From NCBI GenBank assembly GCA_037974965.1, contig JBBPFI010000014.1:434001-498000 (forward strand): a DNA stretch of 64,000 bases. The letters run 5' to 3'. The first letter of the stretch is position 1; each line of letters opens with the position of its first letter. This DNA is from Dacryopinax spathularia (taxonomy: Eukaryota; Basidiomycota; Dacrymycetes; Dacrymycetales; Dacrymycetaceae). The position numbers and the translations under genes are program-made. Positions 1-64,000 of this stretch are shown here, in pieces. The notes under the pieces were generated by a model. The model was not told the DNA's origin, did no database searches, and saw only the letters and a list, made by a program, of their open reading frames with translations.

Positions 1-1
1 A

Positions 2-526
2 CCCTTCCATGGAACGGTGGCTGATGAGCGAGATAGGTTCAGGGACTTCTTTGATAACCCTGCTCAGTCGAGCGGCGCCCCCCAAGCACTAGGCTTTGAT
101 GGGTTCTTCAAGGGCGCATATTCGTATCATTTCCATAATTTCTGGTGAGCATCCGTCCTGCCCTACCGTTTCGATGTGCACTGGCTAATGCGATGGGGCA
201 GGTGGATACCGTTCGACCCGTCAAGGAACTGGCCCGACCTGGGACCGCGGTTCATCGAAGGCGAGCGGAATGCGCGGCTGAAAGCTCAGGGCGGCGTCAA
301 AGCCGCAAACGGGAAGACGTCCACCTACACAGGCGTGATCAAGCCCACTCCCCCGCCCGCAGCTGGCGTAGGGCCACTGGAAGACGGCGAGGAAGCGGCG
401 TTCAAGGAGGAAGTCGTGACGGATGACGTGCGCGACTTACCATGGGCAACGGTGCTCAAGCGGACGTTTGAGAGCTATCTGAGGGGAGAGAGGCCGAACA
501 TGTATGGCGAGTGGATCCTCTGGTGA
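2..526 (+). CDS. C-terminal part of a GT69 (CAP59/CMT1-like) mannosyltransferase, 5' end outside window
   Basis: Two exons are visible, 2-144 and 202-526, joined by a 57-nt intron that begins GTGAGC and ends CAG; the frame is kept and the protein ends YGEWILW. The stretch across the junction reads SYHFHNFWWIPFDPSRNWPD, followed by LGPRF. From memory this resembles the C-terminal end of the fungal GT69 family (CAP59, CMT1: alpha-1,3-mannosyltransferases of the secretory pathway that act in capsule or cell-wall glycan synthesis). Only the last ~155 residues are here, so the catalytic region cannot be checked. The tail after the conserved block is polar and variable. Family assignment is moderate; the exon structure is well supported. 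Confidence 0.5.
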
Positions 527-1094
527 TCCCCGTGCGCGATGCGCCTTTTTGGTATCTTTCCCCTCTTCTTCGGCTGTCCGTGGCACCTTGCCTCTCTTCC
601 TTCCTGTTTACCCTTCGTCTCCTCCCGTTTTCGGTCTTCTCGCCCTGTCCTCATCCCGGACTTGCTCATGACGCGATGCTCAATGACTTTCCCCTACCTG
701 CATGACCTCCTACCCTCCTACCCTCTTCTCCTTACTCGCTAGCCGCTACCTGCCCTCCCGGCACTACCTCCTTCTCCCTGCCGGCGCTGCCGTCAGGCTG
801 CCCGCTGCCCCGCTGTTCGTCCTTATCACGCCGTATAATCCAAGTACTTCCCCGGGTCCATACAATCTCTCCTAAATATTATGGCATACCCAATCTTGCA
901 CATACTGCATTCTGCACGTTCTTCGGACTGTTCGGACTCTGACTTGGGACTCGCACATGGGAGATCTAAATACTTCCTTCTTCCATTTTGTTTGATTCTA
1001 CAACAACAACTTCGACCACCTAAGACCCTCGCAGACTTGAAAACCCAGCAACGCCCCCTGCGAGTAACCGATGCTATGGCCGAGTGTGTGCTGC
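527..1094. other. intergenic, convergent 3' ends
   Basis: This lies between the ends of the GT69-like gene (+) and the epimerase gene (-). It is CT-rich with short pyrimidine tracts. I see no credible gene in it. Confidence 0.6.
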
Positions 1095-2197
1095 TCATGC
1101 GAACTTGGCAGCAAGCTTGTTCTGCGCAGTCATAACGCTCTCCTTAAGCTGCCTAATCACAGCCGCCGCGTCCTGAGCCCCGAAGATCGCAGTCCCAGCA
1201 ACGATCACGTTGCTCCCTACGACCAATCCCATCAGCATCATGCTCAAGCCTCCCAGCAGACGAGTGCAGGAAGAGAAGGAGAGGTGTCGCGGGCAATACG
1301 TACCTGCCTCGGCACACACGTCGATCGTTTTCGGGCCTACGCCGCCGTCTACTTCGATGTTCTTGTCCGGGAACCGGGCGCGCAGCTCGGCGACTTTGGG
1401 CACGCAGCGCTCGATGAACTTTTGGCCTCCTCGGCCTGTAACCACTCATATTAGAGCCTGTATGTGAGGGAAAGGGGACATGGGGAAGGCGTACCGGGGT
1501 GAACGGTCATGACTAGCAACATATCTGCTGCGGAGCCCACTTCGTCGGTTATTGCCGTGCTGGGCGTGTCCGGAGAGATCGCAACGCCTGCCAGCATATT
1601 ACGGCTCTTGATCTTCTTGATCACAGCCATCGGGTCCGCTGCACCAAGCTATCAGTTCGCTATCCTTCTGAAATATAAACAGCAGAGCGGGGTAGTGGGC
1701 GGAGAGGCTGGAGAGAGATGGAGAAGAATGGGAAGAGAACGCACAAGTAGCCTCAATATGGAAACAGTACAACGCTCCACCAGCATCCGCAATATCGTCC
1801 ACCCATTGCAGCGGGTTAGAGACCATCATATGACAGTCCATGAAGATGTCCGGGATGGCCTTATGCACGCAGGTGAGGACGGGTGCGCCTATACACCTTG
1901 TGAGCTCTTCATGCCAGCGTGGTAGAAGGGAGGGGACATACCCATGGTGATATTGGGTACGAAATGCCTTATCCTCGCTCAGCTCGTTCGGACAGACACA
2001 TATACTCGGGAAGAACGTACCCGTCCATGACGTCTACCCATACCTGTCAGCGCACAGTGCAGGAAGGTAGGAGGTAGGCACGCACCCATATGTAACCACT
2101 CTGCTCCATCCTTCATCATCCGCTTACACTCGGCCGTCAGGTTGCCAAAGTCCGAGGCCAGGACAGAGGGCGAGATGATAGGCTTGAGCATCGGCAT
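1095..2197 (-). CDS. RPE1: ribulose-phosphate 3-epimerase
   Basis: Cytosolic enzyme of the pentose phosphate pathway that interconverts D-ribulose 5-phosphate and D-xylulose 5-phosphate on a TIM barrel. Seven exons: 2086-2197, 2021-2033, 1942-1967, 1745-1888, 1495-1638, 1304-1435 and 1095-1216, giving 230 residues, the usual family length. Visible signatures in order are [14 protein letters not shown] near the N-terminus, [16 protein letters not shown] across the first three junctions, [26 protein letters not shown] and the phosphate-binding end VAGTAIFG. The start at 2197 is the first ATG in frame; an upstream TTG is not needed. The second exon is only 13 nt and the third 26 nt, which automatic gene finders may miss. 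Confidence 0.95.
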
Positions 2198-2595
2198 CTT
2201 GCACAAGTTTCAACCAGCAAAGAAGGGAGAGAAGAGAAGCTGGGGGGCTAGATATATGCTAGGACAAGATGTAGGCTGCTTCCTCCAGCAGTTAATGGTG
2301 ATTAATAGGCTCTTCCGGGCGCTGCCAGGGGCACACCAGCTCTGGAGGAGGGCACAGCCACCGTATTGTCGACGTCATCATCAGTTTCCTGGCCAGCGAA
2401 GGGTGCCTTCCGGAAGGTCGACCTCGCAGGTGAATTCCGACGCAACTTGGCATCGTTAAATTCCCTTACATTCATCTCAAATGGACTACACCAAGGCCAT
2501 AGCAGAGTCGTGCACAGCGCACGGCAGATCTGTTCTAGCCATCTGATACTAGTGATGCCAGACTCGCGGCTCGCGGGCTCCCGGCAGCGTCCTCC

Positions 2596-3595
2596 TCACT
2601 CCTGGTTCAACCAATCCCCCAAATACTCCAAATACGCGTCCCCTTCCTCTATCCAAGGCACATGACTGCTCCCCTCCCACATCTTCTCCGTCACACGCTC
2701 AATCCCACCTTTCTCGACATACGGCCTTTGGACGAGCGGGCCTGCTTGATCTTCTTTGCCGTAGGTGACGAGAGTCGGGACTTGGATGAGGGGGAGACGG
2801 TCGATGATGGACCAGGATTTGAGCGGGCCGGTGATGTTGAATGCTGCTGGTCCCAGCCTGCTCATCGATTAGTCTGCGGGTTTCTGTAGACAGGAGGGGG
2901 AGAGGAGGTGGACGGGTATGTGGGAGGGGGGAGACGCACAGAGCAGTAGGCACCGTCGGATCCTTTATGACCTGGGCAAAGCTCGCCCCCAACACCTCCG
3001 GCCACGGCTGCATCGTACAGAGGTGCTTGGAATAATACATCCCCACAGCAGCCCTATACTCCGGCGCATCGGGCGTCCCCTCCCTCTCATGTTTCTCGAT
3101 CGCCTCCTGCGCCTCTTTCGGCAGCTCGCCGATCTGCCGGTTGGTATTCTCGATCCAGAGCTGCATGGAGGGGAATGAGTCGGTCAGGACGAGATGCTTG
3201 AGTCCCTTCGGTTGCCGAGCGGCCCATTCCTGCGCTAAGATCCCGCCCCAACTATGCCCCAGGAGGTCGTACTCCTCCACCTTCAAATACGACAGCAGAT
3301 TCTCCAGCTCAGACAGGAAGAGGTCGATCGTCCAGAAGTCGACGCCCTTCTCGGGCAAGTGAGTCGACTCCCCGGATCCGATCTGGTCGTAGAGGATCAC
3401 GGGGATCTTGTGCGTCTCCCAGAGCTTGGAGAGCGGGAGGAGGTAGATGTGCGAGACGGACGGGCCGCCGTGCAGCGCTATGAGCGGTCTGTGCCCTGAT
3501 GTATCCGTGGTGGGGAGGGTGCCGAATAGCTTGTAGGAGGTTTGGTAGGCCCCGAAGGGGATCGTACCGCTCTGAGTGGGCTTGTAGGCGTCCAT
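2596..3595 (-). CDS. alpha/beta hydrolase, proline iminopeptidase-like (peptidase S33 family)
   Basis: Two exons, 2940-3595 and 2596-2857, give 305 residues, the normal size for proline iminopeptidases and their fungal relatives. The oxyanion motif is HGGPSVSH, followed by DQIGSGES, the nucleophile elbow GHSWGG, an acidic residue in GKEDQAGP and the C-terminal histidine in SSHVPWIEE, so the Ser-Asp-His triad is complete. The family releases N-terminal proline or hydrolyses related amides and esters; the substrate here is not known. The start at 3595 is the first ATG; a GTG 42 nt upstream is not needed. It points away from the dynamin-like gene at 4808, with 1.2 kb between them. Confidence 0.88.
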
Positions 3596-4807
3596 CGTGC
3601 TGCAAAGAGTGCGAGTATGCGCTCCTGTCGATCTCACCCAGGCGAAGCCCAGTTATAGCCGACCAGAGACGTTCTCATGGCCGTAAGGGATCGCTCCTGC
3701 TGACCAAGTATATTGTTTCAGCCCATGATGAGCTCCAATAAACAATATGAAAGGTTGGCCATCTGGTTTTGAGCAATGTGAACGCGGTGGTTTGGGTCTG
3801 AGACGGAGACACTGCCCTCGGCGGGCGGGAGAGTCGCGCCTTACATAACCTTGAGATTGGAATTTGAGCGACGATCAGTCAGTGTTGGTTCTGTCGGCGC
3901 CGTAGCCAAATCATATAATTGGGATACAGGGGGATTAGAACGCCGTTTGAATGATTGACATATTAATTACCAGGCGTCCATTTCAAGCACATACAGCCAT
4001 GACTGAGGGAACAAAGTCACGTGACCGCATACAGACTGTAACGCGTCGCGCCTGTTGATTGCCAGCCCATCAACCAGCCTTACCATCATTTCCCTTCACC
4101 CTCGTTTGGCGAGCCCAACAATGCACATCGAACAAGTCACCACATCGAACAAGTCACTTTAAAAGCACAATGGAGGTGTTCTCCTCAGTTCGGGATCTTG
4201 AGCTGTCAAGTCCTGCACTGTAGGAGAAGAGTCGGTCGCTGGATCTGGACTTGCGTCTCGTGCCCGGTGAAGGGCATTTTCAACCATGCTGGCTACTGTA
4301 TCATCGGCTTGTTTGTGTCTCGTTGGGCTTTGGAGTGGCTTGTCTTGGGCTCAGGTCATGAGGAGCCTTGTTTGCGGGCAGACTAGCTTGCTCGTTGTAC
4401 GACCCCTCTTTGGTAGCTGCGGGACTTGGCGCTTGTCCAAACGTTACCCACCGCCCGCCCAACCTACTCGAAAGCGGGCGCCAACATCGTATCTCAGATG
4501 ATGCACTTACCGCACGCTTGTGGATAATGGCGAGCTGAACTTTCGGCAGTGACAGACGATGAAGAACCGAAGACGTGGTGCCCAGGCAGCCCGGTGAAGG
4601 GGGAAGCCCTATTTCCGCCGCAGCTGTGATCTTCGCTCTTGACAAGGCTTGTTATTGTCGCCATGCGCGATCCACGCGTATTCGGCATGTCTCCTGTTGT
4701 GTCTATAAACATACAGGATTGCCTCGCTCCTGTCATAGCTCGCTTTGAAGCAACATCTTGCCTTTCGCTCAGCTTGATATCCTTGTCAATACGCCACTCC
4801 CATCCTG
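3596..4807. other. divergent intergenic region
   Basis: About 1.2 kb between the divergently transcribed hydrolase (-) and dynamin-like (+) genes. It presumably holds both promoters. A short direct repeat, ACATCGAACAAGTCAC, occurs twice near 4125-4158. No supported gene. Confidence 0.5.
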
Positions 4808-7700
4808 ATGAGCGAGCCTCACCTCGCTTCCGCGCAGCGGAACGCGGACATCTCTCAATCCTTGTATGCGCTGCACACACGCCAATTGTTCGACGTCGTC
4901 GACGAGATTCGCGATATTGGAGGGCAGATCGATCTTGAGCTTCCCCGTATCGTTGTCATTGGAGTGCGTTTCGTCCTCCGTTCGGTCCACACAAACTCAC
5001 AGCGTCTATAGAATCAATCGGCCGGCAAGAGCTCGTTGATCGAAGCCATCGCTCGTGTGCGTATCTCCCGGTGTCACCCAAGATGTCGGGCTAACCGAGT
5101 TTGTTAGATCAATGTTCCTCGCGGCAGCAACACGACTACACGCTGCCCTATGGAGGTGCGGCTGCGGAGCAGCAGCGATCCATGGCAATGCGACATCAGC
5201 CTCCGCTACTCGTATGATGAATACGGGTCGGAGAGCTCCAACCCTATCATCGTTAAATTTGGGCCGACTTTGACCGATCCAAAGCAGGTCGACGCGATGC
5301 TGCGCAGAGCGCAAGCTGCGATCCTGAACGATGCTCATGATGCTACACCGTATCTAGCGGTGAATCCTATGCAGCTCCAGGAATCCGACTTCAAAAGGCA
5401 GTTTTCGAAGAATGCGGTCTGCATTGCCGTCTCAGGTCCTGAGCTGACAGACTTGACCTTCGTCGATTTGCCTGTAAGCCCCGGACTGCTGCAGCGCGTG
5501 TCATCTGCTGAAATATAGCATATAGGGTATCATCCAGCATCATGCGACTGATCCCAGCCTTGTCGACTTGGTCAAATCGATGGTGAGGGAGAATATCAAC
5601 GACCCCGCGGCATTGATCCTGTGCACCATCACTATGAAAGGTTGGCCGATCCGCATAGCGCTTGACCGTGGGGCTCACGGGCTATCTCGTCTCAGACGAT
5701 CCGGAGAACCAAGCGGCGCTAAGCGAAGCCAAGAAGGCTGATCCGGATGGAAAGAGAACTATCGGTGCGTTGCCTCTAATCATCGCGCAGCGGATGTGTA
5801 CCGACCCTCCCTTGCCCGCTTCGGCACTTAGGCGTGCTGACGAAGCCCGACACGCTCCAGACAGGCGAAGAAGCGCAATGGATCGCCGTTCTGAAGAACG
5901 AGGGAAAGCATCGCTTGAATCTTGGCTATTACATCACCAAGCAGCGTACGCAAGAGGAAGTGAAACAGGATATATCCTTCGAAGAAGCTCGCAGAAACGA
6001 GGTTGCCTTCTTCCAGGCCGTCGATACCTGGCGCAACCTTCCCAACAGCGTCCGGGAGCATGTAGGCACCGCGAGACTCACTTTCGCGCTCAGCTCCCTA
6101 TTGTCGGAACGGATCAGAGATTCGTACGTACTCGCTTACCCCTTTCGACGTTGGAAACTGGCTGAACTCGGTCTGAGGCTTCCGGATATATTCAATACAA
6201 TCAACGAGTCACTACTGGACATCGACAAAGGACTCCGCGCTCTTGGCTCAGGTCCTTCGACGAATCCCATTGCAGACACCATCGGCCTCTGCAATCGTTT
6301 CAGAAGCATTCTGCAAGGCTATGTACTGGGAGATGAAGGATTCGAGGCTCTCGTGCAGAGTAACAACGCGGCCTTTGCGGACTTCAAGCGCGCCATACGG
6401 AGCACCGCGCCGGTGTTCCTCCCGCATACCCAGAAGGAAGTGTCTCGAAACGGGGAATACATCGAACCGGCAGATATTCTTGAGGACCTGCCCGTACGCA
6501 ATACGGCAAAGAAATTCGACCTTCAGCAGGTGCGGAAGAATATCAAGGAGTAAGCCAAAGCATCGCCCCGATACTTCTCATTCTTGCATGCTGACGACTA
6601 TAGTGCATCCACACGAGAACTCCCTTTCAACGTGCCGTATGCCGTCAAAGTCCGTATGATGCTGTTGCCCATCAAGGACTGGCAGAAGCTCGTGGATCAG
6701 TGCTTTGGTAAAGTTCATCCCGACGTCACCCACTTGGTGGAATCAATAACGGAGAAGGTCTTCGGAGGATATGATCAGACGTCGCTCATTCTTCGCATCA
6801 GGTGCGTTCGTGTACGATCTCCACCTCGTCGACTGACTCCAGTTTTAGGGACCTCGTCACCCGCCAGCTTGCAATTCTCGTGGGGGAAACCCAGGTCGCT
6901 TTGAGACTTCTCGTCAACATGGAAGCACAGGGACCTGCTACCCAGAACTTGCATTACTTCTCCGCCATTCGGGAGAAGCTCATTGCTCATTACCGCAACG
7001 AGAGGCGCCTGTGTGTAGCGCCACCCGCCCCAATAGAGCCACACGCTACAGAAGACCGAAAACCTGAGGAAAACGATCCGTACGATCTGTATCCCCCTTC
7101 GCGTGCGCCCAGTCCAGTCGGAAGCATGTACCGCGCATACAGGTATTCGCCGCCCAGACCAGCCTATACGCCGCCTATTCCACCGGAGCCGCCTCGCAAG
7201 GTTCTCATCAGTCAAGTGATCAGCAACTTGGCATTGCTAGGTTATTCGGGAATTACAGAAAACGATCTCGCGAAACTCAGCACCGACGATGAGTGGGCAG
7301 AAGAAATCACAGTCATGGCTGAAACCCGAGCATACTTCCAAGTAAGACTTCTGTTACCGCACGCAATTTCTGCTAGCTGACCTAGCATATATTTCCAGGT
7401 GGCCTATAAGGTATGTTAAGGAGATATCCCTGCTTGTTCAAAACTGATCCGATATCTCAGCGAATCATCGATACCGTCCCGCAAGCGATCGACTTCGTCT
7501 TTGTTCGCCCACTGGCGGAGAGTTTGCATAAAGCCATAATTGCGGGATTGGACTTCGACAGCCCGGATGCGCACGAACGATGCAGGGGCTACCTGGCCGA
7601 GAGCGCACAGAAGGCACAGACCCGCCGACGACTGCACGAAGATAAGGAGCGATTGGAGAAGGCCCGAAAGGCGTTGGAGGCCATCGGATTCGGTAGTTGA
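4808..7700 (+). CDS. dynamin-like GTPase, copy 1
   Basis: Large GTPase of the dynamin superfamily (membrane remodelling; also resembles Mx-type proteins). Eleven exons: 4808-4963, 5012-5056, 5108-5473, 5526-5640, 5696-5764, 5832-6123, 6178-6549, 6604-6801, 6849-7341, 7399-7410 and 7461-7700, totalling 785 residues with every junction in frame. G1 is GNQSAGKSS, G2 lies in SNTTTRCP, G3 is VDLPGI and G4 is TKPD. A helical middle/stalk region follows, and a GED-like segment ends the protein. No PH or proline-rich domain is visible, so it is not a classical endocytic dynamin. Exon 10 is a 12-nt micro-exon encoding VAYK. Two paralogs with the same exon plan lie at 29485-32420 and 34172-36994; this copy is closest to the first. 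Confidence 0.92.
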
Positions 7701-8544
7701 GAAGGAGGGGTCACATGAAGGAGACCACCCTCAGTATTCCAGTAAGCGGGTTGCCCGGAAGCATGTGAGGGTTATCGCCGCCGCAAGCGAGGTCCGACAG
7801 ACAGCGCGCTCGCTTGATGTTCGATAACTTGTTTTTGTCATGTATCTGCCTTATGTGTAGAACATGCTTATGCGCAATCAAAGATCATCGTCATTGGTTC
7901 CGAGATTTCCTCATCTGTTTGTCAGATAGTTGATGCCACGCGTGCCACGGAATGATGGTGAGGGAGAAGAAGATCGGGCATGAGAATTATCCCCGAATCT
8001 TCCGCCGACGTACTGATGGCATCCGACGACAGCGGCAGGGGTTCTCAGACTCGGACTCACTGGTCGCCAGCTCGCCGGGTGGTGGTCATCATGCCAGCGC
8101 ATCGCATCGTCCATCACCCGCTCATCACGTGCAGCGTGGCCCTGCCCTTGTCGCGGAGAGGTGATGGATAAACGGTTTAAGATTGCATTTCTAGTGGGAC
8201 AACACAGACACGTACTGTACTGCCGTGTTGCGATAGAGTACACTGGTGCACTGTCCGAGCCGCGAAGAGATAGAAAGATTGTGAGGCAGTGTATGCGCGC
8301 GGGAGGAGGGAATGACTGGCCAGACGGGTGACGGCATATATGCGCCCAAATCCACGATGATGTCGGTGATGGTCAGAGGCGAGGCGAGCGATGAGACCCC
8401 GTCCTTCCGATGAGAAGAACAGGACGTGCTGTATAAGGCGTTGAGAGAGGGAACGATGAGCGGAGATAGGATGGGATCGCTCATGGGAAGCTGGAGGGTT
8501 GTCAGAAGGTGGAGACGGGAAGGAGGTGCATATATGCGCACTAA
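7701..8544. other. intergenic, convergent 3' ends
   Basis: Sits between the 3' ends of dynamin-like copy 1 and the SPF30 gene. No coding signal stands out on either strand. Confidence 0.5.
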
Positions 8545-9326
8545 TCAGTCTTCCACCTCGTCGATAGCGTACTTGTGCTTCCCAATTGTCGTATAGGATG
8601 TCATCCCCTTCCCTGACCCAGTCACACCAACTGCGAATACATCAATAAACAGAAACAGGAAGAGGTGTGGGCGTGATACGCACCTTTGCCCAGTGGGTTA
8701 TCCGGCGTCTTGAAGATACTCTTGCCCGAGATGCCGGCAATCTCGATACCCTTCTTCTCGCTCTTCTTCGCAAACTTCTTCCAAGCCTGCTGCTTTTCCT
8801 GCTGCTCCTTGGCCTTCTGCGCCCGTACCTCCAGCTTCTTCTCATTCTTCTTCTTCTTCCTTTCCCTCTCCTCCTCCTCTTCCTTCGACAGCTTGCGCTT
8901 GGCGTCGTTCTGCCCCGTCTTCCACGATGCGTCGTGCGTAGGAGGTCGGATCTCGCTCGCCTTGACGATCTCGGTGTCGGAGTAGCCTTTGAACAGCACA
9001 GTATAGAGGCGGTTCGACTCGCTGCCGCCTACCGCAACGATCTTGGCCGGGTACCACTTGCCATCGCGCGCGTACTTGGCTTCAACATCGTTACCCGGCT
9101 TGAAGCTGACTTGGAGCGTCGGGTTACTGGACGATGCTTTCGCTGCTGATGCCTTCGCCTTGGCAGCCGCGATAGCTTCCTGGGCGAGCGCCTTCTGGGC
9201 GAGATCGATAAGCTCCACGAGCTCTGTTCGTAATGACTTCAGCTCTGCGTTGTCGGGATCGGCCGAAAGAGCAGCATCGACCTGTGCCAGCTGTGCCTGG
9301 TACTGCTCGAGCTCCTGTCGATCCAT
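8545..9326 (-). CDS. spf30: SPF30/SMNDC1-like Tudor-domain splicing factor
   Basis: Nuclear spliceosome assembly factor; the Tudor domain of this family binds dimethyl-arginine on Sm proteins. Exons 8684-9326 and 8545-8630 give 242 residues, close to the 238 of human SPF30. The N-terminus (LEQYQAQLAQVDAAL onward) is the family's helical region. The Tudor domain runs from about residue 80 to 135 and includes GNDVEAKYARDGKWYPAKI and the later LYTVLFKGYSD. A Lys/Glu-rich helix follows, and the last exon encodes GKGMTSYTTIGKHKYAIDEV, matching the conserved C-terminal motif. Start at 9326 is the only ATG before the conserved N-terminus. Confidence 0.92.
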
Positions 9327-11082
9327 CGTCTGTAGGTGTTAGGTGGAGATAGGGGGTTGATAGGACGGGCCGAGGGCAGCGAGAAGGGGGTATGACGAGC
9401 GTGGGAAGGGCACACCCGTCGGTTGAGCGCCTGAAAGTACCGATTGAGGCGTGCCGTTGCGTGTGCCGTTGAGGTGGATCAGGGACAATGAGCGAGACTA
9501 GAGTTTAGCTCCGTGCTTGGTAAGCAGAAGTGTTCAGATGGTTCCGCGTACCGCCACATTAGGGCAAAGGGTAGGTTTTTTAGCTACCGTACCTAAATTG
9601 CGTCAATTGAATTGGAACTTTTCATGAGACTAATGGACATCGGCAGAAGCAGGAAGACGAAAAAGATCTTTTTTGGTCTTGCCAGCCTTGTGTGATATGT
9701 TAGGTAAGCAGAGACTGCCACGTGTGGACCAAAAATGCTCCGGAATGGGCCTGGACGAAGGCCCAAACATGGACGGGAAACACCCTCCGGTAGCGCGTTC
9801 CGAGGAGCGGAGAAGGGACCGCTTGCAGGCTGGCAATCTGTGTGTGGTAAGTGGGGCTTCGGGCAGCGGTCCGTTAACGCGTTGTGCCTTGGACCCGCGG
9901 CTAGCCATCCGGTCGGTCTCTCTCACGCTCTGACAGCTTACGCATTGAACACGAGTTCGCCCATCGCCAGCAACACTCGCTTCTGACGGCAGTCCGACCG
10001 GTTTTGCGACAAGTTTGGGACTCCATGCCACGGGTCCACCAACACATGCGAAATCAAAACGTCCTCGCCAAAACAGAATACCTGATCGCACGCGAGATGA
10101 CGCGGTGAGCGCGGGGAGTCCGGAGCTCGGCGCATGATCCCCGTCTGCCGAGCCTTTTTCACCACTTTGATCGCAATTCGAACCAGATATACTCATCCTT
10201 CCTCCTTCTCATGCCGGCGGTGCAGACCAAAGATCTTCACCATCATCCCGGACCTTCCCACGTTATCGTCTTTTTCTACGGGCAGAAAGGACTTCCTCTT
10301 CTGGCCGATTGCCGATTCCGCGCGTCTTGCCCCTCAACCCTTCCTCACCGCGCGCTTCTTTCGGCCCTTTCCCTTCTCTTCCTTTCCCTTCCCACCCTAT
10401 CCTCCTTCTCGTCCTGCTGCACGCGTCTCCTTTTGTCCTCTTCACCTTCACCTCGGGCTAATTAAGGCGACATATCCTCCTCACCTTATTCTCCTCCAGC
10501 ACCAACATCCTGGATCCATCGGTAACATCGCTTAACATCGAACCGACAGCTCTCACACCCGCTTCTTTCCGGGACGCACTGCAGGGACCGTGGGAGCTCG
10601 GCATCCCGCCTTTGGCCTCCCCCTGGCCCCTCTTCCGTCATCGTTGTTGTTAATTATTGTTCTAGTTGGATCTGCAGCTTGTCGCCAGCCTCGGAGTTAA
10701 CCTGTGGCAAGTTTTGCCACCCAGTCCCGATCCACATTCAAATAACCGCGGGACCGATTCTCAGGCGCGCGTGCACTATCCAACCTGCCCTCAGACGACC
10801 ACGGTGAGAAAATGCCTTAAAGCGTTACAGGCTCGACTCCACCACGACGTGTTGCAACTTGTTCTTCAGCTTCTCTCACGGTCAGCTAACGACCCTAACC
10901 TTCAAGTCTCACGCGGACAACCTTCAACAATAGGCTCGACAATCCCTTAAGAACGCGAGGACTTGCTCGGTCTGTCTTTCTTTTTCGACCCTCTCTTCTA
11001 CGAACTTCGAATCGTCACGAAAGATCCGGAATCCTGCTGCCAGGTCTACAACTTGCATTCTCAGTCCTGCCGTGATACCAAG
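9327..11082. other. long divergent upstream region of SPF30 and the CSL gene
   Basis: About 1.75 kb without a supported gene. From about 10300 to 11080 it is rich in CT tracts and probably includes a long 5' leader for the CSL gene. Short ORFs here lack codon structure or family resemblance. Confidence 0.45.
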
Positions 11083-14075
11083 ATGTCTTCTTCTCCCACG
11101 CAACCCCCCGAAGGTACGAGCCGGGGTCCACGCCAGACAGAAGCCACAGAGCTGCATTTTCGAGGAAAAGCATCTCCAATGCCCACGTGGTCGGACCATG
11201 TACCCGGGCCGAACTCACCCACCTCTCTGGCATTTCCACCACCTCGTTTGGCAAACGCTTCTTTCCACCGTGGAAATCCTCTCCTCAAATCACCTGGCCA
11301 TTCTCCGGCACCCGCTTCATCATCGTCTACATCGGGTAATAGGCCAGCGGCCAACTCTCCTCTCCTATCACCGCCTTCACCATCACATAACCGTCCTCGA
11401 GATAACAGCACTACCGATCCCACGCCTGCGCTGGTTGATTTGGCTTCATTCCGCTATGGCAGGGACCGCACGTCTACCCCATCCGCTGGCTTCCTCTCTG
11501 TACCCAGCGTGGCCCGACCTCCTCCACCACGCGAGCATTCGTCCGCACCCGCCTCCGTACCATCACCACACGACAGGGATAGCAGTAAATCGCCTGCCAA
11601 TCTTTCTCCCTCCGCCAACCAACAATATACCCACTCGATCGAGCGATCCGCTTCTCCATCCCAGGACCCTGGCTCAGACCGCGACAACCCTCCAGAAGCG
11701 GCTTCGGCGCAATCATTCCAGTCTATGTTCAAGGTCCAGCTCACAGGCGCTAGCCAAGGCGAGAGCTCACGTGGACCAAGACGGCCTCTTTATCCCGTAT
11801 ATAACACCGACGATGAGGCGCACGAGCATGCTAGGGTAAGCTTCCTAATTTGTCTAAGCGAGTAAGCAGTGATATAATTACAGGGCCAGAAACGCAAAGG
11901 GAGCTACACGAACGCGATCCCGGGAGATCGCCACGGCAAGATGAGGCGGTCTTCAGATGCACGTCCGACTGCGGCAGGCTCACCACACCTCAGTGCGTCG
12001 CAGTCGCAGTCGCCCCTACCACCACGATCAGATCCGATGTCGAGCATGGTCACCATAACCTGCTACCACCCGACTGTGGCGCAGAAGTCGTATGGTGCCG
12101 AGAAGCGGTACTTCAGTCCACCGCCTTTCGTGTCTATTCGAGGTCCTCTGCAGCATGCCCCGTCCCAAGCTCTGGAGATGAGTGTAGTCACCGGGCGTGA
12201 AGGGGGCGGCCCGGGTGATGTCGAGTCCACTCAAGCGCAATTTCTTGATGGAAGTCTGATGGCAACCTTTCGGACACTACACGTAGGAGGGCTATCGAAT
12301 CGCAAACGATGCCAACTTCGCCTCACCATCTCCGATGCATCGACAGCTGATGCGCCCGAGACGGTGGAAGCGCTTGCCAACAGACCATTCAGCGCTCCGC
12401 AGAACGCCTTCTATGCACTGCCGACCAGCGTGCCACCTGGAGCGCGGAAGTGGGCGACGTTCCTTTCCGCGCCTATCTCTATCCTTTCCAAGCCTGCCAA
12501 GCATATGAAATCGCACGATCCTAGCAGCATCACATTCGGCAGTACGGTCAGCCTATACCACCGACTGAACTCGCAAACAGCACGAACAAAGTATGTGCAC
12601 ATCAATGCCGGACGGAGGATGTTGGAGACGAGCGGTAACAGCTGGACGCCGCTAGTGGTGGAAAGGGTGGATACCCCTGCTGGTCCGGGACGGCCAGGCG
12701 GATTGACGTTACCCTTCACGGCGCCGAGCTTCGAGGATGGCTTCGGGGCTGTTCCTCCTCCAGAACCCGTGGGTGACACACCCCGAATTGCCCCTCTCCC
12801 GCAGTTGCTGGATGTCAGACGGCTGGAAGTCCTCGCGCCAGTCACTTTCAACAGCACTGTCACGCTCTATGACCCGCAGACGGGTGTACGATCACCTCCG
12901 CTTATCATCAAGAAGGTTGTGAATGGCCACATCAAGCCGGACGAAATGAGCTTTGCGGACCCGCTTGACCCATTAAACGCGATCGGTTCGGGCTCAAGCA
13001 TCACTCCTCTTGAACCAGTGGGACAGTTACAGAAGGTAGCGTTCATGCGGCCGCCACAGACGCATTCAAGACGAGCATCACACGGACGAGAACCAAACAT
13101 GTATTGGGGCACGCCGCCGGACAGCGACGAAATGATGTTCGGTACGCCGATACAGAGCGGGCGACCTGCGAGGGCGTACCGACCACGATCCCGGCGTCTA
13201 GCGGCCGCTATGGACTCCCAACCTCCACTCGAAGATCCTGACGAGGGCATCGAAGAGCTGGACGATGCGGTGGTGTGGACCATCGTCTCAGTCAGTAAGT
13301 GTTTCCACTCTATCGAAAATTCTGATTACTCAACAATGTTCCAGCCAACTTCAAGTACAGCTACTTCGCCTCTGAACCGACCAAGGTCGTTTCTCCCGCC
13401 GCCGCGGCCTTAGCGGTAACTCCGTTTCCGGCGCTTCGCCAAGAGCCGTTCTACCGACCTCAGTCACACTCGCTTCAACTCGTTGTTGACGAATTCGATC
13501 AGACGCTTGAGATTTGGGTTGGAGCGTTCGGGCCACTCCGGGTGACGGTGCTTCGGCAAGGCGCCAGTGCGGATACTCAAACGCGCAAATTATACGACCC
13601 TCGGACGTGGTTCGACTCTAAGCGACCTCCCGCTGACCAACCCGCCGCGGAATTCGCAATCGGAGGGAGTAGCTTGCCCGAGCGGGGCGGCACTCCGGTA
13701 TCACCGACGTCGTCGTCCGCGGATAATCGAGCCGGGCCTAGCAGCAGCGGTGGCAACAAAGCACCTCAGCCTCCGAAGCCTCTGCGCGGGAGCGGGAGCG
13801 GGAAAGGCCTGCCAGGGCTAGATCCCTCGAAACCGCACACGGTCCTACAGGTCGACCTTCCGCCGATGCTCGACCTCGTTCGTGCTTGCTTCCGTAATGA
13901 TCCGACTGGGAGTGGGAGCGCTGGGACGCAGACGGACCAGCCGATCATCTTCATGCGCACGGTGGACGGGACGGGCTTCCACAGCGGCAAATCTATCGTC
14001 GTCGAGAACATCCTTGGCGAGCATTGTAGCAGGACGGATGTTGCGGGGTGGACGGTGCGGGTTGTCTCGAGATGA
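11083..14075 (+). CDS. CSL family transcription factor (CBF1/Su(H)/LAG-1 type)
   Basis: Sequence-specific DNA-binding protein; fungal CSL proteins act without Notch and control cell adhesion and cell-cycle genes in fission yeast. Exons 11083-11835, 11884-13294 and 13345-14075 give 964 residues. The first ~300 residues are Ser/Pro-rich and disordered, as in the long-N-terminus fungal subclass (Cbf12-like). The RHR-N/LAG1 domain starts near residue 305 with VAQKSYGAEKRYFSPPP and continues through FRTLHV and the later GSTVSLYHRLNSQTARTKY. The beta-trefoil domain follows (about 480-690). A C-terminal IPT/TIG-like domain is encoded by exon 3, with LQLVVDEFDQTLEIWVGAFG and IIFMRTVDGTGFHSGK. The start is the first ATG in the open frame. 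Confidence 0.92.
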
Positions 14076-14713
14076 TGATGACGTGCAGACGCGGGTTGAC
14101 GCAGATTCGAATTGGTTTGGTTTGGTTAAGTTCAGTAGGACGGGAAAACAGGCTTGGCAATTGTACGAATATTTAATGCAAGTTCAGACTCATGCCCGAT
14201 GCGCTAAGCCGCTCGTTGTTGCCATCGCCAGTATCACGATTCGCGACACTATTCCGGGTGAAAAGTGCCGGCCATGATGCAGAGCGCCTTCCCACCAGCG
14301 CTAATAGGATGTGGCTTACGTGGCAGAAACGTGCTCGAATGTATTACCGGAACCAAACTTTCTATATAAAGGGATTATTGAGACAGTAGACACGGAGCGC
14401 GGGACGCGCTGCGTCAAAACAACTAGGGAATACAGTAGTGGGTTGTATATGCGACTGAACGAAATTATCTGATGAGGCGAAAGTGAAAGCAAAGTGTCCC
14501 GCGTCATCGCGTCGAAGATGCGCGCATTAAACTCGAGCAAATTAAATATAGTACTGACCGGCTTGGCTGACGACATACGACTCTGCGTAGAAGGCCAGCC
14601 GGAGAAATAGTGTATGCTACAGCTTGCGGAGATGGCGACGACGGACGCGCAATCCCGGTCGGACTTTTTGGTGGGCTCGACTCCTGTCGCTTGGGCGAGG
14701 TCAGGGGAGGTCG
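14076..14713. other. intergenic, convergent 3' ends
   Basis: Sits between the stops of the CSL gene (+) and the bZIP-like gene (-). It is locally AT-richer, as expected for 3' ends. Nothing coding is seen. Confidence 0.5.
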
Positions 14714-17350
14714 TCAGCAGAGCGGACCCTGTTCCCACTGCTGGTGGTGAGGAGCCTGGGAGGCCATGCCGGACCAGTGGTAGGGCGCCTGCGTCATGCC
14801 GGATATGTGCGCCGGTGCCTGCGGAGGTGGTTGGCAGAAGCTTGTTCCCATTGTGGGAACTGGAGCGCCTGCGAACGAAGCTGAGATGGGCAAGGGATTG
14901 CTGTTCGTCGTGCCTGAGCTAGGTGGGCAGCATGTGCTGCCGGTACTGTCGACAGAAGAGAAAGAAGCGCCAGACGATGTCGAGCTTATGGAACTCGTAG
15001 AAGACGTCGATGCGACGGAGCAGACTGACTCGACGCTTCCGCGCCGCGAGGTGTCCATATTTTCCGCCTCTCGCATGTAACTTTCTTGGGGCATGGCGAA
15101 CACCTGATGGTGAGGGATTGAACTCGAGATAACGAGGGCTTGGCCTGGGAATGAAAGACCGTTGTGCGTGCCGCTCATGGCCGCCCGCAGATGATTGACC
15201 TGTCATTGCACTTTCAGCCGTCGATATCGAAGACAGAAGCGGCGACGAACCTCCTGAATCGACGCTTCATGTTCCCGCCGAAGGCTGACCAGGTCCAGCC
15301 GCTGAGCATGTATGACTGACTGGGGTCAGTCGTCAGTCCCGGCTCAACCAACGCGTTCGAGGCACAATAATTCAAAATTCGGAAAGCTGCCACTGCGAAA
15401 GGACGGACGGATAAAGAGCAAAATACAGATGCACGTCGCAGACCAGGAAGGCCAAAAGCAGCGGAGAAAGGGAAAATACGCAGAGCAGAAGGGCGAGATT
15501 TACGACAAGCACGCACCCTGGCAGAGTCGAGCGACATCGCCCCAACATCCGTCGGAGAGTCGATCCCACCATAAGAGTACGGCGAGGAGCCGAGCAAGAT
15601 AATATGCTCCTTGAGGCGAGAGAGGTTCTCTTCCAAAGACCGGATATAGGCGACTTCGGCGGCGCGTTTTGTCCTATGTAGGCAGCATCATATCAGAATC
15701 AGCCATATTGTTTGATCAGGAACTGGATAAGGAGACGAAGTGCCGGGAGTACGGCGGGAAGTGGGAGCGAAGGGCGTGGAAGAGAGAATAAAACGTGTGG
15801 AAGACGAGATGTAAGTCACGGTCCTCAGCGATCGGGGCGCACTGGAACAGTAGCGGACTCCACGAAGATTGCCCTCCAAGCGAAAACGTCGAAGAAGCCC
15901 TGCCGTGCAGACCCACCCGAAAGAGACGCAACAAGGCAAAAGGCTGAAACAAAAGAAATGATGAGAAAAGCACGTACGACGTCCTCCCCACCTGCCCCCT
16001 CTCCCCACCTACCCTCTTCCTCCTGCCTCTTTTGTCTTCCCCATCAAGCCCCGTAACGTCCCTCGGACTCCTCCCCTCTCCCCTCGGCGTCAAATCCCCT
16101 TCCCCATCCCCCACCTCCACCCCATTCTCAGCCGACTTACTCCTCCCCGCCCGCCGCCGCCCCCCTGCTGCGGAAGACGAGGACGACCTTTTCCCCTTCC
16201 CGCTTCCGGCTTTGGAGGAGCCGGAGCCCTTCCACCCTGGTACGGCGTGTGGGCCGGGGGAAGAATGCATTCTCCGTATAGGGGTTTGATAGATCTTTGC
16301 GGGTGTCCAGCCGGCTAGGCCGAGCGGTTCTTGCGCTTTTGTGCGGCTTGTGTGCACTTGGACGGGGAGGGGCAAGCGGGATAGGGGGGTGGTTGCGATC
16401 GTCCCGGCGGTGGTTTGGTTGATAGAGGACGGGAGGACGGGTTGAGCTGGGTGGATAGGCCGAGTGGGTAACTCCCCGGTTGAGGGGAACGGAGGAAGTC
16501 CGTTTTCTCGAGCGTACGTCTGGGGATCTTCGATAGCTCGCATTGTCGAGTTCGACGTCGTGCCCATGCCAGCGGGAGGGGTGGTGGCTGCCACTGCCGC
16601 TGTCGGGACGGGCACATATTCATGCACGTGCTGCTGCTGTGGTGCTGGAGGGAGCTGCTGCATTGGCGAGGTTGACGGAGGGCCGTGTCCAGCTTGCGAA
16701 GGCATCGAGGAGGGAGAAAACGGCTGGTACGGGATATATGCGGGCGCCGACGCCGGTCCTGAGTGTAGCGAGGAGGAAGGGGACAGTCGTGGTTGAGGTC
16801 GGGCCGGTTGGGTCTGCAAGGTCTGTTGCTGCGCCTGGGGATGAGACTGGAACTCGGACGGTTGAGTCGGCATGACGGGTTCTTGAGAGCCGGGGTAGGC
16901 AGTATACTGCTCCTGATGCGAGCCGATACCGAACACCGCAGCATCTGGAGTTGCGAAGGTAGGCTGCATATATGTGCCACCGGCTTCTTGCTGAAACTGG
17001 TGCACAGAAACAGACTGACCGTGTGACTGGCCAGCCTGAGGGACCATCGTCGGTGCCGGCGAAGGAAGCATCAACCGTTCATCAGATGGAAAGGTTAGAC
17101 ACAACCCGAAGCTCGCATCTCCTAGCGGGAACTGAAGCGGTAGCTGCTCCTGCGTGTGGTGGTGTTGCTCATCGAGGGGCTGATGACCTGCTGGAATCGG
17201 GTAGGAGGGGAGCGAAGGCCAATTATCAGCTGCATCCTGCTGGATCATCTGGTGCTGCTGGAGCTGGTTGTTCGTCTGATGTTGGACGTGATGTGGGTAT
17301 TGTTGATGGTGGAGAGAGTCGGCCATACTTTGGTTATTAGGAGCAGACAT
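14714..17350 (-). CDS. glutamine-rich putative bZIP-type transcription factor
   Basis: Exons 15978-17350, 15517-15673, 15251-15301 and 14714-15199 keep one frame for 688 residues. The N-terminal ~400 residues are rich in Gln, His, Pro and Ser, like activation domains. Near residue 440 a basic cluster (DKRGRRKR) appears. After the 304-nt first intron comes KRAAEVAYIRSLEENLSRLK, ending in Leu residues at heptad spacing, and exon 3 continues a coiled coil (RLDLVSLRREHEASIQEV). The tail is Ser-rich. The segment next to the zipper lacks the canonical Asn-x2-Ala-x3-Arg of bZIP basic regions in my splice model. So either a small exon in the long first intron is missed or the family is divergent. Exon phases are sound; function is tentative. 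Confidence 0.6.
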
Positions 17351-18381
17351 CGTAGTCGATTAAGCTGATGGTGTTGTAGAAGGTACCGTGGGGCGGTGTC
17401 GTTGTCGTTGTCGGTATATGCTGAGCGGAGAAAAGGGCACAAAAGCCGAGTAATATGACCGCATACTCTGTCGGCCTGCGGTCCTTATATCCCTTCGGAG
17501 GCGGGAGCATCAGCCAATCCGCGCAAAGACAGACGACGTCCATGCGGCCAGCAGGAGACTACTCGCAGCCCGCCCACTCCATCAACCCTTCGGAGCTGAC
17601 GATCGAGTCGGATCCTCAACCATCGAGCGGAGCGTGAGATCGCATGAGGCCCACAGCAGGCAGAGAAGGGGCCAGGAATGGGTCGGCGCTTTCCGAGCAC
17701 CGGAAGAGGGGGATCAGACCACCTCGGGGTGTGTTCTTCAGCGAGAAGAGGGAGGAACGTTGCCTGAAGGAGCGAGGAGCGCGGCAAGTCAAAGATTGGG
17801 AGACGCGGGAAGGACGAGCGGGGAGATGCTGGAGACGCGCCGCGAGGTCTTAGAGGTTAGCAAGATGCATGTGTTCAGCCTGGACGAGGAGGGCGACTTA
17901 CGTCAAGGAGGCTGAGAAGCACGTGTCGGCGGTCTCTGCCGGCGGGAGGCCGTGTGCACAGCACCCAAAGAGCGGGACGGTTGATGCCCGCCCCTCGCTG
18001 GGCAGACATGGGGATCGAGCCTGCCGTTGAGGGTCGGGAACGAGGCCGGTATTCTCATGCGCTCTTATGGAAGACTCGAGCCGGCGGAGGGGGTCCGAAG
18101 CCTATCTTTCTTTCTTGCCCGGGGAATGAGAGAAGCAACGAGTGAGTCGATGCTCGGCGTTGACGGTGCTTGGGGGCCGCCGGTTGATGATGCCGTGATG
18201 ACAATCAATAGCCTGAAAATAGCCTGAAATGGTCAGGGAAGGGCAGAGAAAGAGGCCGGGGTCTGGCCGATCAGTCGAGCCGACAGTGGGGAAAGCGAAA
18301 CTTGCGTTGTGATGGAGGAGGGGAAGGAACGGTAGGACGACGTTGGTTGCCGACTTCAATGCGAATGTGCGAGTTGATAGG
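17351..18381. other. no supported gene
   Basis: About 1 kb upstream of the bZIP-like gene. Small ORFs on both strands overlap each other and none resembles a known family. It probably contains the promoter of the bZIP-like gene. Confidence 0.45.
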
Positions 18382-18913
18382 CTAGCGCCGCGGACTCGTC
18401 GGTCTGCATATATAGCGTTCGTAGTCACAAACTTGACAACTAGAAAGAAAAGTGACGTACGGTCTTTGGCACCAGCGTTGGACTAAGAATTCGGTCGGAA
18501 AGCAGCCCGTCGAACTGAGAAATAAAGTCCGTCCCCAAGCGTAAGTCGGCAACAGGGTTTCCATCATCCCCCGCAATAGATAGAACCACAGAACCACCGC
18601 AAGACAGTACAAAGCAGTGCACCAGGTCCAGCCCTCCATAATTACTCCTAGATTAGACGATCATTACGTACCAACCCACAAATCATACGTATCAACCACT
18701 TACCTGATAGGCAGCCGACCGTACCGTGGCCGAGGCGTGCCTCCTCAAAGCGCGGAGTTCTTCTGAGGCATTCAGGCTAGATGTTTGCGCCCAGACAGCC
18801 CGCAATTCGATAGAGGCTGTCAAAGTCAGGCCTAGTATCTTGATAACACCTTCAGATCGGTGGTACACCAAGTTTTGAGCGCATATATTTGCCTCTTGCC
18901 CCGAGCGACGAGG
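18382..18913 (-). CDS. probable spliced gene, 3' part, function unknown
   Basis: Three segments with good splice signals join in frame: 18704-18913 (70 codons, no stop), 18461-18633 and 18382-18403. The first reads, among others, ANICAQNLVYHRSEGVIKIL and later LTASIELRAVWAQTSS, and ends at a GTAAGT donor. The second is hydrophobic in part (ALYCLAVVLWFYLL, a possible membrane helix). The last ends PTSPRR. An open frame without a methionine continues upstream to about 19255, so the 5' exons are not resolved. I do not recognise the family. Because the first exon has no ATG, simple ORF finding misses it. Confidence 0.35.
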
Positions 18914-20240
18914 CTAGACCGGTTGATGCGGTTGCACACTGTACTGGTAGATGGATATGACCAGAGCATGAGACGCATGATGCCGAGAGAGCCGGAGTAG
19001 TGGACAACCGGCGGGGTTAAGCAGCGATCTCGTTTCTGCCTGAGGGGCGGGCAGTCGCGGGGGTTCTGATCGTTTCTGGCTTCGACTCCCGTAGTGGGAT
19101 AGCGAATAAGCTGAGAGCTTGAGCAGCTTGCCGATGGGAGAGAAACGACTTACGGGAACCGGCTCCTCGCTACGGGTTATGGAGCTTCTCAGCCAGTTTC
19201 TATGCCGGAGACGGGGGGGAGGAAGGGAGATGAAGCATGGGATGATAGGCGGTCGTCGTCAAGCAACGACAACAGGTTCGGAAAGGCAGGAGTCTTGATC
19301 AACTCTACGCCTCCAGACCCAAACGCAGTCCACGTCGGCCTCAGACTCACAGACCCAAAGGAGTACGCAGACCACGGCTCCTTCTCAGAGACCAAGAGAC
19401 CAAGAGATCCAGGGCTCCGTCTCAGAAGCGCGCTGAGACTCTCAGTCCAGTCATTGGTGGGTGGGGTGACTGCTCCCGGCGCAAAAATCCGAGGTCCAGG
19501 GATAGATACGGCGATGCCCGAACCCTCTCTACCCTAGTCTTTGATCGCTGATCATGATCGCGCTCATGATCGACCGGATGACACGCTGTGTCGTAATGTC
19601 CCTGATGGGCTAGAAGATGATGGTACTTGTAAGCCTGTCGTATTCGGGCAGGGCGAGGAAAGTAATATTATGATCTGGCCTGCGGCTAACTTGCGTAGTG
19701 CCAAGTGCTCGGCCGTAATACCGATCCTCATCTGCTCTAGCCGGCGAAGCCCTCGATCGGCGCTGGCTGGCAGCCAGTCGGGTCAATGATTACTGTCATG
19801 AGAATGAACGTGTATTTGCACTCGAGGGTCAGACCGACCAGCGGCATAAGGACATACATACAGTCAACAGTGAAGGGGGATCGACGCGTGGAGTAGACAG
19901 GGATCGCGACTCTAAAAAGGAAGGCTGAATGTGAAAGACTGGGGCGCTCGCTGAAGAAGTGGTGCCGAAGGGTGAGATGAGATGAGTAGAGTAAAACTTG
20001 AGCCTTCTAAGCAGTTAGAAGGAGTTTTATATTTTGTAAAATGTGGTGATAGAGTAGGTTTAGCTGACAGACCAAGAGGAAGGACGAACCCGTGACTCCG
20101 TCCCGCAAACGTCGCGAGTCGCGACACGCCCGCGACTCTCCGACTCATCCCCTCAACTCAAACGTCTCAGATCGCACACATCCCTCAACACTGCAACAAC
20201 GCTATAACTTGCACGCACTAGGCAGCAAACACTCGTCACA
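18914..20240. other. region with unresolved 5' exons, then intergenic
   Basis: The part up to about 19400 may hold upstream exons of the minus-strand gene ending at 18382; two different open frames overlap there. From 19400 to 20240 I see no coding structure, and the end presumably carries the promoter of the phosphotransferase gene. Confidence 0.35.
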
Positions 20241-20519
20241 ATGTCGGCGCCAGAGATAGCAGACATGGGAGCAACATACTTTTTCCGATACTTTGATGCA
20301 AATGGGAAGGCGGAGGAGGGGCAGATGGAGGGACCCCAACTCACCGAGCTTTACCCAATGGCAACCGCAGAAGCTCACGATGGCAGCATGAAATGGCTCT
20401 CCACCGCGGCGCTCGCCGGACCAAAGAGCAGCTGCGATAACCTCAAGACCGCGCTGGGGGAAGCCTTGACGCAATTGGACGGCCAAGGACGCCGTCTTTC
20501 GATGTTGAGCAGCGTCGTA

Positions 20520-20537
20520 CAGTCGACTCTGTCTTAG
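20520..20537 (+). repeat. left terminal inverted repeat of the pogo-type element
   Basis: 18 nt identical to the complement of 22515-22532. Its final TAG is in frame with the interrupted host ORF and ends it. Confidence 0.9.
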
Positions 20538-20602
20538 AGAATACCCTGGAGATATGGTCGGGGATATGCATTTATGAAGAGTATTCACAACCAGAGAGTC
20601 AC

Positions 20603-22279
20603 CTAAGCTGCGAAATACCTTGTGATTGTAGACTGTGATAATGACTCTGTATGCGCCCTACCGAGTGCCCGCATCACAGGTGGAAGTTGAGCAAGCAGTT
20701 TTTGAAACTCTGGACCAGGTTTCAAGGCAAAAGCACGCTGCAACTCCAGACAAGCAGCGAGTGCTTGCTGATCGGACCAAACTGGACTGGATGGCGCGTC
20801 CTCCTCATCGTCTGCCACCTCAATCTCTCCTTGCTCATCTCGGATCTCCGCCCGGACCTGTTCAACAATCTCTTGATCTGTCCACCGCTCCGATGCAATA
20901 CGTTCTTCTGGTATGTCGAGCAGTTCATCTGGAGTGAGAACGTCGATTCGTGCTATTGCTCCGCCTACTTCCAGACGTGAAAGTGCATCTTGTAGGTCTT
21001 CAATTGCTGATCGAAGCGCAGGTTCTTCTCCTAGCTGTGGCGGTTCTGGCTCATACGGTATGATATCTTCTGGAAGACCTTGCCATGGTCCGCCTGTAGC
21101 ATTCCGAGGTAGCGATAGGATCCCAGCACGTCGCCAACAGTTTGTGATTGTTGCTCCGCTGACCTCCTGCCACGCTTCTTTGGCTAATGCCATGATCTCC
21201 AGCTGATCTATCTGATAGAGATCCTGTGCCGGAATACCTGTGAGCTGTCGCAGAACTGCTCGCTCGCAGAAGAGCCTTCGGTAGTGTGCCTTGAAGCAGC
21301 GGATTATGCCTTGGTCTAGTGGCTGAATATGGCTCGTCATATTGGCATCAAGGAAGTGAACTTTGATGTTGGTGATCCGTTCTTCATTGTACTTGTGTGC
21401 CGAGCAGTTATCCAAGAGCAACAACACCTGTCGATTCTGCCTTCGCATCTTCCGGTCAAAGTCTTCGAGATATCTGTGTGACCATCAGTACTTGTACAAC
21501 AGGCATAGCAAGCGGTCTTACTCTTGGAAGATGTCGCTTTTCATCCATGATTTGAGGTTATAGTAGTAGCGGTATCCATAGTGGCTCCCATCGCGCCCAA
21601 GGAAACAATGTGGGCGACGGTATCGGCCTATGACAATAGGCTCGTGTTTCTCCGAGCCATCAGCATTTACAGTGAATGCGTATGATAGACGAAATTTCTC
21701 TGACTTTCGTCCCGAGAACTGCTTGGTTGCCAATGAGCGATTTGGTGGCATTCTTCCATAAAGACCGGTCTCGTCCATATTGAAGATGTCCTTCAGAGCG
21801 AATTGGTTTGTGACCTCACGTAAGCGTTGCTTTGCCTGATTAACTTGTTCTTGATCAGCTGAGCCTGCTTCGCCATGGAGCTGATATCCTTTCAATCCAT
21901 GTCGCCGCTTGAAAGCTGTAAGCCAGCCTTCCGATAGCTTGAGCCAGTCTTTTGGGTCGATGTCTTCTTCAGTCGCAAACCATCGCCATTGTGCTCGAAT
22001 GAGTTCACCAGACACAGCAAGCTGGTCTGTCTCAGCCTGTGCTAGCCATGCTGCCAGCATCCTTTCCACAGCTGGATATTCGACTCTCCGCTGACGCTTG
22101 ACTGAAAGGTTTTTGCTCTCAGCTGCGCGCTTCCGGAGCTCTTGTTCTTCATGAATCAGGCGAGAAATTGTTGGCTGACCAATCTCAAAGTGCTTGGCAA
22201 TTTGCTTCTGTGTCACATCCGGATGTGCTTTGATATAGTCTAAGACTTCGAGTCGCTTTTCCAGTGTGAGTACTCGCAT
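20603..22279 (-). CDS. pogo/Tigger-type DDE transposase
   Basis: Exons 21522-22279 and 20603-21473 encode 542 residues. An N-terminal helix-turn-helix (LEKRLEVLDYIKAHPDVTQK, then QIAKHFEIGQPTISRLI) is followed by a CENP-B/Tc5-type DNA-binding domain (EGWLTAFKRRHGLKGYQLHG). The DDE_1 catalytic core has the acidic residues in FNMDETGLYGRMP, LLLLDNCSAHK and HIQPLDQGII, so all three catalytic aspartates are present. The C-terminus is acidic and ends STITRYFAA. The 48-nt intron has GTAAGA and CACAG ends. Start at 22279 is the first ATG before the HTH. No frameshift or stop is seen. Confidence 0.95.
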
Positions 22280-22514
22280 TATGGATATCACAGTAATCTC
22301 TGCAATACCGAAGGAAAAGTTTTTGACCAAGCGGGACTTTTTACACCAGATCGGGCAGTGATCGGGCCCACTTTGTAAGTGCATATCCTTACGAGATAGC
22401 ACTTGATTGAATTCACTATTCACATATGCAGTCAAACCCGAATTTTGGCCTATCTCGAGCGGAGAAGCTGAGAAGGTATCCACTAAGAGAGGATATCCGC
22501 TAACGGAGGATCCA

Positions 22515-22532
22515 CTAAGACAGAGTCGACTG
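22515..22532 (-). repeat. right terminal inverted repeat of the pogo-type element
   Basis: Complement of the left terminal repeat, followed directly by the TA duplication. Confidence 0.9.
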
Positions 22533-23806
22533 TAACAGGGCGCGGCGGAGGGTTTAACGAGGTAATGCCACAATCTATTCTCCTTGCCTGTTGACTGTGA
22601 AAGACTGATCAGACCGAAAGGTGATATTTGCTCGCTACAAGGACGGCGACACGGTCGTGATCCGCATCCCACGCCTTCCCGTCGACGGCAATGAAGGGAC
22701 GTTGATGCAGGAGTGGCTGGCCATGGTCAAGTCCAAAGCTCTTGCTGAATGCTGGGTCTTGCGCGAACTCGCAAGCCACACGCACATTCCCGTTCCTGCC
22801 GTGCTCTGCGCGTCCACAGATCTTGGTATCAGCTCCTCATCTCCGTGGCTGGTACTAAGCAAGTGTGCCGGACGGCCATTGGAGCATGTTCTCTACTCAA
22901 TGAGCCTAGAACAACAGGTCTCGCACTCTTCCAGTCTCACTGTATACGATCTTGAATGCTGACTTGCTGCAGAGGAACATTGTGCGGCAGCTGGCGCGCC
23001 TTCAGGTCCAATTGTTCCACCACGCCATCGCTCTTCCCATTGGTCCGGTAATGAAGAATTTCGAGACCGGAATCGCTAGTTCCTCCTGTATTTCCGCTTC
23101 TCGATCGTTTCCTCAATTTGAAGACCTGATCGACGACTTTCTGAAGAAGCTCCCGGAGAATAAACGCCTCGTAGGGGAGAAGCCGGAACAACAAGCGGCT
23201 GCTTCCCGCGTGTGCGAGCTCGTAAGGCAACACCGGAACCTCTGGGAGCTAACAGAGGGAGAACGGAGCATTGCGAATGGACAGAACAATCTGAGACATA
23301 TGGACCTGCTTCCCCGAAATATACTGGTAGATGATGGAAACATCATCACTGCAATCATCGATTGGGAGGAGGCCTATTGTCTTCCGGCACCTCTGGCCGT
23401 AATCTATCCGGTCAGCCTCAGTCTCTCCTGCCTCCGCCGCTTGTGATTTAATGCTGTGTGTGTGTGCAGGTGTGGATCGAATACGAAGGCCGGTGGGATC
23501 CGGCGTATTGTGCATCCGAGAAATCTCAGCATTTCTGGGAGGTGGATCGACAGTCCGCACAGGACCTGCGGAACGTATTCGATCAGGTCAGCCGTCCCCT
23601 TCTGCCCATAATATTATCAGCTCAGCCGAGCGCCTCTTTAGGAGATCCTCCGCTTGAGTACGTCGTGCTATCAAGCGTTGAAAGCTGCCATTGTTCCCAA
23701 GCGACTCTTTGATTTCCTTACCCGGGAAGTCGATGACGAGGGACTGAAGGGGCTCCAAGCGTGGTTTCGGACGGAGGTGTTGTACAGTTCGGGAAACGTA
23801 TGCTGA

Positions 23807-24806
23807 CAATTCTAAGCCCCACCGATCAGGTCAAAGAAGAGCGAGAGACGTCCCACTCCCCGGTCTTATTCGCAATCGAACCATCCTGAGGTGCCCTACA
23901 GCACTCCCTTACCTGGTCATCAAATCACGGCCAACCAAGCCCAATACAAGATCCCTTATCGCCGCCGCTCTCAACTTCTCAGAGCTCAACAAGGATCCCT
24001 CGGGAAAGGTACCAGACCCCAACTGAGGAGACGTCGCCGCTGCACGAGCAACTGCCAGTTCGCATGCGCCATCGCCTTATTTCTCTCACATGGAGCCTCG
24101 AGAACATCTCCTGCGCTATGCTTCACCCTCCGGCTGGGTCAGGTCTGTCCCACCGCTGCTGGCAGAGACAGCACCTGTTGGCAGAGAGACGCATCTGCAC
24201 GGGAGCGAGTGCGCCGGACATGCGCTCCATCCCTCAGCCTCTGGGGAACTCGTTCGCCGCTCGGTGCTCGGTGTTCGGTGGTTGGTTTGCATCTCCCAAG
24301 GCTCCAGCCAGCTGCCGCGCTGGGCCGTGGGTTACGGCCCGCCCGGCCGCGACTAGGCGAGAGAGTATCCTGATTGATGATTAAGTGATTCCTAAGACTG
24401 GTGACGCTCACCCCTGGGAGCACACCAACTCAAGAGACTCGTTCTGCGCCAGACTTTGCTTTGAACTACCAGTGGATCGACATCAGCGGGAAGAACATCC
24501 TCGGGTTCAATGTCTGGCCAGGGGCAACAAGAGGGCGCGGTCTTGCACGTTTCACGTTTCGACTGTGGGAGAGTTAGACTAGCACGCGCGATGTCTGAGG
24601 GGCTTGGTACATGCTAGCGGGTGATTATGAGAAGATGCGAGTAGAGATTAGAGATGATACGAATGAAGATTAGAGATAAGTAGATATATGTACATCATAG
24701 TACGTTAATGTGCCGATCCGAGTCGTCGTCGTCTAAAGACATTACATCACATTGCTTTGCGTTGCGTTGCATTGCGCTGCGTTGCGTTGCTTGGGTAGGG
24801 GAGTGT
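23807..24806. other. intergenic, convergent 3' ends
   Basis: 1 kb between the disrupted phosphotransferase and the proton channel. It contains a degenerate GCGTTGC/GCATTGC microsatellite near 24755-24790. ORFs here have no family resemblance. Confidence 0.5.
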
Positions 24807-26060
24807 TTACACCTCCTCCTTGGGCTTCTCCTTCTCGCCCTCGTCCGAGCTATCCCCGCTCCCCTCCTCCTCCTCCTCCTCCTCCAGCTCCGCAGCTTTC
24901 CGCCTCGCCACCTCCTCCTCCACAAACCTCTCCATCTCCTCCTCCCTCACCTCCCCACACACGCGCCTCATCCAAGCCCCCCTAATCTGTTCCCTCTCCA
25001 GCGCGTCCGCAAGGCGCGCCTGCTCCTCCTGCACCTCCTCCATCGCCCCCCTCACAGCACTAATAATCGCCTGATTCTTCAGCTCGATCGAGTGCGCGAT
25101 CGCATGGATCGCCCGGATGATCTTCCAGAGCCGGAGGACGATCAGCGCTGCGGGCGAGGAGCCGGACTTGCCGTTGTCGGCGAATTTGAAGTAGACTTCC
25201 ATTATTAGCGAGGCGAGCACGACGAGCGCGTCGATTGCGTAGAGCGGTTTCGTGAAGTGGCGGGGACCGAAGGCGAACAGGGAGGCGAATATTTCGAGGG
25301 TGAAGATACAGAGGAGGAAGACGGACAGGGCCCAGAGGAACCAGTCTGCGCCCGTTAAGGCAGTGGATTCATGTAGGACACAGCTGGCCGATTCGGGCGG
25401 GTTGGGGATGTTGAACGAGGCAAAGTACTCCAGTTGGTCGTCCGTGAAGCAGGAGAGGGTTAGGAGGGACAAAGTCAGGTCGAGGAAGACGGCGATCAGG
25501 TCGAGGATGACAAGCCCGATGATCGTATAGTGGAACTTGTCATTATGCAGCCAATGCCGCAGATGATGTCTGAAATGGTTCACTTTGCCCACGAACGTCG
25601 AGGGCGCATGGGAGCCCGTCTTCCCCGAGTGGCCCGTCTTGCCCGTCTTGCCGGAGTGAGCCGTATGGCCCGTCTTGCCTGACCGCAGGCTTTCTTGGTA
25701 TTTCCGCTCAGGCTCGGGGTCCTCAGCGTCCCACACGTTCGCGACGGTTTGCTCTTCGAGCTTCTCGACCACGTTCTCCAGCGCGTCTATGGCCGTTGAC
25801 CGGCCTGTGCCGCCCGTCCCGGCCGTGCGGCCAGTCCGGGTCGTATGCATCGTCTTGGGTGTGTAGGGGGTGTTGGGCACACTCCAGTGAACATTGCTGT
25901 GCGTCCGAGCTGTCCGCGGAGGGCTAATGAGGCCATCTTGACTTCCTTGCGGCGTTGTTGGAGCCGGGGAACGGCCGCCGGGGGTAGGGGTGGGGGAGGA
26001 GAGGGGGAGGGTGATGTCCTGCGCGTGGACTGGGAGGATAGGGGTGTTGGGCTTGGACAT
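24807..26060 (-). CDS. voltage-gated proton channel (Hv1/HVCN1-like)
   Basis: Single-exon gene, 417 residues. Hv1 channels are voltage-sensor domains that themselves conduct protons. The N-terminal ~165 residues are disordered and contain a repetitive GKTGH/SGKTG stretch (about 128-150). Four membrane helices follow. S1 (~178-198) is TIIGLVILDLIAVFLDL, with D187 at the position of the selectivity aspartate. S2 (~239-262) contains E256. S3 (~272-290) contains D277. S4 (~305-322) reads LIVLRLWKIIRAIHAI, with R310, K313 and R316 spaced by three and the tryptophan of the Hv1 signature. A charged C-terminal coiled coil (about 330-395), as used for dimerisation in the family, precedes an acidic tail. 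There is no pore domain (S5-S6). The second gating arginine is Lys, a conservative change. Confidence 0.9.
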   Translation of the reverse strand: MSKPNTPILPVHAQDITLPLSSPTPTPGGRSPAPTTPQGSQDGLISPPRTARTHSNVHWSVPNTPYTPKTMHTTRTGRTAGTGGTGRSTAIDALENVVEKLEEQTVANVWDAEDPEPERKYQESLRSGKTGHTAHSGKTGKTGHSGKTGSHAPSTFVGKVNHFRHHLRHWLHNDKFHYTIIGLVILDLIAVFLDLTLSLLTLSCFTDDQLEYFASFNIPNPPESASCVLHESTALTGADWFLWALSVFLLCIFTLEIFASLFAFGPRHFTKPLYAIDALVVLASLIMEVYFKFADNGKSGSSPAALIVLRLWKIIRAIHAIAHSIELKNQAIISAVRGAMEEVQEEQARLADALEREQIRGAWMRRVCGEVREEEMERFVEEEVARRKAAELEEEEEEEGSGDSSDEGEKEKPKEEV

Positions 26061-27083
26061 TTTTGTCGTTGCGTGGGTTCGTCACTTTTCGTCAAGTGGG
26101 CGTTCGTGTTCTCGTTCTCGTTCTCGTACAGGGCACTGAGGTCGGAAGCCTAGGAGAGACGGAAGTGGGGAAAGAAGATAGGTGGGTCGTAAGCCCTTGC
26201 TCTCTTCCCCCCCTCCTCCATCCCCGCTGCTATATATCCCCCCACCCCTCCTGCCTGCCCCTCCTAACCAATTCTTCATGACCATACCTTCGTGTAGCAA
26301 GGGATGATAGAGTACTTTTCGCGGTCGACGCAGGAAGAAGACCAACCTGCGACGCGCAAGGACTCACAGCCCCAAACCCCGCGCATCGCCACACGTGATC
26401 TCCCATATCATCCCCCTCTCGGGGCGGACGGGCGGTTGCGAGGGAAAAGAGGACAACGCCGATAATGCGCTGTTCTGACAATGCATCGCCGACCTGCTCA
26501 ACCACGCCAAGACGTTTCAGGGCAGGGAGTTACCAACAGAAAGCTCGGAGGAGGGTGCGAATGATGGATGCCGAAACACCGCCTGAGGCCGTTGAGGTGG
26601 GTGCCGATGTCGGCGCCGTCAAGCCGTATCGGAGACCGATGCATAGTGCGAGCACGATGTATGCAACCAAATGCATCGAATGAAAAGCAACTAATGCGCA
26701 GCCCGATGGACCTTGTTTCTACAATACAAGAAGCAAAGAAGCTTGCATTTTGCGACGTTATGAGTGGGATGAGGTGTGCCGGAAACGCCGTCGACATCGG
26801 CATATTCATCGTTGATCATCGCCGTCCTCCCTCATCAGCTCATCAGCAAGTAATAGTATCAGAGTCGAGCGTGTTTCAGACCGTCTCTGGAATGGAGATG
26901 GTCTCCGATGTCGGTGAGGGGATGCGGTCATCCTTGACACACGACATCCGAGCACCTCAGTCTCTGATCAGACCGATCGGCACGCAGGTCTCTCCATAGT
27001 CATGCGAATCGACTCTCGTAGCATTCCAGCGCGCAAGACAAAACCATCGTTATCGTACACTGTCGCAGCCTCAACACCATCAA
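26061..27083. other. intergenic between Hv1 promoter side and RIO2 3' end
   Basis: About 1 kb. The part next to 26061 is the upstream region of the proton channel gene and contains a TTCTCGTTCTCG repeat. No supported gene. Confidence 0.5.
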
Positions 27084-29030
<1,947 letters not shown>

Positions 29031-29484
29031 TTTGGATTTGTTTGGAGGAGGAAGGGAGGAGGAGGAAGAGGAGGTCGGGAGGGGGTACAGGGACTCGAAG
29101 AGCTGGGGAGGACTAGGGACCACGGGCGCTAAAGACGAAAACTGGACCCCGATTGGCGATTTCCTTTTTGGGTCCCTTGGGCATGTGATTATCGAAGTTC
29201 GCATCAACCCAGCATGATGTCTGCATAAAACTGGATCATCATTTCTGTGGTTGAAAACAGCACTTTAGATGGCCTAATAATAGCTCATAACACGGGATTG
29301 CGCATAGGCATGCGATGTCTACAGATCGCCAGACTACCACTGGCAGGAGCGATCGAAGCACGTTATTCTACATCAAGCAAATACTGATGGCCCGCCGCGC
29401 CTTCCCGCGATCTGAACTTGGTGCGCGAATAACGTGCTCACATGCCCTCGGGCAACCCATATCTCCTACTCCTTCAAAGATCTT

Positions 29485-32420
29485 TCACTGACCAAAGCCG
29501 ATCGTCTTGAGCGCCTCCTGAGCCTTCTCCAATCTGTCCCTATCGGCATACAACCTCTGACGGCGCTCTGCCTTCTCGGGGCTTTCGGCAAGGTAGGCCT
29601 TGCAGCGTTCTCTCGCGTCGGGACTGTCGAAATCCAGGCCTTTGATGATTGCCTCATGCATGCTGTCCGCCAAGGGTCGCACGAATACTTGGTCAATAGC
29701 CAGTGGAATGACGTCGATGAACCGCTGTGTCGAGTCAGATCCGAAGCGTTGCAAGCAAGAAAGATGGAGGGAATCACCTTGTACGCGACCTTGACTGTTG
29801 GTCAGCGCGATACTCGACCGGCTGTGGAGAGCTGGTACTCACCTGGAAATAAGCCCTGACTTCCGCCATGACAATTATCTCTTCCTCCCAGTCTTCGTGA
29901 GGAACGAGTTTGAGCAGATCATCCTCTTTCACGCCGGCGATACCAATCTCTTCCAAATGCGAGATGATTACCTTGGCCTGAGTACTGTAGCAGGATTCTG
30001 TTACCGAGACGGTTTGCGAGCAATGGGACGAAGAAGTTGCGTTTTTGAGGATGCTCCTTATCGCAGGAGAAGAGGCAGCCGAAGGGGTACAACGAGGTTG
30101 GGCACTTGAGTCGACGGTAACGCTCTCCGCTTCGAGCTTTGAGCTTGAAACGGTTTCCCGTGACGCTGTTGATACTGCGGAGGGTTTCGCCGAAGGACGA
30201 GCACGTATTCTTTCTTGCGCTCTCACAGCTCGATAGTGCGTGATCAGCGTCTCGCGCATGGTCTGATAGTACTGATTCTGCGTGTAGGCGCCCTGGGCTT
30301 CCATATTGGAGAGCAGCGAAAGAGCGGCGTGAGTGTCTTTTTCCAGCTCGGCGAACTTATTGCGGACCAGCTCCCTGCCTCAGATGGTCAGCTCAGCCAT
30401 GTCCCAAAACTTCATCACGCGTACTGGATGAAACTCAGCAGCAGTGTGCGATCGTTTCTTCCGAAAATGTCTTGCACAATGCTTTCCACAACCGAATGCG
30501 CGTGCGGCCCCACGGCCGCGAAGCAACGCTCTGCCAGGTTCTTCCACTGTGTGGTAGGCGAGGACATAAGCCGAGTTTTGACACGGTAAGGCACGTTGAA
30601 GGGCAGCTCTCGGGTCTTCGCTCTGCGTCGAGTCAGCCAACACAGCCGCAGGTCGGCAAGGCTCGTTGTCGCAAGAACACGTACTTCTGGATGACGTCTC
30701 GCACCTCGTTAAGCCTGTACATGTTATGTACATGAGGGTATTCCACCCGTTCGTGCAGAATCTCGATGGGCTCCTCGTAGGCGTGACGAGGCAAGAATTC
30801 CGTTGCGGAATCGGTGTAGGGAAGGAAAAGGGGCGCGGTATCATGGATGGCGTCTCTGAATTTCGAGAAGGCAACGTTGTTGTTCTGTACGAGCTTCTCG
30901 GAGTCCTCGGAACCCTTTACAAAGCCATCAAGCCTCGTGTGAAACCTGTTGCAAAGGTTGATGACATCCGCGACCGGATTCGACGAGACGGTGGAGGAGA
31001 GAGAGCTGATGTCCTCGTCCACCCGGCGTAAACTTGTCTGAAGCCTTTGGGAGATTTGTGGGAGCCTGACGAGTTGGTGAGTCAGATCCTGTGGGCAAAG
31101 ATGGGGAGCCCTACACAGATCGGATTCGGCCGGAAAGTAGATCACTGAGCGCGGCTGTAAGCCGAAACGTGCCCACATTCGCACGGATGGGATCTGGCAA
31201 GTTACGCCAAACGTCTGTGTCGCGGAAGAACTGGTTCTCGTTCTCCCGAGCAGTGTCGAATGTGATGCCTTGTTCGACCTCGAGCTGCGTGGGTTGCTTG
31301 GTGATGTAGTAGCCGAGAGCAAGGCGATGCTGGCCTCGATTGCTTAGCACGTTGACCCATTGAGATTCATCGGAGGTTTGAAGGGTATCCGGCTTGGTGA
31401 GGACACCTGACGGTCCACTCAGTACTTGTCTTCTGCCTGCTTGTTGCGGTCCACTCACCAATGGTACGTTTGCCTTCAGGATCAGCCGCCTTAGCCTCGC
31501 TGAGAGCGGCCTGATTTTCGGGATCATCTGAAGGTCATAGGTTAGTCCACGAGGATACACGTGTGCGATTTAAAACTATACGCGCCTTTCATCGTGATCG
31601 TGCAGAGGATCAAGGAAGAAGAGTCGTTGATGTATTCCTTAACCATAGATTTGATCAAGTCCACGAGACTGGAATCCGTGGGATGATGTTGGATTATACC
31701 CTGTGGTAATGAGCAACCGATGCAGTGATGTGCGGGAGGGACTTACCGGAAGGTCGACAAAGGTGAGATCCGTCAGGAGTGGACCGGAAACTTCAAGGCA
31801 GATGATGTTCTTCGAGAACTGCTTATGATCACCTGGAATCGGCATCGCACCCACATCTGTTTCGAGATACCAGTTGAGGTCCCGAGCATTGTTCAGAACG
31901 GCGACCTGGGCACGTCGCAACATCCCTTCCACCTGGGTGGGGTCGTGGATATCCCCGCCAAAAGGGAGGTTGACAGGGTCCGGAATCCGCTCTCCATCGT
32001 CCGCGTACTCATAGCGGAGTGAGATGGAGCACTTCCATTCCTGCTCGCTCCGGCGTAGACGAATCTCCGTCGGGCAGCGGGTGCAAGTACCGCCTCCCCG
32101 AGGCACGTTGATCTGAGCATCATCGGATAGTTAGACGGAGGAGCTACATGGGTCAGGAGGGAAGGACCATACCCTTGCGATAGCCTCGATAAGAGAGCTC
32201 TTGCCTGCCGATTGATTCTGATATCCCGATTAGCGTAGGATTGCTGATATTGAGGTAGCGTACGTACCCCGATTACGACAATACGAGGCAAGTTCAAACT
32301 CTGGCCGCCATTGTCGCGGATCTGGTCGATCACATCGAGCAGTTGTCGCGCTTTGACGGCATAGGCGCTCTGCGAGATATCGGCGCTGCGAGAGACTTGT
32401 GGAGAGGGTGCGTCGCCCAT
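29485..32420 (-). CDS. dynamin-like GTPase, copy A
   Basis: Eleven exons in the same order and nearly the same lengths as the copy at 4808: 32268-32420, 32173-32217, 31747-32112, 31586-31700, 31459-31527, 31115-31406, 30685-31065, 30419-30622, 29843-30374, 29778-29789 and 29485-29724, for 802 residues. G1 (NQSAGKSS), G3 (DLPG) and G4 (TKPD) are intact, the stalk is complete, and the C-terminal GED-like part ends ALKTIGFGQ. Exon 10 is again the 12-nt VAYK micro-exon. Intron 4 appears to use a GC donor (AAAG|GCGCGT) rather than GT; all flanking exon lengths match copy 1, which supports this reading. Its C-terminus is closer to copy 1 than to its tandem neighbour copy B. Confidence 0.9.
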
Positions 32421-34171
32421 GGCTGTGACCTTGGTTCGGCTTGGACCTGTAGTTGTGCTTGCGTGCCGGTAGGGAGGTTTCTGAGTTGTTTGAGCTTTGA
32501 AGGACGATCAAGAGGCGGTTTATATAGACGACGTACAAAGAGGGTGGGGTCCTGCCTCCCAGTCGAATCCCGCATCCACGAGCCACTACAGGATCCCGAG
32601 CATCATGCATCATGGGCTGGGCGGGTATGTGAGAGTGTGGTGCAGTCCTATGAATAGCACGGCTCCCGCGTCTATGCTTGAGAACACGCTGCCGAATTGA
32701 ACGTTTCGTCCAAGTAGACGCTGCTAGAACGCAGTGACAGAAGGTGGGTTGATTTCCCGTAGCTCGTGCTACGGCGTCGACAGGTCCAAACAAGGAGTCT
32801 TCAATCGCTCGCGGGTTTGCGACACACCGCTGGGGCAGAGAATGCAGGCTCGTAGGGCTGAAGAGCGGAACGGTGGACCGAGGGCGGGGCAAACCCGACA
32901 AGCTATCGTGTGGAGAAGCACAACGATTGCGATTTCGTGAGGATTTTCCCGCGCACGTCCTGTAGAGAATGGGTATCGCCATTCACAGTTGGAATGTGTG
33001 TTGATAAGGGAGATGCTAGAACGGTTTCAGCTGAGGGAGGAAATCGGCATGCTATGAAAGAGCATGCAACTCGGGCAAACATACCTGATGCTGATCAAGC
33101 GATGAGTGGTTCAGGACCTTCGACAGGATCGTATGACTCAGTTGGCATGTCGCTCGCTCGAATCGGGTGGAGACGTTGGCAGGAAGGCGCCCGAATGATC
33201 AAACTTGCGAAATTGGACAATGTACATGCTGTGAGGGGGCAGGTAAACTCGACCAGGGATACCGATGCACAAGCGCGAGCAACGGTCATTCACAGCGTCC
33301 TCGAGCTCAGGGATGTCTCGGCACATAGAAACCGATTAGGCGATACGATTGTCTGCTGAAATCCTGAAACAAACCCGAGAAGTGGACAATCGTGCTCCAC
33401 AGCGCAGGCAAATCCGGTAGATAACGAAGTCCTAGCCCTGTTCAATGCCAGCATTGTGAAGCAATACTGTGACTCAGAGCATATATCGCCAGTTCGACAG
33501 TATATATGCAAAGGCGTCAAGCGAAGAACCATTACTGCTGGAGGTCGAGTCCGAGGCATGGAGGAGAGACCCGCAGAAGGCGTCCCAGGTAAACCCGACG
33601 CAGCTGCTTGGTACAGCAACCACACTGCGCGCAAGAGCCAGAACGTTCCAGTCTAGCAGTGCATAGCAGTCCAATCGTAAGTGGATGTTCGCTGTCTGGT
33701 ATCTTCCATGATCGTGGGCACGACCGCAATCCCGACATCAACATGATCTGCTCGGATGCCCGCCATTCACGCAGAGCAGAAGTTGGCACTTGCCGAAAAG
33801 GCGACAGCTCCTCGGTCCGTCTTGCGCTACCAGTGTAGACCATAATTAGGCAGTCGACGATAACGTCAGGATGACTCCACAGTCCATTGTAGAAAGAAGG
33901 GTGTGGAACGATGTAATGGGAAGATGTTGACAGCGCACAAGGAACGCGAACCGCGTCGCGTTCCGCCTTGATTTCCTTTTTTGGTCCACTGGGCATGTGA
34001 TTATCGCGGACCAATCTTTCGCCTGACTCAGCAACAATATCGCATTCTGAGATCCATCCTACGCTCTATCAAGTCTTACATTCTGACGACTTGGTATCCG
34101 GGTAGTTGTTTCGTATTTTCAAACGAGAGATGAAAAGAAACAAGAAAAGGGAGGTATTACGGATCTCAGCG
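32421..34171. other. 1.75-kb spacer between the tandem dynamin-like genes
   Basis: Presumed promoter of copy A, followed by non-coding DNA. At 33907-34004 lie fragments resembling the NAA40 5' region and the RIO2-upstream region, described separately. Short ORFs have no family match. Confidence 0.5.
33907..34004. repeat. duplication-junction-like segment between dynamin-like copies A and B
   Basis: 33907-33965 resembles 37896-37950 (around the start of the NAA40 gene; shared words GACAGCGCACAA and GAACGCGAA). 33968-34004 resembles 29157-29195 (upstream of RIO2; shared TGGGCATGTGATTATCG). The two pieces are adjacent here but about 8.7 kb apart elsewhere, on the outer sides of the dynamin pair. 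Confidence 0.65.
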
Positions 34172-36994
34172 TCAAAGTCCGATAGCACGCAGCTCGGTCT
34201 TCGCCCGTTCAAGCCGCTTCTTCGTCGAGAGCAATGTGCTGCGTTTCTGGACATCGCGCGGGTTCTCTTGTAGGTACTCGCGGCACAGATCAGCGCCCTC
34301 GGGCGTGTCAATTTTCAGGCCGGAGATGAGCGCCGCGTGGATCTCTTTCGCGAGGGGGACAATGAAATTGCGGTCGATCGCGAGAGGCACATTGTCGATG
34401 ACGCGCTGTGAGAACGTCAACTTGGGAAGCACAATTGGAAGTAAAATACCTCAGTACTTTGTAGGCAACCTAGCGGATGGTGAATCAGCTGAAGAATTCG
34501 TGATCATGTACAGTATCTCTCACCTGGAAGTACGCCCTAGTCTCCGCCATGAATTCGATGACCTGCACATACGGATCGTTAGGAAGCAGTTTGGGCAGAT
34601 CGGCCGCATTGACGTGGCTGAAGCGATTGGTGCGAATCAAGTGGCTGAGGGCCTCCTTGATTGCCTCATCCTCTTTCTTCGCCGAATCGTCCGAAAGTGA
34701 CTGGCTGCTTTCCGAACGTCGCTGGTCACGCTGGTCTTTATAGTGAGCGATCAGTTTCGCCCTTGTCGCATCGAAATAGTGATCGTTGAACGTGCTCGGA
34801 TAACCCTCCATGTCGAGCAGTCGATCGAGGATGTCCTTCGTTTGGCTTGCTAGGTCAGCGATCTTGTCCCCCAACACATCGCTATTAAACTGTAAGTCAA
34901 GCTTGGGCTGCGCCTTCGGTAACAAGGATGCGTACCGAATCAGGCCTAGTAGCGGTCCGTGCTCAAAGCGACCAAAAACATCTTTAGTGATGTTATTACA
35001 AAGTGCCTCCACATCGGGAAAAATCGCGTCGAAGCATTCCTCGACGAGGCCTGGCCAGTGCTTGATGGGGGCGAGCATCATAGTGACTTTGGCGGGAAAC
35101 GGCACGCTGTGCGGCAATTCCCGGGTCGTTGCCCTGTAAGCAAGGTCAGCAAGCGAACATTAGAGGAAATGGGGTGATGGCCCACATCGCTATAGCATGC
35201 CTCACGTCGTCGAGGTCCTTTGCTTCCTCCTCGTGGCTGTCGGTCTCCAGGAACGTTTCTTCTCCTTCCGCCGACGGAAGACTAGCAGATCTGTCTTCCC
35301 GCAGGAAGAGTGCCTCTCTATAGCGTGTGCCCGATGAGACTTCCTTCTTAGTGAAAGGAAGAAACTGCGGTGCCGTTGAGTATATCGCTTTCTTGAACGC
35401 GAGGTAGTTGGCCTTATTCTGCTGAATTAGCTTGACGTGATCTTCGGCGCCTTTCGTATGCTGGGCCAATTCGTCTCGCACTTGCTGACACCGCTCCAGC
35501 ATGTCGCCCATGGGATTGCTCGACGGCTCTGCAGGTAGCTTCGAAAGGTCGTCTCGGACTTGTTGCAGCGATGCGTTGATCTTGGCAAAGACGCCAGGCA
35601 GACTATAGAAGATAATGTCACTAATGTTCCGCGGTAGTAGCCGGAGCCATACAGACTCACGCTCGCTTGATCGCTTCGGTAAGAAGAGTGCTCAACGTTG
35701 CTGTGAGATTGGGCGTGCCAAGCCGTGAGCGGATCTCGCCTGACAAACTTCGCCATGGCTCCCGCGACCGAAAGAACTCTTGCTCGCGTTGACGAGACGC
35801 AGCGAAAGTAGTGCCTTCTAAGAGCTCCTCTGGGGAAGGCTGCTTCGTGACGAAATACCCGAGTTGAAGCGGGTGTTTCACGTTTTGGACCACAGGAAGC
35901 CATTGCGATTCTTCTCCTTTCTGCATGGTGTCCGCCTTCGTCAGTACACCTGAGCAGTTTGAGAAACGAAGCTGCACATAGAATACGCCACCCACCGATC
36001 GTCCTAATACCAGTGGGGTCAGCGTGGCGGGCTTCCATAATGGCTGCCTGATTGTCGATATCGTCTGATTCAAGCCATCAGTCGACAACGGCAGGTATAT
36101 TGTTGTCACACGGACCTCGCATGGTTATCGCGACCAGGATAATGGAATCGCCGGCGATATACTCCCTCACCATTTCTTTGATGAGATCGATCATCTTCTG
36201 TTCTCCACTAGCTATAATGCCCTGTGACCATGGATCAGTGTTTCAGACGCAAATACGTGGCCTGCGATCCTTACCGGTAGATCCACAAAGGTGAGATCCG
36301 TTAACCCCGGACCGGATACCTCGATGCAAATCACGTTTCTCGAAAATCCCAGCTCGCCTTCCTTGCTAAACGTGCTGAGGTCGCAATTGAGGAACAGGCT
36401 GGTTTCGGTCTTCGGATGGAGAATCGCCAATTGCGCCCGGCGCAGCATGATCTCGACCTGGCTTTCGTCCGTGAATGTTGGACCGAACGGCACCGTGCGG
36501 ACCCCCTCGAGCTTCTGCCCGTTCGGATCGTACTCGTAGCGCAGGGAGATCGTGCACGACCAAGTTTCGGCCGACCGAAGGCGAATTTCAGACGGGCAGC
36601 GAGTGCAGGTACCCGTATCGCGTGGCACGTTGAACTGCCGCTATATCAGGCCGCCGCAATTTCCGAAATCCAAATGGCACATACCCGAGCTACCGCTTCG
36701 ATAAGGGACTTTTGCCTGCGGATTGGTTCTATAAAGTTTCAGATGAGTACCCAATCGGTCCGTGGGGGAAGTACGAACCCCGATGACAACGATCCGAGCA
36801 AGTTCCGGGATCATGTCGCCTCCGACATCTCGGACCTTGTCCACGACATCCAGGAACCGGCGTTTCCCCTCGGCGAACGTGCTGCCCGAGATATCCTGGA
36901 ATGATACGGGGCCGGAGCTGACGCGACTGGGATCGGGAAGAGAACCTGCATTATGGTTGCCCGGGATCCCGTCGGTGTGCTCGGGCTTCACCAT
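34172..36994 (-). CDS. dynamin-like GTPase, copy B (one-base deletion in the P-loop exon)
   Basis: Same exon plan: 36779-36994, 36685-36728, 36275-36634, 36116-36221, 35996-36064, 35661-35949, 35186-35602, 34936-35133, 34524-34881, 34458-34469 and 34172-34405. It would encode about 767 residues, but exon 2, which carries the GNQSAGKS P-loop, is 44 nt instead of the 45 nt of both paralogs. The frame is lost right after AGKS, so as sequenced the gene is either a very recent pseudogene or carries a base-call error. All other exons are open with intact splice sites. G3 is DLPG; G4 is TKAD rather than TKPD. The N-terminus is about 20 residues longer than in the paralogs. Confidence 0.8.
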
Positions 36995-38041
36995 GCTTGG
37001 CTTGGGAAGTGCGAAGATGTTCGAGAAGTTAAGTCTGTATGGGACCAGGCGAGGAGGAGATGAAGGAGGGGCCCCGCACTTGCCCATCCGCACTTTATAT
37101 GCAGATTCAGCAAGAGGACGCGCGGCCTCAAGTACCGGTCGGCGGCAAGCTAACGGCATGGCGACTCAGATGCCTGAAACGGCAAGACAACGAAAGCGGC
37201 AAGTCTATCGTATCCACCGAAGCACGCGAGAGAGTCGTAGACCGTAGCATTCGTTGTCATGGATAGTATCAGAACGAGCGCTACAAATAGCTGAAATGGT
37301 CGTTCATCGCATCTGCATAAGCCGAAACCAAGGATATGGTGTTTGAGTGAAGCGCGAGTTTCGACCGATCCCGCATGCACTACCGAAGTACCGGGGCATG
37401 AGACTCAGGGATGAATGACTTGGAGGTGGTTGACCCAGAAAGTACATAAATCAACGCAAAGGGTGCCAGGAACGTATATGAAGCAGGGCGGCGGCGCCAG
37501 TACAAGGGGAAGCGGTGTGGCTCATTGTTGCCATGTCGGAACGAATGGACAACCCCGGTGATCTGGATATGCGCGGCGAAAGAGGGACATAGAATACATG
37601 CGATGTTCATAGACATCGCATGAGCCACTTGCTCGACGGGTGGGGGTAACAGAGAGAACACCGTTCCCAGCCATCGCCAGAAGCCAGTTCAAAAGCCGGA
37701 GCGACTCGGAGAGAGTTGGGCGGAATAAAGGTGTTTGGCATCACCGCAGCTTGGAAGGGTGATACGTTCCGGACTATCATTTCGAGTCTAGAACCACCGG
37801 AGAGCTTCATACCACCAACTAGCAGAACAGCAGACATCTCCCTCAAGAAATAGTTGCTAGATAGCTCGACAAAAGTAGCACAGCTCGCTTTGTTGAACGA
37901 TGGAAGATGTCGACAGCGCACAACGAACGCGAAGCTCAACGCGTCGCGCTGCGGCACGCGTCCTCGTCGCTCGCACCAAACGCCGCCCTTCCTTCCTTCC
38001 CGTTCAACAATGCCCCTCTACCGTCAACACCAACGACCGAA
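36995..38041. other. divergent region upstream of dynamin-like copy B and NAA40
   Basis: About 1 kb. No supported gene apart from a possible N-terminal extension of NAA40 starting at the ATG at 37907. Confidence 0.5.
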
Positions 38042-39108
38042 ATGCCGTCAAAAAAGCAAAAGAGTCTCGTAGAGATAGCCTGCAAGGTCCGCTACTATTC
38101 TATCTCCTCAGCGATTTGCGCTAAGGCTAACTGATGTGTTAGGCATCAACCGACACGCTCGCCACTCTCCTCCCCCTTACCTTCATACCCGCCTCCCTAC
38201 CCTCACAAACCTATACTCTGTCGCTCTTCTCCGGCCCTTCTGTCCCTCCTACCCTGAGGGAGTCCATATGGCAGCTCTACGAACAGAATATGCGCTCCCT
38301 TTCAGAGGGGTCAAGTATGGGCTGGGATCCGGCTGAGAAAAGGAGGGAGCTGTGGCATAGGGATTCGAGGTTCGTTGTGCTGAGGCCTTTGAGGCCAGCA
38401 GAGGGGAAGGGTAAAGAGAGGGAGAAAGAGAGGAGAGAAGATGTTAGAGGCGGGGAAGTGGCGGCGTTCACGATGTTCAGGTTTGACTGGGAGGAATGTG
38501 CGGATTCGGATTGGGAGGGGGAGGAATGCGAGGTTCTTTACTGGTGCGCTTGTCCCCCTGTTCTCCATTCCATTCCATCCCCACCTTCCACCTTCCACCT
38601 TCCAGCTTCCAGCTTCCACCCACTATCTCCAGTCTGTCGCGGAGTCACTCACGCTCGAGACAGCTACGAACTACAAGTCGCCCCCTCCGCCCAAAGACTA
38701 GGCATCGGCAAGTTCCTCCTCGATCTCCTCGTCCTGCTGGCAAGGGAGTACAGGATGAGGAAAGTGATGCTCACCTGCCTTAAAGGTTCGTCCGTCCTCT
38801 ACCTCATGCCCCTTTACCTCTCCATCTTGCATGATCCATGATCTCGCTAATACTCGAATATAGCCAATACCCACGCGCTGGCGTTCTACCGCTCTATGGG
38901 TTTCGTACTAGATCCTATTTCGCCGAGGGTGATGCCGTTCGACAGCACTACCTACGCAGGGCGGGAGACGCTAGACGGCGCAACAGAGCTGGGGGACGAT
39001 GAGGATCAGGATCAGGAACGGGGAGAGGAGGGGGGCGGGGACGAGGAGGATGAGGACTGCGAGGCAGAAACCTGCGACTACGAGATCCTCTCGCGAAGAG
39101 TTGCGTGA
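38042..39108 (+). CDS. NAA40: histone N-terminal acetyltransferase NatD (NAA40/Nat4)
   Basis: GNAT enzyme that acetylates the N-terminal serine of histones H4 and H2A. Exons 38042-38086, 38143-38543, 38664-38785 and 38864-39108 give 270 residues. Family signatures are IWQLYEQNMRSLSEGSSMGW, the Gly/acidic block before EVLYCYELQVAPSAQRLGIG (acetyl-CoA loop), KFLLDLLVLLAREYRMRKVM with LTCLKANTHALAFYRSMGF, and the C-terminal CDYEILSRR. An in-frame ATG at 37907 would add 45 residues; the start at 38042 (MPSKKQKS) is preferred because it matches the short basic N-terminus of homologs. Acidic inserts occur in the middle (EWE/EGEE) and near the C-terminus. Confidence 0.92.
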
Positions 39109-39333
39109 ACCTGCCTTTCCCTTTTGCCGCAGTGCATGACGGGTGTGGTTTGGTGGCAGGTCGTGCTCCAGTTTCCTGCTAGGGTCGGGAGGCATCTGAG
39201 AGCTAGAGCAGCCACGAAGGATAGAGAGGTGGGAGGGGAGCGGTGGGTGGAAGGGGATTGGGCTGGGAAGGCGTGTTTGGTTCTTGTGGGCGTTTGTGTG
39301 TCGGTTGCGCTGGGGCATGTTTTGTTGTAATTA

Positions 39334-39663
39334 TCAGCGCTGCTTGCTGTACTCAATTGCCCGACTCACATATTCCTTGATAATCTGCTCGGACTTCCTG
39401 AGCCGTTTTTTCCGACCTTCCAAAACCCAGTAATGCTCTCGCCGGTCTTACGGCACTTCCCAGCCGTCATTTGCGCCTCGGCCGGTGAAAGCGTGGGAAT
39501 CAACCCACTCCCCTATATAGAAAGAATAACAATAATGTCTCATTGTCACTTTCCCTAACAAACAACGTGCGCCCTGTCGTCCTCTCTCTTTGCTGTAGGG
39601 TTGAATGCCAAGCCCAACCTGATCGGTCATCGCTGTGATCATCGCCCCCTGGGTGAGAGACAT
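39334..39663 (-). CDS. small two-exon ORF, function unknown
   Basis: Exons 39452-39663 and 39334-39397 join in frame over a 54-nt intron (GTAAGA...CTCAG) to give 91 residues ending SEQIIKEYVSRAIEYSKQR. The terminal segment looks like a genuine amphipathic helix. The start ATG at 39663 is followed by SLTQGAMITAMTDQVG; the frame is open for 14 codons upstream, so the true start may lie further out. It overlaps no other gene and ends tail to tail with NAA40. No family recognised. Confidence 0.35.
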
Positions 39664-40134
39664 GGATTTCGATTTATCGGAATCCGCCCTATCCAAATCC
39701 GGCAACCCGAACCCGCCGCACGTTCAGCTTCTCAGCTTCTTCCGCCAGCCAAAAGCAGCACGTTCGTTTACAGCTTCCCCCACCCAGCCAACACGTCAAC
39801 AACAAAACGTACCCTCTTCTTGCTTCTCTCACCTACGCCTCATGCGAGATACATATGCTTAGGGATGCTCGTCAGCTGGATCATGGATGGGCAGCCCTGT
39901 CTCGGACGAGGGACATTCCTATACAAGACAGCCGACCTGGTCCTCATGCTCCAGTCTCGCCGATAGGCTTCGCAGCTTCTTGAGTTCTTGAGAGGATGCA
40001 CGTTCCTCACATTCCAACACCTTCACCCTTGGTGATCGATCTCGACCAGCAACGTATAATAAGCTCGGAATGCACCTTCTTGGTCCAGACAGGCGTCCTC
40101 CAACATCAACATCAGGCACGTCCCCAACCCCAAG

Positions 40135-41491
40135 ATGCTGCCCGTCAAGCTCGCCCTCCTCTCAGCCCTCACCGTCGCCCCGACTGTGCTGGCCTGGCAG
40201 TCCAACCTCGGAAACTATGCCCTCCAGACGATCCTCGAGTACGGAAGGCCCATTTTGGGGGATTATAAGCCGTGTGAGGAGGGGTTGTGTACTTGGATGA
40301 GCAAGTTTCCTGTGCGTCTCCTTCTCCTCCTACTCCAGCTCGTTCTCCTCCTCCTGGCATCCGTCTTCCTTTAGCTGACCATGGCATGTGTAGGACGACC
40401 TCCCCATCGTCCGCGTACGTCCCCCCGTGCTCCCCTCAACGTTACAGCTCGGCGTACTGACACATGATGTGCTCCGGGGGACAGATGAACATCCCCGGCG
40501 TACACGACACCGCGACGTGGAACTACTCGCAGACGACGCAGGACTCGTTGAAGCATATTACCGCTTCGGGCCTGACGGGGGATGTGGCTCATCAGCCGGC
40601 GCCGGCGGAGATTTATAGGTGTCAGGATCAGCCGATTTGTGCGTCCTCCTCGCTCTCCTTGCTCTCTCCTTGGCCTCTTGCTCTCCTTCTCGTCCTCCCC
40701 TTCTTGCCCTCTTCGTCGTTCTCGCCGTCTTCACCCTCCTTGCCGTCCTCGCCATCCGTGCTTTCTTCCTACTCAGCCCCTCCTTGCCCTCCCCCCTTCC
40801 CTGCCTCACCCACCTTACCTCATCACCTCCATGCTAACCACCCGCCCACAGTCGACATGCTCAACGGCGGTATCCGCGCCTTCGACCTGCGCTACGCATT
40901 CGACCCCACAAACACCAGCCTAGTATTCTACCACAGCGCAGCACTGCAAAGCGAGACCGCAACCGTGCAGGATATCCTGTATGGGTTCTATCATTGGTTG
41001 GACGAGCATCCGACGGAGGCGGTGTTTTTGTCGTTTATGTATGAGGGGTGTACGTCCTTTCCTTCCACTTTTTCCTTCTTCCTCGGCTTGCTGGGCTTGC
41101 TGGGCTTGCTCCTCCTGCTCCTACTGCTCCCTTGCTGCTCAGCCTGCTCTTGCCCCGCTTCGAAAGTCGCAGGCATAAAGATGTACGGACAGACATGACT
41201 AACGCATGCGAACAGCAACGACCCAATGGGCCCAAAACAACGCCGCCGTCCAGCAAATGCTCTACGACACGCTCACGAACAGTGTTGCAAAGCAGTATAT
41301 TTCGCCTATTAAGGACCGGGTGCGCTCCTCTTCCATCTGCATCTCCTGCCCATCTCTTTCTCCATCTCCTACATCTCCATCTCCTTCCCATCTGCGTCTG
41401 CATCTCCTCCTCCATCTTCTTCTCCTGCCCATCTCCTCCATTTCCCTCTCCATTCCCTCTCCTCTCCTTCTCGTACTCGTACTCGTACTCG

Positions 41492-41522
<31 letters not shown>

Positions 41523-42411
41523 CCATCTTCTTCGATTTCGATTCCTGTCGTGCTCACGCAGTTGACTGACGTGTTTGAGGGCAGTTTGGCACGCTGGGCG
41601 ATGTGAGGGGGAAGATCACGCTTTTGCGGAGGTTCACTTTCGACGTACGTCCCCTCCCCTCTCCCCCCTCTCCCCTCTCTCGGCACGAAGCGATTCCCAC
41701 CATCTCTCCGCTAACGCCTCTCGCAGAAACTGGACCCCTCAGCCGAATCCACCATCCCCGGCGTCCATTTCCCCCCCAGCAACTGGACAGACAACTCCCC
41801 CAACATAACCCTCATCTACGACCCCTCCACCAACGCGACCGCCTACATAGAAGACTACTACGAGATCGGCCTGCCCAACGGGGCCGGGGCGGCGGCGAAC
41901 ATTCAGTGGAAGTTTAATGCCACCGTGGCGCACTTGGAGATGGCCGCGAGTGGGCAGTGGGAGGAGAGCTTGTTTTGGAGCTTTGCGAGCTCGGAACATG
42001 ATGCTGATTTGCCGCTGCCGGAGACGCCTATGGTGCGTCCCGTGTTACCCTCTTCCTCCGTCCTCCGTCTCCTCCCTCCTCCCTCCTTTATGCTCTCCCC
42101 TCTACCCTCTCCCACGCACCCTCTTCTCCTCCTGCTCGTCACCCGTCACCCTCTCCCACCCACGCCCCCTTGCCCCCCTGGCGCGCGCCCGCACCCCTCC
42201 TACCCGCTTCCCTCCTCCCTCCCACCTCCTATACGCACGCTAACCAACGTCGGCGCAGATCCAAGCCCTAGGAAACGGAACCTCCACCCCAGGCGTAAAC
42301 CAAAAACTCCTCCCCTGGTTCCAGGCTCGGAAAGGGTCCCGCTGGGGGATAGTGATGTTTGACTTTTTTGGCGACGTGGACGGGCTGATCGAGGCGTTTA
42401 TCGGGCTCTAA
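40135..42411 (+). CDS. secreted PLC-like phosphodiesterase (PI-PLC X-domain family)
   Basis: Eight exons: 40135-40311, 40394-40414, 40485-40638, 40852-41049, 41216-41319, 41585-41644, 41727-42032 and 42259-42411, for 390 residues. The N-terminus is a signal peptide (VKLALLSALTVAPTVLAWQ). The TIM-barrel X-domain shows NIPGVHDTATWNY with a catalytic histidine, GGIRAFDLRYAFD with acidic and Arg residues, an FYHSA strand (second His) and EAVFLSFMYEG. Several Asn-x-Ser/Thr sites fit secretion. No Y or C2 domain is present, as in bacterial-type and fungal single-domain members. Exon 2 is 21 nt. Introns are unusually long (up to 225 nt) and CT-rich. Confidence 0.9.
41465..41522. repeat. CGTACT and CTT microsatellites in a PI-PLC intron
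   Basis: Tandem CGTACT units followed by about nine CTT triplets, within the intron 41320-41584. Non-coding. Confidence 0.85.
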
Positions 42412-42964
42412 CTTCTTCGGCCGTTCCTTGCCTGTGCCTGTGTATGCGGCTGTCCGTGGGGAAAGTTACTGTAGGAAGGATAGATTGGAGTACTGTATGT
42501 AGATGCTGAGGCGGGGAATCAAAAGCCGAATTCGTCTGCGTGCGCTGGACTGTGGGTGTGTGAATAAGACGTGTGCATGGATTGGTGTGCGTAGTGTACA
42601 TTTTGGATTTCAGAGCAGTGGCGGATCGTAACAGAAAGGAGAGGAAAGAGGAAAAGAAGAAGACATCGAGGAGATCATAATCGTAATCACGACCGGGAAA
42701 CCAGTCGGAAAGAACAAATCGCATATCGTCCACCTCAACTTCACCTCCCATCCCAACATCCCAAACATCCATAACACCCGCCAGATCTCAGCCGCTCACA
42801 CCTCGCCCCGTCTCCCATTCCACCCCGGTCACCCATTCCACCCCACCTCCCCACCTTCTCACCTTCCCCCCCCTTTTCCCACCCTTCCCATCGCCCCCCT
42901 CTCCCCCCCCCCCCCCCCCCACCCCCCTCCCCCACACACGCCATTCGAGAGAGAGGAACCCGCC
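42412..42964. other. intergenic with poly-C tract
   Basis: Sits between the convergent ends of PI-PLC and the next gene. 42903-42920 is a run of about 18 cytosines within a C-rich stretch. No gene. Confidence 0.6.
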
Positions 42965-44305
42965 CTAATCAAGCCCCACAACCCTCCCAACCCTCTCGAG
43001 CGCCCAGACCCTCCACCCCTCCCTAACGCCCACTTCCCTTAGCCCCTGCCCCAAGCCCGCCTTCAAGCCCGCCTTCTCCCCTATGGCAGACGCGGTAGGC
43101 GGATCAGGAGCGAAGAGCTCCAGGCTTAGCCCCGTCGCCGCTGAGGGATGTGGCTCGACAGGAGGTAGAGGCTGGGACTGGGAGTGATGGTGGAGATGTT
43201 CGGCTCTGGCTGGGCGCTGGGCTCGCTCTTGCTGAGACTGAACCGGTTGGAGTGGTTGGACTGGTTGGACAGCTGCTCGTCGGCCAGCAACGCTCTTCGG
43301 CCCACCAGCCCCGCCCATCCCTTGCCCAATAGTAGAGGTGGCAGAGCGTGTGGCGTTAAGCAGCACAAGATCCGGATAACTCCACGCCTTCCCCGTCTCC
43401 CTCTCCCTTGTGCGCTCCCTAAAGCCTAGGTGGAGAGCGTCGTCCGTCTCAGGCCCAAGCGCGTGATCTTCTTGAATACTCAACGAAAGACGAGTCAACG
43501 GGTCAGAGGGGTCGGAGGGGTCGGGGAGGGGGGTGTAGGGTGCTGGGTCTTGCTCTTGGTTGGTTAGGAGTGAGGCGGGGAAGTCGGGGAGGTCTGAGAG
43601 GGTGGGTAGGAGGGGATGGGGATGAGGATGAGGACGAGGATGAGGGTCGGAGAGGGAGGGAGGGGCGGAGGGGGGGGAGGGGGTGGAGGAGGATGGGGTG
43701 CGGGATAGTTGCGGTAGGGCTGTTCGAGGTCAGTCAGTCATTCGCACGAAGCAGCGAGTAAGAAGAGCACGGGTAAGAGGACAAGAAGGAGGTGGGAGGC
43801 AGGAACGAAGAGAAGGGAAAGGGGACGTACACAAGTTGAAGTTCAATACGCCTAACCGATCCTCGGCGGTCAGAACCCTCCTAATGCACTCCTCGACGCC
43901 CAGCTCTTCCTCGCCCTCCAACTTTCTCGCTTCACCCTCCGCTTCCTCCCCATCTCCTGCACCTTCCCCTTCCCCGCTCCCTAGCTCTGCTCCGGCGAGC
44001 TCTTCCACGCCTAGGGGCACGTCAGCCGGCCGCACCCAGCCGAACCCTCCTTCCTCAGCTGTATAGAACCCCGCAACGGCAAACGGATCCTCAGTCCTCT
44101 CCGTCAGCGGCGAAGTAAGAGCAGAACGAGGGATCGCCCTCAGCTGGGGCGAGCGAGCAGGGGATCGAGCGGGGGTTGGGAGGGCGCTGCGAGATTTCTG
44201 TTGCGTCGTTGAGGTATTTTTTGGAGCGCGTGGGGGCAGCGAGGAGAGGGATGTGAGTGGACGGGTTGTTGGGTGGGTGTGCGCGCGGGGGAGGGCGGTG
44301 GTCAT
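42965..44305 (-). CDS. Pro/Ser-rich hypothetical protein
   Basis: Exons 43831-44305 and 42965-43719 give 409 residues in one frame. The N-terminal part has Thr/Ser/Pro-rich sequence, then DPFAVAGFYTAEEGGFGW, an acidic Gly/Glu stretch, and ECIRRVLTAEDRLGVLNFN. The second exon begins with a Pro/Ser/His-rich tract (PHPRPHPHPHP), then a conserved-looking stretch LSIQEDHALGPETDDALHLG and KAWSYPDLVLLN, and ends in a helix with WRVWALERVGRVVGLD. I do not recognise a domain. Start at 44305 is the first ATG. Confidence 0.7.
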
Positions 44306-45529
44306 CCTGCTTGGTGGTCGTTTATTTGATTGATGAGTTTGGCTAGGCTAGTCGACGGAGGATGGTGGTGCTGAGCAGATAGACGGTGGTGGTGAGGTTG
44401 CAGATAGTAGATGATATATGACGCTGCGTTACTGGAGACAGTGACAGTGATGATGCCGACGACGCTCAGAGCCAGAGAACGGGAAAGAGGAGATGATGAG
44501 GCCAATCCCGCCCAGAGTGCGGGGAAGGGGGGAGGTTATATGCACTCCGCTAACCGCCCACTCAAACACGCGCAGAGCAAAGGCTTTTATTCATCGACGC
44601 CACACGGTGCCACAAATGCGGGGTAACATAGTCCCTCCTCTTCTCTCCCCCTCCAGCAGGCTTGGCACCAGTCCCCCCACCTTCTCACCCCTCAAACAAG
44701 CCTACCACTTTACTTACAAGACAGCTCCAACCCTCGTAAGTCGTGATGTGAGGAGGACTCACGAGATCCCTAACAAGCTTCTCAGGGTCTTTTCGATGGG
44801 GTTTCACCTTGCTCGAAGAGGCAAGGAGAGAAGGGCGAGAGGGGGGGATGAGGTAATGACACTGCCACCGTTGGGGACAACCTTGTGTATTAAGGGGCTA
44901 GGCGCGGGAGAAGATGTGGGAAGGAAGGGGAGCGGAGGGGAACGGGAGGGGGAGGGGTGGCTTGGCACGAGCGGGCGGGAGGCCATCCAGGGAACGTGAG
45001 GTTTTGTACGGGAGCTGATATGTACGGATCCGTACAGCTCCGTACTCCATCCGTATAGCCGATTCGTATAGCCGGTAGATAGCGCTAGGGACTTATTTAG
45101 CATAACACCCAATATTGATATTCTCGAGCCCATCCCCCGCTCCCCTCCAACACGCAAGTATCCTAGGCACATTCGACTTGTAATCTAACCCTCTCACTCC
45201 AATTCCAATCCTTTCCCTGCTCGCCAGCTGTCTTTTCAACTTGGTCGCAATGATCCACGAGGAACTGGTCGTCGTCCTCAGCGGGACGATCGATATCCAT
45301 ACACACAGTAAGTCATTCATCTCATTCGCAGGGGAAGAAGTCACTCACTGGGTATCAGTTCGTCTCGTCAACAATAGGAGAAGTAGATCTGCACAGCAAC
45401 GGAATTGTGAGTCGACTATGCAGCACATACGCAATAGGGGCTCGACTCACCGAAATTCCCAGATCATCTTGGTCCCTATTCCCGTGCCACACATTCGCAT
45501 CGCATCGCTCATCTCTCACCTCGACCACC
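44306..45529. other. divergent region containing the left end of the candidate large element
   Basis: Promoter region of the gene at 44305 (-), then the inverted-repeat end at 44987-45061. From 45250 a short open frame (MIHEELVVVLSG) ends at a GTAAGT donor at 45308 just after the first CGATATCCATACACAC repeat. It may be a 5' exon of the gene at 45530, but I could not join it with confidence. Confidence 0.4.
44987..45061 (+). repeat. left imperfect terminal inverted repeat of the candidate element
   Basis: Reads CCAGGGAACGTG, then GTACGGGAGC, the 14-nt palindrome GTACGGATCCGTAC, AGCTCCGTAC and CCGTATAGCCG. The reverse complement of 63494-63564 has the same blocks in the same order: CCAGGTTCCGTG, GTACGGAGCC, TGTACGGGTCCGTACAGCTC and CGCATAGCCGG. 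The non-palindromic outer CCAGG and inner TAGCCG blocks fix the inverted orientation. Confidence 0.7.
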
Positions 45530-46714
45530 ATGGATCACCTATACGCCATGGTATCGGAGAGCTGGCGCCACAAGAAGACTTTGACGAGCAAGAAAAACGA
45601 CGACGAAGCCCAGCAAGCAACCGCCAAGCCCACGAGCACCGGATTGGAGGGCAAGAAGAAGGACGACAAAGGTAAAGCGAAGGAGGTTGTCGCCATTCCT
45701 CTCGAACAGGTCGCCGAGGGCAGTCATACTGCCCCAGTACCCCCTACCGCCTTGCCTTCTTCGCATGGATCAACAAGCTCGACCGTGCGCGAGCTGTCCG
45801 ACTTCTACAAGCCCGCTGATTACGCCGAACGGCGCCTGAAGGGTTGGCTCGGCGATGGAGTCCTGTTCGCGACTCTCGGCGCGAACGAGCTGGGAGCGAT
45901 GGCCGGTGGGCCAATGATCAAGGCGGAGCCGGAGCCGGATGGTGCAGACGAGAGGGTGGAAAGGGGGCGGACGCAGGGGCGGGAAGGTGTGTTGAGAGAT
46001 GAGCACGCCGAACTGGCCGAGAGCACGGCCACGCCTCGTGAGCTGGAAGAAGGGCGCGAGGTACGTCCTTAACGATTGATATCCACATGTGTATGGATAT
46101 CGATCGGCTTGCCTGTTGATATCCATATGTGTATGGATATCGATCGGCTTGCCTGCCGATGATGATACTGACACTCGAGCAGGGCGGTCCCGATTCTGCT
46201 GGTCCCCGCAGGCGCCGCGTCTTCGACCTCACCAAACGCGAATACGAGCAGGCCGTTGTTGCTGAGCGTGAAGCAGGCGCTCGTCGTGGTGCGGCTGACG
46301 TCGACGCCGTGTACGACAACCTTTCGGCCATTGCTCGCGCTGGGTGGGACGATGCGGCAGACGTTTGGCTGAGGACGTCTCGCAACTGGCCGTACGTCGT
46401 TGGAGCCGTCAGAAGGATTCGCGAGCACGGCTGTGACCCTCGCCTCCTCTGCTACGACTTGGGCGGGCTCGTCTACTGGCTGGGCAAGGTGATCTATTGC
46501 CTCGTCGATACCTTCTTCAGGTCCCTCTGGGACTTCCGCCGCATCATCCTCGTTGCGATAGGTAAGTTCTTTTCTCTAGTCGAAGTACGCGCTGACATAT
46601 GATTTCTTAGCTTTCTACGTCGTTCTACTCAAGGTCTACCATGTGGATGCCGTAAAGCTGGCGATTGGGATCCTGAAGGCGGCGCCTGGGTGGATTGAGA
46701 AGAAGTTTGAGTAG
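45530..46714 (+). CDS. cargo gene 1: hypothetical protein with C-terminal membrane segments
   Basis: Exons 45530-46060, 46183-46561 and 46611-46714 give 337 residues in frame. The N-terminal half is charged and low complexity (KKKDDKGKAKE; acidic DERVERGRTQG). The middle includes RRRRVFDLTKREYEQAV and DVDAVYDNLSAIARAGW. The C-terminal ~75 residues are hydrophobic (GLVYWLGKVIYCLVDTFF, RRIILVAIAFYVVLLKVYHV), likely membrane-associated. Intron 1 is 122 nt, more than twice the local norm, because it holds two copies of the dispersed repeat, each as a GATATCC.../...GGATATC hairpin. Family not recognised. Confidence 0.7.
46078..46145. repeat. two hairpin copies of the dispersed repeat within intron 1 of cargo gene 1
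   Basis: Two tandem blocks of the form TGATATCCA-TGTGTATGGATATCG, each ending GATCGGCTTGCCTG. The arms are complementary and can form a short stem-loop. Confidence 0.85.
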
Positions 46715-47500
46715 GTTAGTCATCGTCAGGCCTAGTATTACCCGTCACTGTATATCCCAGAGTCCCGCACCTAAATAGAGTCTTGTGATCTTGACTTGAG
46801 ATAATGTCTGCGAGATACTGCTCGCCAATCCCTCGTTGATGTCCCCGTTAGAACGCTCGAGAAAGAGACAGCCCGCCGACCGATATCCATACACACATGG
46901 AGATCGACATCCATCCACACATGGAGATCGACATCCATGCACACAGATGGCGATCAATATCCAGGCACACACAGATAGCGATCGATATCTATACACACAG
47001 ATGGCGATCGATATCTATACACACAGATGGTCGATCGATATTCATACACAGATGGCAATGGAACCTTATACAGACATGGAGATCGATATCCATACACATT
47101 CGGACATCGATCTCACCTTTTCAAGCCTGACCACAGGCCGTCTACTCCCCTGTGGGACAAGATAATTGGGTTGGTCGTGTGGAAAACCTCCTGCCATTTC
47201 ATGAACTAAACGGCAGTGACAGTATGGCACACGTCTTCGTCCATCCGTTCTAGCCGGTCAGCAGCTTAACAGCCGACCGATCGAGATCCACTTACTGCGC
47301 CTTAAAGACACCCGGGCTAGCATTACTTCAAGCAGGCTCGAGGAGGATCCAGGCTCCCTCGCACGCACGATATGCGCTCCGTAGCAGTAGAACGGGTATT
47401 CCATTGCGTCTGTCCTCTAGGTACAGGCAGGCCGATCGATATCCATACACAAACATGGATATCAACAGGATGGGGACTCCTCCCCAGCTCGTCCTAAACC
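46715..47500. other. intergenic with repeat array
   Basis: Lies between two convergent cargo genes. It contains the tandem array at 46881-47113 and a hairpin copy of the repeat near 47430-47465. No gene seen. Confidence 0.6.
46881..47113 (+). repeat. tandem array of the dispersed repeat, about nine degenerate units
   Basis: Units of about 23-27 nt built on CGATATCCATACACACAG followed by ATGGCGAT or ATGGAGAT. Variation is mostly single-base (ATATCT, ACATCC, ATTCAT), indicating ageing of a once-regular array. Confidence 0.85.
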
Positions 47501-50500
47501 TCAAAAAGGCACAGCTTCGTTTTTGCGAAAGTATGCACTCTCAGAAAGAACCTTGCTCCCCTTAGCATTGATGAGACCCGTGTAGTTCGGTTCCTTGCGG
47601 GGCTCTGGAGGGGGAGGACCTGGGAAATCCAGTTGATCGTCGAACCAGTGCTTGCGAAGGAGGTTGTCGAGGACGTGCAAGGGAATTCCCCGATTGCGCG
47701 GCCCTTTAAGGTCGTAATATTTGTACGAGACTAGTTGGGTTAGTGCCTGGAACGTATGAAGTAGAAATGTACTTACTATTTCCATACACGCCGTTATGCC
47801 ACATGCAGACCGCTTTCTTATCTCTACATCTGATGCAGCACTGTCGTTCCCAGCGTCTGCAAATTCTGTTTACGCCTACGCGAGCGTCTTTATGGATTTG
47901 ACAGGTATGGCAAGCTTTCTCTCCGTAAGCGAGCTATACGAATGCGAAGTCAGACACTTTCCGAGCCTGCGCATATAGGGGCTTACGAAGATTTTCGCTG
48001 GAAGGCTTGGATCATCTATGATGACTTCCCCGTGACTTTTGACAGTGTCGAAACTAGGAAAGTTCGATAGTGTATATACCGGCATTTGGAAGAAGGCGCA
48101 GCGTAAAACATGGCGGGGGAATGGGTCGATCCTGTTCTTAGAGCGCCTCATTCGCTTCAAGTTGCCGTCCGTGGTTTGCCAGCCGTCCGGTTGCTCTTCC
48201 AGCTGAGCCGCGAGCTGCTTACGCCGGGCTTTGGTATGCATGAGAAAACGGCGATCGAATTCTTCGAAGCTCATCGGATTTCTGTCTTGTCCTACGAGGT
48301 GTGCACGCTTGAGGAGACCACCAGGCTTCTGACGCCATCGACCGTCCACGAAGATCTGCAGTCGCTCAAGCGCCCACCTGGGAATGTGCTCATATTGGAG
48401 GCCCAGGCTGTACCGTTCCTCTGACACGAGCCAATCGAAGACATTTTGGAGTATAGAGATGATGACTTCTGCTTGATTCTTGGTGAAAGGGATGCCTTCC
48501 TGATGGTGTACAGCGAGAGTGTCACCCTAGAACAGTACGTTAGAGAGCGAAGGGCATCCTTTACGCGAACACATACAACAGCCATGCGGACGTTGGCAAA
48601 CCACTTGTCGACCCGATCTTGATTGTCGTGGAGAGGCGGCTTGGGTTTGTTCGTGTCGACAGGGCGTAGCATACCCTCGATGTACAGCAAGGAGTATCGA
48701 TCCCAGCTGTACAGCCTATCCGCCTTCGAATTCCGTATCCCGCGTTGTAGAGCATCCCAGAGGAAGTGCTCGCTGACCGCCGCCCTCCGGGGCAAAGGAT
48801 CATCGAATCCCTCCCTTATGTGGAAGGCTAAAAGATGACAGGCTTCATCTTTCGCCAATGCATACGCTTCTTCCAGAATGGAAACCCCGTCAGGTTGGGG
48901 AATACGAGGATCGTCCCACATGTCGAAAAAGCATTGCTGCGATACAGTTCAGCGCAAGTGTTGCTTTTCGCTCAATTTACACTCACAAGGAATTCGCCTC
49001 GCCTGTTTAAAAGCCATTGTACCCCAGATCGGGTGATCTCCCCATACTCTCCAAACCACGGAAGGGGCGCAGTCCGATTGCGAGCGATCTCGTCGATGAC
49101 TTGTTGAGGAGTTTTCAGGGAGAGAATAAGATTTTCCGGGTCGGCCTGCCAGTGCGGGAGAATTCGAGCCATTTCCTGCCGAAGCAGCTCTTCCGATCGA
49201 CTGTCAATGTAAGGGAGGTCGAAATCCGCCGGTCTGATTTGCGGATCGTTCCCATCACGAGGGAGCGCCTCGGCAAGTTGGATAAGTTTCTCCAACGCAT
49301 GCTGCAGGTAGCGGTGGGCCAATCTGTCGCTTGCAAGCTCAAAGCCCTCCATCTTGCTCTAGAAGAACATCAGAGCGATCCATGAGCGAAAACTATGGAT
49401 TACTTACCATGAAGTCAGCGACCTTGACAATCCAAGAACGGATGGCCTCGTCCGAATCTCCTTCATCGGGCACTTCTAATATGAGGATATGTACTTCGTT
49501 GAGTCGGGAGTAGAGAAGCTCTTCATGCTCTTCCTCGGCAGAGTTCCGTGCCTTGTATATGCCCTTCGCCCAGAGTTGCAAGGGCGTATCTTCCAGCGAG
49601 GTGTCCCAAGAGGGCTCCTCATCAGAAGATGGAGCTTGGGATTCGTCAGGCGCAGCTTCTCCTTCCGGGCGGTCTCCTTCATGCGCAGGAAGTTGGATAG
49701 TTCCGGCCTGGCGGGCTTTTTCTGTCTGGCGAGCTTTTTTGGCCTGGAGGGCTTCTTGAGCCCGGCGAGCCGCTTCAGCTCTTTGTTCCTCTTCAAGCCG
49801 TAGTGCCTCAGCCAGTCGTGCTTCCTCAGCTTTCCGTGCCGCATACGCTTTTCGAGCCGCCTCAGCCTTTCGAATGCGTTCTGCTCTCTCTGCCTCTTCA
49901 ACCAAACGTGCTTGGCGTTGACGCTCAGCCTCGGCAGCTTGGCGTTGACGCTCAGCCTCGGCAGCCTGGCGTTGACGCTCAGCCTCGGCAGCTTGGCGAG
50001 CGGCTTCCGCTTGACGCGCTGCCTCAGCCTGGCGAGCTGCCTCAGCCTGGCGAGCTGCCTCAGCCTGGCGAGCTGCCTCAGCCTGGCGAGCAGCGGCCTG
50101 ACGAGCAGCGGCCTGGCGAGCTGCCTCTGCCTGCCGCTCGGCTTGTGCTTGACGAGCGGCTTGTTCAGCCTTCTCGATTTCTTGCCGTTTTCTCCACGCG
50201 TGTTGAGCTCTACGATGTCTCTCCAGCTTCTCCTCCTCGGTCAACTGCGCAAACGGTCGAGAGTCTACTCCTTCTCCCCTGCTCCCTTGTGTACTTGCCT
50301 GCACTGGTCGCATTGGGACAGATCCCCTTTGATGATTCTGGTCGGCTGGTCTGGGGTACCACGATTGTTGGTTCGCGTACAGAGGATGGTTTGGCGTCTG
50401 GCGAGGCTGTCGAGCGAGCCACTGGTCGTAGCGGGATAGATGCGGCGTGTATCCTCCACCGTTACTGCTTCCAGGGGCATATGGGAAGGACTGCTGCTGA

Positions 50501-50673
50501 GGCAGGTGAGAAGAATGGCGCGAAATGCTCCTATATGCACTGTCGTTTCCCGGGGGAAGCACGTTAAAGGGTGTAGGCGGCCGTGTGCTCGGTTGATCTA
50601 CTTGCTGATACTGCTGGTTGCCGTACCAGTAGTTAGAATGGGAGATGCATTGTCGTTTGTTAGGATTGGTCAT
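47501..50673 (-). CDS. cargo gene 2: 964-residue protein with Ala/Glu/Gln/Arg coiled coil and C-terminal Cys cluster
   Basis: Exons 49408-50673, 48987-49358, 48577-48936, 47940-48526, 47777-47856 and 47501-47730 form one frame. After a Gln/Tyr/Pro-rich N-terminus comes a long repetitive helix (about residues 165-340, many RQAEAA/AERQRQAA units), then an acidic link. The remaining ~550 residues look globular (FDMWDDPRIPQPDGVS, LLAFHIREGFDDPLPRRAAV, NVFDWLVSEERYSLGLQYEH). Near the C-terminus RWERQCCIRCRDKKAVCMWH holds four cysteines and a histidine, a possible small zinc motif. A 5' UTR intron with acceptor at about 50703 places the upstream ATG at 50709 at the splice site, so the start at 50673 is chosen. 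A truncated inverted relative lies at 54098-55070. No known family. Confidence 0.75.
49910..50160. repeat. tandem repeats coding for the RQAEAA/AERQRQ helix
   Basis: Two block types: 27-nt units (three copies near 49915-49990) and 24-nt units (about six near 49990-50110), both in frame within cargo gene 2. Confidence 0.85.
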
Positions 50674-51422
50674 GATGTTTCTGGATGATCTGAGAGGAGG
50701 ATACTGCATACACACTCAATACCGATACGGAGACAGTGGTGGACGATAGAGGGTACGCACCTGTGAGAGCTGGAGAGTGGACCTTCTCTTAGTCCACCTT
50801 GCGTTCCTTGTCAGCCCCGGCTAGAGCTCTCTCTGTATCTTCGAAAGTGGAAGATGACGGGTTAACAGCTGCGGAGAAAGAACGGATGGATGGTATGAGC
50901 TTGAGGTGAGTTGCCGATGTTGGCTGCTTTCGGGAGGATATGTGACTGATAAGGGTAGTATAGCTGGAAAAGACCAGCGGACAGTTTAGGTGTAATGTTG
51001 GGTATTTATTGAGGGATATGGATGATGTATGGTATGCTACTGTCTATGGTGGTCGTGTCTTTCTTAATAAAGCGCTCTCACTCCTGATCCTGATCCTAAC
51101 CCTGACATTGGCTTGATCTACAACGCCACTGCGCCCCCTGTGACAACGCCACCCTGCTTAGTAGTCACATGCACCTCTGACACCTTCACCAGCACAGCAC
51201 TGCGGAGCCAAATAGCCCCCTGTCACTCAAACTCACTCCACCTCCTCATCATCCTATGTCCATCTTCCCTTACAAACACATCCAGTATCTCATTAGGCTC
51301 ACTGAAGAATAGCGCAGCTAGTGAGTGGCAGGATCAGCAGAAGTGCACCGGCTTACACCTTGTGCAGGTACGAAACAAGTTTTGCGCCTCTACAGTCTTA
51401 TCTATCAAGAGGCGACTGCACC
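50674..51422. other. divergent promoter region of cargo genes 2 and 3
   Basis: Includes the 5' UTR intron of cargo gene 2. The segment 50715-50845 recurs in inverted orientation at 53930-54035. Otherwise non-coding. Confidence 0.6.
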
Positions 51423-52883
51423 ATGGGCGCCACGTACCACCGCTCCTTCTCCTTGACGAATTCCTCTCCTGAAGAGAGGGAGAGGCTCATTGACAGCGAT
51501 CGTCGCGCTATCCATGACGACTATTTTGGTCAAGGGACTGGAAGTGCGTTACCCCACCTCGCTCCTCGCACAGCGGAGGGCGGGCCGATCGATATCCATA
51601 CACACACACTTGCCAATCCTGCTGGGGCTGGTGAGGGCGCCGTCTCTGCGCCATCCAGCCTCGCTCCTGCTGGAGAAGGCAAGTCGATCGATATCCATAC
51701 ACACACACTTGCTAATCCTGCTGGAGCAGGCAAGTCGATCGATATCCATACACATACACTTGCCAATCCTGCTGGGGTTGGTGAGGGCGCCGTCTCTGCA
51801 CCATCCAGCCTCACTCCTGCTGGAGCAGGCAAGTCGATCGATATCCATACACACACACTTGCCAATCCTGCCGGGGTTGGTGAGGGCGCCGTCTCTGCGC
51901 CATCCAGCCTCACTCCTGCTGGAGCAGGCAAGTCGATCGATATCCATACACACACACTTGCCAATCCTGCTGGGGTTGGTGAGGGCGCCGTCTCTGCGCC
52001 ATCCAGCCTCGCTCCTGCTGGAGCAGGCAAGTCGATCGATATCCATAGACACATTGGCGACCCCTTAGGGGCTGGCAAGTGTGTCAGCGTCGCGTCGCCC
52101 AGCATCGGTTCTCCTGCAGGAAACGGGTGGCTGGTCGGCATCTATACTCCCGTTGGTAACCCTGCCGTGGGAGCTGACGGCACTCTCAGCTCCCTCTCCC
52201 AATCTTCGCCCAGCTCTGCAAGGGCTGGGCGAATCGTCAATGGGCTCACCTCTCGGGAACGTCGTTACTCCGCCAATCCTAAACTCGCATACACTCAGCG
52301 TCGCCTTGACGAATATGCCGATTATCTGCGTGCATTTCACTGCGACTCCCTAGCGCTGCAGGTTGCCGTGCAGGGCCGTCTTGCAGAGATCGCAGCCTTG
52401 CGCCATGCAGTTGACGAACAGGACGCGGAGGAGCGGGGCATCAATCCAGTGGGCAAGACCGAAGCTGTCCAAAGCGGCAATGAGGAAGCGAATGCGGACA
52501 TGGCGAGCCTTGACGAGGCTCGCGATGTGGACGCTTATCCTCCCCCATACATGCGGAGCGACCCTTACCGTGAGCAGACTATTCGCAGTCTGCTTTACCC
52601 TATTGGCCTCACCGATCTGTTCGCCGGCGATCCAGCATGTACTACTCCTCCGACAAAGGGCGCTCCCGCCTGCGGACCCAACACATCCGAGCTGCGTCCT
52701 TGGACGTACAACGATGAAGTATACCGGAGCAGTGAGGCCCTCAACGCGTACCAGAAGGCTCGTGCGGAGGATCGCAGGCTCTATCGTGAAGAACGCGGTC
52801 TGACCTCTTGGTACGCTCGCTTCTGCGACTTCTGGCCTAAATTCCTCAATCCCTGCTCGTCATCCACGGGCATCCCGGTGTAG
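51423..52883 (+). CDS. cargo gene 3: hypothetical protein whose N-terminal half is built from the dispersed repeat
   Basis: Single open frame of 486 residues from the ATG at 51423 (MGATYHRSFSLTNSS). Residues about 56-210 contain six in-frame copies of IDIHTH (DNA starts near 51591, 51690, 51741, 51840, 51939 and 52038). Five of the six fit a 99-nt (33-residue) periodicity, SIDIHTHTLANPAGVGEG then AVSAPSSLTPAGAGK; one unit is shortened to 51 nt. The C-terminal half is non-repetitive and soluble-looking (RRLDEYADYLRAFHCDSLAL, YREQTIRSLLYPIGLTDLF, SWYARFCDFWPKFLNPCSSS). No recognised domain. The long frame despite repeats argues that it is translated, but its codons are dictated by the DNA repeat. 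Confidence 0.65.
   Translation: MGATYHRSFSLTNSSPEERERLIDSDRRAIHDDYFGQGTGSALPHLAPRTAEGGPIDIHTHTLANPAGAGEGAVSAPSSLAPAGEGKSIDIHTHTLANPAGAGKSIDIHTHTLANPAGVGEGAVSAPSSLTPAGAGKSIDIHTHTLANPAGVGEGAVSAPSSLTPAGAGKSIDIHTHTLANPAGVGEGAVSAPSSLAPAGAGKSIDIHRHIGDPLGAGKCVSVASPSIGSPAGNGWLVGIYTPVGNPAVGADGTLSSLSQSSPSSARAGRIVNGLTSRERRYSANPKLAYTQRRLDEYADYLRAFHCDSLALQVAVQGRLAEIAALRHAVDEQDAEERGINPVGKTEAVQSGNEEANADMASLDEARDVDAYPPPYMRSDPYREQTIRSLLYPIGLTDLFAGDPACTTPPTKGAPACGPNTSELRPWTYNDEVYRSSEALNAYQKARAEDRRLYREERGLTSWYARFCDFWPKFLNPCSSSTGIPV
51585..52052 (+). repeat. in-frame array of the dispersed repeat within cargo gene 3
   Basis: Six copies of GATCGATATCCATACACAC, spaced 99, 51, 99, 99 and 99 nt. Each copy is preceded by GAGCAGGCAAGT or a close variant. 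Confidence 0.9.
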
Positions 52884-54097
52884 TTAGTCTTAGCTAAGCT
52901 TGCCCAATTTGTATTCACCCCTGTCCTTGACTGTGCTTCTATAGTATGGTGATTTAGATCCATACTGGCTTTGTATCTCAGTCGTTTACGACTGTCCAAT
53001 CGTTATAATGCAGCCATTGTCCGTGTACCGGTATACTGTTGGTTGCATCTGCAGAATCTTCTAAAGTAGGAAAAATTGTTTCTTCTTACAAGTGCGCTCT
53101 CGGCGTTGATGCACGAAACGACGGCAACATGATAGCATTACATTAACCAGCGAGTGCATACATCGACTGAGCTTCTGTCCACGCACGAACAGTGTCGAGA
53201 AGGCCAGAATACCTCATCGACCCAACTGTCATCCACCTTTCGATCTGGGCGCCATGCAGTTACAGTGCCGTTCGAACTGGGCGATATCGGAAACGATCGC
53301 CGTCAGAAACGGGCGCCGTCAGCAACGGGCGCCGTCAGAAACGAGCGCCCTCACAGACGAGAGCCAGTAGAAGTGGGAGGCATAAGAAGTGAGTGCCAGG
53401 AAAGTTGAGCGACACAAGAAACGGTAACCCAGATATCTTGGAGCCGCAGGAAGTAGTAGCCTTGACACATGGATACTGTTATACTCCAAGTGCGACTGTA
53501 CTTCATCACCTTATCAACGAAACTCAATCACAAACATGATGGTTATGCAGGAGTATCATCTAATTAGTTATTCATTATCAGGGGAGAGACGCGATGCCAT
53601 CTATCACGTGCTGATTGCGCGCTGCAGTGTTTATGCATAGGGTGGCGCAGAACACGTTCCTCTCTGTCTTATCTTCTCCTCATCGTCCAGCGAAACCCAC
53701 CACGGCCGACGCTAAACACCTGTTACTTTTACTCCAGCAATCCCAGCTGCATCATCCACAATAGGAGGGGACGACTTGCATCTATCCCCGGTCCTCCATT
53801 CACAAATCCCTCAACTCGCCAAGCCTCCAAGAGCCGACTGACATCGGCAACCGCCCTCAGAAACCTATACCATCCGACCCTCCTCTCTTCGCAGCTGTCA
53901 ACCTATCAGCTTCCACTCTTCAAAGATACAGAGAGAGCTCTAGCTGGGGCTGACAAGGAACGCAAGGTGGACAAGAGAAGGTCCGCTTTCCAGCTCTCAC
54001 AGGTGCGTACCCTCTATCGTCCACCACTGTCTCCGTATTGGTACTGAGCGAGCAACCATTCCTTCGCCACCTTATTAGATATTTCACCTATTATACG
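52884..54097. other. intergenic with 18-nt repeat array
   Basis: Contains a GAAACGGGCGCCGTCAG-type array (53270-53400) and, from 53930, a copy of the cargo gene 2 leader in opposite orientation. No gene otherwise. Confidence 0.6.
53270..53400 (-). repeat. 17-18-nt tandem repeats, minus orientation
   Basis: About four good and three decayed units of GAAACGGGCGCCGTCAG. The complement matches the array at 57825-58020. Confidence 0.8.
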
Positions 54098-54817
54098 ATG
54101 TTAGAAGGCGACGAGGTTATCGCAGATGACGACTGTGGTTACCTGTCTGCATCCTCAGCTGAAGACTTAACCATGCATCCTGCTGGCGAGCACCTTTTAC
54201 GACGTTCGCGTCGTTCGACCAGAACAAGTCCTGTACCTCAATCCCGCCCTTCGCCATTTCACCGAGCAAAACAGTCAAGCTCGCTGAAAGTTGCTGGTTG
54301 GCGTCCCCCAGAATACCTACTGAAACGGGCTCCCCGAAAACGGCCGTATCAATCGATCACATCAAGAGGCAGCCCTCCACAAGCAGGGGAAGGCTTTGGT
54401 GATGTCGAATTGCCTTTAACAACCAGATGTCCGGACGAGTCCTCCGTATCTTGCCTGATCCCAGCAGAGGGAGCACGGTTGGACGGAACGGGAGAGGCGG
54501 CGAAGTATGTACGAGCAGAGGAGACCCATCATGATGATGAAAAGTCACCGACTGAGGAACTTTTACTGGAAGAAGACGCTTGTGTAACTGAAGAAGCGCG
54601 CCAGGCTGAAGAAGCGCGTCAGGCTGAAGCAGCGCGCCAGGCTGAAGAAGCCCGCCGGGCCGAAAAAGCCCGTCAGGTTGAGTTTGCGCCTGCATTGAAG
54701 ATGCATCGCAAACTGAGGAGGGTACGCTCGCTCAACAGGGCGAAGGGTGCGTACGACCCGCCGGTACGCCAGGTATATCTGGGTTTGCGCAAGCCAGATA
54801 TATTGAGAAGACCATGA
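54098..54817 (+). CDS. truncated divergent relative of cargo gene 2
   Basis: Open frame of 239 residues from an ATG at 54098 (MLEGDEVIADDDCG). The 5' leader and its GTGCGTACCC intron donor just upstream are nearly the same as those of cargo gene 2, but in opposite orientation, so the two genes form an inverted pair around cargo gene 3. The frame contains a shortened repetitive helix (EEARQAEAARQAEEARRAEK, about residues 188-207) and stops soon after. Downstream non-coding DNA at 54830-55070 matches internal exon/intron sequence of cargo gene 2 (48530-48720), showing that the rest of the gene is broken and rearranged. Expression is uncertain. Confidence 0.5.
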   Translation: MLEGDEVIADDDCGYLSASSAEDLTMHPAGEHLLRRSRRSTRTSPVPQSRPSPFHRAKQSSSLKVAGWRPPEYLLKRAPRKRPYQSITSRGSPPQAGEGFGDVELPLTTRCPDESSVSCLIPAEGARLDGTGEAAKYVRAEETHHDDEKSPTEELLLEEDACVTEEARQAEEARQAEAARQAEEARRAEKARQVEFAPALKMHRKLRRVRSLNRAKGAYDPPVRQVYLGLRKPDILRRP

Positions 54818-55250
54818 TCAAGATCCACTCTCGCGTGGAGGATGCCCGTCTCCTTCTCTGTACATGCTATATATGCTATATATGCTACACCCTCTCGACA
54901 CGAACCAACCCAAGCCGCCTCTCCACGATAATCAAGACCGGTCGACAAGTGGTTTGGCAATGTCCGCATGGCTCTGTATGTCTTCATGGGAAGTATACTT
55001 GTCGCTCTCTAACGTACTGCTCTAGCGCCTCACTTGCGCTGTACACTATACTAAAGGCGCGGACATGAGCACATTCCCAGGTGGACGATTGAACGAAAAG
55101 CCAGTTGTTAGGAGCAAATGACCTCAAGCAGGCACTGATAGCTTTGTCTCCGCAAGTCATTTCGGGTGCGCTTTTATGCCAGTGTCATTATCTGACATCG
55201 TTAACACTATCCTGCTACAGACCTGCCACGTCCATCACCATCTGTGGGCA
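54818..55250 (+). pseudogene. mosaic of cargo gene fragments
   Basis: 54830-55070 matches, in opposite orientation, the cargo gene 2 segment 48530-48720, including an intron boundary (TCGCTCTCTAACGTACTG). 55099-55133 matches 58849-58883 of cargo gene 4 (AAGCCAGTTGTTAGGAGC), and 55188-55206 matches its first intron (TATCTGACATCGTTAACA). Two repeat copies follow at about 55250 and 55370. No open frame links these parts. Confidence 0.7.
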
Positions 55251-55839
55251 AGCCTATCGATATCCATACACATCATGTATGCGCGCAATCTCGCCTTTAA
55301 GTCCTCGGCACATACTTGGCTCGCATCGCCTTGCCCAGATCGCCTCCCTCAAGGCAGGCTGATCGATCAATATCCATACACACATGGATATCACAGGGTA
55401 CGTATGGTCATGGCACACTTCCAACTCGCGGTGGAGTCCTGTTCTCCGTCAGTTATGTGTGCACACCCTATCCCGGCCAACTGCCTTTGTCGTCGTTCTC
55501 CTTTCCTCGCAATTTGGACGGTGCTTGCATAATCATCCACCACTGGGCGTTGAAACGCAAGCGCGCGTCTTTGTCTCCGCCTGGTCTCATTATGCTTGCT
55601 ACACTTGGTGCATCGCCGTCATCTGTAGCTGTTATTGCTTCTGTCGATCTGTACTGGTCCCTATACCTGTTATCCGCTTCATCGCCGCCGATCCTTTCGT
55701 GCCATGCGCCTGGCTCTATTGGTCTTTGCATCTTCCGCGTTAGCTGCTCCTCTCCTTCCGCGTACGCATACGAGCTGCACTGGACGGTATTCCCTTTGTA
55801 CTCGATAAATGTCCTGTCCACATCATTCCTTCTTCTACA

Positions 55840-56335
55840 TCCCTCTTCTTTCTCCCTCTGTCTCTCCTTCGTCTCCCTCTTCCACCCTCTCACCTTCTTC
55901 TGTCTCTCCTTCATCTACATCTCGCTCTCCTTCATCTCGCTCTCCTTCTACATCTCGCTCACCTTCTTCATCTCGCTCACCTTCTTCATCACTCTTACCT
56001 TCTTCTCTCTCACCTTCTTCTGTCTCTCCTTAATCTCTCTCTCCTTCATCTCTCTCTTCTCCTACATCTCGCTCTCCTTCTTCATCACTCTTACCTTCTT
56101 CTCTCTCACCTTCTTCTGTCTCTCCTTCATCTCTCCCCTTCATCTCTCTCTTCTTCATCTCTCTCTCCTTCTACATCTCGCTCGCCTTCTTCATCTCGCT
56201 CTCCTTGTTCTCTCTCTCCTTCATCCATCCCTCCTTCATCCATCTCTCCTTCTCGCTGTCCTTCATCCATTTCGCCTTCTTCTCTGTCCACCTTCTCTAT
56301 CTCCTATCTCCTCCCTCTCTCGCTGTTCTTCTGCA
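55840..56335 (+). repeat. degenerate CTCTCTCCTTCATCT tandem tract
   Basis: Units of 12-15 nt such as CTCGCTCTCCTTCATCT repeated over about 0.5 kb. Similar GA-rich units occur in the transposase gene region at 62515-62575 and near 63365-63405 in the other orientation. Confidence 0.8.
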
Positions 56336-56624
56336 TTTCGCTCGGCATGTAGGAAAATGTCGCTTCGCCAGATTCTATCAGGCTTCGGCATACCGCTGGC
56401 AAATGATCTGTTCATGAAGCGAGAGCGGCAACACGCAAAAGTCTAAAAATGTGAGCCCTCGCTAGTTTGCCATAAGCTGTCACTTGACACTTTGAGCCAG
56501 AGTTCCTGATGATCGACGCCAAACAGGAAGAGTCTATTCCATTGCAAGCTGGTGTAACTGCAGGCGAACCAGTGAAGCGTGACCCATGAAGAAGACCCTA
56601 TCGATCGCCGCGTCAAGAGCGGGT

Positions 56625-56800
56625 CCATCGATATCCATACACACAATCAGAGCACGCCGATTGGTATCCATCCACACAGTCTGCCGGTCGATATCCATAC
56701 ACAGTCAGAGCACGCCGATTGGTATCCATCCACACAGTCAGTCTGTCGGTCGATATCCATACACACAGTCTGAGCAGGCCGATCGTTATCCATACACACG
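56625..56800 (+). repeat. array of the dispersed repeat, six units
   Basis: Alternating CGATATCCATACACAC and GATTGGTATCCATCCACAC units separated by AGTCAGAGCACGC or AGTCTGAGCAGGC. Confidence 0.85.
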
Positions 56801-57824
56801 GTCTGTCCACTCCTCTCACGCTTGCTTGAACGGCACGTCTAACGTACAGCACAGCAAGATCCATAACTACTGGATGTCAACCTGAAGCGACAGGCGTCTT
56901 CAATGCCACGACAATCGTTGAAGGCAGTAACCCAGAGGGCATACTGATCATATCCATAGGACACAACCGCCCGTGTTGCGGCTCTTGCTTCAGCGCTGCC
57001 TACATCATCTCAACTTTTTCATCGCGATTGCGGGTCTTGAAGCGGAGCCGGGATGGACACCATCGCCAGAAGATCCTGCCTGTCGATATCCATACACGTA
57101 CCGCCTCGTGTGGAGCAGACTCCCGATATTAATGCCCAGTACGTCTCGTCCTGGTCTGTATTGGTCCAGAACCACTCGCGCTGATTCCATTCTGCAACAG
57201 CGTCCGTCAGCGAGATCACAGATAGAGTATGTGAGCACAATCCACTCTCAGAAATAGAGCAGGTCGGTCGATATCCATACACATATAGTACGTGTCCTTC
57301 CTGGCCTTCCCTGAGCTGACTATAACACAAAGCACAGCGCAAGCACACCATAATGGACATGTAACATGTGACGTGCAGAGGACTCTGAGAGATGCAAGGC
57401 AAGCAGGTCGATCGATATCCATACTCATGGTGCGCTCCTCTCGCGGCCAAGTTGCGAGCAGTTGAACAAGTCTAACAGTGGTGAATCTTTGACTTCGCAG
57501 CTTGCGCGTCCGGATGCTCGTATGGGCAAGCGTGAAAGCCCGACCGGATTGAAGCAGGGCCTCTCCGAGTACACTTACCAAGGCACATCTGGGGACGAGC
57601 CACGGTAAAACTGCGATTCGCGATATCCCTTTGAAGATGCTCGTTATGATGGATGAGGGCCACTATACACAGACTCCGCCGACTTATTTCTAGTGATTGC
57701 GTTGCGGCTGCGATCCTTAATGACATGCACAGAAGCCCTCTTGTAAACGTCCATGAAGTCCGCTACGGGAAAACGAAGAGAAAGACATGCGATGCTACCG
57801 AAGGCGTTCAGCGGCGCTGAGATA

Positions 57825-58020
57825 TAACGGCGCTCATTGTGGACGGCACCCGTTTTGTATGGCATCTGTTTTGTATGGCGCTCGTTCCATAAGGTGCTCA
57901 CTTCATGCGGCGCTCGTTTCGGATGGCGCTCGTTCCGGGTGACGCTCGTTTCGAATGGCGCTCCTTTCTGAAGGCGCTTGTTTCTGAAGGCGCTTGTTTC
58001 TGAGGGCGCTCATTTCGAGT
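57825..58020 (+). repeat. 18-nt tandem repeats, plus orientation
   Basis: About ten units of GGCGCTCGTTTCGAATG with base changes. The last three (GGCGCTTGTTTCTGAA) are the most alike. Confidence 0.85.
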
Positions 58021-58227
58021 AGGTGGCTATAATGAAATAAGACGTGTTTCCTCGAGCTCTACATCGAGTGTTGCCTCAGCTTTTGAACGTCTGTGCGTTT
58101 TAACAAGGAAGCTAAAAACCCTTGATGGTGATGGCTTGTTTGTCCGTTTTTACTGCGCGGTTGGGCTGACGTTCTTGCTCCCTGTTTATTTACCCTCTCG
58201 ACTTGAAATCGTCTGCCAAGCTACATC

Positions 58228-60266
58228 ATGTCCGCTTCCACACAGGAGGTGAAACCTGAGGTCCACAATAAAGATTACCCCAGAGATGTGAATATCCTGA
58301 TGGACCTTTGGGGAATGACCGAAATCGCCCCACGTACTTGCGAGGCAGAGGCGTGTGGCGCCTTGTGTATACCGTTTGTTGCATATAATCGGAGGGGCAA
58401 ACACCCCAAGAATAGATTCAGACTATTTGTTCGGGTGAGCAGCGAATTATGGTTGTGCTTATGTCGATATCTGACATCGTTAACAGTGTGCCGAGATCGA
58501 GCACTTTGACGACAGCTTCTCTTGGATATCCAACCCAGTCCCTCCAGAGTACATCGCTCATGTGCAGGGAGCGCTGGCCGGCCACCCCACCTACGATTAC
58601 CCATCAAGTCCACCGCGACCCAGCCCGAAGAAGCCCTTGCACTCGAACTCCTATACACCCAGGCCGTCCCAGCTTCCGCGGAAAGTCAAAAACAATTGCA
58701 AGAACGGCTGCACTAAGCCGCTGAACACCGACTGCCCGAAGCTTTTCTGCCGCACGTGTTGCTTGATTGCTCAGGAGAATGCCGACCTTGCAGGACGCTT
58801 CGAATGTCCGAAACACAAGTTTTCCCGCCTAGCCTTGGACGAGACCAAGCCAGTTGTTAGGAGCGAGCGACCGCAAGCAGGTTCTTCTGCTGAAGTCGAA
58901 GTTATAGATGTTGATGCGCAGGATGCCTACCCACCAACGTTGACTCAGCAGCATCGCACACCCTACTGGCGAATGGAATCGCCGACCCCGACGAGATTAC
59001 CCCGCTCCTTTCAAGGGCCAGCCACCCCACGGCAGACTCGTCCATTAGGACGTGTGGTACCCGAGTCGTATGATCGACAAAGGAAGGAAGGATGTGATGA
59101 GAAAGCCCGTCTTGAGCTGCAGGATAAAGAGGCAAGAGAGAGAGAGGAGGAGAGAGGGAGACAGTTCATGGTGATCATCTTAACTGAGGTGCGTCTCGCT
59201 GTCTTTTTTCGGGTCACGAAGAGCTAACAGACCATGGCAGGATGATGCTGTGTCTTTCCCCGGAGTACTCGCCAAAGCGGGCTTGAGCGGCCTAACCACG
59301 CGTCTCAAGGAATGGGATGTCCATATTCAAGAGTGGATTCAAGGCAGGCTGGGCATGCCTTATACATCGCTCGAACTCTTCAATCCTGTTTCGAACCGAT
59401 GGGAAATCTACGGCCTCGACGCATTGCGCAATGTCAAAAGAGATGAGAGATTGCTTTGTCGCCTCCCTGGGGTGCAAGGTGATCTCCCGCATGTCCTGGA
59501 GGAGATCTCGCACCTCACATATCTCACGCCCACGCGAGATGCACCTCGGCGGTCTGGTGGATCACCAAAGAAGGGGGATCTTCGGCCTAAGCTCATCCCT
59601 CAACCTAGCTCTGCTCGACCCAATTCGATCCGAAGAGGGACGACCTTGCATAGAGCGATATCGAAGGAGGGCGAGATGATGAGAGAGAGCATGATGTCGA
59701 AGGAGAGCGAGATGACGAAGGAGAAAGATATCGTCGTTATATCATCCGATGAAGATGAGACGCCGAATCGAAAGCGCCCCCGATCCAGCGGTACGATTGA
59801 CTCCCTACCATCTGTGGACGAGATCATAGATAAGGCGAACATCCCCTCGACACGGGGCTCTGTAGCAGTGCCGAATGATCGCTCAGCAAGTTCACCAACT
59901 GAAGATCCAACGGTCACACGTGGGGCGTGGCCTGGCAACGCATCCTTCGGCGTCGTAAGCGATCAGATAAACGAGGTTACGCATAAGATGAAGAAGGAGC
60001 GGAAGCCGTTAGAGATTGCTCTGGTTAAAGTGGTTGGGCACCGAGTTCCCCGCCAGACTTGGTACGATCAGGTCCACCTTCTTCAAGAAGCTAGCATGAG
60101 CCTTGTCGAGAGTTTCAAGAAGACTCCTGCCGAAAGTTGGTCATCATTCCGGGTCAAAGTTGCCGAGGAGAAAGATGCATGCGAGCCGGGCGAAATGAAA
60201 CAGAGAAACAAGAAAGACAGCCCGAAATCGAGCGAATTGCGCCGCCCCAAGAAGATCAGAAAGTGA
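58228..60266 (+). CDS. cargo gene 4: Cys-rich hypothetical protein
   Basis: Exons 58228-58434, 58487-59188 and 59241-60266 give 644 residues. After an N-terminal domain (NILMDLWGMTEIAPRTC, AEIEHFDDSFSWISNPVPPE) comes a basic linker and a cysteine cluster at about residues 137-180: NCKNGC, DCPKLFCRTCC and FECPKHK. This C-x3-C-x7-C-x4-C-x2-CC...C-x2-H spacing looks like a small zinc-binding module of the kind seen in many basidiomycete proteins of unknown role. A charged helix ends exon 2. Exon 3 encodes LFNPVSNRWEIYGLDALRN, a Ser-rich linker with IVVISSDEDE (an SUMO-interacting-like motif) and a basic C-terminus (RRPKKIRK), suggesting a nuclear protein. Function unknown. Confidence 0.72.
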
Positions 60267-61057
60267 TGTTGATAGGCCCGCTGGGGAGATTGCTGCCTTA
60301 TGCTAGATCGTCTTTATTACCTATTTGATTTCCTTTGGTTTATATTGCTCAAATGCTCACGCTCGCTAACATTCTTCACCTCTACCACCGAGTCGATCGG
60401 CGTCACTCCAACGTTCGTTTTCCATTTGATCTTCCCACTTCATCGCGTACCATATATACCTAACCACAACTAACATCTATTTACTTTAATAACCATTGAT
60501 TCCCCTGTACATTGCGCCAGCATTGAGACGAATTGGAAGGCAGTTATAGGGGTGTCTAGACCTTGGTCAGCGCACCGCTCTGTCTCAGGCATATCGGAGA
60601 CGATTACAGTGTGTATGGATATCGGTCAGCCTGCTAGGTGTGTGTATATGGATATAGATCTGCCTGCTCAGTGTGTGTGTATGCATATCGATTGACCTGC
60701 TCAGTGGGTGTGTATGGGATATCGGTCAGCCTGCCCAGGGTGCGTGTATGGGGATATCGATCTGCTTGCTCAGTGTGTGTGTCTGGATTTCGAGCTGCCT
60801 GCTCAGTGTGTGTCTATGGATATCGGTCCGCCTGCTCAGTGTGTGTGTTTGGATATCGATTGACCTGCTCAGTGTGCGTGTATGGATATCGGTCAGCCTG
60901 CTCAGGGTGTGTGTATGGATATCGATCGAGCTGCTTAGCTGATGCGGTCTACGTGGCATTCAGCCAATGATGTACAGGTTGCAGTAGCAATCGTTTGTAC
61001 TGGTCGTGGCCACTACAAAAGCATCATTTACAGGTCCTAAAGAAGTACAACAAATAG
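60267..61057. other. intergenic with the largest repeat array
   Basis: Lies between convergent cargo gene 4 and the transposase. It contains the 33-nt array described separately and no gene. Confidence 0.6.
60605..60940 (-). repeat. array of about ten 33-nt units of the dispersed repeat, minus orientation
   Basis: On the plus strand units read GTGTGTATGGATATCG followed by GTCAGCCTGCTCA. Because the unit is 33 nt the array stays open in one frame (CVYGYRSACSV per unit), but this is a by-product of the period. Confidence 0.9.
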
Positions 61058-63327
61058 CTAGATCAAAGCTTCGGATGGAATGAGATGTGGGGAATGTCCG
61101 CGCTTGGCCAGCTCGCTAACAAGAAACCGATTATGTACCTTGATGACCTCATCCAAAAAGAACTCATAACGAACCGGCGTCATCTCTCGTACAATGGGAT
61201 GGAAATTATTCAACCACGCATTGATTTGCTCGCATTTGGAGGAGTTGAACGTCCATATTTGGTTCTCCTCGTCGACCAACTCGGGATAGGCAGCTGCGTT
61301 ACAATGCAGCCCGCAGTACCAGTCCTTTTCGGAGTGTTTCGATTTGAAATGGAAGATGTCAACGACAAGGGCGGTGTCCTTGAAGTACTCCTTCAGGCGA
61401 GGACGTTCATGAATGTACTTGTGCAATTGACAATTATTGTCATAAAAGAGCACGTCAGGGAGGGATGTAGGTGACGGAAAGACGGTGCACAGGAAATCCT
61501 GCGCAAGGGTAAGTCAAGGGGTTACAGAGAGAGAGGTACGCACGAACAGCTACAGATGCCAAAGACTCAGCCCCGTAGAATGTGCCTCGAGCCAGGATAA
61601 TGCCGCACGGCCGTACCACGAGTTGCTCGTTGTGCGTCCTTCGGCGAGTAAACCGCGCACGAAGTTTTCTGTGCGGCTGAGAAGTTGATTGGGTAGGCGG
61701 CCGGCTACCTTGCGAAGGATCTCCTGCTGCTGTCTCTCCTGCTTCTATCTCTCCTGCTTCTATCTCTCCCGCTTCTATCTCTCCGTCTGCGTGCCCCTCG
61801 CCAACTACGTCGTCATCAACAGGCAGGGTTGCTCCTCGGAAGTAGGCATGGGTCCTATTAAGGCGTTTTCTGAGCAAATGGAAGGACTCCTTCTGCGAGC
61901 GGAACTTGGACTCGAGAGCTGCATGGCTGCGATTTGGACATGTCTGATGCCCGTCTCGTGCCCGCGCCGAGCAACCTTCAACAGCGCAATTCAGATCCAG
62001 GTGCGAGTGCATTAGACAAAAACGGGCTCGATTTGTGACCAGAGGATTCGCACAGTTGTGTTGGGCACAGCATGGTCTTCCGATCGCCACACCATCGCTA
62101 ATGGCGCAAGAGAGCATATCTGGTGCTGAAGTTGAGTGATAGCACAGGCAATAAAAGACTGGCCTACACTCGCGCCCGTTGCGTTGAAAAAACTTCCTGC
62201 AGATGTCGCAAGCATGCGGCCACTGCTCCTGCCCTTTCACGGTGATGAAGGTGTTACGCTCGAGCATTGCACCCGTTAGTCGCTGCGTTTGGGTGAGTCC
62301 AGGGTGGTCGGGAAGACGAAGGCGAGTGCCTTGCTCGTTATGGTGTAACAGTAGAGCGTAGAGATCGAATAGGTCGGCGATATACTCTCCGCGCAGGAGT
62401 GGGGTTTTATAGGTGCCTTTTTCAACGTGCCGAGGTGTGGCGAGCGTAGTATTGTATACGAGTGCATTCGCGCTCATAGAGGAACTGTGTAGAGGGTAAG
62501 CGCGCAGAAGGAGAGATGGATGAAGGAGAGAGAGAAGAAGGAGAGAGAGAAGAAGGAGAGAGAGACGAAGAAGGGATGTACGTACTGGGAAAACACAGTC
62601 ATGGACCGGAAGAGCTCGCAAAGCTTGTCTTCAAACAGAAAGTGCTTTTCTCCTTGGATGACTTGCGGTATACCACCATGGTAAACACGTTGTATGTCGC
62701 CGAGCGCATCAGGTTGACAGGCATAGTTGATGTGGTAGGTACTGTGACAAGAGGGGCATCGTAGGGAGGTTACAATCACCGGAAGCGCCCCTCGGGAAAG
62801 GGTATAAAGAGTGGCCCTGTATCTTCGTGGGTCGTATAGACGAGCGCGATGTTGGCGGTTGACGAAATCGGGACAGTATGAGTATGTGCAGACACGAGTT
62901 GGCGGATAGAACTCTTCAGCAGCTGACGGGACAGTGAGCAGGACGCCCAACCTCTGAAGTCATAAGGCTAACCAAGATCGAAAGACTGCGCATGCTCCGC
63001 GAAGATGCGATAATGGTCAACAAGTGGCGGGCTCACGGCAGCGAAGTCCCTGTCACCCGCCCACGCCGTATCGCGGAAAATATCCCATAGGGCGACCACC
63101 TGCGCACGGCTCACTTTGAGACCAACAGAAAGGAGTCCGATCACAGATGCCGGTAGCTCAGTTGGAGGATCTTCAAAGCCCGCTACACCAGTATCTTGTT
63201 GCCAGCAGATTCGATTCTGAAGATTGCGAGCAGCAAAGACGAACTCGATCGCTTGCTCAAGAGTGAGGTCGCCAACAGCGGATCGAAGTCGTTTGAGACG
63301 TTTATAAAGTGCAGTCAGTTGCAGCAT
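61058..63327 (-). CDS. KDZ-superfamily transposase with CxC5/CxC6-type cysteine clusters
   Basis: Exons 62968-63327, 62586-62953, 61548-62484 and 61058-61498. Order: an N-terminal helical part (LYKRLKRLRSAVGDL, VVALWDIFRD); a CxC5-like part (FYPPTRVCTYSYCPDF, LRCPSCHSTYHINYAC); a CxC6-like part (AISDGVAIGRPCCAQHNCAN, FCLMHSHLDLNCAVEGCSAR and later TCPNRSHAALE); a Glu/Ala/Gly linker; and the catalytic end VLFYDNNCQLHKYI, VVDIFHFKSKH, NSSKCEQINAWLNNF. Asp in YDNN, Asp in VDIFH and Glu in CEQ are likely the catalytic acids. Exons 2-4 are in frame. Between exons 1 and 2 the frame changes over about 20 nt with no canonical intron, so the 5' part is either slightly damaged or spliced in a way I cannot see. 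Confidence 0.8.
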
Positions 63328-63493
63328 TGATCCAGGCAGACGGAGGCGTGATGTAGAAGGAGGGAGACGCGTAGTCGATGTGAGCGATGTAGAAGGAGAG
63401 AGTAAGCGCTGGTGACTGTAATGTTCCTGATGAAAGTTTATGATTGTGCACCATAGGGACACTTATCCGCTTAGACAGTTCTCAGAGGCAGTG

Positions 63494-63564
63494 CCGGCTA
63501 TGCGAGTGTACGGAGCTGTACGGACCCGTACATTTGGCTCCGTACCAAAGCGCACGGAACCTGG
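63494..63564 (-). repeat. right imperfect terminal inverted repeat of the candidate element
   Basis: Reverse-complement partner of 44987-45061. It lies about 170 nt upstream of the transposase start, as expected for a transposase that binds its own end. Confidence 0.7.
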
Positions 63565-64000
63565 ATTTACTGGCGGGCGGGGGATCTCGGAGGGGGAGGA
63601 GGTCTCGGGTCGGTGGTGTTTGTGCCAAACTTCTCTCTCTCTCCCCGGCCGTCATCCATCGAGTAACCGTCCCTTGAGCTGTACATCTTCTGGGAGCTGA
63701 TCGACGACACATCTTGCTCTGGGCCTCTGGGCCTCTGGTCTTGTTGTGGATCATCTTGACCTTGGAGTATAAGAACCTGGCGCCTCGAGGGACGAACTCC
63801 CCGGCAGGACCGATCACTGCCCCAAACCAGCCGAATTCCGACCGCATCTGGTTCACGGTATGTCTCCCAGAAACTGGAGAAGCTCAGCCCAACCAGACGG
63901 GATGATCGGCAGCCTACCGAAGTCTGGGGTTGTGCGATCGCCTGCGTCGCCTCAAACCTTCTAGTTGAGGGCGTGTGCTGGAACCGAAGTGGAACGCCTC
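63565..64000. other. flank beyond the candidate element
   Basis: No gene is supported before the window ends; short open frames lack family resemblance. None of the element's repeats occurs here. Confidence 0.5.

Follow-up and report, generated by a model that had tools for sequence, protein, structure and literature searches.

The closest described systems to the locus considered here are the KDZ (Kyakuja-Dileera-Zisupton) DNA transposons, of which KDZ1-KDZ3 of Cryptococcus neoformans are examples (PMC12810828). As described in that account, KDZ1-3 are ~9–11 kb long, with terminal inverted repeats (TIRs) of 139–241 bp, a CxC1 cluster, and target site duplications (TSDs) of 8 bp for KDZ1 and 4–8 bp for KDZ2 and KDZ3 (PMC12810828). 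A second report gives 8-bp TSDs for Zisupton and for a Dileera example, describes two Kyakuja families with a 7-bp TSD, CA..TG ends and no TIR, and treats fungal KDZ elements that carry TET/JBP as having a further gene regarded as serving the transposon (PMC12730594). The CxC5/CxC6 type of protein is described from Pleurotus ostreatus MSH4, where a 6.8-kb CxC5/CxC6 insert, its multicopy 660–739 aa frame lying within a gene, was linked by the authors to Copia retrotransposons; neither 'inverted repeat' nor 'target site duplication' is found in the main text of that paper (PMC7641404). Starships, as outlined in PMC12134995 and PMC13066641, are fungal transposons of very large size that carry extra genes and use a tyrosine recombinase.

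The window, the whole 64,000-nucleotide stretch of Dacryopinax spathularia DNA that was analysed, contains an element of 18,594 bp (~18.6 kb) at 44979–63572. Like KDZ1-3 as described, it has TIRs and short TSDs, and its transposase combines CxC cysteine clusters with a KDZ-like core that scores below the Pfam cut-off in the window protein. Unlike KDZ1-3, elements of the present kind are 17–19 kb long and have imperfect ends of ~80 nt, both CxC5 and CxC6, a core beneath the Pfam KDZ cut-off and three further fixed core genes. With the TET/JBP-carrying elements of PMC12730594 the window element shares a KDZ-type transposon accompanied by extra gene(s) thought to serve the element, but its accessory genes are unrecognised and show no Pfam match to TET/JBP; four weak TET/JBP places in the genome fall below the cut-off, none of them inside the 13 elements considered below. 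The features reported for the Kyakuja lineage in the same source differ from those of the window element, which has an 8-bp TSD and TIRs. The protein is of a similar kind to that of the Pleurotus MSH4 insert, and likewise multicopy, but here it belongs to an element bounded by TIRs and 8-bp TSDs. Very large size and extra genes are shared with Starships as outlined; the transposase (an end gene of CxC5-CxC6-KDZ-like type) and the TSD are different, and a Pfam scan of 18 reading frames, at E up to 1, gave no match to a tyrosine recombinase. The element is judged to be a new multigene form of KDZ-type DNA transposon.

The element begins with GAGGCCATCCAGG at 44979 and ends with CCTGGATTTACTG at 63572, and is bounded by exact 8-bp copies of GCGGGCGG at 44971–44978 and 63573–63580. 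The left TIR (44979–45064, + strand) opens with GAGGCCATCCAGG and contains GTACGG/CCGTAC boxes, and the right TIR (63487–63572, − strand) reads inward as CAGTAAATCCAGGTTCCGTGCG. Together they form imperfect inverted repeats over ~77 alignment columns with a local score of 41, the maximum among 2,000 random pairs drawn from the window being 23. The original prediction had placed the inverted ends at 44987–45061 and 63494–63564; the inverted similarity was borne out, but the termini lie slightly farther out than those limits, and the 8-nt target duplication that it had proposed seeking just outside the ends is present on both sides.

Further copies of the paired ends, also proposed at the outset, were recovered: the genome holds four end pairs, including that of the window. 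The left 75 nt occur four times at 100% identity, and the right end occurs four times, as the window's own and three at 91%, each of these right ends lying 18.3–18.8 kb from a left end. These close copies, A–D (A being the window copy), occupy four different genomic sites, each with its own exact 8-bp TSD (GCGGGCGG, CTCTCCAC, CAAGGGGC and CATGCCCG), and the 40 nt compared beyond the TSD differ between sites. Nine more distant elements of 17.1–18.9 kb, picked for the TSD test because G1, G2 and G5 (described below) were all found beside them, have ends of the same kind and exact 8-bp TSDs. The test, which covered 13 of at least 28 CxC6 places in the genome, thus gave an exact 8-bp TSD in every one of the 13 elements with both ends resolved (four close, nine distant), placing the size of the family in this genome at no fewer than 13 giant elements and upholding the proposal that all 18.6 kb were mobilised together. 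Identity among copies B, C and D is mostly 96–99%, with one repeat-rich piece at 91%, and copy A is 64–81% identical to B across the larger pieces; these identities among the copies suggest recent, repeated movement. On the left side the first 106 nt are identical between A and B–D, as expected if a single transposase recognises both, and most further bins are 74–91% identical. The right ends fit less well: the last 5 nt are all that A and B–D share exactly, and identity is 65–67% over the outer 300 nt, although it reaches 91% over the outer 75 nt. A host gene spanning the joined insertion sites was also sought and rejected, the longest joined frames being 190–240 codons and none gene-like by eye. 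Another CxC6 element was observed at C14:121-133k, ~1 kb beyond copy C.

The transposase gene, G6 (61058–63327, − strand; exons 63327–62973, 62922–62586, 62484–62168, 62119–61548 and 61498–61058), encodes a 673-aa protein with CxC5, CxC6 and a KDZ-like core. The original prediction of a KDZ-type transposase reading inward from the right end held as to orientation and as to CxC5 (102.5 bits; Pfam cut-off 26.9) and CxC6 (79.3 bits; cut-off 27.5), which Pfam names as KDZ-associated cysteine clusters, but the KDZ core, PF18758, reached only 20–24 bits against a cut-off of 26.6. Assignment to KDZ is therefore a qualified one, based at the level of sequence on the CxC5/CxC6 clusters, TSD length, TIRs and the weak core match. 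The alternative is that the transposase is a DDE enzyme unrelated to KDZ, such as one of hAT-like type, to which CxC5 and CxC6 are mere DNA-binding add-ons. Transposases of the hAT-like kind usually also produce 8-bp duplications, and the PF18758 match is both under the gathering cut-off and restricted to profile positions ~119–217, in the C-terminal half of the profile. Additionally, the Pleurotus CxC5/CxC6 frames are reported away from any nearby KDZ transposon and are tied there to Copia (PMC7641404). Nevertheless, the weak match recurs over the same part of the profile in the window protein and in five of ten other sequences (E ≤0.01, all below cut-off; the other five gave no match), Pfam gave no match to hAT or any other transposase family, and a conserved DNNC...D.FH...KH...CN...FNSS..E...W block follows CxC6 within the same gene. 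An unrelated enzyme is accordingly considered unlikely, and a KDZ-type transposase is the preferred reading. As for the RNase H-like DDE fold that a KDZ core would have, the structure predicted for the C-terminal part had a pLDDT of 49, and a fold search with that model returned no match at E 0.001.

The transposase frame is open in all four close copies, and spliced frames span at least residues 4–685 of 689 in 13/13 elements; the 689-aa version used for the Pfam scan and spliced alignment retains 16 presumed intron residues, and the models of C2, C12 and C4b need introns at unusual places, where damage could be hidden. An apparent frameshift shared by copies B–D was rejected, since an intron of ~50 nt is placed there in 11 of the 13 models (all but A and C2); copy A also accommodates a 48-nt intron at that site with the frame kept. 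Between copies A and C, dN/dS for G6 was 0.12 over 657 codons, a value that replaces an earlier one of 0.19 over 396 codons.

Besides G6, five genes were modelled in the window element. G1 (45530–46714, + strand; exons 45530–46060, 46183–46561 and 46611–46714) encodes 337 aa with the motif AGGP.IKAE and a hydrophobic C-terminus. G2 (47501–50709, − strand) has six exons (50709–49408, 49358–48987, 48936–48577, 48526–47987, 47933–47777 and 47730–47501) and encodes ~974–986 aa, depending on the start codon chosen, with coiled-coil repeats followed by a conserved region with a C-terminal Cys cluster. G5 (58228–60266, + strand; exons 58228–58434, 58487–59188 and 59241–60266) encodes 644 aa with Cys clusters and a conserved block ending in RLLCRLPGV. 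The genes between the ends had been described as unrecognised, and indeed none reaches a Pfam cut-off: at E up to 1 the matches were to DUF7063 (0.19), Plasmodium_HRP (0.13, on low-complexity coiled coil) and DUF702 (0.087, on the C3 homolog of G5), the last being the best for any accessory protein, and a Pfam search of the spliced accessory proteins revealed no recognised domain. PDB sequence searches with small alignments gave a single match at E 0.87 for G2 and none for G5, and the predicted structure of a G5 block had a pLDDT of 45.

Each of the 13 elements has the four core genes, G1, G2, G5 and the transposase; their order is G1+, G2−, G5+, transposase− in ten, and in the other three (copies B–D) the G2–G5 block is flipped. 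The G1 homolog is weakest in C4b (E 1.6e-4). Comparison of the two closest subfamilies shows purifying selection on the core genes (dN/dS 0.12–0.23, from one pair, A vs C, by a simple counting method), with values of 0.23 for G1, 0.19 for G2 and 0.21 for G5, and the splice sites of G1 are kept in copy C. G2 of copy D is interrupted by a stop codon, which means that the core genes of a given copy need not all be intact. Homologs of G2 were found (E 0.001, this genome) in the 13 elements and one adjoining CxC6 element only, and those of G5 at 25 or more places, none of the 25 lying farther than 19 kb from a CxC6 place; no homolog of either was found away from CxC6 loci at this threshold, the homolog counts being lower bounds. 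G1 is more widely distributed, with homologs at six places beyond the 13 elements and some lying ~12 kb from other KDZ genes.

Two genes lie outside this core set. G3 (51423–52883, + strand), a variable gene whose 486-aa product contains SIDIHTHT repeats specified by the private motif described below, was found in six of the 13 elements, and a G1–G3 pair occurs at three other loci without CxC6 among the matches listed; its dN/dS (A vs C) was 0.44. G4 (54098–54817, + strand) is a 239-aa reading frame with a dN/dS of 0.49 (A vs C), in a region with a partial inverted copy of G2 comprising its 5' region and coiled coil (inverted repeats I1, I2, I9 and I19).

Passengers captured from the host, a situation known from large cargo-bearing transposons in other fungi, would account for the patchy occurrence of G3, which is also present at three loci with no CxC6 among the matches listed, and for the six places beyond the 13 elements that have a G1 homolog. 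Such capture appears improbable for the set as a whole, however, given that G1, G2 and G5 occur in 13/13 elements with order and orientation kept apart from the B–D inversion, that G2 and G5 homologs were confined, at E 0.001 in this genome, to the vicinity of CxC6, and that purifying selection is evident between A and C. The four incidental cargo genes of the original prediction were accordingly not sustained; G1, G2 and G5 are best read as core genes of the element rather than captured host cargo.

A private interspersed motif around CGATATCCATACAC is distributed over 45291–60924 (34 sites with ≤2 mismatches, 24 forward and 10 reverse), and is absent from the 55 kb of adjoining flank that was searched. 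The exact pattern CGATATCCATACA has 54 genomic sites, 51 of them inside the four close copies and three elsewhere, compared with none for the reversed control pattern, and all 13 genomic sites of ATCGATATCCATACAC are in the window copy. The repeat family had been thought confined to the interval, which is the case relative to the flank; in the genome CGATATCCATACA is nearly restricted to the four close copies, with three of its 54 sites lying elsewhere.

The many internal repeats, the inversion between A and B–D and the further CxC6 element ~1 kb past copy C might be taken to indicate a segmental duplication or a nest of smaller elements rather than a single mobile unit, but with unlike 40-nt flanks beyond the TSD at four sites, exact 8-bp TSDs particular to each site, and a single gene set with one kind of end pair repeated in 13 elements, this is very improbable indeed. 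The window element is, with high confidence, a complete and apparently intact giant DNA transposon, probably of the cut-and-paste kind with an 8-bp staggered cut. In the proposed mechanism, the transposase would bind the GTACGG/CCGTAC boxes of the asymmetric ends via its cysteine clusters, its KDZ-type DDE core would carry out cutting and joining, and the element would move by cut-and-paste. G1, G2 and G5 probably serve the element itself, since G2 and G5 occurred in no other setting in this genome and all three are kept by selection; most likely they are DNA-binding or chromatin accessory proteins, with roles perhaps in synapsis of a 17–19 kb element, in regulation or in escape from silencing. 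The private motif may be a binding site of these accessory proteins, which is the weakest step of the scheme. More tentatively, the CxC5/CxC6 transposases could represent a distinct superfamily of giant multigene fungal transposons with an obligate four-protein mobility system (transposase, G1, G2 and G5) and accessory modules swapped between separate transposon lineages, in view of the G1 homologs ~12 kb from other KDZ genes and of the G1–G3 pair at three loci with no CxC6 among the matches listed.

These findings place genes for CxC5/CxC6 proteins, tied to Copia in the account of PMC7641404, at the end of a genuine TIR transposon flanked by 8-bp duplications. The retention of three unrecognised proteins with the transposase in 13 elements of one genome suggests that large KDZ-like elements may need more than a transposase, and 'cargo' becomes a testable claim. 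The size limit of cut-and-paste movement, the existence of accessory mobility proteins and the occurrence of giant transposons outside Starships are now directly testable.

The element in the window (copy A) starts with GAGGCCATCCAGG at 44979, ends with CCTGGATTTACTG at 63572 and spans 18,594 bp, and both of its flanks carry the same 8 bp, GCGGGCGG, which is the exact target site duplication (TSD) that had been proposed for checking. The inverted ends noted at 44987-45061 and 63494-63564 proved to be real, with the true termini slightly longer; their local alignment score is 41, compared with maxima of 23 for 2,000 random 85-nt window pairs and 17 for 2,000 shuffles. The window corresponds to C14:434001-498000 of a genome of 29.2 Mb in 24 contigs. 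When this genome was scanned, the left-end 75 nt was located at four places with 100% identity, and a right end was present 18.3–18.8 kb from each, bearing out the expectation of other inverted end pairs ∼18 kb apart (four pairs, including that of the window). The three additional copies, B (contig C15, 18,304 bp), C (C14, 18,584 bp) and D (C6, 18,773 bp), are associated with exact 8-bp TSDs of CTCTCCAC, CAAGGGGC and CATGCCCG, respectively.

Copies B, C and D are mostly 96–99% identical to each other (91% in one repeat-rich piece), and copy A shares 64–81% identity with them in the larger aligned pieces. On the left side all four copies agree exactly over the first 106 nt, beyond which A matches B–D at 74–91% in most 150-nt bins and at 62–63% in one; on the right side the exact match between A and B–D is limited to the last 5 nt, the outer two bins being at 65–67%, and the outer 75 nt of A match those of B–D at 91%. 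A ∼13-kb block (element positions ∼2.3–15.3 kb) is inverted in B–D relative to A. Since nine further elements all share the gene order of A, as read from the places and strands of homologs, the internal inversion is, from sequence comparison, best read as the derived state in B–D.

These nine more distant elements, of 17,102–18,935 bp, carry all four genes (core genes G1, G2 and G5, and the transposase gene, G6) and have exact 8-bp TSDs in every case (13 of 13 with A–D included). In seven of the nine the TSD was obtained by a scripted search of the far end; the 8-mer of the C2 element also occurs once elsewhere by chance, and for the C5 and C17b elements the ends were set where identity stops and the TSDs checked afterwards. 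No strong TSD consensus was apparent among the 13 elements. The transposase-side end reads CAGTA... in 11 of these and GACGACGTACAGG... in the remaining two, and the opposite end reads GAG[GA]... in all. CxC6 itself was found at at least 28 places in the genome (profile search, E 0.001), all counts of homolog or domain places in the genome being lower bounds. Another CxC6 element lies ∼1 kb past copy C (C14:121117-132971), with one G5 and two tandem G2 homologs; its ends and TSD were looked for and not found.

The transposase (strand −, 673 aa) matches CxC5 at 102.5 bits and CxC6 at 79.3 bits, both far over the Pfam cut-offs, and KDZ at 20–24 bits, under the cut-off of 26.6. Among ten other sequences scanned, five gave KDZ matches at E ≤0.01, all sub-cut-off and at profile positions ∼119–217, and five gave none at E 0.01. 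The core block is well conserved across the family; structure prediction was poor (pLDDT 49), with no significant match for the model. Spliced alignment revealed a near full-length frame in all 13 elements (at least residues 4–685 of the 689-residue query), although the C2, C12 and C4b models have introns at odd places that could mask damage. The interior of the element also contains a long array rich in pyrimidines (55850-56300), which is 79–90% complementary to a purine-rich one in an intron of G6 (62488-62574).

Gene models were derived from A versus C, the GT-AG intron sites of G1, G2, G5 and G6 being conserved between both, and dN/dS was calculated for this one pair with a simple counting script. 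Values were 0.12 for G6, 0.23 for G1 (strand +, 337 aa), 0.19 for G2 (strand −, ∼974–986 aa), 0.44 for G3 (strand +, 486 aa), 0.49 for G4 (strand +, 239 aa) and 0.21 for G5 (strand +, 644 aa). In copy D (loci L015–L018) a stop codon is located within the G2 coiled-coil repeats. The G4 region (53919-54941) contains partial inverted copies of G2 (48494-50845), which cover its 5' region, its coiled coil and one of the later exons, with arms pairing 50715-50790 with 53973-54048 (95%) and 48613-48673 with 54881-54941 (92%); G4 may be a gene derived from G2.

Homologs of G2 were located solely in the 13 elements and the adjacent C14 element, as a lower-bound count, and those of G5 at at least 25 places, each no more than 19 kb from a CxC6 place. 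The G2 of copy A shares 56, 39 and 40% identity with its C17b, C3 and C4a homologs, and for the G5 of copy A the values are 40 and 39% against the C3 and C4a homologs. None of the accessory proteins matched Pfam above cut-off, and the function of each remains putative. G2 ends in a Cys-rich C-terminal block with conserved WERQCC and NGVYGN motifs (G to D in C), G5 has two Cys clusters, its C3 homolog showing a non-significant likeness to DUF702 (E 0.087), and G1 has an AGGP-IKAE-like motif and a hydrophobic C-terminus. G1 homologs are present in all 13 elements (in C4b at E 1.6e-4 only) and at six other places. Distant G1 homologs are separated by ∼12 kb from KDZ genes of the ordinary PF18758 type (C13:882247-894882, C1:2214781-2227414 and C1:696645-709145), and G1 may therefore be an old accessory gene of KDZ elements. 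A 208-aa piece of G3 matched six of the 13 elements and three other loci, each with a G1 homolog within ∼2 kb; the two genes are adjacent and divergent there (C8:1413715-1415918, C11:854532-857086 and C12:104244-106363). No CxC6 or PF18758 was near these loci among the matches listed, and they may represent a third element lineage.

The private repeat that had been described as confined to the interval is nearly confined to the four close copies: CGATATCCATACA has 54 exact genomic sites, 20 of them in A, 10 in B, 10 in C, 11 in D and three elsewhere; a control pattern had none. With two mismatches allowed, one site was detected in the flanks of B and none in those of A, C and D. Some sites fall within a G1 intron and others in G3 coding repeats, and the letters flanking the motif differ between A and C. 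The motif may be a binding site, or just a repeat spreading inside the element. More distant CxC6 loci (L024, L026, L029 and L030) have their own repeat families, unlike the window motif, for example CTGTCCAACAC, present 16 times in L030.

In the literature, Cryptococcus KDZ elements are ∼9–11 kb (PMC12810828, PMC12510652), KDZ elements with TET/JBP are reported (PMC12730594), KDZ TIR motifs are mentioned for Marasmius (PMC8290104), one study tied Pleurotus CxC5/CxC6 inserts to Copia elements and saw no KDZ transposon beside them (PMC7641404), and CxC5/CxC6 receives a single mention in PMC12568894. No 17–19 kb CxC5/CxC6 element with these genes was among the open-literature matches listed. Four weak, sub-cut-off TET/JBP matches were observed (C8:998044, C8:499943, C8:761543 and C13:1016521), none inside the giant elements.

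The 18.6-kb unit of the original prediction is, then, confirmed as a giant transposon and can broadly be placed with the KDZ kind, its KDZ core match lying below cut-off. The description of four cargo genes gives way to another: the family has a conserved multigene core, and G1, G2 and G5 are best regarded as core genes rather than cargo.
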